Positions 1 through 64,000 of a stretch of 64,000 nucleotides of DNA are shown here, piece by piece (position 1 is the first letter of the stretch; every line of letters begins with the position of its first letter). Origin of the DNA: an uncultured Bacteroidales bacterium (GTDB lineage: Bacteria; Bacteroidota; Bacteroidia; Bacteroidales; P3); contig ONDE01000010.1 in NCBI GenBank assembly GCA_900316515.1, positions 1-64,000 on the forward strand. The letters run 5' to 3'. A program made the translations under genes and the position numbers. A model generated the notes under the pieces. That model had not been told where the DNA came from. It searched no databases and worked only from the letters and a program-made list of their open reading frames with translations.

Positions 1-3000
1 GCCCTGGTCGAAGTTCGGCAGACCGTAGATGACGCGGAAGTGCTCGGCACCGGCGGGAGCCGTCCAGCCGATGGTGGCCATGGTGGCGCCGATGTTGCTA
101 ACGGTAAGGTTGGTCACAGGCTGGCACTGGTCGGTGGTAGCCTGGATGGTGTCGCTCCACGGACCCTCGATGTTGTGGTTGGTGCCGCACATCGGGCGCA
201 CGCTGATGTTGTAGAGACGCTCGGAGACAAGGCCGCTCACGGTGGCCGCGGTGGTCATAACCGTGACAGTGGTGTCCTCGATGGTGCTGAACACGTTGAC
301 CTCCCAAGCGGTCTCCTCGCCGTTGGCAGTCCAGCTGACGCTGACGCTGTTGAAGGTGGTGCCCACAAGCGTGAGGTTGCTGACAGCCATGCAAGGCAGC
401 GATTCGGTGGTGAAGAAGCCTTCGGTCCAACCGCTAACCTCGTTCTCGACGCAGTTCTGGCGCATCTGGTAGAAGTACTGCGTGGCCGGAGTCAGACCGG
501 TGAGGTTGAAGATACCGGTGGTGGAAGTCTGGATGGCACCAAGGCTGTTGAGGTCGGTACCATAAGCAAACTCATAGCTCAAACCATTGCCACCAGCAGT
601 GACCGTGGCGCTCTCATAGGTGATATTAGTCACGTTGACCGAGGGAGCACTGCAGCTGCCGCAGCTGATGAGGCGGATGTCGGCCACCGTGGAGGTGGTG
701 GTACCACCACTGTAGTTGAGGTCGTAAGGATCAGTATCCCGATAGGCATAGCACATCTTGTTGCCGCTGGCGGAGTGAGCAGCAAACTCAGTGCAGCAAG
801 TATAGACACCGTTGTCACGTTTGACGGAGATCAGCAGGTTGCTGTGACCGTCCCAAGTGAAGGCAGTGTCGAGGTTGTGAATCTGCCACTCGGCATCAGT
901 GAAGTTGAAGCTGGCGCTGTCTATCACCTTGGTGAAGACATGGGTGGCATCGGGGTGGATGAAGTCGGTCAGGGAAGTCTCGCTGATGTTGGACATGTAG
1001 ACAGTCATGTTGTTGAAGTAACTGTTGGCTTCCGTATTGGTGGGCAAGAATGCGAAGGCGGTGATATCGCCATTCAGACTGGCCAGGTCGGCACTGTCGA
1101 TGATGGTCTGCACATAACTGTAATTGTAGTTACTGTAGCCGATGGGACCATAGTCGGTAGTGGTCGTGGCTTCAGTAGTGTAGTTATGTGATTCAGTGCC
1201 ACCGTCGCACATAGTGGTGGTAAACAAGTAGCCATCGCTGGCGAGACTGGTGTCGTTAGCACTGCAGAGTTTACGCACCCAAACGGCATACTGCGTATTG
1301 GCCGTCAGACCCGTCAGGATAATCTGGTTGGTGTTGGCAGTAACAAAGGTGTTCGGGTGAGCACCAGGATACTCACGGTAGATTACCTGATAGTTGGCAT
1401 TGGCCTCAGCCTGCCATGTAACCATGGCGCTGGTGCTGTTCGGAGTTATCTCAACATTCACCGGGCGCGGGCAGGAGCTGTAGTCGATGTGGATGTTGTC
1501 GACGGCACCGGGCTGCGGGATGTTGGCATAGCTGGCACCGGTGTTCTGGTTGAACCAGAAGAAGGCCACACGCTGCACACCGCTGATGGTGTCGAAGCTG
1601 GCCTCGTAGGTCTGCCAGTTGGTGTCAAGGTAGATGGTGGCGATACGATAGAGGTCGTTCACATTGCCCCACGGAGTGGTGATGTTGCCAGTAGAAGCGG
1701 TGGCGGGCAAGGCCGGGTCGACCAGGAACACCATCAGAGCGTCGTAGCGGGCAGTGGTGGTACCACCGGCGCGGGCGCTGAAGCTGAGGGTGTAGCTGCT
1801 GTCGATAGGACCGAAGTCGATGTCGCGGTAGGCAGTGGCGTTGACCACAGCATCGAAAGCGTAGCTGTAGTAGCCTGTGTCGCTCGCAGCAACATACATG
1901 GAGTAGCTGCCGCCGTCGGCAACATCGGTGCCGCGGTACCACGTCTTGGTCTCATGGTTGCTGCTGATCTGCCAGTTGGCCCACTCGGCAGCGCTCTCGA
2001 AGTCGTAGTTGTAAGGCAGCGTGGCAGGGACCTGAGTGGTGTTGAAGCCACAAGGCATACGGCTGAACTCGCCGGTATCGGTGGCGCTGCAGACCGACTT
2101 CACATAGTATTCACCCTGGAAACTGGCGGGCAGGCCGGTCAGCGTGAAGGGGTTGCTGTTGGCAACCACCTGCGTGCCGGTGCCAAGCTCGAAGCCAGCA
2201 GGACCGTATTCGATAATCCATGTAGTGGCAGCACCGCGTTCATGCCAGGCAAGGTCGACCGAGTTGGTAGTGGCATTGCTGGCCGTCAGGCTGTCGGGAC
2301 GCGGGCAAGTGGGAATCATCTCGAGGGTTACATTGTCCATGTAGAAGTAGCAGTATGCACTGTCGTACACGGTTCTCATGGCAACATGCAAGCCGCTGTC
2401 AGGATAGCTGGCCAACGACACCTCGAAGGTCTCCCATGTGCTCAAAGCACCACTGTGCTGAACAGTGTCGACGGGGACGAAGGTGGTAATGTTGTTCGGG
2501 TTGGTCATCACACCGACTTCAAGTTTCGGACGGCCGTAGCTGGTGCTGGTGTAGAAGGTGCTGAACACCAACTGGGTCTGGTTGGCCATGATTGTGCTGT
2601 CGAGCTGGGGCAGGATCACAACCGACTTGTTGGTGGTGGTGCTGCTGCTGTACATATACACCGAGCCGCCAGTTGAGCCAGACATATTATAAGAACCGGA
2701 AATGATAGAATAGGATCCGGGGCTGTAGGCACCGGTGTTGTACCAGCAGTTGGGCAGGTGACCGGTACCCCAGTTGTTGAAGTCCTCAGTGAAGGGCAAA
2801 GTGCTGATGGCAGCACACAGGGTGGGAGCGTAGATGCTGGTGACGAAGCTCTCGTCATCGGCGCCGCAAATGGCACGCACCTCGACCAAGTGGTTCAAAC
2901 CAGCAGCCAGGCCGGTGAACTGATAGCTCGGAGTGGTGTTGACGGTCTGCCAAGCACCATTGTCGATGCGGACTTTCCATTCGGTCTCAGCGCCGCCGGC

Positions 3001-6000
3001 GGTCCAGGAGACATCGAGCGAGTTGGTGCTGGTGCTGTCGACAGTCAGAGCAGTGGGCTGCGGGCAGGTGATCTGGACAATGCTGATGTTGTCGACAGCA
3101 GCTGCCGGAGCGGTACCAACGGAACCGTCGTTATGCCAAACGAAGACAAGCTTGTAGGTGGCGTTGGCGGGAATAACTGCCACGCCCTGCTGGGTCGTCC
3201 AGTTGGAGTTGACATTCATTTTCGAGTCGCCATCGAGCGCAATCCAGCCAGCAGGGGTACCGGTGGTGCTGATGCCGCTGTAGAGGGTGCCGGCGGTCAA
3301 CGTGACAGAAGCAGGAACCAGATAGGCGCGCAGATAGTCGCAGCAGCTTTCACCATTGGCTCTCCAATCGAAGCTGACAGCATACTGACCGGCGGTGAAA
3401 TTGAAGGTGCGATAGGCATAGACGTTCGACGTACTGCTGATTACGTAGCTGTTGGTCGCACCATTGTCGTTGGAGATGTAGAGACCATTACCGGGGTTGC
3501 CGGCAGCGCTGCCGACGAACCACTTGTTGCTCTGCGAACCGTTGGCAAATACCCAGGCGGTATCTTCGGTGGCCTCGAAGCCGGTGGCATAAGGCAGATC
3601 GATACCCATCTCGGGAGTGACGAAGGTAATGGTGAGCGTAGAGGTCAGCGAGCCGTCATCGCAGACGGTGGCCACCACAGCGGTGTAGGTGGTGTTCTGG
3701 GTGAGGCCGGTGAAGGTGTAGTGGGTGGAATCGATGTCGACGCTGGTGGCAGTGGCGGTGTCGCAGGTGCTGCCAGCGCTAAACCACACACGGAAGGTAG
3801 CATCCTCATCACCGCCCCAGCCGATGGTAGCGTCGGTGGCGGTGCTGCCAAGAACGGTCAGACCCACGGGGTGGTTGCACTCGGGAGCAATATGCACATC
3901 GATATCGTCAACATACCAGTACCACGCAGTGCTGCCCACATTGTGGCGCATGGCGATACGGGAACCCGCGGGGGCACCGGCGAAGGTGACCTCATACTGG
4001 GTAACGGTGGTACCGGCAGCGCAGGGGATGTTGAGCACCTCGACAAAAGAGGAGGCGGAAGAAGGGTTGGTGACATAACCCACGCTGAACGAGCCGCTGC
4101 TCGACGAGCTCTCGGGACGGGTCCAGAAGGTCATCTGCAAGTCGCTGATAGGGGTGTCGAAGATGGGGAGTACCAAAACGTGGTCGGTGGTGCTGCTACT
4201 GTTGGGGTAGAAGCGCACGCAGTTGCTGGTGTGCGAATAGGAAGAGGTGATGTTCACATAGCCGCCGGCACCGATATAATCCCAGCAGGGGATGTTGGTA
4301 GCCGAAGAGGTGGTGGACATGCTGTTGAAGGTCTCAATCCAAGGCAGAGCGGTGATGGGGCCGCAAGCGGTGCGATAGGTGCCGAGAAGGGCAAAGCTGG
4401 TATCGGAACCACCGCAGAGGGCGCGCACCATGATGTCATAGCTGGTGTTGGCGCTGAGGTTGTCGAGAACGATGTTCGTGTCGCTCACCTCGATGCCGGT
4501 CCATTCCACAGAGTCGGCAGCACCGGTGGGACGATACTCGACCCAGTAGCTGGCACCGCTGTTCTGCGAGTCGCTCCAGGAGAGGTCGAGGGTGTCGGAA
4601 GCGGCATAGTTGAGTGTAAGGTCGGTAGGCACCATGCAGTTGGGGGCCAAGTGGACGTTCACATTGTCGATATAAGTGTAGTAGTAGTAGCCGGTGGCGC
4701 TGGGTTGCTGGTTCTGATAGAAGAAGCCCAGACGCTTGCCGGTCATCTCGTGGCCAACGAAGCTGACATAGTGGGTCTCGGCAGCAGCCTGGCTGGTGGC
4801 GGCAGGAACGATGATGGCCACCGTGTCGATCACAGGCATACCGGCCGTCGGGGCGTCGAAGAGGCCCACGATGACACCGCGTCCATAGCTGGAGGTGGTG
4901 CTACCCCAGATGTCGAAGCTCATCTCGAGGTCCTCGGCCAAAATGTTCTCGTCGAAAGGAGGCAGCATGGCATAGCCATACTGGCTGTTCATCGACGAGG
5001 AGCTATAGAGATACATATAAAGGTATCCGCTGGTGACATAGGGGTAGTTGTAGGTGGTGCTATAGGTGTTATAGATGCTCCAGCACTGGTCGAACTGCAC
5101 GCTGCTGCCGGTGGGGCAGGTGGAGAAGTTCTCGCTCCAAGGCAGGGTGTGGATGGGGGCGCAGGAGGTGCGGGCGGTGAGGGTGCGCGTCCACGAGGAG
5201 TCGCTGCCGCAGACAGCCATCAGATAGAAGTCGTAGAGGGTATTCGGAGTCAAACCGGTGACAACGCCGAAGGTGTCGGTGAAGTCGGCCCACAGGGTGT
5301 TTTCGTCGCCCAGGGTGAAGCCCGCGGGGCCATAGCCGATAGCCCAGGCAGTAGCAGCGTTGTCGACCCAGCTGAAGCTGACCGAACTGCTGTCGGTGCC
5401 CTCGAGCACGAAGGTCTCAGGCGTTGCGCAGCTGGGAAGATCAACACAAGCAACATTGATTTGGAAACCGTCACGCTGGACAGAACCATCAGAATGGAAA
5501 GTGATGGTTATAGGAGTGGTGGAAAGTATGGGGCCGAAGCTCTGAAGTTCATCAACACCATAGTCGGTCCAAAGTTCCTCGCCAGAAGTGCCAACGCCGG
5601 AATAGATGCGGAGGTAGTCGTAGGTGCTCTCGGTGTAGGAGGTGCCAGTGATGTTGAGGGCATGCAGGTCGTCGGAAGGATAAACAACCAGCGTGGCATC
5701 GCAGCTGCTAGAATAGGAACCAGTGGGGCCGCCGTCGTCATAAATGATGGCAGCACAGGTGTGGAGGGTGTCGGTGCCCGAGGTGGCCATGTTCATGATG
5801 AGCATGCCCACGCTGAAGTTCACCGGGCCAGCCCATACGCTGTAGTCTCCCGAGCCGCAGTCGGCACGGACGTAAGCGTCATACATGCCGTCCGCCAGTT
5901 GAGAGAGGTCGAGATCGGTGGTGGTGGAAGAAAGAGACTCGGCATCGGTAGCGTTGTCGGGATCAAAACCGGCAGCACCGTAGACGAACTCCCAGGCAGT

Positions 6001-6681
6001 AGCGCTGTTGTCGGTCCAAGTGAAGGTAAGGATGCCGTTGCTCTCGGTCGAAGCAAAAGCGGTGGGAGCATAGCAGACAGAGCCAGTGGCATTGTAGGTG
6101 AAGGTGGTCTTGGGCAGGAATGACTGAACGTCACCGTCGTCGCCGTCATCAATCGCGCTCAGCGGGGATTCGCCGTAGACATAGACAGACGAACCGGTAC
6201 GCGTCACGCCGTACCAATAGTTCCGGCTGTAGGTCGACGCGGTGGTGGTGATGTCCACCAGGAGGTTACCGCCCTGATACTCGTAGGGCGTTGTGAGCAC
6301 AAAGGTCTCCACGGCATTGGTACCACTGACCGTGCCGGTGTAAACCGTTGTTGCGCCAGTAGTGGCCACAAGGTCGGTGAGGACGCTGTCGGTGATCTCC
6401 ATCATCTTGATGGTCACCGTGGTGCCCCACGAACTCGAAGCCGTCTGCTGCTGGTAGAAGGACAACGACGTAATGTAGTTGTTCTCCATGTCCGCCAGCA
6501 TACTGGCCGGATAAACTACCTGGTTGTGCTGGTCTGCGTCGCAGTAGTAGCCATAGATGGGGACGTAGGTGTTCGTCGCGGTCCCATTGGCCACAGTCAG
6601 CGACTGTGCCATCACGTTCACCGGCATTGCCATGGCCACTATCGCGACCAATGGCAACAGAAACTTATAAAATCGTTTCAT
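1..6681 (-). CDS. Giant secreted adhesin-like protein, Cleaved-Adhesin/MAM-like and FN3 modules (C-terminus beyond window)
   Basis: The frame is open from an ATG at 6681 to the left edge, giving 2227 residues without a stop; the C-terminus lies outside. Residues 1-26 are a signal peptide (MKRFYKFLLPLVAIVAMAM then ...VMAQ). An all-beta N-terminal domain (about 27-185) is followed by an FN3 domain, a CUB-like domain (about 300-410, CAAIIYDDGGPTGSY), then at least five modules that start with LPWxExF or LPYxxxF, contain a W/C-W pair, and end with a DNIxV strand (roughly residues 514, 780, 1028, 1297, 1557). These resemble Cleaved_Adhesin/MAM-like jelly rolls of Porphyromonas gingipain-haemagglutinins; each is followed by an FN3 domain opening with C-x-x-P. 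Several FN3 copies carry a YGxxGF strand. Such proteins are usually T9SS cargo, but the sorting domain cannot be seen here. Function as a surface adhesin is inferred from domain content only. Confidence 0.85.
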   Translation of the reverse strand, partial: MKRFYKFLLPLVAIVAMAMPVNVMAQSLTVANGTATNTYVPIYGYYCDADQHNQVVYPASMLADMENNYITSLSFYQQQTASSSWGTTVTIKMMEITDSVLTDLVATTGATTVYTGTVSGTNAVETFVLTTPYEYQGGNLLVDITTTASTYSRNYWYGVTRTGSSVYVYGESPLSAIDDGDDGDVQSFLPKTTFTYNATGSVCYAPTAFASTESNGILTFTWTDNSATAWEFVYGAAGFDPDNATDAESLSSTTTDLDLSQLADGMYDAYVRADCGSGDYSVWAGPVNFSVGMLIMNMATSGTDTLHTCAAIIYDDGGPTGSYSSSCDATLVVYPSDDLHALNITGTSYTESTYDYLRIYSGVGTSGEELWTDYGVDELQSFGPILSTTPITITFHSDGSVQRDGFQINVACVDLPSCATPETFVLEGTDSSSVSFSWVDNAATAWAIGYGPAGFTLGDENTLWADFTDTFGVVTGLTPNTLYDFYLMAVCGSDSSWTRTLTARTSCAPIHTLPWSENFSTCPTGSSVQFDQCWSIYNTYSTTYNYPYVTSGYLYMYLYSSSSMNSQYGYAMLPPFDENILAEDLEMSFDIWGSTTSSYGRGVIVGLFDAPTAGMPVIDTVAIIVPAATSQAAAETHYVSFVGHEMTGKRLGFFYQNQQPSATGYYYYTYIDNVNVHLAPNCMVPTDLTLNYAASDTLDLSWSDSQNSGASYWVEYRPTGAADSVEWTGIEVSDTNIVLDNLSANTSYDIMVRALCGGSDTSFALLGTYRTACGPITALPWIETFNSMSTTSSATNIPCWDYIGAGGYVNITSSYSHTSNCVRFYPNSSSTTDHVLVLPIFDTPISDLQMTFWTRPESSSSSGSFSVGYVTNPSSASSFVEVLNIPCAAGTTVTQYEVTFAGAPAGSRIAMRHNVGSTAWYWYVDDIDVHIAPECNHPVGLTVLGSTATDATIGWGGDEDATFRVWFSAGSTCDTATATSVDIDSTHYTFTGLTQNTTYTAVVATVCDDGSLTSTLTITFVTPEMGIDLPYATGFEATEDTAWVFANGSQSNKWFVGSAAGNPGNGLYISNDNGATNSYVISSTSNVYAYRTFNFTAGQYAVSFDWRANGESCCDYLRAYLVPASVTLTAGTLYSGISTTGTPAGWIALDGDSKMNVNSNWTTQQGVAVIPANATYKLVFVWHNDGSVGTAPAAAVDNISIVQITCPQPTALTVDSTSTNSLDVSWTAGGAETEWKVRIDNGAWQTVNTTPSYQFTGLAAGLNHLVEVRAICGADDESFVTSIYAPTLCAAISTLPFTEDFNNWGTGHLPNCWYNTGAYSPGSYSIISGSYNMSGSTGGSVYMYSSSTTTNKSVVILPQLDSTIMANQTQLVFSTFYTSTSYGRPKLEVGVMTNPNNITTFVPVDTVQHSGALSTWETFEVSLASYPDSGLHVAMRTVYDSAYCYFYMDNVTLEMIPTCPRPDSLTASNATTNSVDLAWHERGAATTWIIEYGPAGFELGTGTQVVANSNPFTLTGLPASFQGEYYVKSVCSATDTGEFSRMPCGFNTTQVPATLPYNYDFESAAEWANWQISSNHETKTWYRGTDVADGGSYSMYVAASDTGYYSYAFDAVVNATAYRDIDFGPIDSSYTLSFSARAGGTTTARYDALMVFLVDPALPATASTGNITTPWGNVNDLYRIATIYLDTNWQTYEASFDTISGVQRVAFFWFNQNTGASYANIPQPGAVDNIHIDYSSCPRPVNVEITPNSTSAMVTWQAEANANYQVIYREYPGAHPNTFVTANTNQIILTGLTANTQYAVWVRKLCSANDTSLASDGYLFTTTMCDGGTESHNYTTEATTTTDYGPIGYSNYNYSYVQTIIDSADLASLNGDITAFAFLPTNTEANSYFNNMTVYMSNISETSLTDFIHPDATHVFTKVIDSASFNFTDAEWQIHNLDTAFTWDGHSNLLISVKRDNGVYTCCTEFAAHSASGNKMCYAYRDTDPYDLNYSGGTTTSTVADIRLISCGSCSAPSVNVTNITYESATVTAGGNGLSYEFAYGTDLNSLGAIQTSTTGIFNLTGLTPATQYFYQMRQNCVENEVSGWTEGFFTTESLPCMAVSNLTLVGTTFNSVSVSWTANGEETAWEVNVFSTIEDTTVTVMTTAATVSGLVSERLYNISVRPMCGTNHNIEGPWSDTIQATTDQCQPVTNLTVSNIGATMATIGWTAPAGAEHFRVIYGLPNFDQG

Positions 6682-6740
6682 AGTGTTGTTGTTTTGGTTA
6701 ATAATAAGTGAATTTAACATTTGTTTTCCCATACAAAACA

Positions 6741-6775
6741 GCCCTTCCGACCGCTTTTCGGGCCGATGGAAGGGC
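6741..6775 (-). other. Stem-loop in the 5' leader of the giant adhesin gene
   Basis: An 8-bp perfect stem (GCCCTTCC / GGAAGGGC) with a 19-base loop lies between the predicted promoter and the start codon. Read on the minus strand it is followed by a modest T-rich stretch (TGTTTTGTAT), so it could act as an attenuator or simply as a leader structure. The role is inference. Together with the promoter call it accounts for most of the 391-base gap between this gene and the lipoprotein gene; I see no gene in the gap. Confidence 0.45.
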
Positions 6776-6854
6776 GATTCTTTTCGCGTTGCATAATCTA
6801 TATACATCATATACAACCATTTATCGCGAGACATTGCATCACGCTTTATTAGTG

Positions 6855-6885
6855 CAAATATACATTTTATTTTTTATACTGCAAA
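6855..6885 (-). promoter_or_regulatory. Bacteroidota-type promoter for the giant adhesin gene
   Basis: Minus-strand TATATTTG (6855-6862) matches the -7 consensus TAnnTTTG, and TTTG at 6882-6885 sits 19 bases upstream as the -33 element. Transcription would begin near 6848 and leave a leader of about 165 bases before the ATG. Confidence 0.6.
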
Positions 6886-7017
6886 TTTTTTTTTGGAATT
6901 TATATACCTGTTGACAGCAAAAAATAGATAATTTAATGCAGCCTGGCAACGATCAGGAAAAAGGAGCAAAATTGAGAATCACAGTATGCAGACTCACAGT
7001 CACCCGTATACAACAAA

Positions 7018-7044
7018 CGGGGCCGCACCTTCGGTGCAGCCCCG
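7018..7044 (-). terminator. Terminator after the small lipoprotein gene
   Basis: CGGGGC/GCCCCG and GCACC/GGTGC form an 11-pair stem with one mismatch and a 3-base loop. On the minus strand it is followed by TTTGTTG. It lies about 30 bases past the lipoprotein stop codon. Confidence 0.65.
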
Positions 7045-7072
7045 CATTGTCTTGTTGTTTCTAAGCAAATGC

Positions 7073-7282
7073 TTATTCAGCGATGGCCTCAGCGGCGCCT
7101 TCGACGGCGGCGGTGGCGATCTCCTCAACGGCGTTCTCAACGACGTTGGTGTCGGCGACGGTCTCTTCGACAACCATCTCCTCGGCGACGGGCTCGGCGG
7201 CCTCCTCAGTGGCGGCGTTGTTGTTGCAAGCCACGAAGCTGAACATACCGGCAACGGCCATAGCAAATAAAACTTTCTTCAT
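7073..7282 (-). CDS. Small Ala/Glu-rich lipoprotein
   Basis: 69 residues. The first 18 are a lipoprotein signal (MKKVLFAMAVAGMFSFVAC) with the acylated cysteine at 19, directly followed by NNN. The mature part (about 50 residues) is almost only Ala, Glu, Val and Thr, with repeated EE-V and A-E-A patterns, so it is acidic, low in complexity and probably extended or helical. Small Ala/Glu-rich lipoproteins of this kind are common in Bacteroidales but have no assigned function. It stands alone between its own -7 box (7333-7340) and its own terminator (7018-7044), which supports it being a real gene despite its size; the opposite-strand frames over it are shadows. Confidence 0.8.
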   Translation of the reverse strand: MKKVLFAMAVAGMFSFVACNNNAATEEAAEPVAEEMVVEETVADTNVVENAVEEIATAAVEGAAEAIAE

Positions 7283-7332
7283 TTTCTTGATTTTTAAATT
7301 GTTAATACTATTTCTTTCAAAATTTCGGGTTG

Positions 7333-7340
7333 CAAAAGTA
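7333..7340 (-). promoter_or_regulatory. -7 element of the lipoprotein gene
   Basis: Minus-strand TACTTTTG followed by C matches TAnnTTTGC. It lies 51 bases before the ATG. No convincing -33 TTG is present at the usual spacing. Confidence 0.5.
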
Positions 7341-7437
7341 CAACATTGTTCTCTATCTGCTTGTAAATTAATTCAAAATAATTCTTAAAAAACCCCTATC
7401 GCACTGATTGTCAACACCAACTTCGGCACATAAAAAG

Positions 7438-7473
7438 AGGCTGGAAGTTGCATCAGAGCATGCATTCCAGCCT
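7438..7473. terminator. Bidirectional terminator downstream of rnfA
   Basis: AGGCTGG / CCAGCCT form a 7-bp stem, with an inner GCAT/ATGC pair in the loop. T-runs follow on both strands (TTTTTTAT on plus, CTTTTTAT on minus). It lies about 60 bases past the rnfA stop codon. Confidence 0.65.
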
Positions 7474-7529
7474 TTTTTATTGTTAAAAAAGTCAAATTTG
7501 ACTATTTCGCATTTATTACACTGTTTGTG

Positions 7530-8117
7530 TTAAGGAAGCGGCACCAAACCGTTGAAGCCCATGAAGGCCATGGCCAAGATACCGGCGGTGACGAGGGCTA
7601 TGGGCACACCTTTCATACCCTTGGGGGTGCCGGTGAGCTCGAGCTGCTCGCGGATGCCAGCAAAAAGCACCAGAGCCAGGGCAAAGCCCACAGCGATGGA
7701 GGCACTGTAGATGACGCTCTCGAGGAAGTTCATATCCTTCTGGATTACCAGAATGGCCACACCGAGAACAGCGCAGTTGGTGGTGATCAGAGGCAGGAAG
7801 ACGCCTAGGGCCTGATAGAGCGACGGGGCAATCTTCTTGAGCACTATCTCGACCATCTGCACCAAACCAGCGATGACCAGAATGTAGGCTATGGTCTGCA
7901 GGTACTCAAGACCCAGGGGCTTGAGGATATAGGTCATGATGAGCCAGGTGACCATGGTGGCCAGCAGCATGACGAAGAGCACAGCTCCACTCATACCTAC
8001 CGACGACTTGACATCCTTGCTGACGCCCAGGAAGGGGCAGATGCCCAGGAACTGGGCCAGCACGACGTTGTTGACAAATATGGCCCCGATGATTAGGGCA
8101 GGAATTGTTATCGACAT
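7530..8117 (-). CDS. rnfA: RnfA, electron transport complex subunit (isolated gene)
   Basis: 195 residues, the usual RnfA/RsxA length, starting at MSITIPALIIGAIFVNN; the frame continues upstream to 8207 but that part overlaps the promoter and has no RnfA similarity. RnfA is one of the six-helix membrane subunits of the Rnf ferredoxin:NAD oxidoreductase, which couples electron flow to Na+ or H+ export. Visible family motifs are NNVVLAQFLGICPFLGVS near the N-terminus and TTNCAVLGVAIL in the middle; their two cysteines are those that bind the membrane [2Fe-2S] cluster in characterised Rnf complexes. In most genomes rnfA is the last gene of rnfBCDGEA; here no other rnf gene is adjacent. It has its own promoter, and an upstream inverted repeat overlaps it. 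The other subunits must be encoded elsewhere, or this copy is an extra one. Confidence 0.92.
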   Translation of the reverse strand: MSITIPALIIGAIFVNNVVLAQFLGICPFLGVSKDVKSSVGMSGAVLFVMLLATMVTWLIMTYILKPLGLEYLQTIAYILVIAGLVQMVEIVLKKIAPSLYQALGVFLPLITTNCAVLGVAILVIQKDMNFLESVIYSASIAVGFALALVLFAGIREQLELTGTPKGMKGVPIALVTAGILAMAFMGFNGLVPLP

Positions 8118-8145
8118 AGTAATTGTTACTTTATAATTCGAAGTG

Positions 8146-8176
8146 CAAAAATACACACTTTTTCCGATATGGCAAA
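8146..8176 (-). promoter_or_regulatory. Promoter of rnfA
   Basis: Minus-strand TATTTTTG (8146-8153) is the -7 element and TTTG (8173-8176) the -33 element, 19 bases apart. The -33 element touches one arm of a 14-bp inverted repeat. Confidence 0.6.
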
Positions 8177-8202
8177 AAATTTTTCTTCGCCATATCGGAA
8201 AA
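8160..8202. repeat. Perfect 14-bp inverted repeat over the rnfA promoter
   Basis: TTTTCCGATATGGC (8160-8173) and its exact complement GCCATATCGGAAAA (8189-8202) flank 15 A/T-rich bases. One arm lies in the promoter spacer, and the -33 box starts at the arm's inner end. It could be an operator, or a terminator of the gene remnant further upstream. Confidence 0.6.
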
Positions 8203-8239
8203 CTCACTGCAACAATGTCCTATGCTCAGTGACTCTCTA

Positions 8240-8356
8240 TTAGTTGTAGGCGTGGATACCCCCGAGGAAGAAGTTGACTCCGAAATATGTAACCACTACG
8301 CTGATAAAAGCCAGCAGACAATAGAGGTGGAAAACCTTGGCCCCCTTAAGCACCCC
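8240..8356 (-). pseudogene. C-terminal remnant of a CcsA/CcmF-type cytochrome c biogenesis gene
   Basis: 38 codons plus stop remain (GVLKGAKVFHLYCLLAFISV then VVTYFGVNFFLGGIHAYN). The TYFGVNxxLGGxHxY ending is that of the last transmembrane helix and C-terminus of haem-handling CcsA/ResC proteins in Bacteroidota. An in-frame TGA stands directly before this segment, and no start codon or upstream part of the family is present, so it is a fragment, not a gene. It may be the trace of a deletion that also brought rnfA next to the SMR gene. Identification rests on a short motif recalled from the family. Confidence 0.55.
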
Positions 8357-8408
8357 TCACCAATTATGGTGATTTTGCATATATATCACAGAAACAATGG
8401 GATTGCAG

Positions 8409-8735
8409 CTATGCCGAGACGGCACGGAGGCCGATGATAGAGAGGATGAGAGTGGTCAGGAAGAAGAGGCGCCAGAAGGTGGCAGGTTCATGGAAAACGA
8501 AGATGCCAAGGAGTACTGAGCCCACTGCGCCGATGCCTGTCCAGACAGGATAGGCGGTGCCTATGGGAAGGCTCTCGGTGGCTTTGGCCAACAGCACGGC
8601 GCTAAGCACGTAGAAGAAGGCAAAGCCTGCCATCCACTCCCAATAAGGCAGGCCTGCGAGGCCCTTCGTCTTGCCAAGGCAGAAGGCGAAACCGACCTCG
8701 CAGAGTCCTGCTATAATAAGTATTATCCAGTGCAT
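8409..8735 (-). CDS. Small multidrug resistance (SMR) family exporter, SugE/Gdx-like
   Basis: 108 residues with four predicted helices, the standard SMR size. The first helix carries the essential membrane glutamate (GLCEVGFAF), and the protein has LPIGTAYPVWTGIGAVGSVL, very close to the LPVGTAYAVWTGIGAVG signature of SugE/Gdx guanidinium exporters. These work as dual-topology dimers that exchange a cation for protons across the inner membrane. The start lies three bases after the stop of the dipeptidase gene, so the two are almost certainly cotranscribed. Substrate (guanidinium or quaternary ammonium) is inferred from the signature; the change of the usual A to P in TAYPVW is a small departure. 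Confidence 0.88.
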   Translation of the reverse strand: MHWIILIIAGLCEVGFAFCLGKTKGLAGLPYWEWMAGFAFFYVLSAVLLAKATESLPIGTAYPVWTGIGAVGSVLLGIFVFHEPATFWRLFFLTTLILSIIGLRAVSA

Positions 8736-8738
8736 GGA

Positions 8739-10499
8739 TTATTTCTCGCGGATTACGTTGCCGTGGTCCTTGACAATCATGCGGTACCACTCGTCGCGAT
8801 ACTTGGGCTGCATGGGGAAGGCGGCCTGGCCGGTGGCGGTGCGCTCGAAGCGGCCGTCTTTCTCTTTCTTGATATTGCCGTCCATGTATTTGACCAGCAG
8901 GTAGCGGTCGAGGGTGTTCCACTCTTTCATCATCTTCTCGGCCTGACGGTTGGAGAAGTCGTTGAGCAGCACGGTGAGGGCATCGCCTTCGTTCTGCTTG
9001 GCACGGTCGTCAAACTTGGCAACATCCTTGATGAAGTCTTTCTCGAGGCTGCTCTGCACACGCTGCACGTCTTTGATCATATCGCTGTAGCGGCTGTAGA
9101 CAAAGTTGGTGACACGGTTGAAGAGCCAGAAGGCTGCCGTCTCGCTGTAGGTCAGCATGTCGCCGTTGCCCTGACGGAAGCAGAGGGGTATCTCGGTGAT
9201 ACCACAGTACATGGGGCAGTAGACAGTGCTGTAGGTGTCGTCGACACCGAACCAGATGATGCCGCCAATCTTGTCGGGCAGCCAGCTGCGGCACTGGGCC
9301 ACAAAGCTGAAACCAGTCTGCTGGGTCGAGGTGGCACGCTCGTGCACATAGGTATGGCCGTCGACTTCGAAGCCCATGGGACGCCAGCGATAGGGGCAGT
9401 TGAAGGGGCCGCCGCCAAGGTCTTTGCTCATATCCATCGAGGTGCCCTCGTAGTGGTCGCGCATGAGGTTCATCACCTCGTGGACATCGACTTTGTGGTC
9501 GGGCTTGATCCATAGGGGCATGCGCTCGGCCTTGGCATCGCCCATGGCATATTTCTCATAGCGCTGCATGCCGCTGGCCACGCGGTTGAACATGGCATAC
9601 ACTCGGGCGTCGCAGCCACGCATGCCGCTGAAGGTCAAGGGAGCGTAGACATCGCAGAAGGAGAAGTCGGCATCGGCACCGTCGTACCAGCCGCAGGCAC
9701 GGGCGTAGGTGATAACCTCGCTGCTGTAGACACATTCCACCTCAGGCTCGAAGAGGTAGTCGAGGTGGGCACTGCTGATAACGCTGTGCAGACCTTTACC
9801 CTTGGCCTTCTGGAATTTCTTGGGCTCCTGGGGGAACTGGGTGATGCGGGCCTGGTTGGCATGGCCGCTGACATAGCCGTCGGGGATGCGGCGGGCCACC
9901 CACACGGCACCGTCGGTGTATTTGTATTTGAGCTTCTTGGCCAACTCGGGCTTCACAGTATTGGGACGCTTGCCGATGAGCTCGAGGATCCACACCTCGT
10001 TGGGGTCGCAGATGCTGAAGCTCTCGCCCTCGCTGTGGTAGGGATACTTGGCCATGAAGTCGGCCAGCACAAAGATGGCCTCGCGGGCGTTCTTGGCGCG
10101 CTGCAGGGTGAGGTAGATATAGCTGCCGTAGTCGATGCCACCCTCAATCTCGTTGGCCAGCTCCTCGCGGCCGCCATAGGTGGTCTCGCCGATGGCCAGC
10201 TGATGCTCGTTGATGTTTCCCACCACGCTGTAGGTGTGCTCTACCTGGGGAATCATCATAAGGGGCTTGCCACTGTCCCAGTCGACAACCTGGAACATGG
10301 TGCCGGCAGGATAGGCGGCGGCACGACGGTAATAGAGCTCGCCGTAGAGCGTGTGGCTGTCGGCGGCATAGGTTATCATGGTGCTGCCGTCTTTGGTGGC
10401 ACCCTTGGTGAACAGGAAATTGGTGCAGGCGGCGGCGGTCGAGGCGGCCAGCATGGCCACTCCGAGGAACGCTGCTGCTAAAATACGGTTGAATCTCAT
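8739..10499 (-). CDS. C69 family dipeptidase (secreted)
   Basis: 586 residues. A signal peptide ends at ...STAAA, placing Cys25 (CTNFLFTKGATKDGS) at the mature N-terminus, as expected for peptidase family C69 (PepD-like), where this cysteine is the nucleophile of an N-terminal nucleophile hydrolase. Further family features are TYAADSHTLYGEL, the VGNINEHQLAIGETTYGGR segment and NEVWILELIGK. The enzyme would cleave dipeptides in the periplasm or outside the cell. A -7 box lies 31 bases before the ATG, and the SMR exporter gene follows at three bases. Length fits the secreted Bacteroidota subgroup, which is longer than the Lactobacillus enzymes. The lipoprotein alternative is less likely because the residues before Cys25 do not form a lipobox. 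Confidence 0.88.
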   Translation of the reverse strand: MRFNRILAAAFLGVAMLAASTAAACTNFLFTKGATKDGSTMITYAADSHTLYGELYYRRAAAYPAGTMFQVVDWDSGKPLMMIPQVEHTYSVVGNINEHQLAIGETTYGGREELANEIEGGIDYGSYIYLTLQRAKNAREAIFVLADFMAKYPYHSEGESFSICDPNEVWILELIGKRPNTVKPELAKKLKYKYTDGAVWVARRIPDGYVSGHANQARITQFPQEPKKFQKAKGKGLHSVISSAHLDYLFEPEVECVYSSEVITYARACGWYDGADADFSFCDVYAPLTFSGMRGCDARVYAMFNRVASGMQRYEKYAMGDAKAERMPLWIKPDHKVDVHEVMNLMRDHYEGTSMDMSKDLGGGPFNCPYRWRPMGFEVDGHTYVHERATSTQQTGFSFVAQCRSWLPDKIGGIIWFGVDDTYSTVYCPMYCGITEIPLCFRQGNGDMLTYSETAAFWLFNRVTNFVYSRYSDMIKDVQRVQSSLEKDFIKDVAKFDDRAKQNEGDALTVLLNDFSNRQAEKMMKEWNTLDRYLLVKYMDGNIKKEKDGRFERTATGQAAFPMQPKYRDEWYRMIVKDHGNVIREK

Positions 10500-10529
10500 A
10501 TTGCTTGATGTTTAATTGTTTTCGCGGTG

Positions 10530-10537
10530 CAAAAATA
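10530..10537 (-). promoter_or_regulatory. -7 element of the dipeptidase-SMR operon
   Basis: Minus-strand TATTTTTG followed by C fits TAnnTTTGC, 31 bases before the start codon. No clear -33 element is seen. The rest of the gap 10500-10691 shows no other feature. Confidence 0.5.
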
Positions 10538-10691
10538 CAAATTAATTTTGATATGTGACGGAAAAAGAAATGCACTGCCAAAAAGGCGGCGCATAGGAAG
10601 TTGATTGTGTTCTGTTTGTCTATCGTGCCGAAAACGTGTCGGGTATAGCGTCAAAAGACTTGAAAAAGAACAGGAAATAGATGTGTGACGG

Positions 10692-11735
10692 CTATTCGTC
10701 GAGCACCTTCTCGACCCACTGGGCCTCACGTCCACCCAGTTTGCCACTTTGCAATGCCTTGCCGAGCCAGAACTTGGCACTCTTGATATCTTGCGCCACC
10801 CCGTAGCCATAGTAGTAGCACAGGCCGAGGTTGTATTTCGCCAGCGCATTGTCTTGATGTGCCGCCATGTCGTAGTAGTGGAAGGCCTTGGCGTAGTCCT
10901 GCGCCACTCCATGTCCGTTCTGGTAGCATACACCGAGGTTGGTCAAAGCCTCCACGTTGCCGCCAAGGGCCGCCTTGCTGTACCAGTGCGCCGCTGAAAC
11001 ATAGTCTTTCTCCACCCCCTGACCGCGGTAGTAGCACGAGCCAAGGGTCGACTGGGCCGTGGCGTTACCCTGCTTCGACGCCATCTCGAGGTAGCGCACG
11101 GCAGTGCTGTCGTTGCCGGCATGGCTGTCGCCTACAAGCATCAGGCCCAGCGCTGTCTGGGCGCGCACATCGCCATTGTCGGCAGCCTTGGTGTACCAAT
11201 GCTGTGCCGAGGCGGAGTCACGCTTGGCACAGTCGCCGTCAGCATAACAACGGGCAAGCATATACTGGGCTTCGACCATGCCGCTGTCGGCAGCCTCGGT
11301 ATACCAACGGATGGCTTTGGCACAGTCATGTATGGCGCTACTAGTCTTGGCATAGAGCATGGCCATGTTGTACATTGCAGGGCGATAGCCTTGACGGGCG
11401 GCACGGGTGTACCAATAAACCGCCGAGTCTGGGTTGGCATTCACGCCCGAGCCGTCCTCGAAACACAAGGCCAGATTATACTGTGCACGCACAAATCCTT
11501 GCGCCGCCGAAAGACGGTACCAATAGACGGCCTCCTCCAAGTTGACGTCGCCGCCATAGCCCTTGGCATAGCACACACCGACGTTGAACTGCGCTTCCTT
11601 CTTGCCTTTCTTTGCCTCCTTCATGTATTTCCCGACATTCTCGACATCGACAGTCTGCGCGCTGAGCGTTACCAGCGACGGAAACAGCAGGGCCAGGACA
11701 AACGGCAGAAGCCGTAGAAAGCGGGATATATACAT
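10692..11735 (-). CDS. Secreted Sel1-like repeat protein
   Basis: 347 residues. A signal peptide (MYISRFLRLLPFVLALLFPS to SAQ, 1-27) precedes about eight Sel1-type repeats of 34-37 residues between residues 48 and 330. Each follows the pattern A-x-x-WY-x-x-A-A-x-x-G-x-x-x-A-Q-x-x-L-G-x-C-Y-x-x-G-x-G-V. Sel1 repeats are alpha-alpha hairpins of the TPR superfamily that mediate protein contacts; no catalytic residues are expected. It is the last gene of the co-directional run from 18649 down, ten bases after the preceding stop. What it binds cannot be told from sequence. Confidence 0.85.
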   Translation of the reverse strand: MYISRFLRLLPFVLALLFPSLVTLSAQTVDVENVGKYMKEAKKGKKEAQFNVGVCYAKGYGGDVNLEEAVYWYRLSAAQGFVRAQYNLALCFEDGSGVNANPDSAVYWYTRAARQGYRPAMYNMAMLYAKTSSAIHDCAKAIRWYTEAADSGMVEAQYMLARCYADGDCAKRDSASAQHWYTKAADNGDVRAQTALGLMLVGDSHAGNDSTAVRYLEMASKQGNATAQSTLGSCYYRGQGVEKDYVSAAHWYSKAALGGNVEALTNLGVCYQNGHGVAQDYAKAFHYYDMAAHQDNALAKYNLGLCYYYGYGVAQDIKSAKFWLGKALQSGKLGGREAQWVEKVLDE

Positions 11736-11745
11736 ATGCGGGAAC

Positions 11746-12255
11746 CTATCGTTTGGTTATTATTACGACCATCCATATCATAATGACTATCAGGCCGAAG
11801 AAGAACAGGGCCGGGAGCAGGCGCGAGAAGAGCATGAGCACCGCCAGGGCGGCAAGTACCTTGGTGGCCAGCTGCTTCTGAGGCGTCATGGCCTGCCACG
11901 AGGTGCGCCAGCGCTGGCTGTAGGTCTGCCACCACTGGCTGGCTTTGCCGACAGGACGCCCCTTTTCGTCGACGGTCTCGGCCTCGACAGTGGGCATCTC
12001 GGCAACGCGCACTTTGATGGTCTTTGAATAATCTTTACCATTCACCCAAGCGGTGAGCGTCAGCTTGGTCTTGCCGCGCGAACGGTTCAGACGGAAGCGC
12101 TTGGTGCCCGTAAGGTCAAGGGGTATTACCGTGGACTTGTAGCCGTTGTCGATAGTGAACTCTACACGCTCGGCCTCGTGGCAGTCCCAGGTTATCTCTA
12201 TTATCTCGCCCTCGGTGAGCGAGGTGCGGTCGGTGGTGAAAGTCATCTTTTCCAT
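11746..12255 (-). CDS. Hypothetical protein, Ig-like domain plus C-terminal membrane segment
   Basis: 169 residues, not recognised as a named family. Residues 4-85 read as a beta-rich Ig-like domain (FTTDRTSLTEGEIIEITWDC, then alternating hydrophobic strands to DYSKTIKVRV). A basic linker with several Trp (WWQTYSQRWRTSWQ) leads to a long hydrophobic stretch (about 128-165) that forms one or two helices, ending in TKR. There is no signal peptide, so the N-terminal domain is probably cytoplasmic. ATG at 12255 or at 12246 (the fourth codon) could be the start. It lies between nadK (34-base gap) and the Sel1 gene (10-base gap) and is likely cotranscribed with both. Confidence 0.75.
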   Translation of the reverse strand: MEKMTFTTDRTSLTEGEIIEITWDCHEAERVEFTIDNGYKSTVIPLDLTGTKRFRLNRSRGKTKLTLTAWVNGKDYSKTIKVRVAEMPTVEAETVDEKGRPVGKASQWWQTYSQRWRTSWQAMTPQKQLATKVLAALAVLMLFSRLLPALFFFGLIVIMIWMVVIITKR

Positions 12256-12289
12256 ACCCTTATACCTGCAAATTACATGCCAACGACGG

Positions 12290-13093
12290 CTATTGGCGCA
12301 CTTCGGTGCCCCACATCAGCTTGTCGCGTATGGCGGAGAAGAAATTCTGCGTGTTCATACGTATGAGGCTGATGGTGAAAGGCGCCCGCTGGATATTGAG
12401 CTCCACGGAGCCCTGCATCTGGCGGCGGCGCGAGTCCATGCCTAGGGTGAAATCGCCAGCATCCTCTACTCGAAGCAATATGCGCGATGTGTCGGGCACG
12501 ATGATGGGACGCAGGGTGAGCGTGTGGGCCGAGATTGGCGTTATCAGCAGACCCTTCGAATTGGGGGTGAGAATCGGACCACCGCAACTGAGGGAATAGG
12601 CGGTGGAACCCGTAGGGGTAGCCACTATGACACCGTCGCCGCCATATGTGGCCACAAAATCGCCGTCTACAAAGACCTGCGTGCGCAGCAGCGACGACTC
12701 TTCGCTGCGATGCAGGAAGACCTCGTTCAGGGCATAGGCGTCGTCGTTTATCTGCAGCAGGGTGCGCTGCTCGAGGGAATAATGCCCGGCCAGCAGGTCG
12801 TCGATCATGGCACCGAAGTCTTCTTTGCCCACGGTGGTCAGGAAGCCCAGATGGCCGAAGTTGATGCCCAGTATCGGCGGGAAGGCGGCAGGATTGCTGC
12901 TGCGCACGAACTGCACAGAGCTGAGCAGGGTGCCGTCGCCGCCGATGGAGAAGAGGAAGTCGCAGCCGTCGACAGAATCGCCGTCGGTGACGGACTGCAC
13001 GGCGATGCCTTTGGCATGAAGTGCCTCGACAAGCTCGCCAAAGACGGGCTGCGAAGCATGGTCGATATGACGCAGGTAGAGTGCTATCTTCAT
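12290..13093 (-). CDS. nadK: NAD kinase
   Basis: 267 residues, slightly below the usual 290. It phosphorylates NAD to NADP in the cytoplasm. The defining motifs are present: GGDGTLL at residues 51-57, INFGHLGFLT at 77-86, an N-E pair (LNEVFLHR) in the middle and TPTGSTAYSLSCGGP, which binds the nucleotide. The start is ten bases after the stop of the T9SS type B protein gene. Nothing looks altered. The neighbours are not functionally related to NADP, so the operon seems to be one of convenience. Confidence 0.95.
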   Translation of the reverse strand: MKIALYLRHIDHASQPVFGELVEALHAKGIAVQSVTDGDSVDGCDFLFSIGGDGTLLSSVQFVRSSNPAAFPPILGINFGHLGFLTTVGKEDFGAMIDDLLAGHYSLEQRTLLQINDDAYALNEVFLHRSEESSLLRTQVFVDGDFVATYGGDGVIVATPTGSTAYSLSCGGPILTPNSKGLLITPISAHTLTLRPIIVPDTSRILLRVEDAGDFTLGMDSRRRQMQGSVELNIQRAPFTISLIRMNTQNFFSAIRDKLMWGTEVRQ

Positions 13094-13103
13094 ATTGCTA
13101 GGT

Positions 13104-14315
13104 CTATTTTAACAAAATCACAGTTCCTGTTATTGTCTTTATCACCCCCTTGAGGAAGCCCACATGCAACACATAGGCATAGGCTCCCTGTGGCACCGAG
13201 GACGAGGGGGTCCAACCCTGCTGCGAGTCGGTGGTGGTGAAGAGCTGCAGACCAGTGCGGGTGTAGATGGTAAGCTCGTAGAGTTCGCCGTCCCACCCTA
13301 CGACTTGCGGCAGGAAGGTGCCGTTGAGCTCATCGCCGCAGATTATGGCCGAAGGGCTGTACACCTCGGGCTCGGGAGGCTCGGGCACCACGACACAGCG
13401 GGTGGCAGAGTACATGGGGTTGAGGTCGCAGGCATCGGTGACCGACAGCTGGTAGCAGTGCTGCGCCCCGGTGCGGTGGAGCGAATGGTCGATATATGTG
13501 GTGTAAGGTTCGGCGGGACTGAGGGAGTCTACCTTGCGCCAAGGACTGCCGTCAATACTGCGCCACAAGGTGTAACGACCCGAGTGGAAGGTGGTGTCGG
13601 TATGCAGTTTTACACGCACGTTGGCTCCGACGCTGTCGTACTCCACCTCGGAGATCTCGACAAAGGCGGCACTGTCGACAGTGAGGCGCTCGACACTGAC
13701 GACGTTGGACTGCGACACCAACGTGTTGGCATGGTTGTAGGCCACCACTTTCAAGTGCACGCGGGTGGCACCGTCGGGCATGTCGAAGTTGTAGGCCAGC
13801 ACGCCGGCACTGTCGGTATAGTAATATTCGCTGTATTCTTCCTCATAGGGCTCCTGACGCACCTGAAGTGAATAGCGACCCACACCCGTCGGCATACCCT
13901 CGTAGGGTGTCCACGAGGCGTTCAGCGTGGTGGCACACTCGGGCACATCGGCCGTGAGCACCATGTTGCCGAAGAAGGGTGTCAAAGCACTGACGTTATA
14001 GTTGCTGTCGAAGACATGCACACGGTAGATATGACGTTCGAGCGGGTCGTGGTCGAGGCATAGGTAGGTGGTGTCAAGCCTATGGAAGACGGTGTCATAG
14101 TCGAGGCAGGGATTGCCCGTGCAGATATGATAGCCCATAGTGGCACTGTCGGCGCTGGGACGCCAGCGCAGCATTATCTGCTGCGAGGCTTCGTCGACGG
14201 TAGCCACCCAGTCGGTGACAGGAGCCACAGGATGCTGGGCGGAACAATAGTTGATAGTTGATAGCTGATAGTTGATAGTTATGGTGACGCATAAAAATAT
14301 GCGCAGCCAATGCAT
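13104..14315 (-). CDS. Secreted protein with FN3-like repeats and T9SS type B (CHU_C) sorting domain
   Basis: About 403 residues from the ATG at 14315 (MHWLRIFLCVTITINYQLST), which places a signal peptide at the very N-terminus; a further in-frame ATG at 14342 would put nine extra charged residues before it. The middle consists of fibronectin-like beta domains (WRPSADSATMGYHICTG, WTPYEGMPTGVGRYSLQ and others). The last 85 residues (YSPSAIICGDELNGTF, LYELTIYTRTGLQLF, PQGAYAYVLHV, GTVILLK) match the gliding-motility-associated C-terminal domain that directs T9SS export and attachment. The second half of its signal peptide is written by a five-unit heptanucleotide array (14247-14281). Role at the cell surface unknown. 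Confidence 0.82.
   Translation of the reverse strand: MHWLRIFLCVTITINYQLSTINYCSAQHPVAPVTDWVATVDEASQQIMLRWRPSADSATMGYHICTGNPCLDYDTVFHRLDTTYLCLDHDPLERHIYRVHVFDSNYNVSALTPFFGNMVLTADVPECATTLNASWTPYEGMPTGVGRYSLQVRQEPYEEEYSEYYYTDSAGVLAYNFDMPDGATRVHLKVVAYNHANTLVSQSNVVSVERLTVDSAAFVEISEVEYDSVGANVRVKLHTDTTFHSGRYTLWRSIDGSPWRKVDSLSPAEPYTTYIDHSLHRTGAQHCYQLSVTDACDLNPMYSATRCVVVPEPPEPEVYSPSAIICGDELNGTFLPQVVGWDGELYELTIYTRTGLQLFTTTDSQQGWTPSSSVPQGAYAYVLHVGFLKGVIKTITGTVILLK
14247..14281. repeat. Heptanucleotide tandem array (ATAGTTG, 5 units) in a signal peptide
   Basis: Five consecutive 7-bp units, ATAGTTG twice, ATAGCTG, ATAGTTG, ATAGTTA. It encodes the NYQLSTINY part of the signal peptide. A change by one unit would shift the frame. 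Confidence 0.85.
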
Positions 14316-14329
14316 TATTCCCCTATGAA

Positions 14330-14357
14330 TTTCAACTTTCAATTTTCAACTTTCGAC
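14330..14357. repeat. Heptanucleotide tandem array (TTTCAAC, 4 units) abutting the ABC transporter stop codon
   Basis: Units TTTCAAC, TTTCAAT, TTTCAAC, TTTCGAC end exactly one base before the stop codon of the ABC transporter gene and fill the intergenic gap. Confidence 0.8.
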
Positions 14358-16178
14358 TTAAAGGGTTTGCAGTTTTACAAGGTCGGAATAGCGGCCGCCG
14401 AGCGCCATGAGCTCGTCGTGGGTGCCGAGTTCCACCACGCTGCCGTGGTCGAGCACAGCGATGCTGTCGGCATTGCGGATGGTGGACAAGCGGTGGGCTA
14501 TGACTATCGCCGTGCGGCCCCTGAGCACAGTGTCGAGGGTATGCTGCAACATACGTTCACTCTCGGTGTCGAGAGCCGAAGTGGCCTCGTCAAGGATGAG
14601 CAACTCCGGGTCGCGCAGCAGCGCACGCGCTATGCTGATGCGCTGGCGCTGGCCTCCGCTGAGCAGGCTGCCACCCTCGCCTAGGTTGGTGTCGTAGCCC
14701 TCTTTCAGCTGCATGATGAAGTCGTGAGCCTGCGCGGCATGGGCGGCCTCTTCTATCTGCCCGCGCGTGGCATCGGGTCGGCCAAAGGCTATGTTGGCCG
14801 CCACACTGTCGTTGAAGAGCAGCGTATCCTGCGCAACGACAGCAATACGGCCGCGAAGCTCTGCCAGCGGCATGGAGCATACGGGCACGCCGCCAAGGAA
14901 CACCTCGCCACGCTGCGGGTCGTAGAAACGGCACACCAGGTCGGCAATTGTCGACTTGCCACTGCCCGAGGCTCCGACAAGCGCAAGCGTGGTGCCACGT
15001 GGCACCGACAGGTTTATGTCTTTCAGCACCGGCACTCCCTCGTTGTAAGAGAAATCCACATGCCGCAACTCCACAGCCACCCCACTCTCCACTCTCCGCT
15101 CTCCACTCTCCACTCTCCGCTCTCCACTCTCCACTCTCCACTCTCCACTCTCCTCCTCTTCCTCCAGGAACGCCTCGATACGGTCGACACAGGCGCGGCC
15201 TTTCTTTATCTGTGAGAAACCTGTTGAGAGTTCCTTGGCTGGCGGAATCATGAGCACAAAGAGCATCACATAGGAGATGAAGAGGTCGGCGGTGAGACCG
15301 TTGTCGCCACCCATCACGAGCCACGAGCCGAAGAGCAGTATGCCGATGACTATCACGGTGCCGAGGAACTCGCTCACCGGCGAGGCAGCATCGATACGGC
15401 GGAACATAGCCGTGCGGCGACGGGCATAGTCGCGGTTGTATTCGCGGAAGCGACGGTTCGAGAAGTCGATGGCGGTGTAGGCCTTGATGACTTTCACGCC
15501 ACCTATGGTCTCGTCGGTCATGGAGATTAGATGTGAATTCATTTCCTGCACCTTCTGCGAACGCTTGCGCAACCGGCGCGAAAGACCGGCCACCACCAGC
15601 GCCACCAGCGGCAGCATGCAGAGCACGAAGAGGGTGAGCTTGACATTGAGGTACACCAGCATGGCAAGGTATAGCACCATGGTGATGACCGACGACAGCA
15701 ATGCCTGCACCGAGCCGAGGATGCTCTCGTCGTATTCTATCATGTCGCTGCTGAACCGCGACAGCACATCACCCTTGCGGTTTCGGTCGTAGTAGCTCAT
15801 CGGCAGCCGCATGGCTTTGTTGAAAAGGCTGTTGCGCACATCGCGCAGCACACGGGTGCGTATGGTGGCTATCTGCACCGCAGCAAGGTAGCCGAAGACA
15901 TTCTTCATGCTGTAGAGCACAAAGATTATCACCGAGAAGAGCAACAACGCATTGAGGCGGCCGAAAGATATAAGCCACGCATAAAGACCGTCGAGCCAAC
16001 GCGACACAAGGTTCACCGACGGCACGGCGGCAGCCTCGCCTTCGCCGAAGAGTATCTTCAGGAAATCGGCCACACTCAATGCCGTAGCCATGGTGAACAC
16101 TACGCTCAACACCACCAAAAGCACATACAGCACACCACGTGTGCTGTATGGTCTCATGCGGCTGAGCGTGAAGTTCAT
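14358..16178 (-). CDS. MsbA-like ABC exporter, fused membrane and ATPase domains
   Basis: 606 residues. Six helices in the first 325 residues form a type IV ABC exporter membrane domain; residues about 370-606 form the ATPase with Walker A GASGSGKST (about 402), signature LSGGQRQRIS, Walker B LLILDEATSALD and switch IAHRLSTI. It would work as a homodimer, exporting lipid A-core, other lipids or drugs across the inner membrane; MsbA is the usual annotation for this length but substrate is inference. Between the two domains a minisatellite (15084-15153) inserts the peptide [15 protein letters not shown] and more into an acidic linker (LEEEEES). Its ATG overlaps the purB stop by four bases, so the two are translationally coupled. 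Confidence 0.9.
   Translation of the reverse strand: MNFTLSRMRPYSTRGVLYVLLVVLSVVFTMATALSVADFLKILFGEGEAAAVPSVNLVSRWLDGLYAWLISFGRLNALLLFSVIIFVLYSMKNVFGYLAAVQIATIRTRVLRDVRNSLFNKAMRLPMSYYDRNRKGDVLSRFSSDMIEYDESILGSVQALLSSVITMVLYLAMLVYLNVKLTLFVLCMLPLVALVVAGLSRRLRKRSQKVQEMNSHLISMTDETIGGVKVIKAYTAIDFSNRRFREYNRDYARRRTAMFRRIDAASPVSEFLGTVIVIGILLFGSWLVMGGDNGLTADLFISYVMLFVLMIPPAKELSTGFSQIKKGRACVDRIEAFLEEEEESGEWRVESGERRVESGERRVESGVAVELRHVDFSYNEGVPVLKDINLSVPRGTTLALVGASGSGKSTIADLVCRFYDPQRGEVFLGGVPVCSMPLAELRGRIAVVAQDTLLFNDSVAANIAFGRPDATRGQIEEAAHAAQAHDFIMQLKEGYDTNLGEGGSLLSGGQRQRISIARALLRDPELLILDEATSALDTESERMLQHTLDTVLRGRTAIVIAHRLSTIRNADSIAVLDHGSVVELGTHDELMALGGRYSDLVKLQTL
15084..15153. repeat. Heptanucleotide tandem array (ACTCTCC/GCTCTCC, 10 units) inside the ABC transporter gene
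   Basis: Ten exact 7-bp units (7 or 8 start with A, the rest with G). Three units make seven codons, so the peptide repeats GEWRVES / GERRVES. It lies between membrane and ATPase domains, about residues 343-365. Gain or loss of one unit would shift the frame. Confidence 0.9.
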
Positions 16179-17524
16179 AGGCTGTAGCCGATATAGTTGT
16201 GCGGGGTAATCTTCTTCAGGCGCTCCTTGACATCGGGAGCCACTTCGAGGGTGTCGACAAAGGCACTGATGGTCTCGGCGGTGACTTTCTCGTTGGTGCG
16301 GGTCAACTGCTTGAGGGCCTCATAGGGGTTGGGATAGCCCACGCTGCGCAGGATGGTCTGTATGGCTTCGGCCACCACAGCCCAGTTGTTCTCAAGGTCG
16401 CGGTAGAGGGCCTGCTCGTTGAGCAGCAGCTTGCCGAGACCCTTCTCGAGCGAGGCAATGGAAATCATCGTGTGCGCTATCGGCACGCCGATATTGCGGC
16501 TCACCGTGCTGTCGGTCAGGTCGCGCTGCATGCGCGAGATGGGCAGCTTGTGGCTCAGGTGCTCATAGATGGCGTTGGCAAGACCCAGGTTGCCCTCGGC
16601 ATTCTCGAAGTCAATGGGGTTCACCTTGTGGGGCATGGCACTGGAGCCCACCTCGCCAGCTTTGATTATCTGCTTGAAGTATTCCATCGACACATATGTC
16701 CACACATCGCGGCAGAGGTCGATGAGGATGACATTGATGCGCTTGCAGGCGTCAAACCAGGCGGCCATCATGTCGTAGTTCTCAATCTGGGTGGTGAGCT
16801 GCTGACGCTCGAGGCCGAGGTGGTTCTTCACGAAGTCGTTGCCGAAAGCACGCCAGTCAATCTCGGGGAAAGCAGCCAGATGGGCGTTGAAATTGCCCGT
16901 GGCACCGCCGAACTTGGCGGTGAAGGGCAGACGCTCAAGCTCCTCTACCTGTCGGCGCATACGGTAGGCGAAAACACCCCACTCCTTGCCAAGGGTGGTC
17001 GGCGAGGCAGGCTGACCATGGGTGTGGGCAAGCATGGGTATGTCTTTCCATTCGTTGGCACGCTCGTCGAGCAGGGCCAATATCTTCTTGTAGGCAGGCA
17101 GCAGCACCTCGTCGGCACAGTCTTTCATCGACAGGGGCACACTGGTGTTGTTGATGTCCTGCGAGGTGAGGCCGAAATGGATGAACTCCTTGAGCTCGGC
17201 AAGACCCATCTCATCGAACTTGCCTTTCAGGAAATACTCCACAGCCTTGACGTCGTGGTTGGTCACCTTCTCAATGTCCTTGATGGCTTGGGCGTCGGCA
17301 TCGGCGAAGTTGCGGTAGATGTCGCGCAGGGCTTCGGCTTTGGCGGCTACGGCGGCCAGCTGCGGACGCACCCCTTTCAGGCGGTCGGCCAGGGCAATGA
17401 AATACTCCACTTCGACGCGGACACGGTATTTTATCAACGCTCCCTCGGAGAAATATTTGGCCAAGGGTTCGCATTTCGAACGATAGCGCCCATCAATGGG
17501 CGATACGGCATTAAGACTGTTCAT
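16175..17524 (-). CDS. purB: Adenylosuccinate lyase
   Basis: 449 residues, the normal length for the fumarase/aspartase superfamily PurB of this type. It splits adenylosuccinate to AMP and SAICAR to AICAR, both with release of fumarate, in purine synthesis. The N-terminus MNSLNAVSPIDGRYRSK is the substrate-binding start typical of the family; HTHGQPASPTTLGKE carries the catalytic His; SSAMPHKVNPIDFENAEGN is the flexible signature loop with the catalytic Ser. The stop overlaps the start of the ABC transporter gene; a 45-base gap separates it from the CNNM/CBS gene upstream. Confidence 0.97.
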   Translation of the reverse strand: MNSLNAVSPIDGRYRSKCEPLAKYFSEGALIKYRVRVEVEYFIALADRLKGVRPQLAAVAAKAEALRDIYRNFADADAQAIKDIEKVTNHDVKAVEYFLKGKFDEMGLAELKEFIHFGLTSQDINNTSVPLSMKDCADEVLLPAYKKILALLDERANEWKDIPMLAHTHGQPASPTTLGKEWGVFAYRMRRQVEELERLPFTAKFGGATGNFNAHLAAFPEIDWRAFGNDFVKNHLGLERQQLTTQIENYDMMAAWFDACKRINVILIDLCRDVWTYVSMEYFKQIIKAGEVGSSAMPHKVNPIDFENAEGNLGLANAIYEHLSHKLPISRMQRDLTDSTVSRNIGVPIAHTMISIASLEKGLGKLLLNEQALYRDLENNWAVVAEAIQTILRSVGYPNPYEALKQLTRTNEKVTAETISAFVDTLEVAPDVKERLKKITPHNYIGYSL

Positions 17525-17569
17525 CGTTTCCTCTTTTTGTTTGGTTTATTGTTTGTGCACTCGCCAACG

Positions 17570-18649
17570 TCATTCGTTGGGAGTGTCGTTCTTTTCCTCT
17601 GGCAGGGTGATGGATTTGAAGCGTCCCTGGCGCTTCTTCCAGCGGTCGCGGGCATACTGCTGCATGTCGGTCACCTCGTCAAGCTCGTCGATAATCTCCA
17701 GTCCGAAGATGGTCTCGATGATGTCCTCCAGGGTGATGATGCCCTGGAACGAGCCGTACTCGTCGATGATGCCGGCAATCTGCTCCTTGTGGCGCAGCAG
17801 GCTGTCCCAGATGTCGGCCACCGACATCTCTTCGTTGTAGAGCGGTATGTCGCGCTTTATGTCGCCTAGGGTCTTGCTGAAATGGTCCTCAGCCAACTCC
17901 TCGAGGGCTTCGCTGCGCAGCACATAGCCGGTGATGAAGTCCTCCTCCTCGGCATAGACGGGTATGCGCGAGAAGTGGCTGTACTCGTCTGAACGGTAGA
18001 ACTGCTTGAGGGTCATCTTCTCGGGCGCCGTGGCAGCCACCACGCGCGGCGTCATCACATCGTAGGCTTTCACCTCGCCCAACTTGATGACGTTCTGGAT
18101 AATCTTGTTCTCGTCTTCGTCGATAACACCCTCGTCCTCTCCCATGTCGGCCATCGCCGCCACCTCTTCGCGACTCACAGCAGCCTCCTCTTCGTCTTTC
18201 TTGGCAATGAGTTTCGTGAGCCACTGCACAAGAACAACTATCGGGTAGAGTATAACAATGAGCACACGGATAGTATAGGCCGTGAAGCCCATCAGCCTAC
18301 GCCATTGGTTGGTGCCTATGGTCTTGGGGATAATCTCGCTGAAAACCAATATCAGTATTGTGACAACGGCACTAACCACACCGAAGGGTATGCTATCGAG
18401 AACCAACGCAGCCTGTCGGCCTACGCCGGCAGCACCTATGGTGTTGGCTATAGTGTTAAGACTCAGTATGGCCGCTATGGCTCGGGCATTGTCGGTTTTA
18501 TATTTTCTGAATAGCGGTGCCGCCTTGTAACCCTCGTCCTCTTTCATCGAGATAAACGACAGCGGTGTGGACATCAAAACCGATTCCAAAATGGAGCACA
18601 GGAACGATATCGACATCGCACCTAACAGAAACACAAGCAGTAATGTCAT
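17570..18649 (-). CDS. CNNM (DUF21) plus CBS-pair membrane protein, CorC/HlyC family
   Basis: 359 residues. Four hydrophobic segments in the first 185 residues form the DUF21/CNNM transmembrane domain (LLLVFLLGAMSISFLCSILE, SEIIPKTIG). Two CBS domains follow (about 195-320; VMTPRVVAATAPEKM, IAGIIDEYGSFQGIITLEDI). The family is linked to Mg2+/Co2+ efflux, with CBS domains sensing Mg-ATP. The protein ends shortly after the second CBS domain (RQGRFKSITLPEEKN), without the C-terminal CorC_HlyC domain found in many longer relatives. It is the first gene of the minus-strand run and has a good promoter. Confidence 0.88.
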   Translation of the reverse strand: MTLLLVFLLGAMSISFLCSILESVLMSTPLSFISMKEDEGYKAAPLFRKYKTDNARAIAAILSLNTIANTIGAAGVGRQAALVLDSIPFGVVSAVVTILILVFSEIIPKTIGTNQWRRLMGFTAYTIRVLIVILYPIVVLVQWLTKLIAKKDEEEAAVSREEVAAMADMGEDEGVIDEDENKIIQNVIKLGEVKAYDVMTPRVVAATAPEKMTLKQFYRSDEYSHFSRIPVYAEEEDFITGYVLRSEALEELAEDHFSKTLGDIKRDIPLYNEEMSVADIWDSLLRHKEQIAGIIDEYGSFQGIITLEDIIETIFGLEIIDELDEVTDMQQYARDRWKKRQGRFKSITLPEEKNDTPNE

Positions 18650-18672
18650 TTTACTATATAAAAATTACGATG

Positions 18673-18702
18673 CAAAGTTACACAATTAATCGCATCTGAC
18701 AA
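18673..18702 (-). promoter_or_regulatory. Promoter of the CNNM-purB-ABC-nadK gene run
   Basis: Minus-strand TAACTTTG (18673-18680) and TTG (18700-18702) are spaced by 19 bases. The start codon follows 24 bases after the -7 box. The remaining gap to the feoAB promoter (about 18703-18870) contains a short ACATACTACTC duplication and no gene. Confidence 0.6.
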
Positions 18703-18870
18703 AATTAGTTTCCACATCACCCGCCTGTTCATACCCATCACATTTACAGACACTTACCACCTTACCGCACCCATAACAAACTGATAATCAGCACCAAAAG
18801 TACTCCACATACTACTCACATACTACTCACTTACTACCTACCCCCTACCTCTTAACTCTCCAAAATTCCG

Positions 18871-18890
18871 AATCACCACTTTTGGTGATT
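18871..18890. promoter_or_regulatory. Palindrome over the feoAB -33 region, candidate operator
   Basis: AATCACCACTTTTGGTGATT has 8-bp perfect arms (AATCACCA/TGGTGATT) and a 4-base centre. It overlaps the -33 TTG of the feoAB promoter. A metal-responsive repressor of the DtxR/MntR or Fur type would be the natural candidate; this is inference. No T-run follows, so a terminator is unlikely. Confidence 0.5.
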
Positions 18891-18919
18891 GTCGGTACAA
18901 GTGAAATAATGTATCTTTG
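18889..18919 (+). promoter_or_regulatory. Promoter of feoAB
   Basis: TTG at 18889-18891 and TATCTTTG at 18912-18919 are 20 bases apart, followed by C as in the TAnnTTTGC consensus. The ATG comes 26 bases after the -7 box. Confidence 0.65.
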
Positions 18920-18945
18920 CAAACTGAAATTATACAAAGGATACT

Positions 18946-21435
18946 ATGTTACTATCTGAACTACAGACCGGTGAACGTGGTGTCGTGGTCCGCGTGGCAG
19001 GTCACGGCGCCTTCCGCAAGCGCATTATCGAGATGGGTTTCATCAAGGGTGTCACCGTCGAGTCGGTGCTCAACGCCCCTCTGAAGGACCCCATAAAATA
19101 CCGCATCATGAACTTCGAGGTGTCGCTGCGTCGCAGCGATGCCCGCAAGGTGGAGATTGTCAGCGAGCGTGAGGCAGAACGCGAAATCGTGAACCACGAC
19201 GACTACCGCCCACTCGAGGCGCCCGAATGCGACGCCATGCACCATATCGCCGAGGAGCGCAGCAAAACCATCAACGTGGCCCTCGTGGGCAACCCCAACT
19301 GCGGCAAAACCAGTATCTTCAATATCGCCGCCCACGCCCACGAGCGTGTGGGTAACTACAGCGGCGTGACCGTCGACGAGAAGGTAGGCACCTTCACCCA
19401 CGGCGGCTACACCTTCAACCTGGTCGACCTCCCAGGCACCTACAGCCTCAGCGCCTACTCGCCCGAGGAGCTATACGTGCGCAAACATATCATCGAGAAG
19501 AACCCCGACATCATCCTCAACGTCGTCGACGGCAGCAACCTGGAACGCAACCTCTACCTCACCAGCCAGCTTATCGACATGGACATCACCATGGTGATGG
19601 CACTGAATATGTACGACGAGCTGCAACGCAGCGGCGACCGGCTCGACATCAATCAGCTCTCCACCCTGCTGGGCATGCCCATCGTGCCCACCACAGGCCG
19701 CAACGGCGACGGAATTGGCAAGTTGTTCGATACCATCATTGAAGTGGTTAGTGGGGAGTGGGGAGTGGATAGCACAATGGGTAAAGCGCTACCCACTACC
19801 CACTACCCACTACCCACTCACTATCGCCACATCCATGTGAACCACGGCCGCGAGCTGGAACGCCACATCGGCAGGCTGCGCACCGAACTCTACGAACATG
19901 GCTTCAGCGACACTCTCTCCACCCGCTTCCTGGCCATCAAGCTGCTGGAAAACGACCGCCAGCTTGAGCAGTATACCACCGAGCGCGACCCCGACGGCAG
20001 CGTGCTGAAGATGCGCGACGAGATTGCTGAGGAGTACCTCAAGAGCAACCGCCACACGGTGGACGATGCCGAGCATGTGCGCGAGGCACACGCCAATGAC
20101 CCGCACCCCCACCAGGACATCGAGAGCGCCATCACCGACGCCAAATACGCCTTCGTGCGCGGCGCACTGGCCGAATGCTACGAGAAGAACGAGAAAAGCA
20201 CCCTGCACGCCAAAACCGACAAGATCGACGCCATCGTCACCCACCGCTGGATAGGCTACCCCGTATTTCTGCTGGTGATGTTCGTCACCTTCTTCTGCAC
20301 CTTCGCTATCGGCAAATACCCAATGGATTGGCTCGAGGCGCTGTTCGGCTGGTTGGGCGACATCGTAGGCTCCGCCATGAGCGACGGCCCCCTGAAGAGC
20401 CTCGTCTGCGATGGCATCATTGCCGGCGTGGGCTCGGTGCTCGTCTTCCTGCCCAATATCTTGATACTCTACCTCTTCATCTCCTTCATGGAGGACAGCG
20501 GCTATATGGCCCGCGCAGCCTTCATCATGGACAAGCTGATGCACCGCATGGGCCTGCACGGCAAGAGCTTCATACCCATGATTATGGGCTTTGGCTGCAA
20601 CGTGCCCGCCATCATGGCCACACGCACCATCGAAGACCGCAAGTCGCGCCTGCTCACCATGCTGGTGATACCCATGATGAGCTGCTCGGCACGCATACCT
20701 GTCTACGTGATTCTGGTGAGCGCCTTCTTCTCCAAGTGGGCCGCCTTCGTACTCATGGGTCTCTACCTGCTAGGCATGATCATGGCGGTCCTTATGGCCA
20801 AGCTCTTCAGCCGCTTCTTCGTCAAGGGCGAGAGCCTGCCTTTCGTCATGGAACTGCCGCCCTACCGCATGCCTACAGCCAAAGCCGTGCTGCGCCACAC
20901 CTGGGAGAAAGGCAAAGAATACCTCAAGAAGATGGGTACCATCATCCTCGGCGCCTCGATAATCGTCTGGGCCCTGAGCTACTTCCCCACCAACGAGGAC
21001 CGTCAGGTGCAGGCCGAGAACAGCTACATGGCCAAGATAGGCAAGACCATCGAGCCTGCCATGCGTCCCTGCGGCTTCGACTGGCGCCAGAGCGTGTCGC
21101 TCCTCGCCGGCGTGGGCGCCAAGGAGGTCGTAGCCTCGACAATGGCCGTCGTCTATGCCACCAGCAGCGACGAGGCAGCAATGCTCGAAGAGGACTTCGA
21201 GAGCGAGGAGAACGAAAGCCGCATCAGCGAGCTGATACGCGACAATATGACGCCCCTCAGCGCCATGTCTATGCTGCTGTTCATCTTGCTCTACATGCCC
21301 TGCATCAGCACCATCGTGGCCATCAAGAACGAGAGCGGCAAGTGGAAATGGGCACTCTTCACCGTGGTCTACACCATCGGTCTGGCCTGGATTGTAAGCA
21401 CATTGTTCTTCCAGATTGGAAGTCTGATTTTTTAG
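18946..21435 (+). CDS. feoB: FeoA-FeoB fusion, ferrous iron transporter
   Basis: 829 residues. Residues 1-75 form a FeoA SH3-like domain (MLLSELQTGERGVVVRVAGH); the rest is FeoB: G-domain with G1 GNPNCGKTS at 115-123, G3 DLPGTYS, G4 NMYD, then the membrane part with two Gate domains (about 430-829). It imports Fe2+ across the inner membrane. FeoA-FeoB fusions are common in Bacteroidota. After the G-domain (about residues 268-291) two heptanucleotide arrays write an odd segment, SGEWGVDSTMGKALPTTHY, not expected in the family. The gene has its own promoter with a palindrome and is followed by the Cys-rich partner gene. Confidence 0.96.
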   Translation: MLLSELQTGERGVVVRVAGHGAFRKRIIEMGFIKGVTVESVLNAPLKDPIKYRIMNFEVSLRRSDARKVEIVSEREAEREIVNHDDYRPLEAPECDAMHHIAEERSKTINVALVGNPNCGKTSIFNIAAHAHERVGNYSGVTVDEKVGTFTHGGYTFNLVDLPGTYSLSAYSPEELYVRKHIIEKNPDIILNVVDGSNLERNLYLTSQLIDMDITMVMALNMYDELQRSGDRLDINQLSTLLGMPIVPTTGRNGDGIGKLFDTIIEVVSGEWGVDSTMGKALPTTHYPLPTHYRHIHVNHGRELERHIGRLRTELYEHGFSDTLSTRFLAIKLLENDRQLEQYTTERDPDGSVLKMRDEIAEEYLKSNRHTVDDAEHVREAHANDPHPHQDIESAITDAKYAFVRGALAECYEKNEKSTLHAKTDKIDAIVTHRWIGYPVFLLVMFVTFFCTFAIGKYPMDWLEALFGWLGDIVGSAMSDGPLKSLVCDGIIAGVGSVLVFLPNILILYLFISFMEDSGYMARAAFIMDKLMHRMGLHGKSFIPMIMGFGCNVPAIMATRTIEDRKSRLLTMLVIPMMSCSARIPVYVILVSAFFSKWAAFVLMGLYLLGMIMAVLMAKLFSRFFVKGESLPFVMELPPYRMPTAKAVLRHTWEKGKEYLKKMGTIILGASIIVWALSYFPTNEDRQVQAENSYMAKIGKTIEPAMRPCGFDWRQSVSLLAGVGAKEVVASTMAVVYATSSDEAAMLEEDFESEENESRISELIRDNMTPLSAMSMLLFILLYMPCISTIVAIKNESGKWKWALFTVVYTIGLAWIVSTLFFQIGSLIF
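19750..19816. repeat. Two heptanucleotide arrays inside feoB
   Basis: AGTGGGG occurs twice plus AGTGG (19750-19768), then CTACCCA occurs four times (19789-19816). The second set is nearly the complement of the first (AGTGGG against CCCACT), so the two can pair. They encode the extra segment after the FeoB G-domain. Confidence 0.8.
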
Positions 21436-21465
21436 TAGTTAAGTAGACAGTAGTTAAGTAGTTAA
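21435..21465. repeat. Degenerate GTAGTTAA tandem array at the feoB 3' end
   Basis: Units GTAGTTAA, GTAGACA, GTAGTTAA, GTAGTTAA begin at the last base of the feoB stop codon and end ten bases before the next start. Confidence 0.65.
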
Positions 21466-21475
21466 GACAATAGTT

Positions 21476-21655
21476 GTGGCGCAGACAATCATAGTAGTGC
21501 TTATCCTGGCGGTCACCGTGGCTTTCGCGGTGCGCTGGCTTGTGCGCACCGTCAAGGGCAAAGGTGGCTGCAACTGTAGCGGATGCCCGTATGCCGGCGA
21601 CAAGGAATGCCACTGCAAGGACGGCCGGTGCGAGCTGCCTGATATTAAACTCTGA
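21476..21655 (+). CDS. FeoB-associated Cys-rich membrane protein
   Basis: 59 residues from a GTG start at 21476; the only in-frame start, because a TAA stands at 21455-21457. One hydrophobic helix (QTIIVVLILAVTVAFAV) leads into a basic turn (RWLVRTVKGKG) and a Cys-rich tail with six cysteines in C-x-C-x2-C then C-x-C and C (GGCNCSGCPYAGDKECHCKD). This is the pattern of the small FeoB-associated Cys-rich proteins found next to feoB in many anaerobes, thought to help iron handling. The 40-base gap to feoB supports cotranscription. Confidence 0.85.
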   Translation: MAQTIIVVLILAVTVAFAVRWLVRTVKGKGGCNCSGCPYAGDKECHCKDGRCELPDIKL

Positions 21656-21704
21656 TAGTCTCAGTAGTGAGGTTGCATTAAGTGCGTTTAAACCTACTTG
21701 GGGC

Positions 21705-23420
21705 CTATCTAATCACTACCACTTTGCGTGCTGGTAAAGTGCCCACCTTGACGAGGTAGACACCACCATGTAGCGTGGGTAAGTCATCTGCATGGGTGGC
21801 ATGGAACACCTCACGGCCCATCAAGTCATACACACAGAAGTCCCCAACATCTATGCCATCAACACGCACATGGATGAGTCCGTCAAGAGCAAATACCCTT
21901 ATGTCGTTTTCATCCACTCCAGCAATCCCTTGCGTTGTACTCTCAAAGTAGGCTGTATACGTGGCATCACCAGTGACAACAACTTGGCGTGGGTTATCTG
22001 TGTTGTAATTGATTTGGTAATGACCATAACCCCATTCATTATAGACGTATGTAGAATCTATCCAATATACAAAATGATAGTCTTCTGTGGCAGTCGCGAA
22101 AATCGTTACGGTATCAAGATAATTATATTCCCCTCCACCACTTACAGAACCAAAACTTGTATCATTGCATTGTAGTGTTAACCGATATTGGTTAGGTGCA
22201 AAGAAAGCTGTAAAAGTAGTGTCACTAATTAATGTTACTGTGCGATTATAATTTGTATCTCCATCATTCCATTGTACAAAATGATATCCGCTATTAGCAT
22301 TAGCAGAAATATTCACATCACTAAAATAAATATAAGTTCCGCTACCAGAAACATACCCCATAGAGTAATTGTCCGAATAAACGTTGAGTGTAAATGGACC
22401 TGGAGTAATTCCAGAGACATGCACGGTGATGATGGCGGTGTCGGTAATGCAATGGCGTGAAGCCACGAGGGTAATGGTGTAGATGCCGCTGTCGGCAAAG
22501 GTATGATGAATGATGGTGTTGCTGTCGGCATTGGTAGTGTAATCAGTACTGTCGCCGAAGTACCAGTTCAAACTGTCGGCACGTTGTGGCGTACAACCAA
22601 TCCATACTAGATTGCTGTCGTTGGCATCGAGCAGTTGTATCTCCACTTCTGGCAAGGGACGTTGCCATTGTGGCAGATTGTTAAAGACCACGTCGTGAAC
22701 AGCGCTGCGAATGGTCGAGGCCACCGAGGCCTCGAGCGAAGCGTTGAAGGTGATGGCAGCAGGGTCGCGGTGGAAGATGAGCGTATAGAAGGCGCAGGCG
22801 GCGGCATAGGTGCCGGCCTGCGAGGGGTGGCTTCCGTCGGAGGCGTAGAGGTTTATGTCAGGATGGTTGGCACGCAGGTAGCGCCACACACGGCCTACGG
22901 GACACAGCGAGGCATCGTAGGTCTCGGCCATATAGGTATAGCGCAGGCAGAGCATGCTGTCCATGCCTTCGTAGGTGCCCAGCACGGGGAAATACTGCGC
23001 ATTTATTTGGTCGCCGTCGCGACGGCCCCAGGTCATGTAGAACATAGGTTCGGCACAGGGGTTGTGGGCATAGATGGAGTCGACGAGGCGTTCGGCGTAG
23101 GGGAACACCTCTCCCTCGACCTGGCCCTGCGGGAAGGAGGGCAACTGGCTCTGCTCCTGCAGCACCACGACATCCCAACCCCCTTGGCATATCAGCTGCA
23201 TAGAATAATTTACGCAGTGCTGACTGAAGGTGCAGCCACCAGGGGTGTTGCTGCTGTAGGTCATATCATCACCCATATTGTGGGCTATGTTAAGGACCAT
23301 CTGTGGCAGGTTGTTCACTTCGGTATAGCTGTTGCCTATGAACAGCACACGGGGACTTTCCTGTGCCGTTACGGCAAAGGCAATCAGGGTCAGCAGGGTG
23401 GCGATGAGGTGTCGTTTCAT
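21705..23420 (-). CDS. DUF4886/SGNH-like secreted hydrolase with PKD, InlB-like repeats and T9SS type A domain
   Basis: 571 residues from the ATG at 23420 (MKRHLIATLLTLIAFAVTAQ, signal peptide); the frame extends further upstream into the beta-galactosidase gene, but without a signal peptide. Residues 24-250 look like a DUF4886/SGNH hydrolase: LFIGNSYTEVNNLP with the nucleophile Ser, and LYASDGSHPSQAGTY with the D-x-x-H pair. A PKD-like domain follows, then two divergent InlB-type repeats (about 334-490; GYVSGSG...FVQWNDGDTNYNRTVTL). The last 70 residues (FCVYDLMGREVFH, GGVYLVKVG, ARKVVVIR) are a T9SS type A sorting domain. It lies 14 bases after the beta-galactosidase stop and could deacetylate or de-esterify glycans. 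GC falls sharply in the repeat part. Confidence 0.85.
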   Translation of the reverse strand: MKRHLIATLLTLIAFAVTAQESPRVLFIGNSYTEVNNLPQMVLNIAHNMGDDMTYSSNTPGGCTFSQHCVNYSMQLICQGGWDVVVLQEQSQLPSFPQGQVEGEVFPYAERLVDSIYAHNPCAEPMFYMTWGRRDGDQINAQYFPVLGTYEGMDSMLCLRYTYMAETYDASLCPVGRVWRYLRANHPDINLYASDGSHPSQAGTYAAACAFYTLIFHRDPAAITFNASLEASVASTIRSAVHDVVFNNLPQWQRPLPEVEIQLLDANDSNLVWIGCTPQRADSLNWYFGDSTDYTTNADSNTIIHHTFADSGIYTITLVASRHCITDTAIITVHVSGITPGPFTLNVYSDNYSMGYVSGSGTYIYFSDVNISANANSGYHFVQWNDGDTNYNRTVTLISDTTFTAFFAPNQYRLTLQCNDTSFGSVSGGGEYNYLDTVTIFATATEDYHFVYWIDSTYVYNEWGYGHYQINYNTDNPRQVVVTGDATYTAYFESTTQGIAGVDENDIRVFALDGLIHVRVDGIDVGDFCVYDLMGREVFHATHADDLPTLHGGVYLVKVGTLPARKVVVIR

Positions 23421-23434
23421 TATATGGGTTGTTG

Positions 23435-27785
<4,351 letters not shown>

Positions 27786-29144
27786 TTAACCCAGATTACT
27801 AGCGATACTCTTTATTAACTTTGAAAAACCGTCGGGAGTCATCAAGTCCACTCCCGAAAGGGGTTGACCCGTTATCTGCTCGAACGTACTCGTGTGGTAT
27901 GGTGCCGTAAGTCCATAACCGTTTGCCGCCACAGGAATGATTGCCTTGTTACCGAGCTGCGAAGCCATGCGCCACTCTCGGTTGTAGTAGTTGTCGGTCC
28001 TCCCTGCCGTGAGGTCCTCGGCGATATATGGCGTCAAGAGAGGCAGGAAGACTCGGCAGCGACCGATAGCATCCTGTATCATAGCATCGTAGTTGTCGCC
28101 GCCCTTAAGGCTCGAGTTGTCGAACCACACATCGAAGCCTGCCGCCCGCAGGCGGAAGAAGAGTTGCGTTGCCATCACACGGTCGTGGCTGCAGTACGAG
28201 AGGAACACACCGCCTTCACGGCGGCTCCTAATAATCTGCTCACAGAAGGGGTTCGACGGGTCGGTCGAGGTGAGCGACTCGGTGATGCTGTGCATGAATG
28301 CCGTAGCGTCGCCATGCGAATAGATTCGGTTACGCTCGAGGAAACTGTTGAGACCACGGTCGGAGTCGCTGTCCTTGTCGAGGGTGAATGCCACCTGTCC
28401 CTCGCGGAAACGCGAGAAGTCATGCTTCAGGATATACCAGAAGAAGCGGAAATACCAGTCTTCGAACTTGCAGCCGAGAGCAAGGACTTTCTTTGAGCGG
28501 ATGAACTTCATCAGTGCGTCGTTGCCGAAGAAAAGCCATTTCTCAATAATCTGTATAGCATCGTTGTCGGTTCGCACATAGTGGCGACTCTCGTCCTTCT
28601 CGGCCTTTCCGAAGATATAGATAAGTGTAGGCTCGCTGTAACGGCTGCCGTCACGGTAGGTGGCAAGGGAGTTGCGCAGGTCGTCGAGCGACCGCTTGTC
28701 GTCGATGCTCACCACGCGCAACCGTTCGCCCCATATCGTGCGCATCAGCGTCTCAAGGTACCCGTCGAAAGTCGTCGTCAGCACTATTGGGAAAAGGCGC
28801 GTGCCAATCATATCGCGCAACTCGGGACTCATGTCGGCAAGGTCGTAGCTGAAATCGTCGGCCGAGTTTAGGAGGTTGCGCACTGGGTCGACACCATTGC
28901 CCGAGTCGAGGGCAAGTTCGTTGAGGTCCTTGTAGTTGCGGTTCAGACTGCTGTTGAGGGCTTTCAACAGATACTGCTTTACGTCACCCGACGGCTCCTC
29001 GTCGCGGTTCATAATCACTTCGCTACCCACCACAAGCAGATAGTCGCCATTCATCACGTCGGTGACAAACTGCTCCTGGTCGAACATCGTTTCCTGTTGC
29101 TGCGACAGGCGTGCCGCAGTGTCGTCTTTAGGTTTGAATCCCAT
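27786..29144 (-). CDS. SIR2-like plus TIR domain protein, putative effector
   Basis: 452 residues, cytoplasmic. Residues 25-285 look like a SIR2_2-type domain: DYLLVVGSEVIM, IVLTTTFDGYLETLM (the TTNYDxxLE motif), LIYIFGKAEKDES where active members have a His-Gly pair, and VLALGCKFEDWYFRFFWYIL (the GYSLxDxDFRxLW motif). The missing His and the altered glycine loop suggest loss of NAD hydrolysis there. Residues 310-410 are a TIR domain (GGVFLSYCSHDRVMATQLF, GFDVWFDNSSLKGGDNYD) with a Glu in NREWRMA (390) where TIR NADases have the catalytic Glu. It is the last gene of the five-gene cassette; TIR NADase output with the SIR2 part as ligand site is inference. Confidence 0.8.
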   Translation of the reverse strand: MGFKPKDDTAARLSQQQETMFDQEQFVTDVMNGDYLLVVGSEVIMNRDEEPSGDVKQYLLKALNSSLNRNYKDLNELALDSGNGVDPVRNLLNSADDFSYDLADMSPELRDMIGTRLFPIVLTTTFDGYLETLMRTIWGERLRVVSIDDKRSLDDLRNSLATYRDGSRYSEPTLIYIFGKAEKDESRHYVRTDNDAIQIIEKWLFFGNDALMKFIRSKKVLALGCKFEDWYFRFFWYILKHDFSRFREGQVAFTLDKDSDSDRGLNSFLERNRIYSHGDATAFMHSITESLTSTDPSNPFCEQIIRSRREGGVFLSYCSHDRVMATQLFFRLRAAGFDVWFDNSSLKGGDNYDAMIQDAIGRCRVFLPLLTPYIAEDLTAGRTDNYYNREWRMASQLGNKAIIPVAANGYGLTAPYHTSTFEQITGQPLSGVDLMTPDGFSKLIKSIASNLG

Positions 29145-29193
29145 GGTTATATTATTTTGTTTTTTTCATTAAACTGTTTCTGTCGGCTGTCAA

Positions 29194-29805
29194 CTAAAAA
29201 ATGCTTCCCGACATAATTAAAAGCAGAATGGTCGCCACCGGGAAAAGCAGATAGCACCAATTTACCAGACGGCAGCGGACTGCCCACCGCGCCATTGCAT
29301 GATTGAATATATTTTGGTCATCCGCATTCAAAGCCTCATCCACCTTTCTTGAAGTCTTGATAGTCACCAGACCGATGGCCAGAAATGCCACAGCTGCAGG
29401 AAGGAGAACAAAAACAAGGGGGAACTGGAACTCATAGTTCTCGAAGAACAACAACCTTACAGGAACGCAGATCACGGCGACAATGCCGACAACCAGCATC
29501 ATCCATGCCACGCGACGTTTTGTCTTCATAGTCTTGCCTATCAAGTAGCGCAACCGATAATCCACCAGCAGGGTGCTGTCGGTAGCGGTGTGCCTTTTGT
29601 TTATAGACCGCAATATGGCTATTCCTGCAACAAACAGCATCACCCATACAGGGATTAATATCAATGCCAGATTTGCTCCTGGCCAACGGTTATACTTCGC
29701 TACAAATGCGAATAAAGTAAATGCTACGGCCAAGGCCATGCATGCATACGCCAAAACGCGTTTTATCATCGATTTATGTATTCCTCTATTCATGGCACTC
29801 ATCAA
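29194..29805 (-). CDS. Multi-pass membrane protein of the STAND/TIR cassette (203 residues)
   Basis: 203 residues with about five hydrophobic helices (near residues 15-37, 43-66, 97-120, 126-148, 176-200). Not a named family. It carries YNRWPGANLALI, a WPG-N hairpin like the one in GldL-type Bacteroidota membrane proteins. Its second half aligns by eye with the 133-residue protein encoded just upstream: TMKTKRRVAWM against TMKSKRRIGWV, TIKTSRKVDEALNADDQN against TTSKATLEALEINNQS, and FNHAMARWA against FDEALSKWT. The ATG overlaps the stop of that gene by four bases. Codons and bases are clearly more AT-rich than in the housekeeping genes. Confidence 0.75.
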   Translation of the reverse strand: MMSAMNRGIHKSMIKRVLAYACMALAVAFTLFAFVAKYNRWPGANLALILIPVWVMLFVAGIAILRSINKRHTATDSTLLVDYRLRYLIGKTMKTKRRVAWMMLVVGIVAVICVPVRLLFFENYEFQFPLVFVLLPAAVAFLAIGLVTIKTSRKVDEALNADDQNIFNHAMARWAVRCRLVNWCYLLFPVATILLLIMSGSIF

Positions 29806-30203
29806 TTAAATAACACTCCGAAACAAAGATACAGAGACAAGCACATCAAAAGTATATACCCACCTAAGGCAAACAAGTCGCGCATAGTCCATTTGGAGAG
29901 GGCTTCGTCGAACGCCGACTGGTTGTTTATTTCCAACGCTTCGAGTGTAGCCTTCGATGTGGTCAGCGTGAGGGTGCTGATGGCCAGCAAAGCAACATAT
30001 AATGGAATGCCAAGATACATTATATTACCACCTGGCCAATGAAATTTTAAAAAGATATACGGCGATACCACAAGTGCTATCGATACAAACAGTGCCACCC
30101 ATCCAATACGGCGCTTGGACTTCATTGTACGTTCTATCGACTGGCGAGTGTCGTTGTCGATTTTCAATCTCTTGTTCTTCTTTGTTATAATGTTATTCCC
30201 CAT
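29802..30203 (-). CDS. Small membrane protein of the STAND/TIR cassette (133 residues)
   Basis: 133 residues, three hydrophobic helices (near residues 34-56, 62-82, 110-132). A basic N-terminal 30 residues (ITKKNKRLKIDNDTRQSIE) would face the cytoplasm. It has FHWPGGNIMYLG, again the WPG-N hairpin, and a soluble loop with EALEINNQSAFDEALSKW that matches the loop of the neighbouring 203-residue protein, so the two are likely paralogues. Region 29800-30230 is about 40 percent GC by eye. No function is known to me; membrane partner or pore of the cassette is a guess from context. Confidence 0.75.
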   Translation of the reverse strand: MGNNIITKKNKRLKIDNDTRQSIERTMKSKRRIGWVALFVSIALVVSPYIFLKFHWPGGNIMYLGIPLYVALLAISTLTLTTSKATLEALEINNQSAFDEALSKWTMRDLFALGGYILLMCLSLYLCFGVLFN

Positions 30204-30231
30204 ATGTGTTAATCTATTTCTCTAAATTATT

Positions 30232-32277
30232 TTACAAATAGTATTGATAACCTATGATTGCATTATTGTAATCGTGGAAAACAGATGGCATGAGAAGATA
30301 GCGCAATGAATCCTCATAACTCCACGTCTTTCCCTTTGCCCACTCCTTCGCCATGCTTATCAAATATTCATATGGTGGGTATGGCAAACTCAACACCCTT
30401 CCTGCACTGTCCCTCAGGTAGATAGAGAGAGGACGAATATCCACAAACCCTCCAGCTCCCGACACATTGAATTCAACTGGGCAGAAACCGTTCAGCTGGT
30501 ATGTGGCCAACGTTTGCATGCCGTTCCCTGTAGTGGAGAGCCTCCTCGACTGTACAGACGTCTCTTGGTTTGCTGAAGTAAGGATGCGCGCCACAGTGTC
30601 TATCTTGAGTATTCTGATCAGAGAATTGCTCCAGATGCTGTCATCACCCTCTATTGTCAGTATGCTGTCATTCCTGCTTATGTCAAAAAGCGTTACTCCA
30701 TCAATATAATACGATGCATGAAACAGGATATTTCCGTTCTCCCTTATCTTGATAAAGTTGTCCGAAAATAATTCTACGGTATCAAGGCTGACTTCTTGCA
30801 CAGCAAACAACTCTGCAAAATCAGGGTGCTGCTGCATGGCGTTACGAAGGGCTGCTTCGGCGGATGTGGTGTATGTGTGACTTTCATCGAATTCACCCCA
30901 GTCACTAGTATATACCGCTTCTATAGCCAGTCGCAACGCCAGGTCGACATCGCCGTTGGCCAGTGCCAACTCCGATTGGGAAGCATGCAGCAAACTGGAA
31001 TATCCCGACTGGACAGCATCCATCCGTCTCAAGTTGTTCATGGGCTTTAAGGTAATGCCCACAAGAAGACAAAGCAGAAGGAAAACCCCGATTGCCCACA
31101 GTATCACCTTTTGGCTGCTGCGGCGCTCGCGTATCTCGACCAGCGGGTCACAGAACGAGTCGTGGATAAGCTCGATACGGTAGTCTTGGCTGTTGTTGCC
31201 CACCGAGGTGCGCTGCAATATCTTGTTTTCGCCCTCGAGCAGCCTGTCGGCATCATTCACGTGCAATCTGAAATCGCTCTCACTTATCGAATTGCGGCGT
31301 CCGGCGCTGTCGACCATGCTGTTCTCAATATAATTGCGCTCCTTCCGCTTCATACCAGCGGTAGCCTCATTGTAGAACTGGATGATAGGATTGTCGCGCA
31401 TGAACTCACCGAGCATCTTGAGCGTTATATGTTCTGCTTCTGTGTGCTCCATCTTGGCATACAGACGGCTACAAAGCAACGAGAGTAGATTGGTGCTGAT
31501 ACTATCGTCCTGCTCGCTGCGCGCCATGTCTATGACCGTCTCGGCTATATCCTGCGCCTCGCTTGCATTCAGCACATCCTTGCCTGGCTTGAGCACCACA
31601 CTGAGTGCATTCTCATGGCTGAGGGGCCGCAGGCGGTAGCGGCATTTCTTCATCTCGTCGAGGTAGCAGCGGTCTAGGCTGTCCTCGAGGAGGTAGAGGT
31701 CGTCCTCGCGGATGGAAGCGAGGAAGCGGAAGTTGTAGTCATAGCTCTCGCCCAGCGAATGCGAGGGGTCCATCATGAAGTGGATCTGCCGCAGCAAGGC
31801 CTCGGCCTCGTCGCGGCGACTGCGGAACACCTCCTCGAACTGGTCGAACACCAGCACCGCGAAACGCGTCTTGCCCTCGCCGTCCACAAACCTCGTCCGT
31901 GCAAACCACGCCCACAGCCACTGCTCGTCCTGATCGTCGGCAGGCAGCGCCACAGTGTCGGCGGTCTGCATCTCGGCCACCTGGGCAAGGCGGCTCACGA
32001 CGCACTGCTGGAAGGTGGTGTCTATAGCCTCCATCCCGAGGCGGATGCTCACAGGCAGATAGCCCATCTCACGCAGCCGCGGGAAGACGCCAGCGTTGAG
32101 CAGCGACGTCTTGCCGGTGCCGCTCTTGCCGTAGAGGGTGCAGAAGATATTGTCGTCGACCAGCGCAGCGAGGTCGTAGCTCTCGTTGTCGCGTCCACAG
32201 AAGAGCAGCGTGCTACCTGCCGCAGGGTCTTGGTATGAGGCCAGTCCGGCCCAGGGGTTCTGCTTCATCGTCGTCAT
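30232..32277 (-). CDS. Membrane-anchored STAND NTPase (nSTAND1-like)
   Basis: 681 residues. Residues 7-380 match the nSTAND1 pattern: NPWAGLASYQ start, FCGRDNES, Walker A GKSGTGKTSLLNAG at 50-63, Walker B VLVFDQFEEVF at 141-151, a winged-helix part and RIELIHDSFCDPL before the membrane. One helix follows (391-410). The outer part begins with LANGDVDLALRLAIEAV, as in STAND proteins that carry WD40 propellers, but only about 230 residues remain, less than a full propeller, with beta-strand-like segments (LFDISRNDSILTIEG). STAND proteins are ATP-driven switches that oligomerise on sensing a trigger. It lies 14 bases after the RyR-like gene; its sensing side would be outside the inner membrane. 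Confidence 0.8.
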   Translation of the reverse strand: MTTMKQNPWAGLASYQDPAAGSTLLFCGRDNESYDLAALVDDNIFCTLYGKSGTGKTSLLNAGVFPRLREMGYLPVSIRLGMEAIDTTFQQCVVSRLAQVAEMQTADTVALPADDQDEQWLWAWFARTRFVDGEGKTRFAVLVFDQFEEVFRSRRDEAEALLRQIHFMMDPSHSLGESYDYNFRFLASIREDDLYLLEDSLDRCYLDEMKKCRYRLRPLSHENALSVVLKPGKDVLNASEAQDIAETVIDMARSEQDDSISTNLLSLLCSRLYAKMEHTEAEHITLKMLGEFMRDNPIIQFYNEATAGMKRKERNYIENSMVDSAGRRNSISESDFRLHVNDADRLLEGENKILQRTSVGNNSQDYRIELIHDSFCDPLVEIRERRSSQKVILWAIGVFLLLCLLVGITLKPMNNLRRMDAVQSGYSSLLHASQSELALANGDVDLALRLAIEAVYTSDWGEFDESHTYTTSAEAALRNAMQQHPDFAELFAVQEVSLDTVELFSDNFIKIRENGNILFHASYYIDGVTLFDISRNDSILTIEGDDSIWSNSLIRILKIDTVARILTSANQETSVQSRRLSTTGNGMQTLATYQLNGFCPVEFNVSGAGGFVDIRPLSIYLRDSAGRVLSLPYPPYEYLISMAKEWAKGKTWSYEDSLRYLLMPSVFHDYNNAIIGYQYYL

Positions 32278-32291
32278 TCTTTTTGTTTTGT

Positions 32292-34412
32292 CTACTGCCG
32301 TACCACGGCAGCCTCACTGTCAATCATATTGAAAACGGTCTCCAATGCCAAGAAGTCGTAGGCCTGCTTCTCGTAGGTAAGATTGTCCCAGTCAGTTAGG
32401 CAGGGATGTGTGCGGCGCAGATGATCTTTCTCGGCACCGTAAGTATAGCCTTGCAGCTCCATGGCAGCATTCCAGCGCAGGTGCTCGCAGACAGCCACGT
32501 TGCAGAGCAACACCTCAACGGGGTCGGCAGAGGGGCTGGTTGGATAAGTGCCGTTATGGGATTCGGCATAGCCAGTCACGCGGTCAAACACCTGCACCAT
32601 ACGCTCTTGGTCGGCGTCGAGTTGCCTGCCATCACGACGATTGGCAAGTGCCTGCTTAACCTTTTCTTCGTCGAGACCTATAAGTTGCAGCTTGGTGAGA
32701 CCATGCAGGTAGTTGCGCAGGTTCTGCCGTGCGGCCGAGCGGTGGGCATAGAGATCGTTGAGCGACAGCACTTGTTGCGGCACTGCGGTGGGAACAGTCC
32801 CTTCGAGCCGTGCCGACAGGCGGCTGTAGGCCTCGTTGAACATCAGGCCACCCCGCAATGCCTTGTCGATGATGATGTTCTCGTAAGAGTATATCTGAGA
32901 GTCCTCGCCGAAGGGATGCAGCATCTTGCCGTAGTCACCGTATCCGTCAGCTATGGCCTCCAGCATGTGCGTCGACTGCGGAGCACGGAGGAGGAGATAA
33001 ATACCGGGCATGACATTGTTCTTGCCTCCTGTCTCTTTTAGCCAGAGGCGCAATAACGATACCGCGATGCGGATATTAGCCTCGTCGTTGCCTGTCGCCA
33101 CAACGACATAGTTGAGTCTTGCAACGATCGACGACAGCCACTCCCAATAGCCGTTGCAGCGGTCACTCAGCGGTTCAAAGACGATATCACCCTGCATGGT
33201 GGCATGGTCTCGGCACCATTCCCCACGACGGGCCTCAATCTCATAATCGACGACATGACACGTGAACGGAGCCCTCTTGTGTTGTGCGTTGGGGAACGCA
33301 GCGGTCTCGTAGAGGAACGAGAGGGCCTCGCAGCCAGTGTGGCCAAAGCCCACCACAAGGGCTTCGAACGGCTCCTGCACACGGCCGGAGTGTATCTCTT
33401 CGACACTTCTCGGCAGATATCGGATGGGCTGTGCCTTAGCATCTGTGCGGAGCATCCTGACGGCAAGGGTCGCAGGGTCTACCAGACACCACCCGCTATG
33501 GTCTGCGATGATGAGGTTCTCCTCCGATTCGTCGGCAGAGACATACACCTCGATATTCTTCCCTTCGAAGACCTTGTCGGCCATCAGCTGCGTCGCTGCT
33601 CTGATATTGCTCTCATTGTCGTTGTCGAAGAAAAACATGCGCACCTTTTCATGGCAATATACAAGCGTGCGGAGGTCGCCGAGGTCTATGTTCTCAAGTA
33701 TGTTGGCATCGGGCGCCGACGTCAGCAGGGATGGGTTCTTGTCGGCATTCAACAGCACATACTTAACCCCCTTGAGGAGTTTTATGTACTCCATTTTATA
33801 TGGGAAAAAACCGAAGATGGTTTCAAGGCTTACTGTGAAGCTCTCCTGACTACCTTCGGAAGGCAGGTCGACGATGACGTTGTGACACTTCTCGTTACTA
33901 GCCGACTTCTGGCTCTGCAGGAAACCGATAGACGAGGAATTCAGTCCTATAAAGACATTCAGCGTCCGTTTGCGAGGGAACAGCGTGTAGTGGAAAGTAC
34001 GCATATAGGACTCGAAGCGCTTCGAGAGCATCCTTACGGCGAATATTGCAGTAATTAAGAGTGCTACAACCTGCAGGAATGCAAGCAGGAACATAAAGAC
34101 ACCGTTGGTTGTCAAGCCGCCCAGTTCCTGAAAGAAACTGCCACCCACAAACATACCTATCGACGCGAGGAACGAACGTACAAGCACTGAGAAGACAGAA
34201 CCATCGCTACCGACCATAGAGAAAGCAACAAAATACATTATCCATCCGTTCAAGAGTGTTGCGAGAGCTGCGGTAGGCAACAACTTGTAGCGGTACTCGG
34301 GAGACTTCCCTATCCTGAGTGCTATACCCACAATCAAGTGGGCAGTCGCATAGAATGCCACCGCCGCTAAGGCGACACAAAAAACAAGGTCTACATTGGA
34401 CAAACTGTTCAT
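32292..34412 (-). CDS. Membrane protein with two Rossmann-like domains and C-terminal RyR-like domain
   Basis: 706 residues. Three to four helices lie in the first 130 residues, with no clear signal peptide. Two Rossmann-like segments follow: one from TLNVFIGLNSSSIGFLQ (about 150) and one from FEALVVGFGHTGCEALSFLYE (about 349), the second with a clear G-x-G-x-x-G and a VVATGNDEANIRIA strand, as in TrkA-N/RCK and CASTOR/POLLUX-like proteins. Near the end (about 640-700) HLRWNAAMELQGYTYG, THPCLTDWDNL and YEKQAYDFLAL fit the RyR domain of ryanodine receptors and bacterial homologues. Such combinations suggest a nucleotide-gated membrane sensor or channel. It is the first gene of the cassette, directly after a good promoter. 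The overall family assignment is inference. Confidence 0.75.
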   Translation of the reverse strand: MNSLSNVDLVFCVALAAVAFYATAHLIVGIALRIGKSPEYRYKLLPTAALATLLNGWIMYFVAFSMVGSDGSVFSVLVRSFLASIGMFVGGSFFQELGGLTTNGVFMFLLAFLQVVALLITAIFAVRMLSKRFESYMRTFHYTLFPRKRTLNVFIGLNSSSIGFLQSQKSASNEKCHNVIVDLPSEGSQESFTVSLETIFGFFPYKMEYIKLLKGVKYVLLNADKNPSLLTSAPDANILENIDLGDLRTLVYCHEKVRMFFFDNDNESNIRAATQLMADKVFEGKNIEVYVSADESEENLIIADHSGWCLVDPATLAVRMLRTDAKAQPIRYLPRSVEEIHSGRVQEPFEALVVGFGHTGCEALSFLYETAAFPNAQHKRAPFTCHVVDYEIEARRGEWCRDHATMQGDIVFEPLSDRCNGYWEWLSSIVARLNYVVVATGNDEANIRIAVSLLRLWLKETGGKNNVMPGIYLLLRAPQSTHMLEAIADGYGDYGKMLHPFGEDSQIYSYENIIIDKALRGGLMFNEAYSRLSARLEGTVPTAVPQQVLSLNDLYAHRSAARQNLRNYLHGLTKLQLIGLDEEKVKQALANRRDGRQLDADQERMVQVFDRVTGYAESHNGTYPTSPSADPVEVLLCNVAVCEHLRWNAAMELQGYTYGAEKDHLRRTHPCLTDWDNLTYEKQAYDFLALETVFNMIDSEAAVVRQ

Positions 34413-34468
34413 GGTATTGATTATTACGTCTGTATTATTTATTAACTGATTACAGTTTTTTTAAAATG

Positions 34469-34499
34469 CAAAATTAAGTAAATATTAACAACCTCACAA
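34469..34499 (-). promoter_or_regulatory. Promoter of the five-gene STAND/TIR cassette
   Basis: Minus-strand TAATTTTG (34469-34476) and TTG (34497-34499) are 20 bases apart; a leader of about 50 bases precedes the first gene. No other promoter-like motif is evident between the five genes. Confidence 0.6.
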
Positions 34500-34539
34500 A
34501 TTTTTAACATTTATAACCTGCTGTATGGCTCTTTTTTTG

Positions 34540-34547
34540 TATTTTTG
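34540..34547 (+). promoter_or_regulatory. -7 element of marC
   Basis: TATTTTTG followed by C, 30 bases before the ATG, divergent from the cassette promoter. Confidence 0.5.
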
Positions 34548-34577
34548 CAACACCGATTGCAATAAATAATACATGCC

Positions 34578-35165
34578 ATGTTTCAGTTAATCAGTTTTAA
34601 AGAGATTCTCAGCACTTTCTTGGTGATGTTCGCTATCATCGATATCACGGGCTCGATACCCATCTTTGTATCGATGCGCGACAAAGGTACCAAGATAAAG
34701 CCCTTCCAGGCCACCGCAGCAGCCTTGGTGCTCTTCATAGGCTTCTATTTCCTTGGCGACGCGTTGCTGCACCTCTTCGGCATCGACATGCCGTCGTTCG
34801 CCGTGGCAGGCTCCGTGGTACTCTTCATCCTCGCCTTCGAGATGGTTCTGGGACGCGACATCATCAAGAACGAGCCCACCTCGTCGGGCGCCAGCATCGT
34901 ACCCATTGCCTTCCCACTCATCGCCGGCCCTGGAGCCATCACAGCCTTCATCTCTCTGCACGCCGAATACGCCACCATCAACATCATGATAGGTCTGGCG
35001 GCCAATATCATTCTCGACTTCTTCGTGCTGCGCTATCTCGACAAGATAACCCACTGGCTTGGCGCCGACATCATCTATGTGCTTCGCAAGTTCTTCGGCG
35101 TCATCCTCCTCGCCATGGCCGTCAAGCTCTTCGTCGGCAACATCATGGCCATCTTCCACGGATAA
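34578..35165 (+). CDS. MarC family integral membrane protein
   Basis: 195 residues with six predicted helices, the normal size of the MarC/SnatA (UPF0056) family. Visible family features are the start LISFKEILSTFLVMFAIIDI, then GSIPIFVSMRD, SFAVAGSVVLFILAFEMVLG and PIAFPLIAGPGAITAFISL. Some members export amino acids; for most, including this one, the substrate is unknown. It has its own promoter and a strong terminator and is not part of the cassette on the other strand. Confidence 0.93.
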   Translation: MFQLISFKEILSTFLVMFAIIDITGSIPIFVSMRDKGTKIKPFQATAAALVLFIGFYFLGDALLHLFGIDMPSFAVAGSVVLFILAFEMVLGRDIIKNEPTSSGASIVPIAFPLIAGPGAITAFISLHAEYATINIMIGLAANIILDFFVLRYLDKITHWLGADIIYVLRKFFGVILLAMAVKLFVGNIMAIFHG

Positions 35166-35191
35166 ATAACGAGACAATCATACAACAAGAA

Positions 35192-35210
35192 AGCCCGCAA
35201 AAAGCGGGCT
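35192..35210. terminator. Terminator after marC
   Basis: AGCCCGC, five A, GCGGGCT, then TTTAT on plus. On minus it is followed by TTTCTTG, so it may also end eno transcripts beyond the tandem array. Confidence 0.8.
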
Positions 35211-35221
35211 TTTATCATATA

Positions 35222-35365
35222 GTCTCGATGTCTCGATGTCTTGAAGTCTCGAAATCTTGAAGTCTTGAAGTCTCGATGTCTCGATGTCTCGATGTCTCGA
35301 TGTCTTGAAGTCTCGATGTCTCGATGTCTCGATGTCTCGAAGTCTTGAAGTCTCGATGTCTTGAA
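35222..35365. repeat. Octanucleotide tandem array (GTCTCGAT/GTCTTGAA, 18 units)
   Basis: Eighteen contiguous 8-bp units (144 bases) made of two main variants, GTCTCGAT and GTCTTGAA, with a few mixed ones. It fills the marC-eno gap and ends five bases before the eno stop codon. No reading frame of a known protein. Confidence 0.92.
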
Positions 35366-35370
35366 GTCTT

Positions 35371-36681
<1,311 letters not shown>

Positions 36682-36711
36682 TTATAATAATTTTTCTTGT
36701 CTTAAAGAATA

Positions 36712-36719
36712 CAAAAATA
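36712..36719 (-). promoter_or_regulatory. -7 element of eno
   Basis: Minus-strand TATTTTTG, 52 bases before the eno start codon; the flanking sequence is A/T-rich and no good -33 box is seen at the usual distance. Confidence 0.45.
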
Positions 36720-36794
36720 CTAAAAAAAATCCAAATGGCTAAAAAAAATAACATTGGATACTTCCTGCATACTTGGTGCCAACTCCAACAAAAA

Positions 36795-36820
36795 AGCCGA
36801 ATGCTATCTGGCATTCGGCT
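36795..36820 (-). terminator. Terminator of rpsT
   Basis: A perfect 10-bp stem (AGCCGAATGC/GCATTCGGCT) with a 6-base loop; TTTTTTTG follows on the minus strand, 23 bases past the rpsT stop. Confidence 0.85.
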
Positions 36821-36842
36821 CATTCCTTCACTCTATGTGAGA

Positions 36843-37094
36843 TTACATAGCGTTGACTTTACGCATCAGCTTCGACTTGAGGTTGGAAGCTTTGTTCTTG
36901 TGGATGACGCTGCGCTTGGCAAGCTTGTCGATGATGGAAATCATCTTGGGCAGGCGCTCGGTGGCAGCGGTCTTGTCCTCGAGAGCACGGAAATCACGCA
37001 GAGCGTTGCGCATGGTCTTGGCGTAGTAACGGTTCTCGACTCTCTTTTTCTCGCTCGAGCGAATTCTTTTTTTTGCAGACTTGTGGTGTGCCAT
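36843..37094 (-). CDS. rpsT: 30S ribosomal protein S20
   Basis: 83 residues, basic and helical, as expected for S20, which binds 16S rRNA early in 30S assembly. Family features: MAHHKSAKKRIRSSEKKR start, NRYYAKTMRNALRDF, and the C-terminal IIDKLAKRSVIHKNKASNLK. A tRNA-Glu gene lies 38 bases upstream on the same strand, and the only good promoter is before that tRNA, so the two are probably cotranscribed. Confidence 0.96.
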   Translation of the reverse strand: MAHHKSAKKRIRSSEKKRVENRYYAKTMRNALRDFRALEDKTAATERLPKMISIIDKLAKRSVIHKNKASNLKSKLMRKVNAM

Positions 37095-37132
37095 AAATTC
37101 TTACTATTCTTATTCTTGTTATTTATTTCTTG

Positions 37133-37207
37133 TACCGCGTGCGGGATTCGAACCCGCGATTTTGAGAATGAAAATCTCACGTCCTGGGCCTACTAGACGA
37201 ACGCGGC
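37133..37207 (-). tRNA. tRNA-Glu (anticodon UUC)
   Basis: 75 bases folding into a full cloverleaf: acceptor GCCGCGT/ACGCGGT (first pair G-U), D stem GTC/GAC with GGCCCAGGAC, anticodon stem TGAGA/TCTCA with loop TTTTCAT (anticodon TTC), and T arm GCGGG-TTCGAAT-CCCGC. The TTCGTCTAG and GGCCCAGGAC segments are shared with other bacterial tRNA-Glu genes. The 3' CCA is not encoded. Confidence 0.95.
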
Positions 37208-37248
37208 CTAACTCTCTTTTAGCGTGTTTTTTCCGCCAAAAGCGGGTG

Positions 37249-37280
37249 CAAAAGTACGAACATTTTCCGACATGACCAAA
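37249..37280 (-). promoter_or_regulatory. Promoter of tRNA-Glu and rpsT
   Basis: Minus-strand TACTTTTG (37249-37256) and TTTG (37277-37280) are 20 bases apart. It lies 42 bases before the tRNA 5' end. Confidence 0.6.
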
Positions 37281-37316
37281 TTTTTTTCAACGCCCTCGGT
37301 TGAAAACCTTCGCCGG

Positions 37317-37991
37317 TTATTCGTTATCTGCCTGGAAACGAAAGCCTAAACGCTTGCCAGTAACCAGGGATTTTTTGTCAAAATTGGTCCTCATCTCACC
37401 TACCGAAACAAGCTTAACTTCATCATATGGAGGTGTTAAAAGATCAAAATTGGTGGTATACTCGATAGCACTCTCTATGATGCTTTGCACCGACTCGTTG
37501 TTAATCAGCGAAGTACCGAAATTCGAATACATCATCCCCAACTCACGCTTGCCCTCGATGAAGTAGTGCTTCTCGTTGTTAACAAACACTCTGCCAATCA
37601 TATACCCCATATCATTGTCGCGCTGATAGGCGAATGAGTCGGCAAGGAAGTTGTAGATGTGTATCACGCCGCAATAGCTGCGCCGCGTGTCGTCGCGCAC
37701 ATAGGGTGTTTTCATCACCTGATGGTCGCGCGAGAACTCGAAGACATTGGTGTGCATCATGAAGAGCAGTATGTCCCCGGCGAACTTCACCTCGAACTCG
37801 AAGTCGCCACGGTCGGTAAACTCGAAAGCAACGTTGCGGCCTTCGGCTTGGCAACGTTGCTTGAAGAGCATTATCAATTCGCGGGTCTCCTCGCGGAATA
37901 TTTCGAAAGTGTCCTTGGTGGCGTTGTATACGGTCTGTTTGAGCTCGCTTTTGTTGAAGACGAGGTCTTTCAGTGTGTCTTTAAGTTCCAT
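37317..37991 (-). CDS. Conserved hypothetical protein (224 residues)
   Basis: 224 residues, soluble, mixed alpha/beta, with no signal peptide. I recognise it only as the type of conserved Bacteroidales protein without a named function. Features: helical, charged N-terminus (MELKDTLKDLVFNKSELKQT), then FEFTDRGDFEFEVKFAGDIL, a FMMHTNVFEFSRDH strand-rich part, FVNNEKHYFIEGKRELG and a C-terminus that ends GKRLGFRFQADNE. The start lies four bases past the stop of the fimbrillin-like lipoprotein gene, so it belongs to the same transcript, though its cytoplasmic nature sets it apart from the surface proteins. Confidence 0.75.
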   Translation of the reverse strand: MELKDTLKDLVFNKSELKQTVYNATKDTFEIFREETRELIMLFKQRCQAEGRNVAFEFTDRGDFEFEVKFAGDILLFMMHTNVFEFSRDHQVMKTPYVRDDTRRSYCGVIHIYNFLADSFAYQRDNDMGYMIGRVFVNNEKHYFIEGKRELGMMYSNFGTSLINNESVQSIIESAIEYTTNFDLLTPPYDEVKLVSVGEMRTNFDKKSLVTGKRLGFRFQADNE

Positions 37992-37995
37992 TAGT

Positions 37996-40389
37996 CTAGC
38001 GATGTCTTTTTTTTGCTGTTACAGTATATGCCTCCAGATGCGGCGGTACCGCAGCGGTGGCGGGGGTCTCGACATAGTCGACAGCGCCCTCCCAGCTCTT
38101 GCCGCCGTCAGGCTTGTGGCTGTTCAGCGCGCTTTCCATATCGGTGAGATCTTCTGTCGTCCAGTTGGTGATACCGCTCACAGTGGCCGTACCCATCACC
38201 ACATGGCTGTTCTCGATGGTGGCATAGGAGCCTTTCGTACCGTAGAGGTTGTGCGTGGGCGAGTAGCTCTCGTAGACATAGCAGTTCCTGACGGTGCCGG
38301 CAGTGAGTTTTCCAACCAAGCCACCAGTGGTGCCCGTATTGTCCATCAGGTTGATATGGTTCATATATACGAAGCAGTTCTCTATGGAGCCATTGTCCAT
38401 CTCGGCAGCAAAACCACCGGCGTAATGGTCGCCCGAGTGCGCCGTAAGGGTTATCATAGCCAGTTCGTCATTGCAGAAGCAGTTGATGAACTTGCCGCCG
38501 CTGACGCGGAAGGCTATCATACCTGCATAACGGGCCCTCAGGGTAGCCTCGCTCCAGCAGTAGTCCACAGTGCCGTTGTAATTGGTGCCGACGATACCGG
38601 CGGCCGACGACGAGGAGACTATCAGTGCGTTGTCCGAGGCATAGCAGTGGGTCACGCTGCCGTTGTTGGCGCTGACAATACCTGCACAGGGATAGGTGGC
38701 ATCGGTAATGCGGGCGGCGAAGTAGCAGTCGGTAATCGAACTGCCGGGGGCCGCCGTGTCGCATATACCGGCGAAGCGTGTGGGAGCCTTCTCCAAATCG
38801 AGCGAACCGGTCGTGGGCGAAGAGGTGTAGCACTCCTTGATGGTGCCGCGGTTGAGCAGGCAGATACCAGCCATACGGCGGTTCTGGCAGGCCATCTTGG
38901 CGCTACAGCCGCAACCCTGTATCGTGCCGGTGACTTCGTTGTTCACACAGATGCCGGCAAGGCCGGTGTTCGACGATGCGATATTCCAGTTGAGTCCGAT
39001 ATTGCCGGGGGTGGTAACATGGCAGTTCTTGATGGTGCCGCTGTTCGAGATACACAACGGTGAGTAGTTGCTCGTCGAGCCGTTGATGATATCGCATTTC
39101 ACCGTCAGGCCTTCGACAACACTGTTGGCGGATATCGACTGGAAGATGGGAAGACTGCTGTTGTTTGTGATGCCTGGGGTCATGGCATTGGTACCGTAAT
39201 ACGTCATGTGGCCCTTGAAGTTCTCAATGCCATAAGTGAAGTATCCGCCACCGGCCTTGGCCACCCAGTTGCTCTCCGTAAGCTCGATGCTCGAGGTCAT
39301 GATACGGAACCATGTGTTCTCGTCAACAGTCTGTCCGTTGATGACAACAGGCGAGTTGTGGAAGGCGTCGCGGACTCTCTTCAGGTCGTCAATGGTGTAG
39401 ATCTTGAAGGGGCGTGCCTCGGTGCCGTTGCCCACAAGGCCCGTCTCCGCAGCACCGTTGCCCCAGTTGTCAATACCGATGGCACGCATATAGGTTATGC
39501 CGTTGCGACGGATAGGTGTGGTGAAGTTCTTGGTGCAACTGCCAGCGGTCGAGTTGATGGTCATCTTGAGGGAATAAACCGTCGAGTCGTCCATGCCCTT
39601 AAGGGCAGGCAGCACAAGATAGAAGGTGACAAGACCATTCTGCGGGAAGTCGATACCGCCCGAGGGAGTGGTGATAGTGATGGTACGGTCAGCCTCGGCA
39701 GCCGAGGTAGCCTCAAGGTGCGGGTCGAAGGTATTGTGGTTGACAACATTGAACATTCCTTTCAGCTGCTTGTTGTCGCGGCCGTTCGACGAGATGGCTA
39801 TGGAGTTGATCTTCATGCCGTCGATGTCGAGGGGATTGTAGATTTGCAGACGCACAATGCCACCAAGCGAATGGAAGTCGAGGTTGGGCGAGGTGAACGG
39901 CTCGCCGGTAGGCGTGCCACCATACCATGCCACCATCGGCATCACATTGTGGTCGAAACTGGTGTCACAGGCATAACGCTGCGAGGCAGGCAGGTCGACA
40001 ATCACATCCTTGAAGGTCTTGATGCTCGTGTTGGCATCATGGGTGATCACGTTGTTGACACTGTAGGGATAAAGGGCGCAGAAGTATTCCGAGTTGGCGT
40101 CGAGGGTAGCCTCGAACACGGCGTTGTACTCGGAATAGTCCTCCGAACCACTGTTGAGCAGTATAGCCTCGGCAGGCGCATTGCTGCCGCTGGTGTTGGT
40201 GCTGATGCTGATGCTCTCATAGTCCACCCAATACACCCATTGTTCATTCACGAGGTGCGTCTTGGCTTCACCATTGCTCAACTGCTCGATACTGGCTTTG
40301 AAGTTGAATGTGTTTGTGTCATACTTTCGGCAGCCCGCAAGCAGCGTCACGGCCACGGCCAGACAAAGTATTATTTTAGTCTGTTTCAT
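37996..40389 (-). CDS. Fimbrillin-like lipoprotein with GLUG-type repeats
   Basis: 797 residues from ATG at 40389 (MKQTKIILCLAVAVTLLAGC, lipobox with Cys20). The N-terminal 300 residues resemble fimbrillin/Mfa-like proteins (FNFKASIEQLSNGEAKTHLV, WVDYESISIST, LKGMFNVVNHNTF). From about residue 330 a domain with GLUG-like repeats follows: GICVNNEVTGTIQGCGCSA, AGICLLNRGTIKECYTS, AGIVSANNGSVTHCYAS, AGIVGTNYNGTVDYCW, GGLVGKLTAGTVRNCYVYES. These form right-handed beta-solenoid turns. It sits after the giant VYGGG protein and the 65-residue gene in one operon and is a likely surface-anchored partner. Confidence 0.82.
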   Translation of the reverse strand: MKQTKIILCLAVAVTLLAGCRKYDTNTFNFKASIEQLSNGEAKTHLVNEQWVYWVDYESISISTNTSGSNAPAEAILLNSGSEDYSEYNAVFEATLDANSEYFCALYPYSVNNVITHDANTSIKTFKDVIVDLPASQRYACDTSFDHNVMPMVAWYGGTPTGEPFTSPNLDFHSLGGIVRLQIYNPLDIDGMKINSIAISSNGRDNKQLKGMFNVVNHNTFDPHLEATSAAEADRTITITTPSGGIDFPQNGLVTFYLVLPALKGMDDSTVYSLKMTINSTAGSCTKNFTTPIRRNGITYMRAIGIDNWGNGAAETGLVGNGTEARPFKIYTIDDLKRVRDAFHNSPVVINGQTVDENTWFRIMTSSIELTESNWVAKAGGGYFTYGIENFKGHMTYYGTNAMTPGITNNSSLPIFQSISANSVVEGLTVKCDIINGSTSNYSPLCISNSGTIKNCHVTTPGNIGLNWNIASSNTGLAGICVNNEVTGTIQGCGCSAKMACQNRRMAGICLLNRGTIKECYTSSPTTGSLDLEKAPTRFAGICDTAAPGSSITDCYFAARITDATYPCAGIVSANNGSVTHCYASDNALIVSSSSAAGIVGTNYNGTVDYCWSEATLRARYAGMIAFRVSGGKFINCFCNDELAMITLTAHSGDHYAGGFAAEMDNGSIENCFVYMNHINLMDNTGTTGGLVGKLTAGTVRNCYVYESYSPTHNLYGTKGSYATIENSHVVMGTATVSGITNWTTEDLTDMESALNSHKPDGGKSWEGAVDYVETPATAAVPPHLEAYTVTAKKRHR

Positions 40390-40408
40390 AGTTCTGTTTG
40401 TTACCATG

Positions 40409-40606
40409 TTAAAACTCCCAATCGCCGGTTACGTATTCACCACTGCCGTCGGTGAACTCGGTCACCTCCTCAGAGGCACGCATAGTGCTACGGTCATCGC
40501 CTTCGATGAGCACATAGTCTTTGTACAGGGCCACCGAGTTGGCAAAGCCCTCCTCGGGTGCGTATTGGAAGATCTCTATCTCCGGTCTAACATATGTCTT
40601 TTTCAT
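40409..40606 (-). CDS. Small 65-residue protein in the giant surface-protein operon
   Basis: 65 residues (MKKTYVRPEIEIFQYAPEEG), acidic, no signal peptide or helix. Small MKK-x-Y-x-x-P proteins with an early EEGFA segment are often seen beside surface-protein genes in Bacteroidales; no function is known to me. Gaps of 12 and 19 bases to its neighbours and frame-consistent start and stop support it as a real gene. Confidence 0.7.
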   Translation of the reverse strand: MKKTYVRPEIEIFQYAPEEGFANSVALYKDYVLIEGDDRSTMRASEEVTEFTDGSGEYVTGDWEF

Positions 40607-40618
40607 GACAGGATAGGA

Positions 40619-43600
40619 TTATTTCTTAATAACTTTCTGTATTGTCACCTTCTCGCTGGTGTGTATCCTCAGGTAGTACACACCCGTCGAGAGACGGTCA
40701 AGGTCAACGGTCAGCTTGTCGCCTGCAGCGTCAACGTAGTCGGCCAAGCGGCGACCCTCGTTGTCGTAGAGTTCGACGTGCTTCAGCTCGTCAGCCTCGA
40801 CAGTCACATAACTCGTGGTGGGGTTGGGGTACACCTTCACGGTGCTCACCCTTGTCACCTCGGTAACACCCTGCTTGGCGTTGATGGTCAGGTTCAGCGT
40901 CACCACACTGTCGCAGCCGAAGCTGGTCGTCAGGGTATCGCTGAGCACTATGGTCACAGCGCCGGCGCTGTCGAGGGTGTTGTGCATCAACGTCGTCTCG
41001 GCAGGCGTCAGGTAGAAGCCATAGCCCGAGTAACCGTCGCCCTCGTCGATGCTGTCGCTCACCGAGGTCGTGGTGCTGTGGTGCACAATGACATTCAGCG
41101 CCGTGGTGCTGTCGATCATCAGTATCGAGTCGATGATGTTGTAGCTGAAGCTGGTGTCGACGGTGTAGTACACGCCTTCCCACTCCACGGTGTCGCAGTT
41201 CTCAAGAGTGATCGTGTTCTCCACGGGGATCATGTCGGGATTGCCGAACACCGGGTAGCCGTGGTTGGCGTTGACAAGGTCGCTGCGCCAGGTCTTGTAC
41301 ACCTCGCTGCCTTCGGCGGCGTTGTGCTCGTTGACCCAGATGTTCAGCACGCGAGTCATGTTGTTCACGCCATACACCTGCTGGTCGATATTCACCCTGT
41401 TGCCACTACCCTCGAAGGAGGCCGTGGTGCTCTCGCTGGCACCAGAGGACATCTGTCCGCTGACGCGCTTGGTGGAGCCATACTCGTAGTAGTTGTTCTC
41501 GGCACGTGTGCCGTTGTTCAGCACGGCGCCTACAGCACCATCGGTGGCACTGCCGGCAACCATACCATATACATAGTTGTTTTCTATGATGGTATTGGCC
41601 GACTGGCCCACGATGCCGCCCACACGCTGCGAGCTGCCATCGCTCTCAAGGCGTACGTAGTTGTTACGCACCGTCGACATGTCGCCGCTCTTGGCTTTGC
41701 GGAACAGACTCTTGCTGACAGGTGCCGTACCGTTGAGGTAACCGGCCAGACCGCCGACATACAGACCGCTCATACGGCTGTCGTTACGGGCATGGTCGTT
41801 CACGATGGACGACGACGTACCGTAACCTATAACACCGCCGCTGTAGACAGCGTCACCGACATACTTGGCCGAGATGCTCGAGTTGGTAATGCGGTCGTGA
41901 TCCGACTCACCAATCATACCGCCGCTCACATAGTGCGTCGTCAGTATGGTGGTGCTGTTCGTCGAGGGACCTTCAGCATCGCCCTCCACCACACAGTTCT
42001 GCACCTGCGTGTGCGTCGAGCTGGCTGCCAGGGTACCCACATACACGCTACCGCGTGCCATGGCACCGTTCAGCTTGATGCTGTATACGCGTGCCGAGTC
42101 GAGGAAGCCGAAGAAGCCCACATTGTTCATCTCGGGTTCATTCAGGATGATGTTCTTGATGGTCACATACTGGCCGTTGGCAAGGCGTGCCGTATCGGCA
42201 ACATCCGAGCTGACGCCCTGGAACCATCCGCGGAACGGATGCTGACGGTTACCCACGGGGCTCCACTTGTAGTACTTCATATCGTATCCGCCATCCTTCT
42301 GGTGGAGGTATACTTTATTGAAGAAGAATTCGCGCGCCTGCGTGAGGTTCAGACCGTTCACCACGCTGATGAACCAGGCCAGACCATTCTCATTGTAGAT
42401 GTGCACGTCGCCGTTGTAGGTGGTCACATAACCGGCTGCCGTCGTGCTGCTGCCATCGGGCAGTTCATACGAGGCCACCGTCGGACGCGATGCATAGGTG
42501 TAAGTGTTGTCATAGGCCACACCACCCTTGGCAGGTGTGTTGATATGGTTCTTCCAGTATTCGCGCGGGCTGTAGTAGGCCACCACGTCGCGGTTGGCGG
42601 TGGGCACCACGAAGGTCGCCGTGGGCGAATAGTAGGGGTCGAAGTCCCACATCACAAAGTCGGCCACAGGCTCTGACGGCGAACCAGCATACTGCGGCGT
42701 GGTGGCGAGCTTGATCACCTCACCCTCGCAGAAGTAGACGTCGCTGAGCGAATGGTGGTTGTCAACACCGTCGCCATTGTCGAGGAAGACATAGTAATCG
42801 GACGTCGGGTTCAGCTTGTCGTATACCACCGACTGGATGGTACCGCTATAGGGGCTGGCCCACACCTTGGGAGTAATCTGCACGGTCTTGTACTGACGGG
42901 TAGCGCGTGCATGGTGACTCGTGTCGGTGTCGGTGAATGCATTATCGACAGTGGTGGGAGCATCGTCGTAGCGGCTCAGGTCTAACTTCACAGGATTGTC
43001 AGCGATGCTCTTGGCCAGTGTGATGTCGATATTCTTGTACAGGGTGCAGTTGCCCGAAGCATCGGTGGCCTGGACCTTGAAGGTGATGTTCTTCTTCTTC
43101 TCCAAGGTGCCGAGGGTGATGTTCGAAGTAATCAAGGTGTCGGCAATGGCACTTCTGATACCACTGTAGTTATTGTTCTTGACCTGCTTCTTGATTTCGT
43201 TGCTGGTGTACAGGGTGGTGAACTCACGGGTGTTCTCACCGCTCCACTTGTAGGTGTAGGGGTAGAAGCCGCCCTGCACACGGTACACGATGGTGTCGCC
43301 GCCGCTCGGGCAGTTCACATTGGCCATGCAGTTGTACTCAAGCACATCCTTCGGCAGTATGCCGTCGATGAACGGCGTGTTCGAAGCAACCTGGTGCTTG
43401 AAGGTGGCACAACGCTGCAGGTAGATACGCTGCACGTTGACACCGCCGTTGTACATCACGAAGTAGCCGTTATCCGACGAGAAGTTATTCTGGTCGATAG
43501 CCTCGCCCAGGTGAGTACCCGAAGCCTGGTACACTATCTGGATGGTGTCGCGCAGCTCTTCGTCAATGTCGGGGAACCACTTGCTGACACCGATACGGGT

Positions 43601-46600
43601 ACCGGCAGGCAGCGTCGAGGAGAAGTAAATCATGTCAGACCTCGAGTCAGAGGTATCCTGGACGGCAACCGAGGTGTTGGGCTCGCGACCCAGCAGCACG
43701 TTGGCTCTGACTGCCGAAGAGGTGTCGTAGAAGTCGTAGCGCAACAGCCTGTCTTTGCCATCGAATTGCTGCACATACTTGTTCCAGAAGCGCTCCATGT
43801 TGCTGCCGCAGACATAGTTGTCTATGACCTTCATGGAAGTGATGGAGGCAGAGGCCAGCAACTCGAAGCGGCCACCGTTCATGAATATGGCACCGTTGTA
43901 GGGGTGTATCCTCCACGGTGTATTGTCGAGGTCAGTGTGCAGGAAGTCGTTGTTGACGATGGAGTCGCTCAGGTTGTGGCGCACGGTCACGTTGTTGGTG
44001 AAGTTCAGCGTACCATTGGGTCCAACGTTGATGGCACCGTACTTCATCATGTCATCGCCCTTGTAGCCGTTGTAGTTCTGCTCCACGGTGACACCGTTCT
44101 GCAGCGACACCACAGCGCCGTCGCTCACGGCTATGACGGGACCGAACACCATGTTGGTATCGGCATACTTCTGCTTGCCTCTGGTATTGTCGAAGACACC
44201 GGGGATGGGGTTGTACACAGTGTCGTGGTTGTCCCAACCGTTGCCGGGACCATTGTAGCCCTCTTCGTGGTATCCGTTCACAGCATCGTAGGTCCTGTCG
44301 GGCTCAATCTTCGACAGCAAGCCGCCGCGGAAGTTGATGAAACGTGCCGAGAAGCTGGCACCGGAACCGCTCACATTGATCATCGTGCCACGATACACGC
44401 CCTTCTCGCCGGGCAGCTGGTGGTGGTGACCGGAGTAGCGGATCACAGGCACATCCATATAGTCGAAGCCCTTGATCAGCAGCGGGTCGCCAGGAGTGAT
44501 GTTCACCTGGTCGAGCACACACAGCACGTCGCCTTCCTCATAGATGCGCTCGTTGAAGGCATCCTTGATGTTGGTCAGGTACAAGTTGGGCGACTTACCG
44601 CAGCGGAGCTTGAAGTCGGCTTCGTTGGTGAAGATGTTGTCAACGCCGCTTGTTCCGATACGGTCGGAGTAGTATTTGAAGTTGTGTCCATAGAGGGTCG
44701 GGAAACCACCGCGGTCGATATGGTCTGCCGAAGCAACATAGATGGTGTCGCCGACAGCACGGCTCTTAACATATATTGTAATGGTGAATTCCCTACGTTC
44801 GTTCTGCGGGTTCTGGGCAATAGTGGCGGCACCGCCCTTATAGCTCTTGAAGGTCATCACCACCTTGCCTATATAACCCTTGCCGTCAACCTTCTCGTAC
44901 ACATGGTTGCCGTCGAAGTTCAGGTTCACATCCAAGGCTGCCTCGCCGTGACCGTCGAGCTCGCCAATCAATCGGCCGTATTCGCCAGGCACCGTGACAG
45001 CATTGTGGGTGTAGTGGTTCGTACCGGCACTGATCTGGTGCACGCCAGTCTGGTTCGTGACGCTTACCAGGTCGAGCGGAGTCGTCACACTGAGGGTGTG
45101 CCAGCCGTTACCGGTATTCATCGAGTTGGTGATGTTGTCCGACGGCTTGATGGTCATACGGAACGTATTGCCCGTACCGATAACCGAGGCCGAGTCATCG
45201 GTCAGGTTGAACCAGTCGACGGGGTTCTCCGTCGAGGTAGTCCAATCGCCGTTACCGGCTTCCGTGCCGCTCTTGGTCGTCGGGGCCCACTCAACCTTCG
45301 TCAGGTACAGCTCGCGGCCTTCAAGGGTGGCGGGCAGAACCAGCTTACGCGAGAAGATGTTGCTGCGGCCTTCGTTGTACATGGCAAGCACGTTGTGCTC
45401 CATGTTGCTGAAGTCCTCCAGGATGGTCGAAATGGTTATCTGCACATTGATGGGCATCAACAGGTTACTGTCGAGCCACACAGTGTCGATGGCCGGTGTC
45501 AACGGGTCGCCGTCGACCACAGCACCGTAGTTGTGGCCGGGACCTTCGGGTGCGGAGTAACCGTCACCGTCATAGTGGGCACGCTTGGGCACTGCCACAT
45601 ACTCGTCGAAGGTGAAGTTCACAAAGCCCACCAACGTATGGTTGAGTTCGTTGCCGTAGGTCACATAGATATCCATCTCGGGCAGGGCGTTGGTAGCATC
45701 GCTCACCTGGGCCGACGAGAAGTTGCTCCACGAGTTCACATGCTCGTTACCCGTCACCACAGTGCAGCTGTCCCAAGGACCCACCGTCGTTACAGGTGCC
45801 ACAAGCATACTGTCGGTATTGTGGCCTGTGGGTATTCTCTTGAAGTTCTTGCCCGAGGTGAGGACCATACCGAAGTAGGTACCGGGGTTGTTCACAGTCA
45901 TAATCACCTCGCGGGTGGGATCGGCAACCGACACCAGACGCATCGACGAGCTCTCTTCGGTCAGCAGGTCGCTACCGTCGGCAGGGTGCCAGGTGTCGTC
46001 CATGCCTTCCCAGGTCTTGGGCATGTATGCCTCGTCGGTCATACGCATCTCTTCGTTCTCATCGGTAATCACCACACCCGTGCTGCCGTTAATCTTATAG
46101 AAGTGGCCGGCAGCGGTGGGCGGGAGTTTCAGGGTCGAATGAGCCATCGAGAAGTTCTTGGCATCGCCGTTAACAATCTTGGTGAACGGCTTGTCGTCGA
46201 CCTCCTCGTTCTTGGGGTTACTGTGAGCCTGCACAACGGCAAAGCGGATACGCGAACCCTGACCCAGCGACCACACACGGTACGAGGTGCTGTAGTTGTA
46301 GTAGGGATATTCAGCCGAAGAGCCGGAACCCTTGGTCCATGTAAGAACAGGACCGCTCGACTGTTGAATCACGTACAGCGAGTCGCTACAGGCAGGCATG
46401 AAGCCACCGTCGTCGCCGTTCGTGCTGCCGTACTTGGGAGCAGCAGTGATAACGGCGTTGGTACCGGGCTCTGCCATGATGTATGCATAGCCGTATACAT
46501 GCGAGTATTCATCGTTCTCATTGACGAAGTCGATGTTGATACCATTGTGCATCAGCAACGCCGGCAACATGTGGTCGACATCGGTACGGTTAATCGCCGA

Positions 46601-49600
46601 CAGCTGCTGGCACACAGTACCTGTACCGCCGCAGGCGTGGCATTCCGCATTGTTCGAGAAGCAACGCTCGAACTGGGCATTGTCGGTGAGGTCCAGAGGC
46701 CATCCCTCTTTGTAGTATCTTGCAGTGTCGATGTTCGAAACCGTTCTGGCAAGCGACAGGATATTGTAACCCTGGGTATTCAGTGTTCCGATACGGTTGA
46801 TGGCGTATTCACGGCTCACGTATGCCGACACAGCGTCGCGGTCGCCGTGGTAGTGGATGGCCGTATTGTGCAGCCACAGCTCCGAAGCACGCTGTATCGA
46901 CAGCAGCTCCTTGACGGGCATACAGTTCGCAGCATCCCACTGGGTGCTTCTCGGTGCGCCGTAGTTACGCACGTCGATACGGCTCTTCAGGTCACCGCCC
47001 TTGGCCGAGGTACCCGAACCGATAATGTTCTTGGCGATACCCATCTTCTTCAACGTCTCCTGGTCTTCGTTCATGAAGGTGTTGTAGCCGTCACCGTCGA
47101 CGATAATCCAGTTGTTGCCGCCGAAGAAACCTTCTGCCGTGTAATCCGACGAGCCGGAGTTCTCACCCCAGTTGGCACCGCCGTAGATGGAGTTACCTAT
47201 CAGCACGTCGTTCAGCGTCAGGGCCGCCACCTTGCCGTTCGTGACACCGGGACGGAACACCTCGTAGGCTGTCGTGACACCGGTCACGGGGTCGCGCCAC
47301 ACCTCGCAGCTGTCGACAGCAGCGATACCGATATTGACATAGGTCGATCCGAAGACGTTACCCAGGTATCCGCCACCGTAGATGTTGGCGTTCACCGTAC
47401 CGCCGGTCACGTTGATTATCGACGAGGGACGCTTGGTGGTCATGGCGCGGTAGTCGCTCACTGCCACTCCATGGCAGGTCTCGTGCCAGTAGCCATCACT
47501 GCAGTTCTCCGAACCGCCGTAGATGTCGTTCACCGTACCGCCCTGCATGTTCACCATCTTCAATCCGTAAACAAGTCCGCCGCCGTCAGCCACACCGGCT
47601 GCACCGCCGAAGACGTTCTGCGTCACCGTACCACCCTTCATGTTTACCACGAGGTAGCTGTAGCGCGTCGGGTCGTCGAAGGGCAGGTTGTTGACGTCGT
47701 AGTCCGATGCCGAGGTGATAGCCGTACGGTTGGTATCGGCCTCCAGACGACCGTCGAGGTCGTAGTAGAGAGTACCGTCGTTGTTACGGCGATAGGGGAA
47801 GCTGGTACCCATCTTGCCACCGCCGTAGATATTGTTGTTCACTATGCCGCCCTCGAAGTCGATAGTCACCTTCTGCGTGTTGGGCACATAGAGGCGCTTC
47901 GGGCGCGGATACAGGGTGCCAGCGCCGTCGTGGTCTACGAAGTTGCCGGCATAGCAGCCGGTGTCGTAGCTCGTCGTCGGATAGTCGCCGTTGCCGGCAC
48001 CGTATATATAATCGTATTTACCACTTATAATTCTGATGTTGGCTTCGTTCACATAGCCCGTGAAGTCGTTGCCGCCGAACACCTTCATGGCAGTCTTGCT
48101 CTCGCCTTCGGTGTTACCGCGCATCACCACGTGTGTGGTGCCGTGCACTGTCGAGCCCCAGCAGCCGCCATAGATGGCCTCGAAGGGCTTGTCCCATGTC
48201 TCGAAAGCTTCGATATAAGTGTTCTCCACATCACCGCCACGGCCGCCGCCGTAGGCGCGTGCCGTGCTGAGGTTTGTAGCATGGTGCAGGTGCACCTTGG
48301 TGTAGCCGTCGCCGTCGTCGGTAGAGACCACATTACCTTGGTGCTCGGCATTCAGGTCCTGCCAGTTTCCTTCACCACCGCCGTACACCGAGCCGTTGAT
48401 GGTCAGGTCGTGGCATCCGCCACCCTCACCCTCGCACTCGCGGTCGTTCACGTTGACGTAGGTCAGTCGGCAACTACCCAGTCGGCCGCCACCGTACACG
48501 TTGTCGTCAATCTGGCCACCCCACAGGTTGAGGGTGGTGCTGTCCACAAAGGGACGGCCCGTGGTACCGGTAGCCAGCAGATGGGCTGCATCGTGCGGCT
48601 GGCCGAACTCATACACGTTGAACTCGCCGGGGTTGATCTCGTCGTAGTCGTAACGGCCGTTCGAACCGCCGTAGATGTGCTGCACACGGCCACCGCTGAT
48701 ATCGATACGCGTGTTGCCGTGCACCGTGCCGCTGATATCGTTACCGCCGTACACATAGTTGATACCCTTGCCGTCGGCAGTGTTCGAGTTGCGGATATCC
48801 ACATAGGCCATATACTTCACGTCGGCCTTGCGGCAGCCGCCGAAGATAGCTTCTTTCACAGTCACGTCGGCGCTCTCCACGCGTACAAAGGTCGACACGC
48901 TGTCCACCTTGATGCCGCAGTAGGGGTCGGCAACAGCCTTACGGCCGCTCATGTTACCCGAGTTGCCGCCGCCGAACACATAGTCCACAGTACCCTTTCT
49001 CAGGCGGATGTCAGGCACGCACTGGTCCATATTGTCGCGGTTGTTGCCACCGAAGATGGTCCCCACGGCATATACATCGGGGGTGGTGCAGTTAAGCAGC
49101 ACCACGACCTCGTCGCTGACACCGACGCCGTTACCACCGCCGAAGACGGTGTCAATCATGCCGCCGGCAGTGTTGATGTCGATGAAGCTCGACTTCTGGA
49201 GGGGTCGGTTGTCGACGGCCTTGTCCTGGCACACGGGCTCGAAGCTCGAGTATTCGGGACGGCTGCCGTCGTAGTTGTAAGCACCGTTACCGCTACCGTA
49301 CACATTGTTGATGGTCGGCGTGCCTTCTATACGCAGATAGGCCGAATGCGTAGCGGTGTATTTAGGATTGCCTAGGTCGTCAACACCATCCTCCTTGTTC
49401 ATGTGGGTGATATTGTCGGTGGCCATGAAGTCCTCGGGAGCCTTGCCCTCGTGGACGAGGTTGTTCTCGTAGTCTCTCACCTCGGGGATGCTGTAGGCGC
49501 CGAAGCTCGCGATACTACCCATACAGTCGTTACCGGTGTAGAGCGAGCCCTTGATAGTACTGGTACTCTGGATAAAGGTGTAGCTCAAACCGTAGATGGA

Positions 49601-52600
49601 CGACAGGTAACCGCCACCATAGGCGTTGCCGTCGCCATAGCCGTGGTGCTGCTCGCTACCCACGGTGCCGCCGTTGAACTGGAAGTGCACCGAGCCCAGC
49701 TTGCTGCCCTTGTTGCCGCCGGGCAGGCGCAGCTGGCGCTCACCGTTCCTATAGGCCAGGCCATTGGCACCCGTACCGGTGAAGTCGGCACTGTCCTGCA
49801 TGAAGATGCGGTTGATGGTACCGGCCTCGTCAAAGCCGATGTTTGTCATAACGCCGCCGCCATAGGCCGAGTAGAGCACCTTGGGCTCCTTGCCCGCTAT
49901 GTTGGCGTGGATATAGAGGTTCGAACTGTTCTGCGTAGGAACAAGCTTGCCCACGAACTCGTCGTATGGATCACGGGCTTCGTTGTTGCGGTCCACTAGA
50001 GTCTCGCCGCCCTCCATGTAACGCTCGCCCCACAGGGGGTTCTCGTCTCTAGGCTCCAGGCGTTCGTGGCAGTGGTAGAAACCATCGCTGCCGCCATACA
50101 CATTCTGCAGCACCAGGCTTTCGCCGTCGAGCACCACATAGCTGCCCTCGCCGGTCTCCGTTCCCACGTCGCCGCTGATATCGTTACCGCCATGCACTTT
50201 GCCGAAGACACCGCCACTGAGCCACACACCCGTCGAGCCCTTCACGTTGGCCATACGGCATCCGCCATAGACCTGCTCGCAGAGGATGCGCGACTTGCCA
50301 TAAGGTGCCAGCGAGCCTTCCATGGCAGCGTTGGAACCAGGAGCATGTATAAAGCAGCTGAAGACCTCGGGCCACTGGTATTGCCAGCCGTCCATGGCGT
50401 AGGCAATACGGCTTGCCATATCGGGCACATCGCGCACCAGACGCATCGAGCGCATGTCACCGGCGTTACCGCCGCCGTACACCACGCCGATACCGCCAGC
50501 CCACAGGTTGATACGCGAGATGGTGTTCATCGGGGCGTTGTTGTTGCCGCCGAAGAAGGCACGCACATTATATCGTCCAATGCCCAGGTTGAAACGTCTA
50601 GGCGAGTGGTTGGCCAGATTGTCGTAGTTGTCCCACTCGTGGCCACTGCCGAGCGAGGGGTCGTACAACTTGCGGTGGTTGGCCTCGAGTTCCACGAGGT
50701 TGCCCAGGGTCCACGGCTGGGGGTGTTGCACCACGTCGCCGGCCGCATGGGCCACACCTTCGTAGGTGCCGGCAGCCTTCCACACCCATTCGCGTGTAAT
50801 GCTGTCGTTCTCATAGATGAAGTTGTCGCCAGTGCAGTACACCACACCGACGGGCCATTCCACCGAAGCGCGGTTGCCGCCCAAGAAGCATGTGTCGACC
50901 ATACCGCCGGTGATATATACCTCTGCGCGCGAGCTCTCCACCAGGTTACCGCCGCCGTAGACATAGCGGATACCCCAGTCGCGGCCATAGCCCTTGAAGT
51001 AGGTGTTGTTCAACTTGTAGCCTGTATATTCATGTCCTGTGGCACCCTCAAATGCCGTGGCGAAGGAACTGAAGTCTGCGTCGCCAGGCTTGGGGGCCAA
51101 CTTGGTGCCGTTGATGTGGATGACAGTCTTGGCTGTCGCAGCAATGCTGCCGCCGTAGTTGTTGCCACCGAACACAGCGTAAATCACACCGCCATGCACC
51201 ATAATGCTCGAGGCCATCTCGGGAGTGGCAGCATCAATGCCGATGAAGGCGTTCTCGGCACCGCCGAACATGGTGTCGATAAGGATGTAGTCATTGTCAG
51301 GGTCATTGGCCACACCAACAGTGATATTGGCTTTCTTGATATAGGGCACAGTGCCGTTGCCATGCTCACCGTCCTCGTTGTTGTCAACGTCATTGGGGTC
51401 GCTGTACAGCGGATTGTACACAAAGAAGTTGGGCACCACTCGGCGGTCGACGCCGTCGGCATCAGGGTCTTCGCCGTAGTGGTCGTACTCCCAGTTCCAG
51501 TGCAGACAGGCTGTGTCGTTGGGAGTGATGTTGTCGTAGTCGACGGCGTTGCATGCCACACCGTGCAGGGCGGCAGTGCGCTCGCGCGGAACATAGCCCC
51601 ACGGGTACACCTCGCCGTTGAAGTAGTAGCTCTGGTACCCCAGGCTCGTCTTGCCGTAGTCATAGGGGTATATATATCTGCTGCTGGTACGGTCGTAGCC
51701 GAAGTTGATACCGCGGTAGGTATAGAAGCCGCAGCCGCCGCCGTACACATAGCCTATGTGCACCTTGTGGTCGGCATCGGTCTTCGTGGTACCCAGCTGT
51801 ATCGTGGCACCGTCGGCGCCCTGCACCCAGCCGGCGATATCGTTACCGCCATAGAGGGCGTAGATCGAGTCGCACGAGTGCACCGTCACGTTGGTGTTGC
51901 CACCCACGTTGGCCATACGGCCGCCGCCCACCACATAGCCACGCACCACAGGAGCGTTGGTGGCATAGGGCATCGGGGTCTTGTCGACAGCGTGGCTTAT
52001 GTTGATGCTGACAGTCTTGGTCTCGGTGGTACCGTTGGTGTAGGTCACCTTCACCGTCAAGGTCGCCTGGGCACCTGCCGGAGGCACACTGACGCAGCTC
52101 ACCGTAATCGGCGAGGCATCGTTGGTCTCCTCGGCGCTGAGGCTCAGATAGCGCTTGGCCGAGTTGCTCAAGGTGTAGTTAACCTTCGAAATCACCAGGT
52201 CCTCGTCATAGGTGGCGGGGAGGTCGTTGTGGCGGGCATTGTCGTAGAAGTAGTAGTAGCGGTAGGTGGGGATACCGGCGCTACCGAAGGTTTCGGTCTC
52301 GCGCTCGCCGTAGTCCAGGTGCAAACCGTAGCGGTAAACCTCCTGGCGGTATTCGGTATAGGGAGGACGGATATGGGCCTGGTAGATGCCGCCGGCACCG
52401 TCGGTGAGATCCATCACGGGCGTCGCCGTGGCACTCTGGCCGTAGCGCAGGCTCGAGGCGCCGGTCTCGTTATAGGCGATACCCAAACTCACCAGACCCT
52501 TGTCGTCGGGAATGTTGGAAATCTGCTTCACATATCCCGTCACCTTCACGGGCATATACAATGCACTGTTACCGTTGGGACGTATGTAGTTGATGGTGCC

Positions 52601-53422
52601 GTTGTCAAAGAACACCGTATCGGGGTCGTAGTAGGTCTTGAAGTCTTTGTCGGCAATCGAGTCGTCGGCGGGATGGCCGGTACTGGTGATGGGGCAGCCC
52701 ATAATGGTGTCCGCACCGGTATAGGGGCTCGTCCCTGCGCAGCGGCGGTCGTAGATGGCGTCCTCGGGACGCTGGTAGCTGTCGTGCGATATCGTCCAGG
52801 TGCCCAGCGAACCACCGGCATTTTTGTCGTCGTACATCACCCAGTGGTAGGCCGTCTGGCGCTTACCGTTGATGTCGTAGTACACATGCTGCATGGCGGC
52901 ACCGAAGTCCCAGTTGTACCAGTAGGTGGTGTTCGAGATAGGATCCGTGGTCGAGATACGCACAACGACCAGGTCGTCGGGACTGCCAACAAGGTAGTAG
53001 CGGTAGTTGCCCCACAGCTGGTAGTAGTAACCCGTCGAACCGGTACGCTGCCAGGCACAGTACTGGTCAAAAGCACTTGTATCCACAGCCTCGAGGTAGG
53101 GACTGGCGGGGTTGTCGATGTTCAGACGCAGGTACACATTACCCATCGCCGTGATATGCGTCACGTTGCTAGGGTTGTAACGCCATATCTTGGCCCAGCT
53201 CTTGGGCACGCTGTTCTTGTCGAAGGCCACCTCGCTCTGGTGTCCAGAACCCCACACCGGACCTTCGTACCACCACAGGCGGCCGTTGGTCAGCGTAAAG
53301 TAGTCGTCTTCTTGTGCCTGTGCTTTCTGCGGCATGCACCACACAGCAAGCATAAGCACCGCGGCGGTCGCCGCTAGCAGTCGTTCGAGTTTGTATGTTG
53401 TCATCTTCATGTTGTGTTTCAA
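40619..53422 (-). CDS. Giant VYGGG-repeat surface protein with GLUG repeats and T9SS type A sorting domain
   Basis: 4267 residues. Start may be 53422, 53410 or 53404 (MKHNMKMTTYKLERLLAATA); a signal peptide ends near KAQAQ. Residues about 500-2105 are made of short beta turns with VYGGG, FGGGN, IYGGS or VFGGND motifs, grouped in larger modules such as GGCRMANVKGS..., YGGNDISGTVHGNTRIDISG and YGGSNGRYDYDE. The next 1300 residues are varied beta domains (PSGGDTIVYRVQGGFYPYTY). A GLUG-like solenoid (about 3770-4010; VGGLAGYLNGTAP, IVGQSANTIIENNYVYG) follows. The last 70 residues (VKVYPNPTTSYVTVEADEL, GVYYLRIHTSEKVTIQKVI) are a T9SS type A sorting domain. Cell-surface filament or adhesin is inferred. 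Confidence 0.88.
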   Translation of the reverse strand: MKHNMKMTTYKLERLLAATAAVLMLAVWCMPQKAQAQEDDYFTLTNGRLWWYEGPVWGSGHQSEVAFDKNSVPKSWAKIWRYNPSNVTHITAMGNVYLRLNIDNPASPYLEAVDTSAFDQYCAWQRTGSTGYYYQLWGNYRYYLVGSPDDLVVVRISTTDPISNTTYWYNWDFGAAMQHVYYDINGKRQTAYHWVMYDDKNAGGSLGTWTISHDSYQRPEDAIYDRRCAGTSPYTGADTIMGCPITSTGHPADDSIADKDFKTYYDPDTVFFDNGTINYIRPNGNSALYMPVKVTGYVKQISNIPDDKGLVSLGIAYNETGASSLRYGQSATATPVMDLTDGAGGIYQAHIRPPYTEYRQEVYRYGLHLDYGERETETFGSAGIPTYRYYYFYDNARHNDLPATYDEDLVISKVNYTLSNSAKRYLSLSAEETNDASPITVSCVSVPPAGAQATLTVKVTYTNGTTETKTVSINISHAVDKTPMPYATNAPVVRGYVVGGGRMANVGGNTNVTVHSCDSIYALYGGNDIAGWVQGADGATIQLGTTKTDADHKVHIGYVYGGGCGFYTYRGINFGYDRTSSRYIYPYDYGKTSLGYQSYYFNGEVYPWGYVPRERTAALHGVACNAVDYDNITPNDTACLHWNWEYDHYGEDPDADGVDRRVVPNFFVYNPLYSDPNDVDNNEDGEHGNGTVPYIKKANITVGVANDPDNDYILIDTMFGGAENAFIGIDAATPEMASSIMVHGGVIYAVFGGNNYGGSIAATAKTVIHINGTKLAPKPGDADFSSFATAFEGATGHEYTGYKLNNTYFKGYGRDWGIRYVYGGGNLVESSRAEVYITGGMVDTCFLGGNRASVEWPVGVVYCTGDNFIYENDSITREWVWKAAGTYEGVAHAAGDVVQHPQPWTLGNLVELEANHRKLYDPSLGSGHEWDNYDNLANHSPRRFNLGIGRYNVRAFFGGNNNAPMNTISRINLWAGGIGVVYGGGNAGDMRSMRLVRDVPDMASRIAYAMDGWQYQWPEVFSCFIHAPGSNAAMEGSLAPYGKSRILCEQVYGGCRMANVKGSTGVWLSGGVFGKVHGGNDISGDVGTETGEGSYVVLDGESLVLQNVYGGSDGFYHCHERLEPRDENPLWGERYMEGGETLVDRNNEARDPYDEFVGKLVPTQNSSNLYIHANIAGKEPKVLYSAYGGGVMTNIGFDEAGTINRIFMQDSADFTGTGANGLAYRNGERQLRLPGGNKGSKLGSVHFQFNGGTVGSEQHHGYGDGNAYGGGYLSSIYGLSYTFIQSTSTIKGSLYTGNDCMGSIASFGAYSIPEVRDYENNLVHEGKAPEDFMATDNITHMNKEDGVDDLGNPKYTATHSAYLRIEGTPTINNVYGSGNGAYNYDGSRPEYSSFEPVCQDKAVDNRPLQKSSFIDINTAGGMIDTVFGGGNGVGVSDEVVVLLNCTTPDVYAVGTIFGGNNRDNMDQCVPDIRLRKGTVDYVFGGGNSGNMSGRKAVADPYCGIKVDSVSTFVRVESADVTVKEAIFGGCRKADVKYMAYVDIRNSNTADGKGINYVYGGNDISGTVHGNTRIDISGGRVQHIYGGSNGRYDYDEINPGEFNVYEFGQPHDAAHLLATGTTGRPFVDSTTLNLWGGQIDDNVYGGGRLGSCRLTYVNVNDRECEGEGGGCHDLTINGSVYGGGEGNWQDLNAEHQGNVVSTDDGDGYTKVHLHHATNLSTARAYGGGRGGDVENTYIEAFETWDKPFEAIYGGCWGSTVHGTTHVVMRGNTEGESKTAMKVFGGNDFTGYVNEANIRIISGKYDYIYGAGNGDYPTTSYDTGCYAGNFVDHDGAGTLYPRPKRLYVPNTQKVTIDFEGGIVNNNIYGGGKMGTSFPYRRNNDGTLYYDLDGRLEADTNRTAITSASDYDVNNLPFDDPTRYSYLVVNMKGGTVTQNVFGGAAGVADGGGLVYGLKMVNMQGGTVNDIYGGSENCSDGYWHETCHGVAVSDYRAMTTKRPSSIINVTGGTVNANIYGGGYLGNVFGSTYVNIGIAAVDSCEVWRDPVTGVTTAYEVFRPGVTNGKVAALTLNDVLIGNSIYGGANWGENSGSSDYTAEGFFGGNNWIIVDGDGYNTFMNEDQETLKKMGIAKNIIGSGTSAKGGDLKSRIDVRNYGAPRSTQWDAANCMPVKELLSIQRASELWLHNTAIHYHGDRDAVSAYVSREYAINRIGTLNTQGYNILSLARTVSNIDTARYYKEGWPLDLTDNAQFERCFSNNAECHACGGTGTVCQQLSAINRTDVDHMLPALLMHNGINIDFVNENDEYSHVYGYAYIMAEPGTNAVITAAPKYGSTNGDDGGFMPACSDSLYVIQQSSGPVLTWTKGSGSSAEYPYYNYSTSYRVWSLGQGSRIRFAVVQAHSNPKNEEVDDKPFTKIVNGDAKNFSMAHSTLKLPPTAAGHFYKINGSTGVVITDENEEMRMTDEAYMPKTWEGMDDTWHPADGSDLLTEESSSMRLVSVADPTREVIMTVNNPGTYFGMVLTSGKNFKRIPTGHNTDSMLVAPVTTVGPWDSCTVVTGNEHVNSWSNFSSAQVSDATNALPEMDIYVTYGNELNHTLVGFVNFTFDEYVAVPKRAHYDGDGYSAPEGPGHNYGAVVDGDPLTPAIDTVWLDSNLLMPINVQITISTILEDFSNMEHNVLAMYNEGRSNIFSRKLVLPATLEGRELYLTKVEWAPTTKSGTEAGNGDWTTSTENPVDWFNLTDDSASVIGTGNTFRMTIKPSDNITNSMNTGNGWHTLSVTTPLDLVSVTNQTGVHQISAGTNHYTHNAVTVPGEYGRLIGELDGHGEAALDVNLNFDGNHVYEKVDGKGYIGKVVMTFKSYKGGAATIAQNPQNERREFTITIYVKSRAVGDTIYVASADHIDRGGFPTLYGHNFKYYSDRIGTSGVDNIFTNEADFKLRCGKSPNLYLTNIKDAFNERIYEEGDVLCVLDQVNITPGDPLLIKGFDYMDVPVIRYSGHHHQLPGEKGVYRGTMINVSGSGASFSARFINFRGGLLSKIEPDRTYDAVNGYHEEGYNGPGNGWDNHDTVYNPIPGVFDNTRGKQKYADTNMVFGPVIAVSDGAVVSLQNGVTVEQNYNGYKGDDMMKYGAINVGPNGTLNFTNNVTVRHNLSDSIVNNDFLHTDLDNTPWRIHPYNGAIFMNGGRFELLASASITSMKVIDNYVCGSNMERFWNKYVQQFDGKDRLLRYDFYDTSSAVRANVLLGREPNTSVAVQDTSDSRSDMIYFSSTLPAGTRIGVSKWFPDIDEELRDTIQIVYQASGTHLGEAIDQNNFSSDNGYFVMYNGGVNVQRIYLQRCATFKHQVASNTPFIDGILPKDVLEYNCMANVNCPSGGDTIVYRVQGGFYPYTYKWSGENTREFTTLYTSNEIKKQVKNNNYSGIRSAIADTLITSNITLGTLEKKKNITFKVQATDASGNCTLYKNIDITLAKSIADNPVKLDLSRYDDAPTTVDNAFTDTDTSHHARATRQYKTVQITPKVWASPYSGTIQSVVYDKLNPTSDYYVFLDNGDGVDNHHSLSDVYFCEGEVIKLATTPQYAGSPSEPVADFVMWDFDPYYSPTATFVVPTANRDVVAYYSPREYWKNHINTPAKGGVAYDNTYTYASRPTVASYELPDGSSTTAAGYVTTYNGDVHIYNENGLAWFISVVNGLNLTQAREFFFNKVYLHQKDGGYDMKYYKWSPVGNRQHPFRGWFQGVSSDVADTARLANGQYVTIKNIILNEPEMNNVGFFGFLDSARVYSIKLNGAMARGSVYVGTLAASSTHTQVQNCVVEGDAEGPSTNSTTILTTHYVSGGMIGESDHDRITNSSISAKYVGDAVYSGGVIGYGTSSSIVNDHARNDSRMSGLYVGGLAGYLNGTAPVSKSLFRKAKSGDMSTVRNNYVRLESDGSSQRVGGIVGQSANTIIENNYVYGMVAGSATDGAVGAVLNNGTRAENNYYEYGSTKRVSGQMSSGASESTTASFEGSGNRVNIDQQVYGVNNMTRVLNIWVNEHNAAEGSEVYKTWRSDLVNANHGYPVFGNPDMIPVENTITLENCDTVEWEGVYYTVDTSFSYNIIDSILMIDSTTALNVIVHHSTTTSVSDSIDEGDGYSGYGFYLTPAETTLMHNTLDSAGAVTIVLSDTLTTSFGCDSVVTLNLTINAKQGVTEVTRVSTVKVYPNPTTSYVTVEADELKHVELYDNEGRRLADYVDAAGDKLTVDLDRLSTGVYYLRIHTSEKVTIQKVIKK

Positions 53423-53477
53423 GTCAAATTACTAGTATATAACGCGCTACGCGTGTATATTTTTATATTATAAAGCG

Positions 53478-53485
53478 CAAAGATA
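53478..53485 (-). promoter_or_regulatory. -7 element upstream of the 4267-residue protein gene
   Basis: Minus-strand TATCTTTG in an A/T-rich gap, 56 bases before the first possible ATG. No good -33 box. It suggests that this gene can also be transcribed apart from the giant gene upstream. The gap 53423-53593 also holds a GC-rich hairpin near 53560-53580 without a T-run. Confidence 0.45.
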
Positions 53486-53593
53486 CTAAAAAAATCCCGA
53501 TTTTGTTTATAATTTATTAATAACTAGCTTCTTTTTAACTTTTTTTATAACCCTCCCCTCCCCCGCTTGCGGCGGGGAAGGGGCCGGTTCTCT

Positions 53594-56500
53594 TTAGTTG
53601 TGATCTCCTATCTCAACAGTCGTATTTCCAGTTACTTTGGCCGCATTGCCGCCACCATAGACCGAACCCATGATGTCGGTGCGGTTACCCTGGATGATCA
53701 CCTTGGTGTTGCCGACGACAGGTGCGGCATTGCCGCCGCCGTAGACGTTGCCGGGATACACATTGCCGCTGCCGTCAACATAGCCCACGCGGGCGTTGGG
53801 ATTCACGCCAGTGGTCACCTCACGGTCTATGGCACCGATGGTCACCACGGGGTTGCCCATCACCCTGGCGGCATTGACCTTGTCAAGGTAGGCGTTGTAG
53901 GTCGCCAGCGAGTCGTCGTAGGCTGCCTGCGAGGTGAAGTATTCCGAGTGTCCGGCAGAGGTCCATTCGGCATGCGTCCTGGGCTTGAGGACGGGTCTCA
54001 GGTTCTGGTAACCCTTGCCGCCGCCGAAGACATTCTGGCGCACAGTGCCGTTGATGACGTTGACCACGGGCGAAATACGCGTCGGGTCTGACCACACCGT
54101 GTCTTTCGGATTCGCGTGGTCGGTACCGTCTTTCCATGTGCTGTCGGGTATGTAGGCCACAAGGTTGCCGCCGCCATATACATTGTTCAGTTTCAGGGGG
54201 CAGCCACCGCAGCAGGTGCTGTTGTGGGTCGAGTCGATATTGACAACGATGTTGCCGAAGATGTTGCCGCCTTCGTTCGAGCCGCCGAAGACCTCGTCGA
54301 TGGTGTGGCCGGGGTTCGAACCGTAGACGTTGACGGTGACGTCGCCGTAGATACGGCCGCCGCTCATGTTGCCGCCGAAGACGCGCGTCATGTCGCCACC
54401 CTCGATGGTGAGGACGATGTTCTTGCGGTCGGTGGGAGTGCCGATGTCGGCGTTTCTGGCGCCGCCATAGACGTCGGTCAGACCAGTGGCGCCGCAGGGC
54501 ACTGTGACCACGGCGCTGCCGCCGGGGGCCTCGTTGCCGCCACCGAAGACTTCCTTGGTGAGGATGGGGCAGTTGCCGTTGGGGGCGATGTCGACAGTGG
54601 CTGTGCCTTCAACAACACCCTTGCTGTTGCTGCCGCCGAAGAGCTGGCCTGCCAGACCGCCGAGGATGGTGACCGTGGCATCGCCGCTGTTGGGAGGCGC
54701 TATGGTGCCGGTGAGCGCGCTCACATTGGCGCCGGGGTTGTTAGGCACCTCGACCGACGAGCCGTTGCCGCCGGCATAGACCTGGAAGAAGCGGCCGCCT
54801 TCGATGGTGACGGTGTTGTTGAGGGTGTTGGCCGCACGGCCGCCACCATATACATACATAATAGTATTTTCGCACCCGTGTACGTAGACCACCGACTTAC
54901 GGACGGGAGTCACAGGCCAGGCTGAGGGTGTGCCGGTGATGCGGTCCTGGTAGAGGGTGTCGTAGATGGTGCCGGAGCAGTCGAGGCTGCCGTTGCCGGT
55001 GAGCACCGAGGCCTGGTTGCCGCCGCCGTAGACGCCGAAGATGGCGTAGTTGGTGGCGATGTTCGAGCCCGTGGTGTCGGGTTCCGTGGCGGGAGGCACA
55101 ATGGTGGGGCAGGTGTTGGCGCTGGTGTGGGCTGTCTTGTATACGTCGACGCGCATGATGCCCAGGGGCGACGATCCGGCGTCGTTGCCGCCGAAGACGT
55201 TGCCCTCGATGGTGGCGCCGTTGTTGCTGTAGTCGGAGGCACCGATGTTCACCTGCGTGTTGCCGTCGACGATACCAGCCGTGGGCGAAGTGGGGCTGCC
55301 CTGGCCGCCGCCGAAGATGTTGCCCTTGATGGTGCCATCGAGGATGTCGACGGTGGTGCCGCCGTAGTCGACGTGGCCGTTCTCGCCGCCGCCGTAGACC
55401 GAGCCGTAGACGGTGTCGCCGGGGGCGTCGACGGTGACGTGGCTCTTGTAGACGTAGGCGAATTCGCCGAAGCCGCCGTCGGCAAGGAAGTCGGAGATTG
55501 TGGCTGCGTCGGCCGGGTTGTTGGCGCGGCCTCGGCTCGAGCCGTAGACGTTGCCGCCGTAGCCCTTGGCGCGGTTGGCGGCGGTGCCTATGGTGGAGTA
55601 GATGTTCACCGTGGCGGTGCCGTTGTCGCCCGAGCCCTGCCAGGTCGTCGAGTCGCCGAGGATGCCGTAGTCGCCCACCAGGCCCATCGAGCCGCCGCCG
55701 TAGACGTTGCGGTAGATGGTGCCGCCGTTGACGGTGACGGTGGTGGTGTTGCGCACGTAGCCGGCGCTGAAGCTGTAGTGGGTTTTGTTGGCATCGTCTT
55801 TGTAGGTGTCGACACCACGGCCGGCGCCGTAGACGTTGCCTATGTAGTCGTATTTCTTCTTGGCTTCGGCCTTCTCGGCGTCGGTGCCGCTGCCGGCATC
55901 GATGTCGGTAAAGGCCGAGGTGATGTCGGAACCTATGGTGCCGCCGTTGATGGTGACGACAGTGTTGTTCTGCACGTGTCCGTTCTCGCCCGAGCCGAAG
56001 ACCGAGCCGTGGATGAAGGGCTTGCCGTCGGTGCCGGCGTCGATGGTCACGGTGGTGTTGTAGACGTAGGCGCGGTCGGAGTAGCCGGGGCCTGCCACAC
56101 CGCGGCACGAGCCGAAGACCGAGCCGTTGTTCATGCCGTCGGAGCCTATGATGGCGGTGCCGCCGATGGTCACCGATGTGCTGCCGGTGTTGGCCTGCGG
56201 GGTGCCGTGGGGGTCGTAGGTGGTGGGTGCCAGCGAGGTGCCGGGGGCGGGGTCGCCGGCGTTCTTGCGGTAGAGGATGGTGCCGACGGTGGCCAGCGAG
56301 CCGCCGCCGTAGACGTTGTGCAGCACGGTGCCGCCGGTGATGTTGACGCTGGCGTCGCCATAGACGCGGCCGGCGGTGTAGCTGAGGTTGTGGCCGGTGC
56401 CGCTGCTGATGGGGTCGACACCGCGGCCGCCGCCGTAGACGTTGCCGTGGTAGACCTTGATGTCGGCTTCGCCGAAGCTGTTGATGGCGCGCTCGGCATC

Positions 56501-59500
56501 GCTGAGGGTGGCGCCCACGGTGCCGCCGGTCATGGTGACCGCGGCGTCGGTGAGCACGTGGCCGTTGGCGCCGCCGCCGAAGACCGAGCCGCGTATCATG
56601 GCGACACTGTCGATTGTGACGTCGGTGCGGTAGCAGTAGGCCATGAGGGTTACCATGTCGCTGCTCTCGCCGGCAATACCGCGGCCGCCGCCGAAGACGG
56701 AGCCTTCGTTGATGCCGGTGACGCCCACCTGGCCGCCTTTAACGGTAACGAAGACGTTGCCGGGGTCGGCATGCGCCAACACATACATCGTGTCGGGTTC
56801 GCTGCCGTCGGTGCGGAAGCCGGCGCGGCGAACGGCATATTTACCCGGGTCGCGCTTGGCGCTGAGGGGGTGGCCGGCGTCGTATGCCACGAGCTTGTAT
56901 TCGTAGAGCGAGTCGACGCGGTAGGGGGTGCCGTCCTCGTAGAAGAGGTAGGTGCCCACCGAGGCCAGCGAGCCGCCGCCGAAGACGTGGTGGTAGATGA
57001 CGCCGCCGGTAATCTCGACCTCCGAGTCGCCGTAGACGCGACCGGCCGTGGCGCTGTAGCCTATCTCGGGACGCAGGGCGTCGGTGTGGTCCACACCGCG
57101 GCCGCCGCCGTAGACGTTGCCGCGGTAGACAGCCGGGCCGTGGCCGGCGTTGTCCTCGTCGTCCTCGTATTCGAGGCTGAGCTTCAGGTTAGCGTCGTTG
57201 GAGAACTTAAAGGTGCCGTTGCCGTCGATGCCGTTGTCGGCGGCACGGCCGGGATAGAAGGCCGTGTCGTGCAGCGGGATGCCGCCGATGATGCCGCCGT
57301 TGATGTCGACGTGGGTGTTGATCTTCACGTGGCCGTTCTCGCCGCCGCCGAAGACCGAACCGCAGATGACGGGTATCTTGTCGCCGTCGTTGTCGACCAC
57401 GACGATGGTGTTGCGCGTGAAGGCCGAGTTGGCGTAGTCCTTGTCGATGGTGTTGTTGTGCAGTGCACCCACACCACGGCCCGAGCCGAAGACCATGCCC
57501 GAGTTGGAACCGAGGTAGTGGTAGTTGAGCTCGGTGAACATCTGCTGCTTCTGGTCATCCGAGAGGCCATTCCACTTAGTCTGTGCTGCTGCCGCCGACA
57601 AGTCGTGCCATTCGGCATTGTCGATTTGGGTGCGCAGCAGGTACTGTGCCGTGAGGGCGTCGTTGGCGTTGTATTGGTTGAGGGGTCGCTCGAGGGCCTC
57701 GGCTGCGTTGCCGATGATGGCGTCGCCGGTGATGTGGACCACGGCCTGGCCGGTGCCCTGGACGAAGAGGTGGCGGTAGCGGTGGGTGTCGCCGTCGTTC
57801 CACAGCTTGTAGGAGTAGTCGCCGACCGAGGCCAGCGAGCCGCCGCCGAAGACGGAGTGGTAGACCTTGCCGCCGGAGATTTTCACGCGGGTGTTGCCGA
57901 AGACGCGGCCTGCCGTCTCGGAGAGGTGCTGCGTGCTGCCGCCAACGGTGCTGGCAACAACGCTCACACCGCGGCCGCCGCCGTAGACGTTGCCGTTGTA
58001 GTTGCGGTAGCCATGGCCGGTGCGCTCGTCGATTTTGCGCACTGCCAGGGGCAGCATGACGCCCACGGTGCCGCCGGTCATCTCGACATAGGTGTCTTCT
58101 TTCACGTGGCCGTTGGCGCCGCCGCCGAAGACTGCGCCGCGGATGTCGGCGCCAGAGCGTATTGATACATAAGTATTATTGGCGTTGGCAAGGTGTGCCA
58201 CGCTGCTCGAGATGGCACCTGCGATACCGCGGCCCGAACCGAAGACACTGCCCTCGTTGATGCCGCGGGTACCGATGACGCCGCCTCTGACGATAACCGT
58301 GGCAAGACCTGTTCCCGTCACGGCGTCACCGAGGTAGTAGGGACGGGTGTAGACTGTGGTGGCGGTGTCGTGCCAGCCGTTCTCGGCGCTGGTCGTCGAC
58401 TGGCGGAAGGTGAACTGGCCGGTGATTTCGTTGCCCATGGGGTCTTTATACTTGGTGACGCCCCCTTCGGTGGTGATGCTGTACACGAGGGTGCCCACCG
58501 AGGCCAGCGAGCCGCCGCCGAACAGGTCGTGGTAGATATGGCCGCCGGTGACTTCGACCGTGGCGTTGCCGTAGACACGGCCTGCCGTGGCGCTGTAGTT
58601 GTGTGCGTCGATGGAGACATTGTTTTCAGGGTCGGTGGGAGTCACACCGCGGCCGCCGCCGTAGACGTTGCCGCGGTAGATGGTGGGTCCTTCGCCGTTG
58701 TCGCCTATCCAGTGTTCGTGGAGGTGGATGCCCGAGCCGTAGCTCTCATTCTGGTAGTAGGCTTCAGAGAGGAGTGTGTCGGAGCCGTTGATACGTAGTG
58801 TGTCGTGGCTCACGTAGCCGTCGGGGCTCACATGCCATTGGGGGAAATCACCCCAGTCGACGGCACTCCTCAGCGGCACGCCAATCTGTGCGGTGCCGGC
58901 AATAGTCACCTTGGTGTCCTTACGCACGTGGCCGTTCTCGCCGCCGCCGAACACCGAGCCGCGCACCTGGGCATTGCCGCCGATGGTGACATCGGTGTTC
59001 TTGGTGAAGGCCATCTGGACATACTGGTCGCTGATGTTTTGTCCGGCGTGGCCGCGGCCCGAGCCGTAGACGTTGCCCTCGTTGTTGCCGGCATATTTGT
59101 AGAAGGTCTTGACGAGTTCCTTGTTAGCGCTGCTGAGGTTGGCGTAGTCGGTGCCGTCGTAAGAATAGTCGCCGTTATCGTTGAAGATGGTGTGGCCGTC
59201 GGCGTAGCCCACGATGCCGCCGGTGATGCTGACGGTGGCCGTGCCGGAGTTCTGCTCGTCCTTGTAGCCCACGGTGGCCAGCGAGCCGCCGCCATAAATG
59301 TTATGCGTGACGCGGCCGGCGGTCATGGTGACATTGGCGCTGTCGCCCACGCGGCCGGCAGTGACGCTGTGGTATTCCACGCCGTGGTCGCGGTAGGTGT
59401 CGATACCGCGGCCGCCGCCGTAGACGTTGCCGAAGAAGATGTCATCGACCTTACCGACGCCGTTGTCGTCCTCTTCGTGCTCGCTGGCTTCCATCTCCTG

Positions 59501-62500
59501 GCCCACCTGGCCGCCCTCGATGCGCACGTCGGTGCAGTTGAAGACGTGGCCGTTCTCGCCGCCGCCGAACACCGAAGCCACGACCAGGGCGCTGCCGCTG
59601 ATGGTGACCTTCGAGTTGGTGACGAAGGAGTAGCCGGAATAGTCGGTGCCTGCCATACCGAGGCAGCCGCCGAAGACGGAGCCTTTCCTGTAGAGAGTGT
59701 GGCCCGCCTCGCGGTGGGTGTAGGCAGCCACCTGGCTTGCATTGCTGGCGATGGCAGCCTCGGTGCCTATGGTGCCGCCGCTGATGGCGATGGTGGCCAG
59801 GCCGATAGTTTCAGCCGTGCCGGGAATGGTGTCGTACACATCGCCTACGTACAATGTCTCGCCCTTGTGGGCGGCCATGAAGGCGATAGTGTCATCGGCA
59901 TCGGCATAGTCGTAGTGGCCAACCGAGGCAATCTCGCCGCCGCCATAGACGTTGCCGAGGATATGGGTGGTGCGGCCGGTGGCCTGCGATATGTTGATGG
60001 TGGTGTTCTTGGCGAGACCCAGCTTCTGGTCGCGCGCAATGTCGAGACCGAGGATACCCTTCGAGCCGCCGAAGACGTCGCCGACGCTATGGTCGGCGCC
60101 GCCCATCTGGTGGCTGTTGCCGATGGTGCCGCCGGTGATGTTGATGGCTATGTTGCCGTGGCCCGTGCCGCTCTGCATCTCGCCGTAGTTGGCATGGGAC
60201 GAGGGGACGAGGTAGGTGCCTACGGCTGCCAGACGGCCGCCGCCGTAGATGGAGCCGTGGATGGTGGCGGTGTCCTGTATGGTGAGGTTCACGTTGCCGT
60301 TGACGACACCTGCCGTCAAGGCCCAGGTGGAGTATCCGCGGCCGCCGCCGTAGACGTTGCCGTCGAGACCCGAACCGCCGTTGGTGCCGATGACGGCCTT
60401 GCCCTTGATGGTGGTGCTGGCGTCGCCCAGCACGTGGCCATCCTCGCCGCCGCCGAAGACGGAGCCGAAGATGACGGCATTGCCACCGACAATGACCTCA
60501 GTGGAACCCACATTCGACCACTGGTTGAAGATAATGCGCGGGTCGCCCATACCGGCGCCGAAGAGGTTGCAGTTGACGGGGCGCGCCTGGATGGAGTCGT
60601 GGCTGCGGGGCACGCCGAGGGTGCCGCCAGTCATCTCCACCTTCGATTTGCCAAGAACGTCGGTAATCTCGTTGCCGCCGTAGATGTTGGTCAGGATGTG
60701 GCCGCCGGTGATCTCCACGTATGTGTCGCCTTTGACGCGACCTGCCGAACGGCGCCATACGCCTGGTGCGAAGGGATAGTAGCCCGAGCCGCCGCCGAAG
60801 ACGTGGCCGAAGTAACTGTGGCCGTCGCCGGCGCGGTTGGAACCGTTGTACGAGGGCTTCGTGAAGCCAGCGTCGTAGTAGTACTGTTTGTCGGTGCTGT
60901 TATAGTGTGTGGCAAAATAGTCGTAGGTGTAGCGCGTACCTTCGGCGTTGAAGGGCCAGGCGTCGCAGAAGTGGAACCCTGCGGTATCGGCATCGGTGAA
61001 GGTGCCATCCTTCACTTTGTTGATGACGGTGGTCCAGTCAGCTTCATCGTATACTCCATCCCACGTGGTGTTTTTCGGGTTAAAGCCTTCGCCTATCTGG
61101 CCGCCGGTAATCTTAACATGGGTGTTGCGGAGCACCTCGCCGTTCTCCGAACCGCCGTAGACCGAGGCGGTGATGAGGCCGCCGGAAATCTCGAGGTAGG
61201 TGGAGTCGACCACAGCGAGTCGGTTGGCGTAGGGCACGCCCTCGCCGTCGACAATGGTGGAGTCGGCTATGCCCTTACCAGCGCAGAAGATGTAGCCGTA
61301 GTCGTCTTCGATGGTGGGGTCGGCAGGGTTGGGCATACGGTTGTTCGACAACAGGCCGATGACGCCTCCTTTGATGACAATCTTGGTGATACCCGTGCCG
61401 GCCTTGGCCGAGGCGGGTTCGCCCTTCACATGTCCGTCGGTGACGGTGGGAGAGGAGTTTGCGACTGTCGAGGGGTAGTATGTGAAGGTTCCCACTGAGC
61501 TCAGCTCGCCGCCGCCATAGACGCTGCGGCGCACGTTACCGTCGTCCATGGTGACGGTGGCGTTGCCCTTGACAATGGCTGCATCAGGATTGTGGTCGTC
61601 ACCTTTACCGGCGCCGTAGACGGTGTTCCAAATAACGGTGTTGCTATTGCGGATATTCACCGCCGTGTTGCCGACGACCGAGGCCAGCGAGCCACCGCCG
61701 TAGACATTGTTGCCCACGGTGGCGAGGGGGAAGTCGGAGGGGTCGGTGTAGTCCGCGGGCTTGAGGCTGCTCTGGGTGGCGGCGTCGTAGCCGATGTTCA
61801 CCTGGGGGTTGGCGGTGACGGTGGCCGTGAGACCGAGGCCGCCGCCGAAGACGTCGCCGGTCACGCCGAGGTCTTCCGTGCCGTCGTTGTTCTTGATATG
61901 CATCAGGTTCACCACGGGGCTTATGATAGTGGTGTCATCGGGCGTGTAGGCCGTGACGTTGCCGGCGCCGTAGAGTGTGTCTATCCGGAGTACGCAGTTG
62001 GCGGCCTCCTTGTCGAGCACGTTGACGGTGATAGTGCCGGTGATGTTGCCGTTCTGGTTGCTGCCGCCGAAGGCGTTGACCATGTCGCCGCCATAGAGGT
62101 TGAGGGTGACGTTGCCGCCGATGTTGGCAGCGGCGCCTGCCACCACACCCTTCGAGCCGCCGAAGACGCTGTGGTATTTGCCGCCGTAGAGATTGAGGGT
62201 GACGTTGCCGTTGTCGATGCTGGCCATGTTGGAGCCGCCATAGACCTCGTCGATTTCGCCGGCGCCGCAGGCGATGGTGAGTTCCACGTCGCCCTCGATG
62301 TCGGCCATGTTGCCGCCGCCGAAGAGCGAGACGATGAACTCGTCGTTGCTGACGTTGGCGCAGGGACCGCTATAGTCGATGGTGACGCTCTTGGTGCCGG
62401 TGATGGTACCGCTGGTGTTCGAGGCTCCGAAGACGGCGCTATAGTAGCCGCAGCGCACCCAGGCGCTGACGTTGCCGTTGATGTCGGCAGCCAAGTAGGT

Positions 62501-63352
62501 GTTGCCCGCGTTCTTGGGCTGGCCGTCGGAGGTGGTGTGGCCGTCGCCGCCCGCGAAGAGGGTGTCGAGGCGGCCGCCGTCGACGGTGATGGAGGTGTTG
62601 GCGTTGACGGAGTTGGTGCCCACGGCAGCGGCACGGCCGCCGCCATAGACCATCTTCACCGTGTTGTCGCAGTTATGGATATGCACACGTGCTCCCTTGC
62701 CGCTGGCAGGCGTATAGTCGGCCTTGTTGCCGCCGCCATAGACGGACTGCAGGGCGAAGGAGGCGGGGGCGTGGGCCGCGGCGTCGTTCTTCACGAAGTC
62801 GGTGAAGTCCTCCATGTCGGTGTAGGTGCCCACGCCGTTGTCCGGGGTGTGCGCCGTGTGGTAGATGTGCACACGCACGCTGTCCTTGGGCGTGCCGGCG
62901 GCGTTGTTGCAGCCGAAGATGTTGCCCTTGACGACCACGTTGTTCGAGCTCTGTGTGCTTGTGCCGATGTTCACGGTGATGGCGCCGTTGACGTCGGGGC
63001 TGTGGGTGGCGTCGCCCAGGGCGCCGCCGAAGACGTTGCCCTTGCCGTCGGTGCCGTAGTCGGCATCGCCCACGGTGCCGCCCTCGATGGTGACGATGGT
63101 GGTGTTGTTGCCGTTCTCGGTGCCGGTGCTGGCGAAGGCGCCGCCGCCGTAGACGTCGGTCTTCACGGTGGCGCTGTCCTGCATCAACACTTCGGTGTTG
63201 CCGCTGACGGTGGCCTCGTTGCCGCCGCCGAAGACGCTGCCGTGCACCACGACGTGGGTCTGGGCATTGGCGCTGCCGATGGCCAGCAGGCCTACAAGCA
63301 CGGTGCAGGCGAAGAGTTTTGTCAGAGTTGTGTAATGACGCTTGTTATCCAT
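53594..63352 (-). CDS. Giant VYGGG-repeat secreted protein, no sorting domain
   Basis: 3252 residues. A signal peptide (MDNKRHYTTLTKLFACTVLV to SANAQ) is followed almost at once by repeats (VHGSVFGGGNEATVSGNTEV) that continue to the last residue (GSVYGGGNAAKVTGNTTVEI then GDHN). Each turn pairs a VYGGG/VFGGG motif with V-x-G-N-T-x-V-x-I-x-G-G, consistent with a beta-solenoid. Turns are arranged in a long-range repeat of about 240 residues seen eight times between 55370 and 60450: GSVFGGGENGHV, then GNVYGGGRGVD, AGRVYG, FGGGSLASVG and EGSVFGSGRGIAG. It lacks a T9SS domain, unlike its downstream neighbour. About 60 bases separate it from the partial gene upstream, without a promoter, so cotranscription is likely. 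Confidence 0.85.
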   Translation of the reverse strand: MDNKRHYTTLTKLFACTVLVGLLAIGSANAQTHVVVHGSVFGGGNEATVSGNTEVLMQDSATVKTDVYGGGAFASTGTENGNNTTIVTIEGGTVGDADYGTDGKGNVFGGALGDATHSPDVNGAITVNIGTSTQSSNNVVVKGNIFGCNNAAGTPKDSVRVHIYHTAHTPDNGVGTYTDMEDFTDFVKNDAAAHAPASFALQSVYGGGNKADYTPASGKGARVHIHNCDNTVKMVYGGGRAAAVGTNSVNANTSITVDGGRLDTLFAGGDGHTTSDGQPKNAGNTYLAADINGNVSAWVRCGYYSAVFGASNTSGTITGTKSVTIDYSGPCANVSNDEFIVSLFGGGNMADIEGDVELTIACGAGEIDEVYGGSNMASIDNGNVTLNLYGGKYHSVFGGSKGVVAGAAANIGGNVTLNLYGGDMVNAFGGSNQNGNITGTITVNVLDKEAANCVLRIDTLYGAGNVTAYTPDDTTIISPVVNLMHIKNNDGTEDLGVTGDVFGGGLGLTATVTANPQVNIGYDAATQSSLKPADYTDPSDFPLATVGNNVYGGGSLASVVGNTAVNIRNSNTVIWNTVYGAGKGDDHNPDAAIVKGNATVTMDDGNVRRSVYGGGELSSVGTFTYYPSTVANSSPTVTDGHVKGEPASAKAGTGITKIVIKGGVIGLLSNNRMPNPADPTIEDDYGYIFCAGKGIADSTIVDGEGVPYANRLAVVDSTYLEISGGLITASVYGGSENGEVLRNTHVKITGGQIGEGFNPKNTTWDGVYDEADWTTVINKVKDGTFTDADTAGFHFCDAWPFNAEGTRYTYDYFATHYNSTDKQYYYDAGFTKPSYNGSNRAGDGHSYFGHVFGGGSGYYPFAPGVWRRSAGRVKGDTYVEITGGHILTNIYGGNEITDVLGKSKVEMTGGTLGVPRSHDSIQARPVNCNLFGAGMGDPRIIFNQWSNVGSTEVIVGGNAVIFGSVFGGGEDGHVLGDASTTIKGKAVIGTNGGSGLDGNVYGGGRGYSTWALTAGVVNGNVNLTIQDTATIHGSIYGGGRLAAVGTYLVPSSHANYGEMQSGTGHGNIAINITGGTIGNSHQMGGADHSVGDVFGGSKGILGLDIARDQKLGLAKNTTINISQATGRTTHILGNVYGGGEIASVGHYDYADADDTIAFMAAHKGETLYVGDVYDTIPGTAETIGLATIAISGGTIGTEAAIASNASQVAAYTHREAGHTLYRKGSVFGGCLGMAGTDYSGYSFVTNSKVTISGSALVVASVFGGGENGHVFNCTDVRIEGGQVGQEMEASEHEEDDNGVGKVDDIFFGNVYGGGRGIDTYRDHGVEYHSVTAGRVGDSANVTMTAGRVTHNIYGGGSLATVGYKDEQNSGTATVSITGGIVGYADGHTIFNDNGDYSYDGTDYANLSSANKELVKTFYKYAGNNEGNVYGSGRGHAGQNISDQYVQMAFTKNTDVTIGGNAQVRGSVFGGGENGHVRKDTKVTIAGTAQIGVPLRSAVDWGDFPQWHVSPDGYVSHDTLRINGSDTLLSEAYYQNESYGSGIHLHEHWIGDNGEGPTIYRGNVYGGGRGVTPTDPENNVSIDAHNYSATAGRVYGNATVEVTGGHIYHDLFGGGSLASVGTLVYSITTEGGVTKYKDPMGNEITGQFTFRQSTTSAENGWHDTATTVYTRPYYLGDAVTGTGLATVIVRGGVIGTRGINEGSVFGSGRGIAGAISSSVAHLANANNTYVSIRSGADIRGAVFGGGANGHVKEDTYVEMTGGTVGVMLPLAVRKIDERTGHGYRNYNGNVYGGGRGVSVVASTVGGSTQHLSETAGRVFGNTRVKISGGKVYHSVFGGGSLASVGDYSYKLWNDGDTHRYRHLFVQGTGQAVVHITGDAIIGNAAEALERPLNQYNANDALTAQYLLRTQIDNAEWHDLSAAAAQTKWNGLSDDQKQQMFTELNYHYLGSNSGMVFGSGRGVGALHNNTIDKDYANSAFTRNTIVVVDNDGDKIPVICGSVFGGGENGHVKINTHVDINGGIIGGIPLHDTAFYPGRAADNGIDGNGTFKFSNDANLKLSLEYEDDEDNAGHGPAVYRGNVYGGGRGVDHTDALRPEIGYSATAGRVYGDSEVEITGGVIYHHVFGGGSLASVGTYLFYEDGTPYRVDSLYEYKLVAYDAGHPLSAKRDPGKYAVRRAGFRTDGSEPDTMYVLAHADPGNVFVTVKGGQVGVTGINEGSVFGGGRGIAGESSDMVTLMAYCYRTDVTIDSVAMIRGSVFGGGANGHVLTDAAVTMTGGTVGATLSDAERAINSFGEADIKVYHGNVYGGGRGVDPISSGTGHNLSYTAGRVYGDASVNITGGTVLHNVYGGGSLATVGTILYRKNAGDPAPGTSLAPTTYDPHGTPQANTGSTSVTIGGTAIIGSDGMNNGSVFGSCRGVAGPGYSDRAYVYNTTVTIDAGTDGKPFIHGSVFGSGENGHVQNNTVVTINGGTIGSDITSAFTDIDAGSGTDAEKAEAKKKYDYIGNVYGAGRGVDTYKDDANKTHYSFSAGYVRNTTTVTVNGGTIYRNVYGGGSMGLVGDYGILGDSTTWQGSGDNGTATVNIYSTIGTAANRAKGYGGNVYGSSRGRANNPADAATISDFLADGGFGEFAYVYKSHVTVDAPGDTVYGSVYGGGENGHVDYGGTTVDILDGTIKGNIFGGGQGSPTSPTAGIVDGNTQVNIGASDYSNNGATIEGNVFGGNDAGSSPLGIMRVDVYKTAHTSANTCPTIVPPATEPDTTGSNIATNYAIFGVYGGGNQASVLTGNGSLDCSGTIYDTLYQDRITGTPSAWPVTPVRKSVVYVHGCENTIMYVYGGGRAANTLNNTVTIEGGRFFQVYAGGNGSSVEVPNNPGANVSALTGTIAPPNSGDATVTILGGLAGQLFGGSNSKGVVEGTATVDIAPNGNCPILTKEVFGGGNEAPGGSAVVTVPCGATGLTDVYGGARNADIGTPTDRKNIVLTIEGGDMTRVFGGNMSGGRIYGDVTVNVYGSNPGHTIDEVFGGSNEGGNIFGNIVVNIDSTHNSTCCGGCPLKLNNVYGGGNLVAYIPDSTWKDGTDHANPKDTVWSDPTRISPVVNVINGTVRQNVFGGGKGYQNLRPVLKPRTHAEWTSAGHSEYFTSQAAYDDSLATYNAYLDKVNAARVMGNPVVTIGAIDREVTTGVNPNARVGYVDGSGNVYPGNVYGGGNAAPVVGNTKVIIQGNRTDIMGSVYGGGNAAKVTGNTTVEIGDHN
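55370..60450 (-). repeat. Long-range repeat, about 240 residues per unit, in the 3252-residue protein
   Basis: Eight copies of GxVFGGGxNGHV (or close) recur at about 55375, 55980, 56560, 57335, 58110, 58930, 59555 and 60440, so units are 580-885 bases. Within each unit the order of sub-motifs is kept while the spacer loops differ in length and sequence. Confidence 0.75.
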
Positions 63353-63410
63353 AATATTGTATTTTCTTTTCAGCGTGTATATTCCTATTATAGTATATAT
63401 GTAGGTCGTC

Positions 63411-64000
63411 CTAGTCTTTCAGGGTCACTTTGGTGCTGCCGGTCACGGGGGCTGCATCGCCGCCGCCGTAGACGTTGCCGCCCACCTCGGCGGTGCCGCT
63501 GAGGGTCACCTGCGGGTTGCCGGTGACGGCGGCTGTGGTGCCGAGGCCGCCGCCGAAGACGTTATGGCTTACCTTGCCGTTCTTCACATTGACGACGGGG
63601 TAGTTGGGCTTGCCGTCGGGCGCGGTATAGGGGGCTCGGTTGCCGCCGCCGTACACATGGCCCACATACCAGCCGCAGGCGTCGCTCTGCTTGTCGATAT
63701 TAACGGTGATGGTGCCGCTGACGCTGGCGCTGGTGTTGTTGTTGCCAAACACGCGGTTCACCATGCCGCTTTCGATGTCGAGGGTGACGTCGCCGTTGAC
63801 GTCGGCAGCGTTGGCACCGGCATAGACGTCGCCGATGCCCTCGAGGGTCGTGCCGATGTTCTCGGGGTGTTCGCTGTGGTTGGCAGTGAGGGCGCCCGTG
63901 CAGCCGATGCTGAGGCTGCCCACGTTGCTGGCGGCCATGTTGCCGCCGCCGTAGAGCTCGCCTATCTTCATGTCGCATGCCGTGGATTGACCGGCGGGGT
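63411..64000 (-). CDS. VYGGG-repeat protein, C-terminal part (N-terminus beyond window)
   Basis: The frame is open from the right edge to the stop at 63411; 196 residues are visible. An internal ATG at 63971 is not the start, because the frame continues upstream as PAGQSTACDMKIGELYGGG. Visible turns: ELYGGGNMAASNVGSLSIG, DVYAGANAADVNGDVTLDIE, HVYGGGNRAPYTAPDGKPNY, NVFGGGLGTTAAVTGNPQV and the end NVYGGGDAAPVTGSTKVTLK. The end closely mirrors the end of the 3252-residue protein, and again no T9SS domain is present. It is the third member of the tandem giant-gene series. Confidence 0.82.
   Translation of the reverse strand, partial: PAGQSTACDMKIGELYGGGNMAASNVGSLSIGCTGALTANHSEHPENIGTTLEGIGDVYAGANAADVNGDVTLDIESGMVNRVFGNNNTSASVSGTITVNIDKQSDACGWYVGHVYGGGNRAPYTAPDGKPNYPVVNVKNGKVSHNVFGGGLGTTAAVTGNPQVTLSGTAEVGGNVYGGGDAAPVTGSTKVTLKD

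What the first reader, a model, noticed from the sequence alone, without database searches (positions are those of the whole stretch)
32292..34412. RyR-like domain on a membrane protein with two Rossmann-like domains
The arrangement (helices, Rossmann, Rossmann with GFGHTG, RyR-like end) recalls CASTOR/POLLUX-type RCK channels but has too few N-terminal helices to be certain of a pore. As the first gene of the cassette it may be the ligand sensor.
Basis: inference. Interest (0 to 1): 0.55.

Follow-up and report, generated by a model that had tools for sequence, protein, structure and literature searches.

The report
RyR-tailed channel in a TIR cassette
A bacterium carries a gene for what looks like a ligand-gated ion channel whose sensor resembles a piece of the animal ryanodine receptor, inside a gene cassette with a TIR-domain enzyme that probably makes the signal opening it; this could be a bacterial counterpart of the cADPR–ryanodine-receptor pathway, perhaps used to stop viruses.

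Summary
Window 34412-32292 (-) encodes a 706-residue protein: extra helix, outer helix, pore-like helix, inner helix, two Rossmann (RCK) domains, a helical stretch and a C-terminal RyR domain. Its AlphaFold2 model (pLDDT 91, pTM 0.87) matches GsuK, the CASTOR and DMI1 gating rings, KtrA/TrkA and Slo channels. The four residues (H, W, H, D) that hold cADPR in the phage RyR protein RyDEP are present at identical spacing and invariant in the window protein and 11 homologues. In 80 related loci a TIR gene lies in the same gene run in 35; 17% of run partners are TIR genes against 2.4% of other genes there. In a second sample of 198 genomes, 7 of 17 RyR loci (the window's included) lie within 15 kb of a TIR domain; 0.14-0.29 expected. 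The window cassette (RyR channel, nSTAND1, two small membrane proteins, SIR2-like–TIR) lies between rsgA and marC, which adjoin in six congeners. Best reading: the TIR makes an NAD-derived nucleotide that binds the RyR domain and opens the channel as an anti-phage effector. Domains, fold and linkage are computed; ligand, conductance and defence are inferred.

The parts
32292..34412 (-). RyR-tailed RCK-type membrane protein (706 aa), first gene of the cassette
   Evidence: ORF; Pfam RyR; AF2 model; fold matches
34469..34500 (-). candidate Bacteroidales promoter TTTG-N20-TAATTTTG upstream of the cassette
   Evidence: read in the sequence; the consensus is recalled, not tested
34311..34397 (-). 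N-terminal extra helix, residues 6-34
   Evidence: hydropathy
34212..34295 (-). outer helix of the pore-like unit, residues 40-67
34149..34196 (-). pore-helix-like segment, residues 73-88, ending in F88 (F in 68 of 70 rows); the acidic column that follows (D in 58 of 70) is F93 in this protein
33981..34103 (-). inner helix running towards the first RCK domain, residues 104-144
33417..33965 (-). first Rossmann/RCK domain, residues 150-332
32802..33368 (-). second Rossmann/RCK domain with GFGHTG, residues 349-537
32295..32522 (-). C-terminal RyR (R12-type) domain, residues 631-706, with pocket residues H644, W647, H669, D686
   Evidence: pocket of RyDEP from PMC13232231
30232..32277 (-). nSTAND1 NTPase (681 aa) with one predicted TM helix; sensor/activator role is inferred
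   Evidence: Pfam nSTAND1 E 2.6e-22; TM
29802..30203 (-). small membrane protein (133 aa), paralogue of the next gene (33% identity)
   Evidence: no family over its cut-off
29194..29805 (-). small membrane protein (203 aa), paralogue of the previous gene
   Evidence: no family over its cut-off
27786..29144 (-). SIR2-like–TIR protein (452 aa); TIR at residues 304-452 with the catalytic-type Glu; SIR2-like part lacks the TTN Asn
   Evidence: Pfam TIR_2 1.8e-16 and SIR2_2 5.1e-7; Glu; Asn lost

Best explanation
The protein is a ligand-gated ion channel of the tandem-RCK architecture with a RyR domain as its C-terminal sensor, acting as membrane effector of a TIR signalling cassette. Proposed sequence: (1) the nSTAND1 NTPase senses infection and switches on the SIR2-like–TIR protein; (2) the TIR domain converts NAD+ to an ADP-ribose-type signal, most likely a cyclic ADPR isomer; (3) the signal sits in the RyR pocket (H644, W647, H669, D686); (4) the RyR domain moves the RCK gating ring and opens a tetrameric pore of unknown selectivity; (5) ion flux halts the infected cell. 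Shown by computation: RyR domain, RCK fold, pocket residues, linkage to TIR genes, presence of the TIR Glu, loss of the SIR2 Asn, accessory insertion between rsgA and marC. Inferred: tetramer and conductance, identity of the ligand, direction of gating, role of nSTAND1, defence.
For: Fold: AF2 pLDDT 91.1, pTM 0.87; Foldseek GsuK E 4.6e-7, CASTOR ring 1.5e-4, DMI1 ring 1.8e-4; VIA DMI1 Z 16.9, 4.2 A over 336 residues; KtrA 16.8, TrkA up to 16.2. Pocket: E643, H644, W647, H669, D686 invariant in 12 of 12 rows (the window and 11 homologues found by whole-protein search); intervals +3, +25, +42 equal RyDEP H75/W78/H100/D117, which bind 2'/3'cADPR (PMC13232231). Linkage: TIR in the same-strand run in 35 of 80 loci; 52 of 305 run partners versus 16 of 658 other genes, odds ratio 8.2; 68 of 69 TIR calls confirmed by Pfam TIR_2; Glu in 69 of 69. 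Second sample: 7 of 17 RyR loci within 15 kb of TIR_2, expected 0.14-0.29. Linkage is scattered on the tree, 20 changes, at least 16 forced, and TIR partners form 9 clusters plus 23 singletons. Homologues of both the SIR2-like–TIR and the nSTAND1 proteins occur together in 10 of 80 loci. Among 24 PADLOC families hit by 110 of 212 other partners none is a CD-NTase or Cas10. rsgA and marC adjoin in 6 of 24 congeners that have both.
Against: 45 of 80 loci have no TIR in the run and 38 none in the fetched DNA; the TIR label is also clustered on the tree (3 of 500 shuffles as low), so loci are not independent. H and W of the pocket were in the search pattern for the 80 loci, so their 82 of 82 there is partly selection; H669 and D686 were not in it. 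Crystal structures show R12 domains binding AMP-PCP or ADP (PMC12627627, abstract seen), so the pocket does not prove cADPR. The same residues do catalysis in RyDEP. The pore rests on a monomer model; the isolated TM part has no significant Foldseek hit; the K+ filter motif is in 0 of 70 rows; the window lacks the acidic residue of 58 of 70 rows. PADLOC hits only the TIR part of the cassette. No experiment.
Confidence: 0.58

Rival explanations
1. The TIR is the executioner: nSTAND1 activates the SIR2-like–TIR NADase, NAD+ depletion itself arrests the cell, and the RyR channel reads falling NAD+/ATP or rising ADPR as a secondary or protective ion-balance response.
For: NAD+-depleting defence effectors are well known (recalled; Thoeris in PMC12948488 passages); R12 domains bind adenine nucleotides (PMC12627627, abstract) and GsuK was solved with NAD and with ADP.
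Against: The RyR gene recurs with many different TIR proteins (9 clusters plus 23 singletons), which fits a shared signal better than a shared depletion; signal-binding residues are strictly kept.
Confidence: 0.2
2. The RyR domain is a membrane-tethered signal hydrolase or sponge of the RyDEP type that limits TIR signalling, not a gate.
For: The RyDEP catalytic pair H75/D117 is present as H644/D686 with the same spacing.
Against: It is fused to a channel-type RCK assembly; in PMC13232231 other tested homologues bound (six of eight tested) but did not cleave; separate ~100-residue RyR genes sit in 26 of 80 runs and are better candidates for that job.
Confidence: 0.1
3. It is an ion or osmotic homeostasis channel gated by ordinary nucleotides, found near TIR genes only because both collect in genomic islands.
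For: 45 of 80 loci have no TIR in the run; TrkA/KtrA and GsuK are transport-type relatives by fold.
Against: Patchy: 25 of 393 order genomes have any match, many of them only to the RyR part; rsgA and marC adjoin without it in six congeners; TIR genes are 17% of run partners against 2.4% of other genes of the same loci.
Confidence: 0.1

Closest known systems
CASTOR/POLLUX/DMI1 plant channels
   Same: Membrane pore followed by two tandem RCK domains; predicted fold matches the solved gating rings (Z 15-17). CASTOR has four TM segments, the last two predicted to form the pore, and is Ca2+-selective (PMC6697748, passages).
   Different: Three membrane helices plus a pore-like helix, extra C-terminal RyR domain, 8-10% identity, no Castor_Poll_mid hit.
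GsuK / TrkA / KtrA / Slo RCK proteins
   Same: Best full-length fold match (GsuK E 4.6e-7; VIA over model residues 37-516).
   Different: No K+ selectivity-filter motif (0 of 70); RyR sensor; linked to TIR genes.
Thoeris systems (ThsB TIR + ThsA effector)
   Same: TIR enzyme encoded with a separate effector bearing a nucleotide-binding sensor domain; the type II effector disrupts the membrane (PMC12948488, passages).
   Different: Sensor is RyR rather than SLOG or macro domain; effector is an RCK-type membrane protein; nSTAND1 is a cassette member; PADLOC gives no ThsA hit at E<=1.
RyDEP phage RyR-domain proteins (PMC13232231; parts 1-2 of 6 of the main text and passages read)
   Same: RyR fold with the same four ligand residues at the same spacing.
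   Different: RyDEP is a soluble phage evasion protein that cleaves, and its homologues sequester, cADPR signals; here RyR is the tail of a bacterial membrane protein beside TIR genes.
Animal ryanodine receptors
   Same: RyR R12-type domain on a membrane channel; profile E 2.7e-8 to RyR1; model matches the bacterial/human R12 chimera weakly (Foldseek E 0.20, prob 0.98).
   Different: RCK domains in place of the RyR cytosolic assembly; one RyR domain instead of paired repeats; no detected similarity of the pore.

Membership tests
RyR domain family (PF02026) | Profile match over the curated cut-off | tested here: met
   28.0 bits (over) in six frames, but 24.2 bits (under 27.4) on the translated protein; family profile to solved RyR domains E 2.6e-22
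RyR domain family (PF02026) | Ligand residues H, W, H, D at +0, +3, +25, +42 | tested here: met
   invariant in 12 of 12 rows incl. the window; 82, 82, 81 and 79 of 82 family rows with a letter (H and W partly selected by the pattern); reference positions
RCK-gated channels | Two tandem RCK Rossmann domains | tested here: met
RCK-gated channels | Outer helix–pore helix–inner helix unit | tested here: inconclusive
   helices 40-67, 73-88, 104-144; MthK Z 7.3, 2.8 A over 90 residues, 40 of 50 VIA rows P-loop channels, top row an unrelated bundle at Z 8.8; no significant Foldseek hit
RCK-gated channels | Tetrameric assembly and ion conduction | not testable with these tools
   only monomers can be predicted
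CASTOR/POLLUX | Castor_Poll_mid sequence profile | tested here: not met
   Pfam scan to E 1
CASTOR/POLLUX | Four TM segments before the gating ring | tested here: not met
   three TM helices plus a pore-like helix; four predicted in CASTOR per PMC6697748
K+ channels | TVGYG-type selectivity filter | tested here: not met
   0 of 70 rows, (motif recalled)
Thoeris | TIR protein with catalytic Glu | tested here: met
   TIR_2 E 1.8e-16; Glu column in 69 of 69 incl. the window, (its catalytic role is recalled)
Thoeris | ThsA-type effector (SLOG-SIR2 or macro-TM) | tested here: not met
   no PADLOC ThsA hit in five cassette proteins at E<=1
Thoeris | TIR product activates the partner effector | not testable with these tools
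   needs biochemistry

The most novel reading that the evidence does not exclude
A complete prokaryotic cADPR–ryanodine-receptor axis: TIR enzymes make a cyclic ADP-ribose isomer that opens RyR-tailed RCK cation channels at the membrane; stand-alone ~100-residue RyR proteins (26 of 80 runs) act as cellular signal terminators; and RyR-bearing proteins directly behind sigma-like genes (10 of 80 runs) act as transcriptional readouts. It would be the bacterial counterpart of cADPR-triggered Ca2+ release in animals and TIR-triggered Ca2+ influx in plants (both recalled).
Probability: 0.3. Interest if true: 0.95.

Novelty: new variant of a known kind. Interest (0 to 1): 0.8.

Why it matters
How cADPR acts on ryanodine receptors has been disputed (recalled), and I found no paper giving bacterial, as opposed to phage, RyR domains a role (searches listed under Tried and rejected). 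A small bacterial membrane protein with one RyR domain, encoded next to the presumed maker of its ligand, would make RyR-domain gating by NAD-derived signals directly testable. It would also add an ion-channel effector class to TIR immunity.

Tried and rejected
Viral copies: a scan of viral contigs with the window protein, by six short peptide patterns, confirmed none. Sequence-only assignment of the Rossmann domains failed (TrkA_N E 0.039); structure settled it. SLATT assignment of the 203-residue membrane protein was rejected (Pfam E 0.58, NCBIfam E 0.14). An active SIR2 NADase is judged unlikely: the TTN Asn of KomC aligns to Thr and all 11 aligned family members read TT[T/V]. The TRPV6 profile match (E 0.08) is treated as chance. 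A DUF4062 reading of four c4 genes was dropped: Pfam gave no such hit on the one tested (L088). CASTOR membership rejected on profile and TM count. Other signal makers: none seen among PADLOC hits (E<=1e-5) of 110 of the 212 non-TIR, non-RyR partners.

Those joining RyR with TIR, SLOG, Thoeris, PF02026, RCK or operon listed no paper on bacterial RyR membrane proteins; one search showed 20 of 170 papers and 10 of 15. Of the papers listed, I saw only PMC13232231 treat bacterial or phage RyR domains. PMC9503650 and PMC7159879 do not hold the word RyR; PMC13174449 does not either. A 2015 NAR paper on nucleotide-centric conflict systems, which I recall may discuss prokaryotic RyR domains, is not held, so the RyR–TIR association may already be in print.

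Limits: gene calls in the 80 loci are home-made longest ORFs; the same kind of caller missed a 457-residue SIR2-like–TIR frame in L162 (seen). Genes and loci are not independent, so the Fisher p of 4e-15 is nominal. The 80 loci are the best 80 of 114. 'Sigma-like' (c6) is by eye: Pfam found no family. The match list was cut, so 7 of 17 is a lower bound at that threshold; one search used numbers typed. Of 21 RyR rows, one below cut-off with an internal stop was dropped and rows of one locus merged, giving 17 loci.

Full report
What is there. Window 34412-32292 (-) is an intact 706-codon gene. It opens a tight five-gene cassette on the minus strand: 14 bases to an nSTAND1 NTPase (32277-30232), 28 bases to a small membrane protein (30203-29802), a 4-base overlap with a second one (29805-29194), and 49 bases to a SIR2-like–TIR protein (29144-27786). 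Pfam gives RyR E 4e-5, nSTAND1 2.6e-22, TIR_2 1.8e-16 and SIR2_2 5.1e-7. The two small membrane proteins are paralogues of each other, 33% identical, with no family over its cut-off.

Structure. With an alignment of 70 rows AlphaFold2 gives pLDDT 91.1 and pTM 0.87. Helices 6-34, 40-67, 73-88, 94-102 and 104-144 are followed by two Rossmann domains (150-332, 349-537), a helical stretch (551-618) and the RyR domain (631-706). Foldseek ranks GsuK first (E 4.6e-7), then the CASTOR (1.5e-4) and DMI1 (1.8e-4) gating rings; the RyR chimera 6uhi appears at E 0.20, probability 0.98. VIA-align gives DMI1 Z 16.9 at 4.2 A over 336 residues, CASTOR Z 15.3, KtrA 16.8, TrkA up to 16.2, and GsuK over model residues 37-516, at 15 A overall. 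The N-terminal 150 residues folded alone (pLDDT 88) give no significant Foldseek match. Of the 50 VIA rows shown, 40 are P-loop channels, e.g. MthK Z 7.3 at 2.8 A over 90 residues, but the top row is an unrelated helical bundle at Z 8.8 and the tool warns that such Z values are common for helical bundles. The pore is likely, not shown. None of 70 rows has a TVGYG-type filter. After the pore-like helix F88 is kept in 68 of 70 and a D at column 93 in 58 of 70; the window protein itself has F93.

The ligand pocket. PMC13232231 (parts 1-2 of 6 of the main text read, plus passages; [quoted passage not shown] The window protein has H644, W647, H669 and D686, the same intervals of 3, 25 and 42. In an alignment of the window protein and 11 homologues found by whole-protein search, all four are invariant. 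In the wider family they are kept in 82, 82, 81 and 79 of 82 rows with a letter; for H and W this is partly by selection, since the search pattern contained them.

The neighbourhood. One scan of genome contigs returned the best 80 of 114 relatives with up to 10 kb on each side. A home-made TIR profile called 69 TIR genes including the window's; 68 of 69 match TIR_2 in Pfam and one column is Glu in all 69. A TIR gene lies in the same-strand run in 35 of 80 loci and anywhere in the fetched DNA in 42 of 80; 52 of 305 run partners (17%) are TIR genes against 16 of 658 other genes (2.4%) (odds ratio 8.2, nominal p 4e-15). On a tree of 77 RyR proteins, with the label 'TIR within five genes' (40 of 77), linkage changes 20 times, at least 16 by well-supported branches; the label is still more clustered than chance (shuffled mean 26, 3 of 500 as low). 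The TIR partners of the 80 loci fall into 9 clusters and 23 singletons, so the pairing has been re-made repeatedly. Rows come from Bacteroidota, Bacillota, Spirochaetota, Pseudomonadota and Fibrobacterota. Other recurrent partners in runs are stand-alone RyR genes (26 of 80), RyR on a longer protein (14), TPR proteins (14), a sigma-like gene (10, each followed by a 312-375-residue RyR protein), SIR2-like–TIR (8) and PrsW proteases (7). Homologues of the window SIR2-like–TIR protein (E<1e-9) occur in 10 of 80 loci, and nSTAND1 matches to the window protein in the same 10.

A second sample. In 198 genomes of the order, searched with the Pfam models themselves, RyR occurs at 17 loci in 16 genomes and TIR_2 200 times in 76 genomes. 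Seven of the 17 RyR loci lie within 15 kb of a TIR_2 match, the window's own among them; 0.14 to 0.29 would be expected by position alone. In ten congeners searched with the family profile, two carry RyR and TIR genes close together. G422 has, in about 8 kb on one strand, a 301-residue RyR protein, a 654-residue RCK-like membrane protein, a TIR fragment, a 457-residue SIR2-like–TIR frame and an nSTAND1 protein. G420 has a 307-residue RyR protein and a 664-residue RCK-like membrane protein about 5 kb from a TIR gene on the other strand. The C-termini of both RCK-like proteins also read H..W (by eye). L012 and L020 carry TrkA_N and RyR in one polypeptide, both over Pfam cut-offs.

Mobility. The flanking genes are RsgA and MarC by Pfam. 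They lie 13-42 bases apart, match end to match start, in six (G400, G402, G404, G411, G415, G421) of the 24 other same-genus genomes in which both were found; in the other 18 they are on different contigs. In the window 6,792 bases lie between them. A clear SIR2-like–TIR match occurs in two others of the 31 genus genomes, at 33-37% identity; two more have weak matches to the TIR part. This is the pattern of an acquired accessory cassette.

The enzyme. The TIR domain has its Glu; the SIR2-like part has lost the Asn of the TTN motif (Thr in the alignment to KomC; TT[T/V] in 11 of 11), and FG stands where sirtuins usually have HG (recalled). The TIR is therefore the likely active enzyme.

Mechanism. 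The most likely scheme is nSTAND1 sensing, TIR synthesis of an ADPR-type signal, RyR binding, RCK-ring movement and opening of a membrane pore that arrests the infected cell. Domain content, fold, pocket, linkage and accessory insertion rest on the calls above; ligand identity, gating, conductance and phage defence are inference.

Novelty. Each part is known: RCK channels, RyR domains, TIR signalling. The combination, a RyR-sensor channel repeatedly paired with TIR enzymes, was not found in the searches listed under Tried and rejected; an older paper that may touch on it could not be read. I therefore rate it a new variant of a known kind. The corrections made on checking (overlap of samples, the window counted among the 12 rows and 7 loci) did not require a change of odds.

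Noticed in passing
L035:16394-16726 and 31 similar genes in the 80 loci: Stand-alone ~100-residue RyR proteins, often beside the channel gene, with the RyDEP H, W and D in 32 of 32 and the second H in 26 of 32: candidate cellular signal terminators or sponges.
   Followed up: partly
L034:8031-9699: A sigma-like gene (by eye; no Pfam family) followed by a protein with an anti-sigma-like N-terminus (by eye), weak Peptidase_C39_2 and a strong RyR domain; the pair recurs in 10 of 80 runs. It suggests nucleotide-controlled transcription.
   Followed up: no
L162:4635-8080, L163:1155-4078, L165:7693-9678: A second RCK-like membrane protein family whose C-terminus also resembles RyR by eye (H..W, H, D), though Pfam finds no family in the two tested; in two cases beside a separate ~300-residue RyR protein with TIR genes nearby.
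   Followed up: partly
L014:40-3161: A protein with SLOG (LSDAT_prok) and RyR domains next to a TrkA_N membrane protein: two nucleotide sensors on one polypeptide.
   Followed up: no
L099 and L100: Nine and five TIR-bearing ORFs, some short, in one locus around a RyR channel gene.
   Followed up: no
L063, L069, L075: Loci labelled Clostridium/Clostridiales/Lachnoclostridium MAGs nest inside Bacteroidales sequences on the tree: transfer or mis-binned contigs.
   Followed up: no
window 40619-53422 (-): A single 4,267-residue ORF, probably a giant secreted repeat protein with a C-terminal sorting-type domain (by eye).
   Followed up: no
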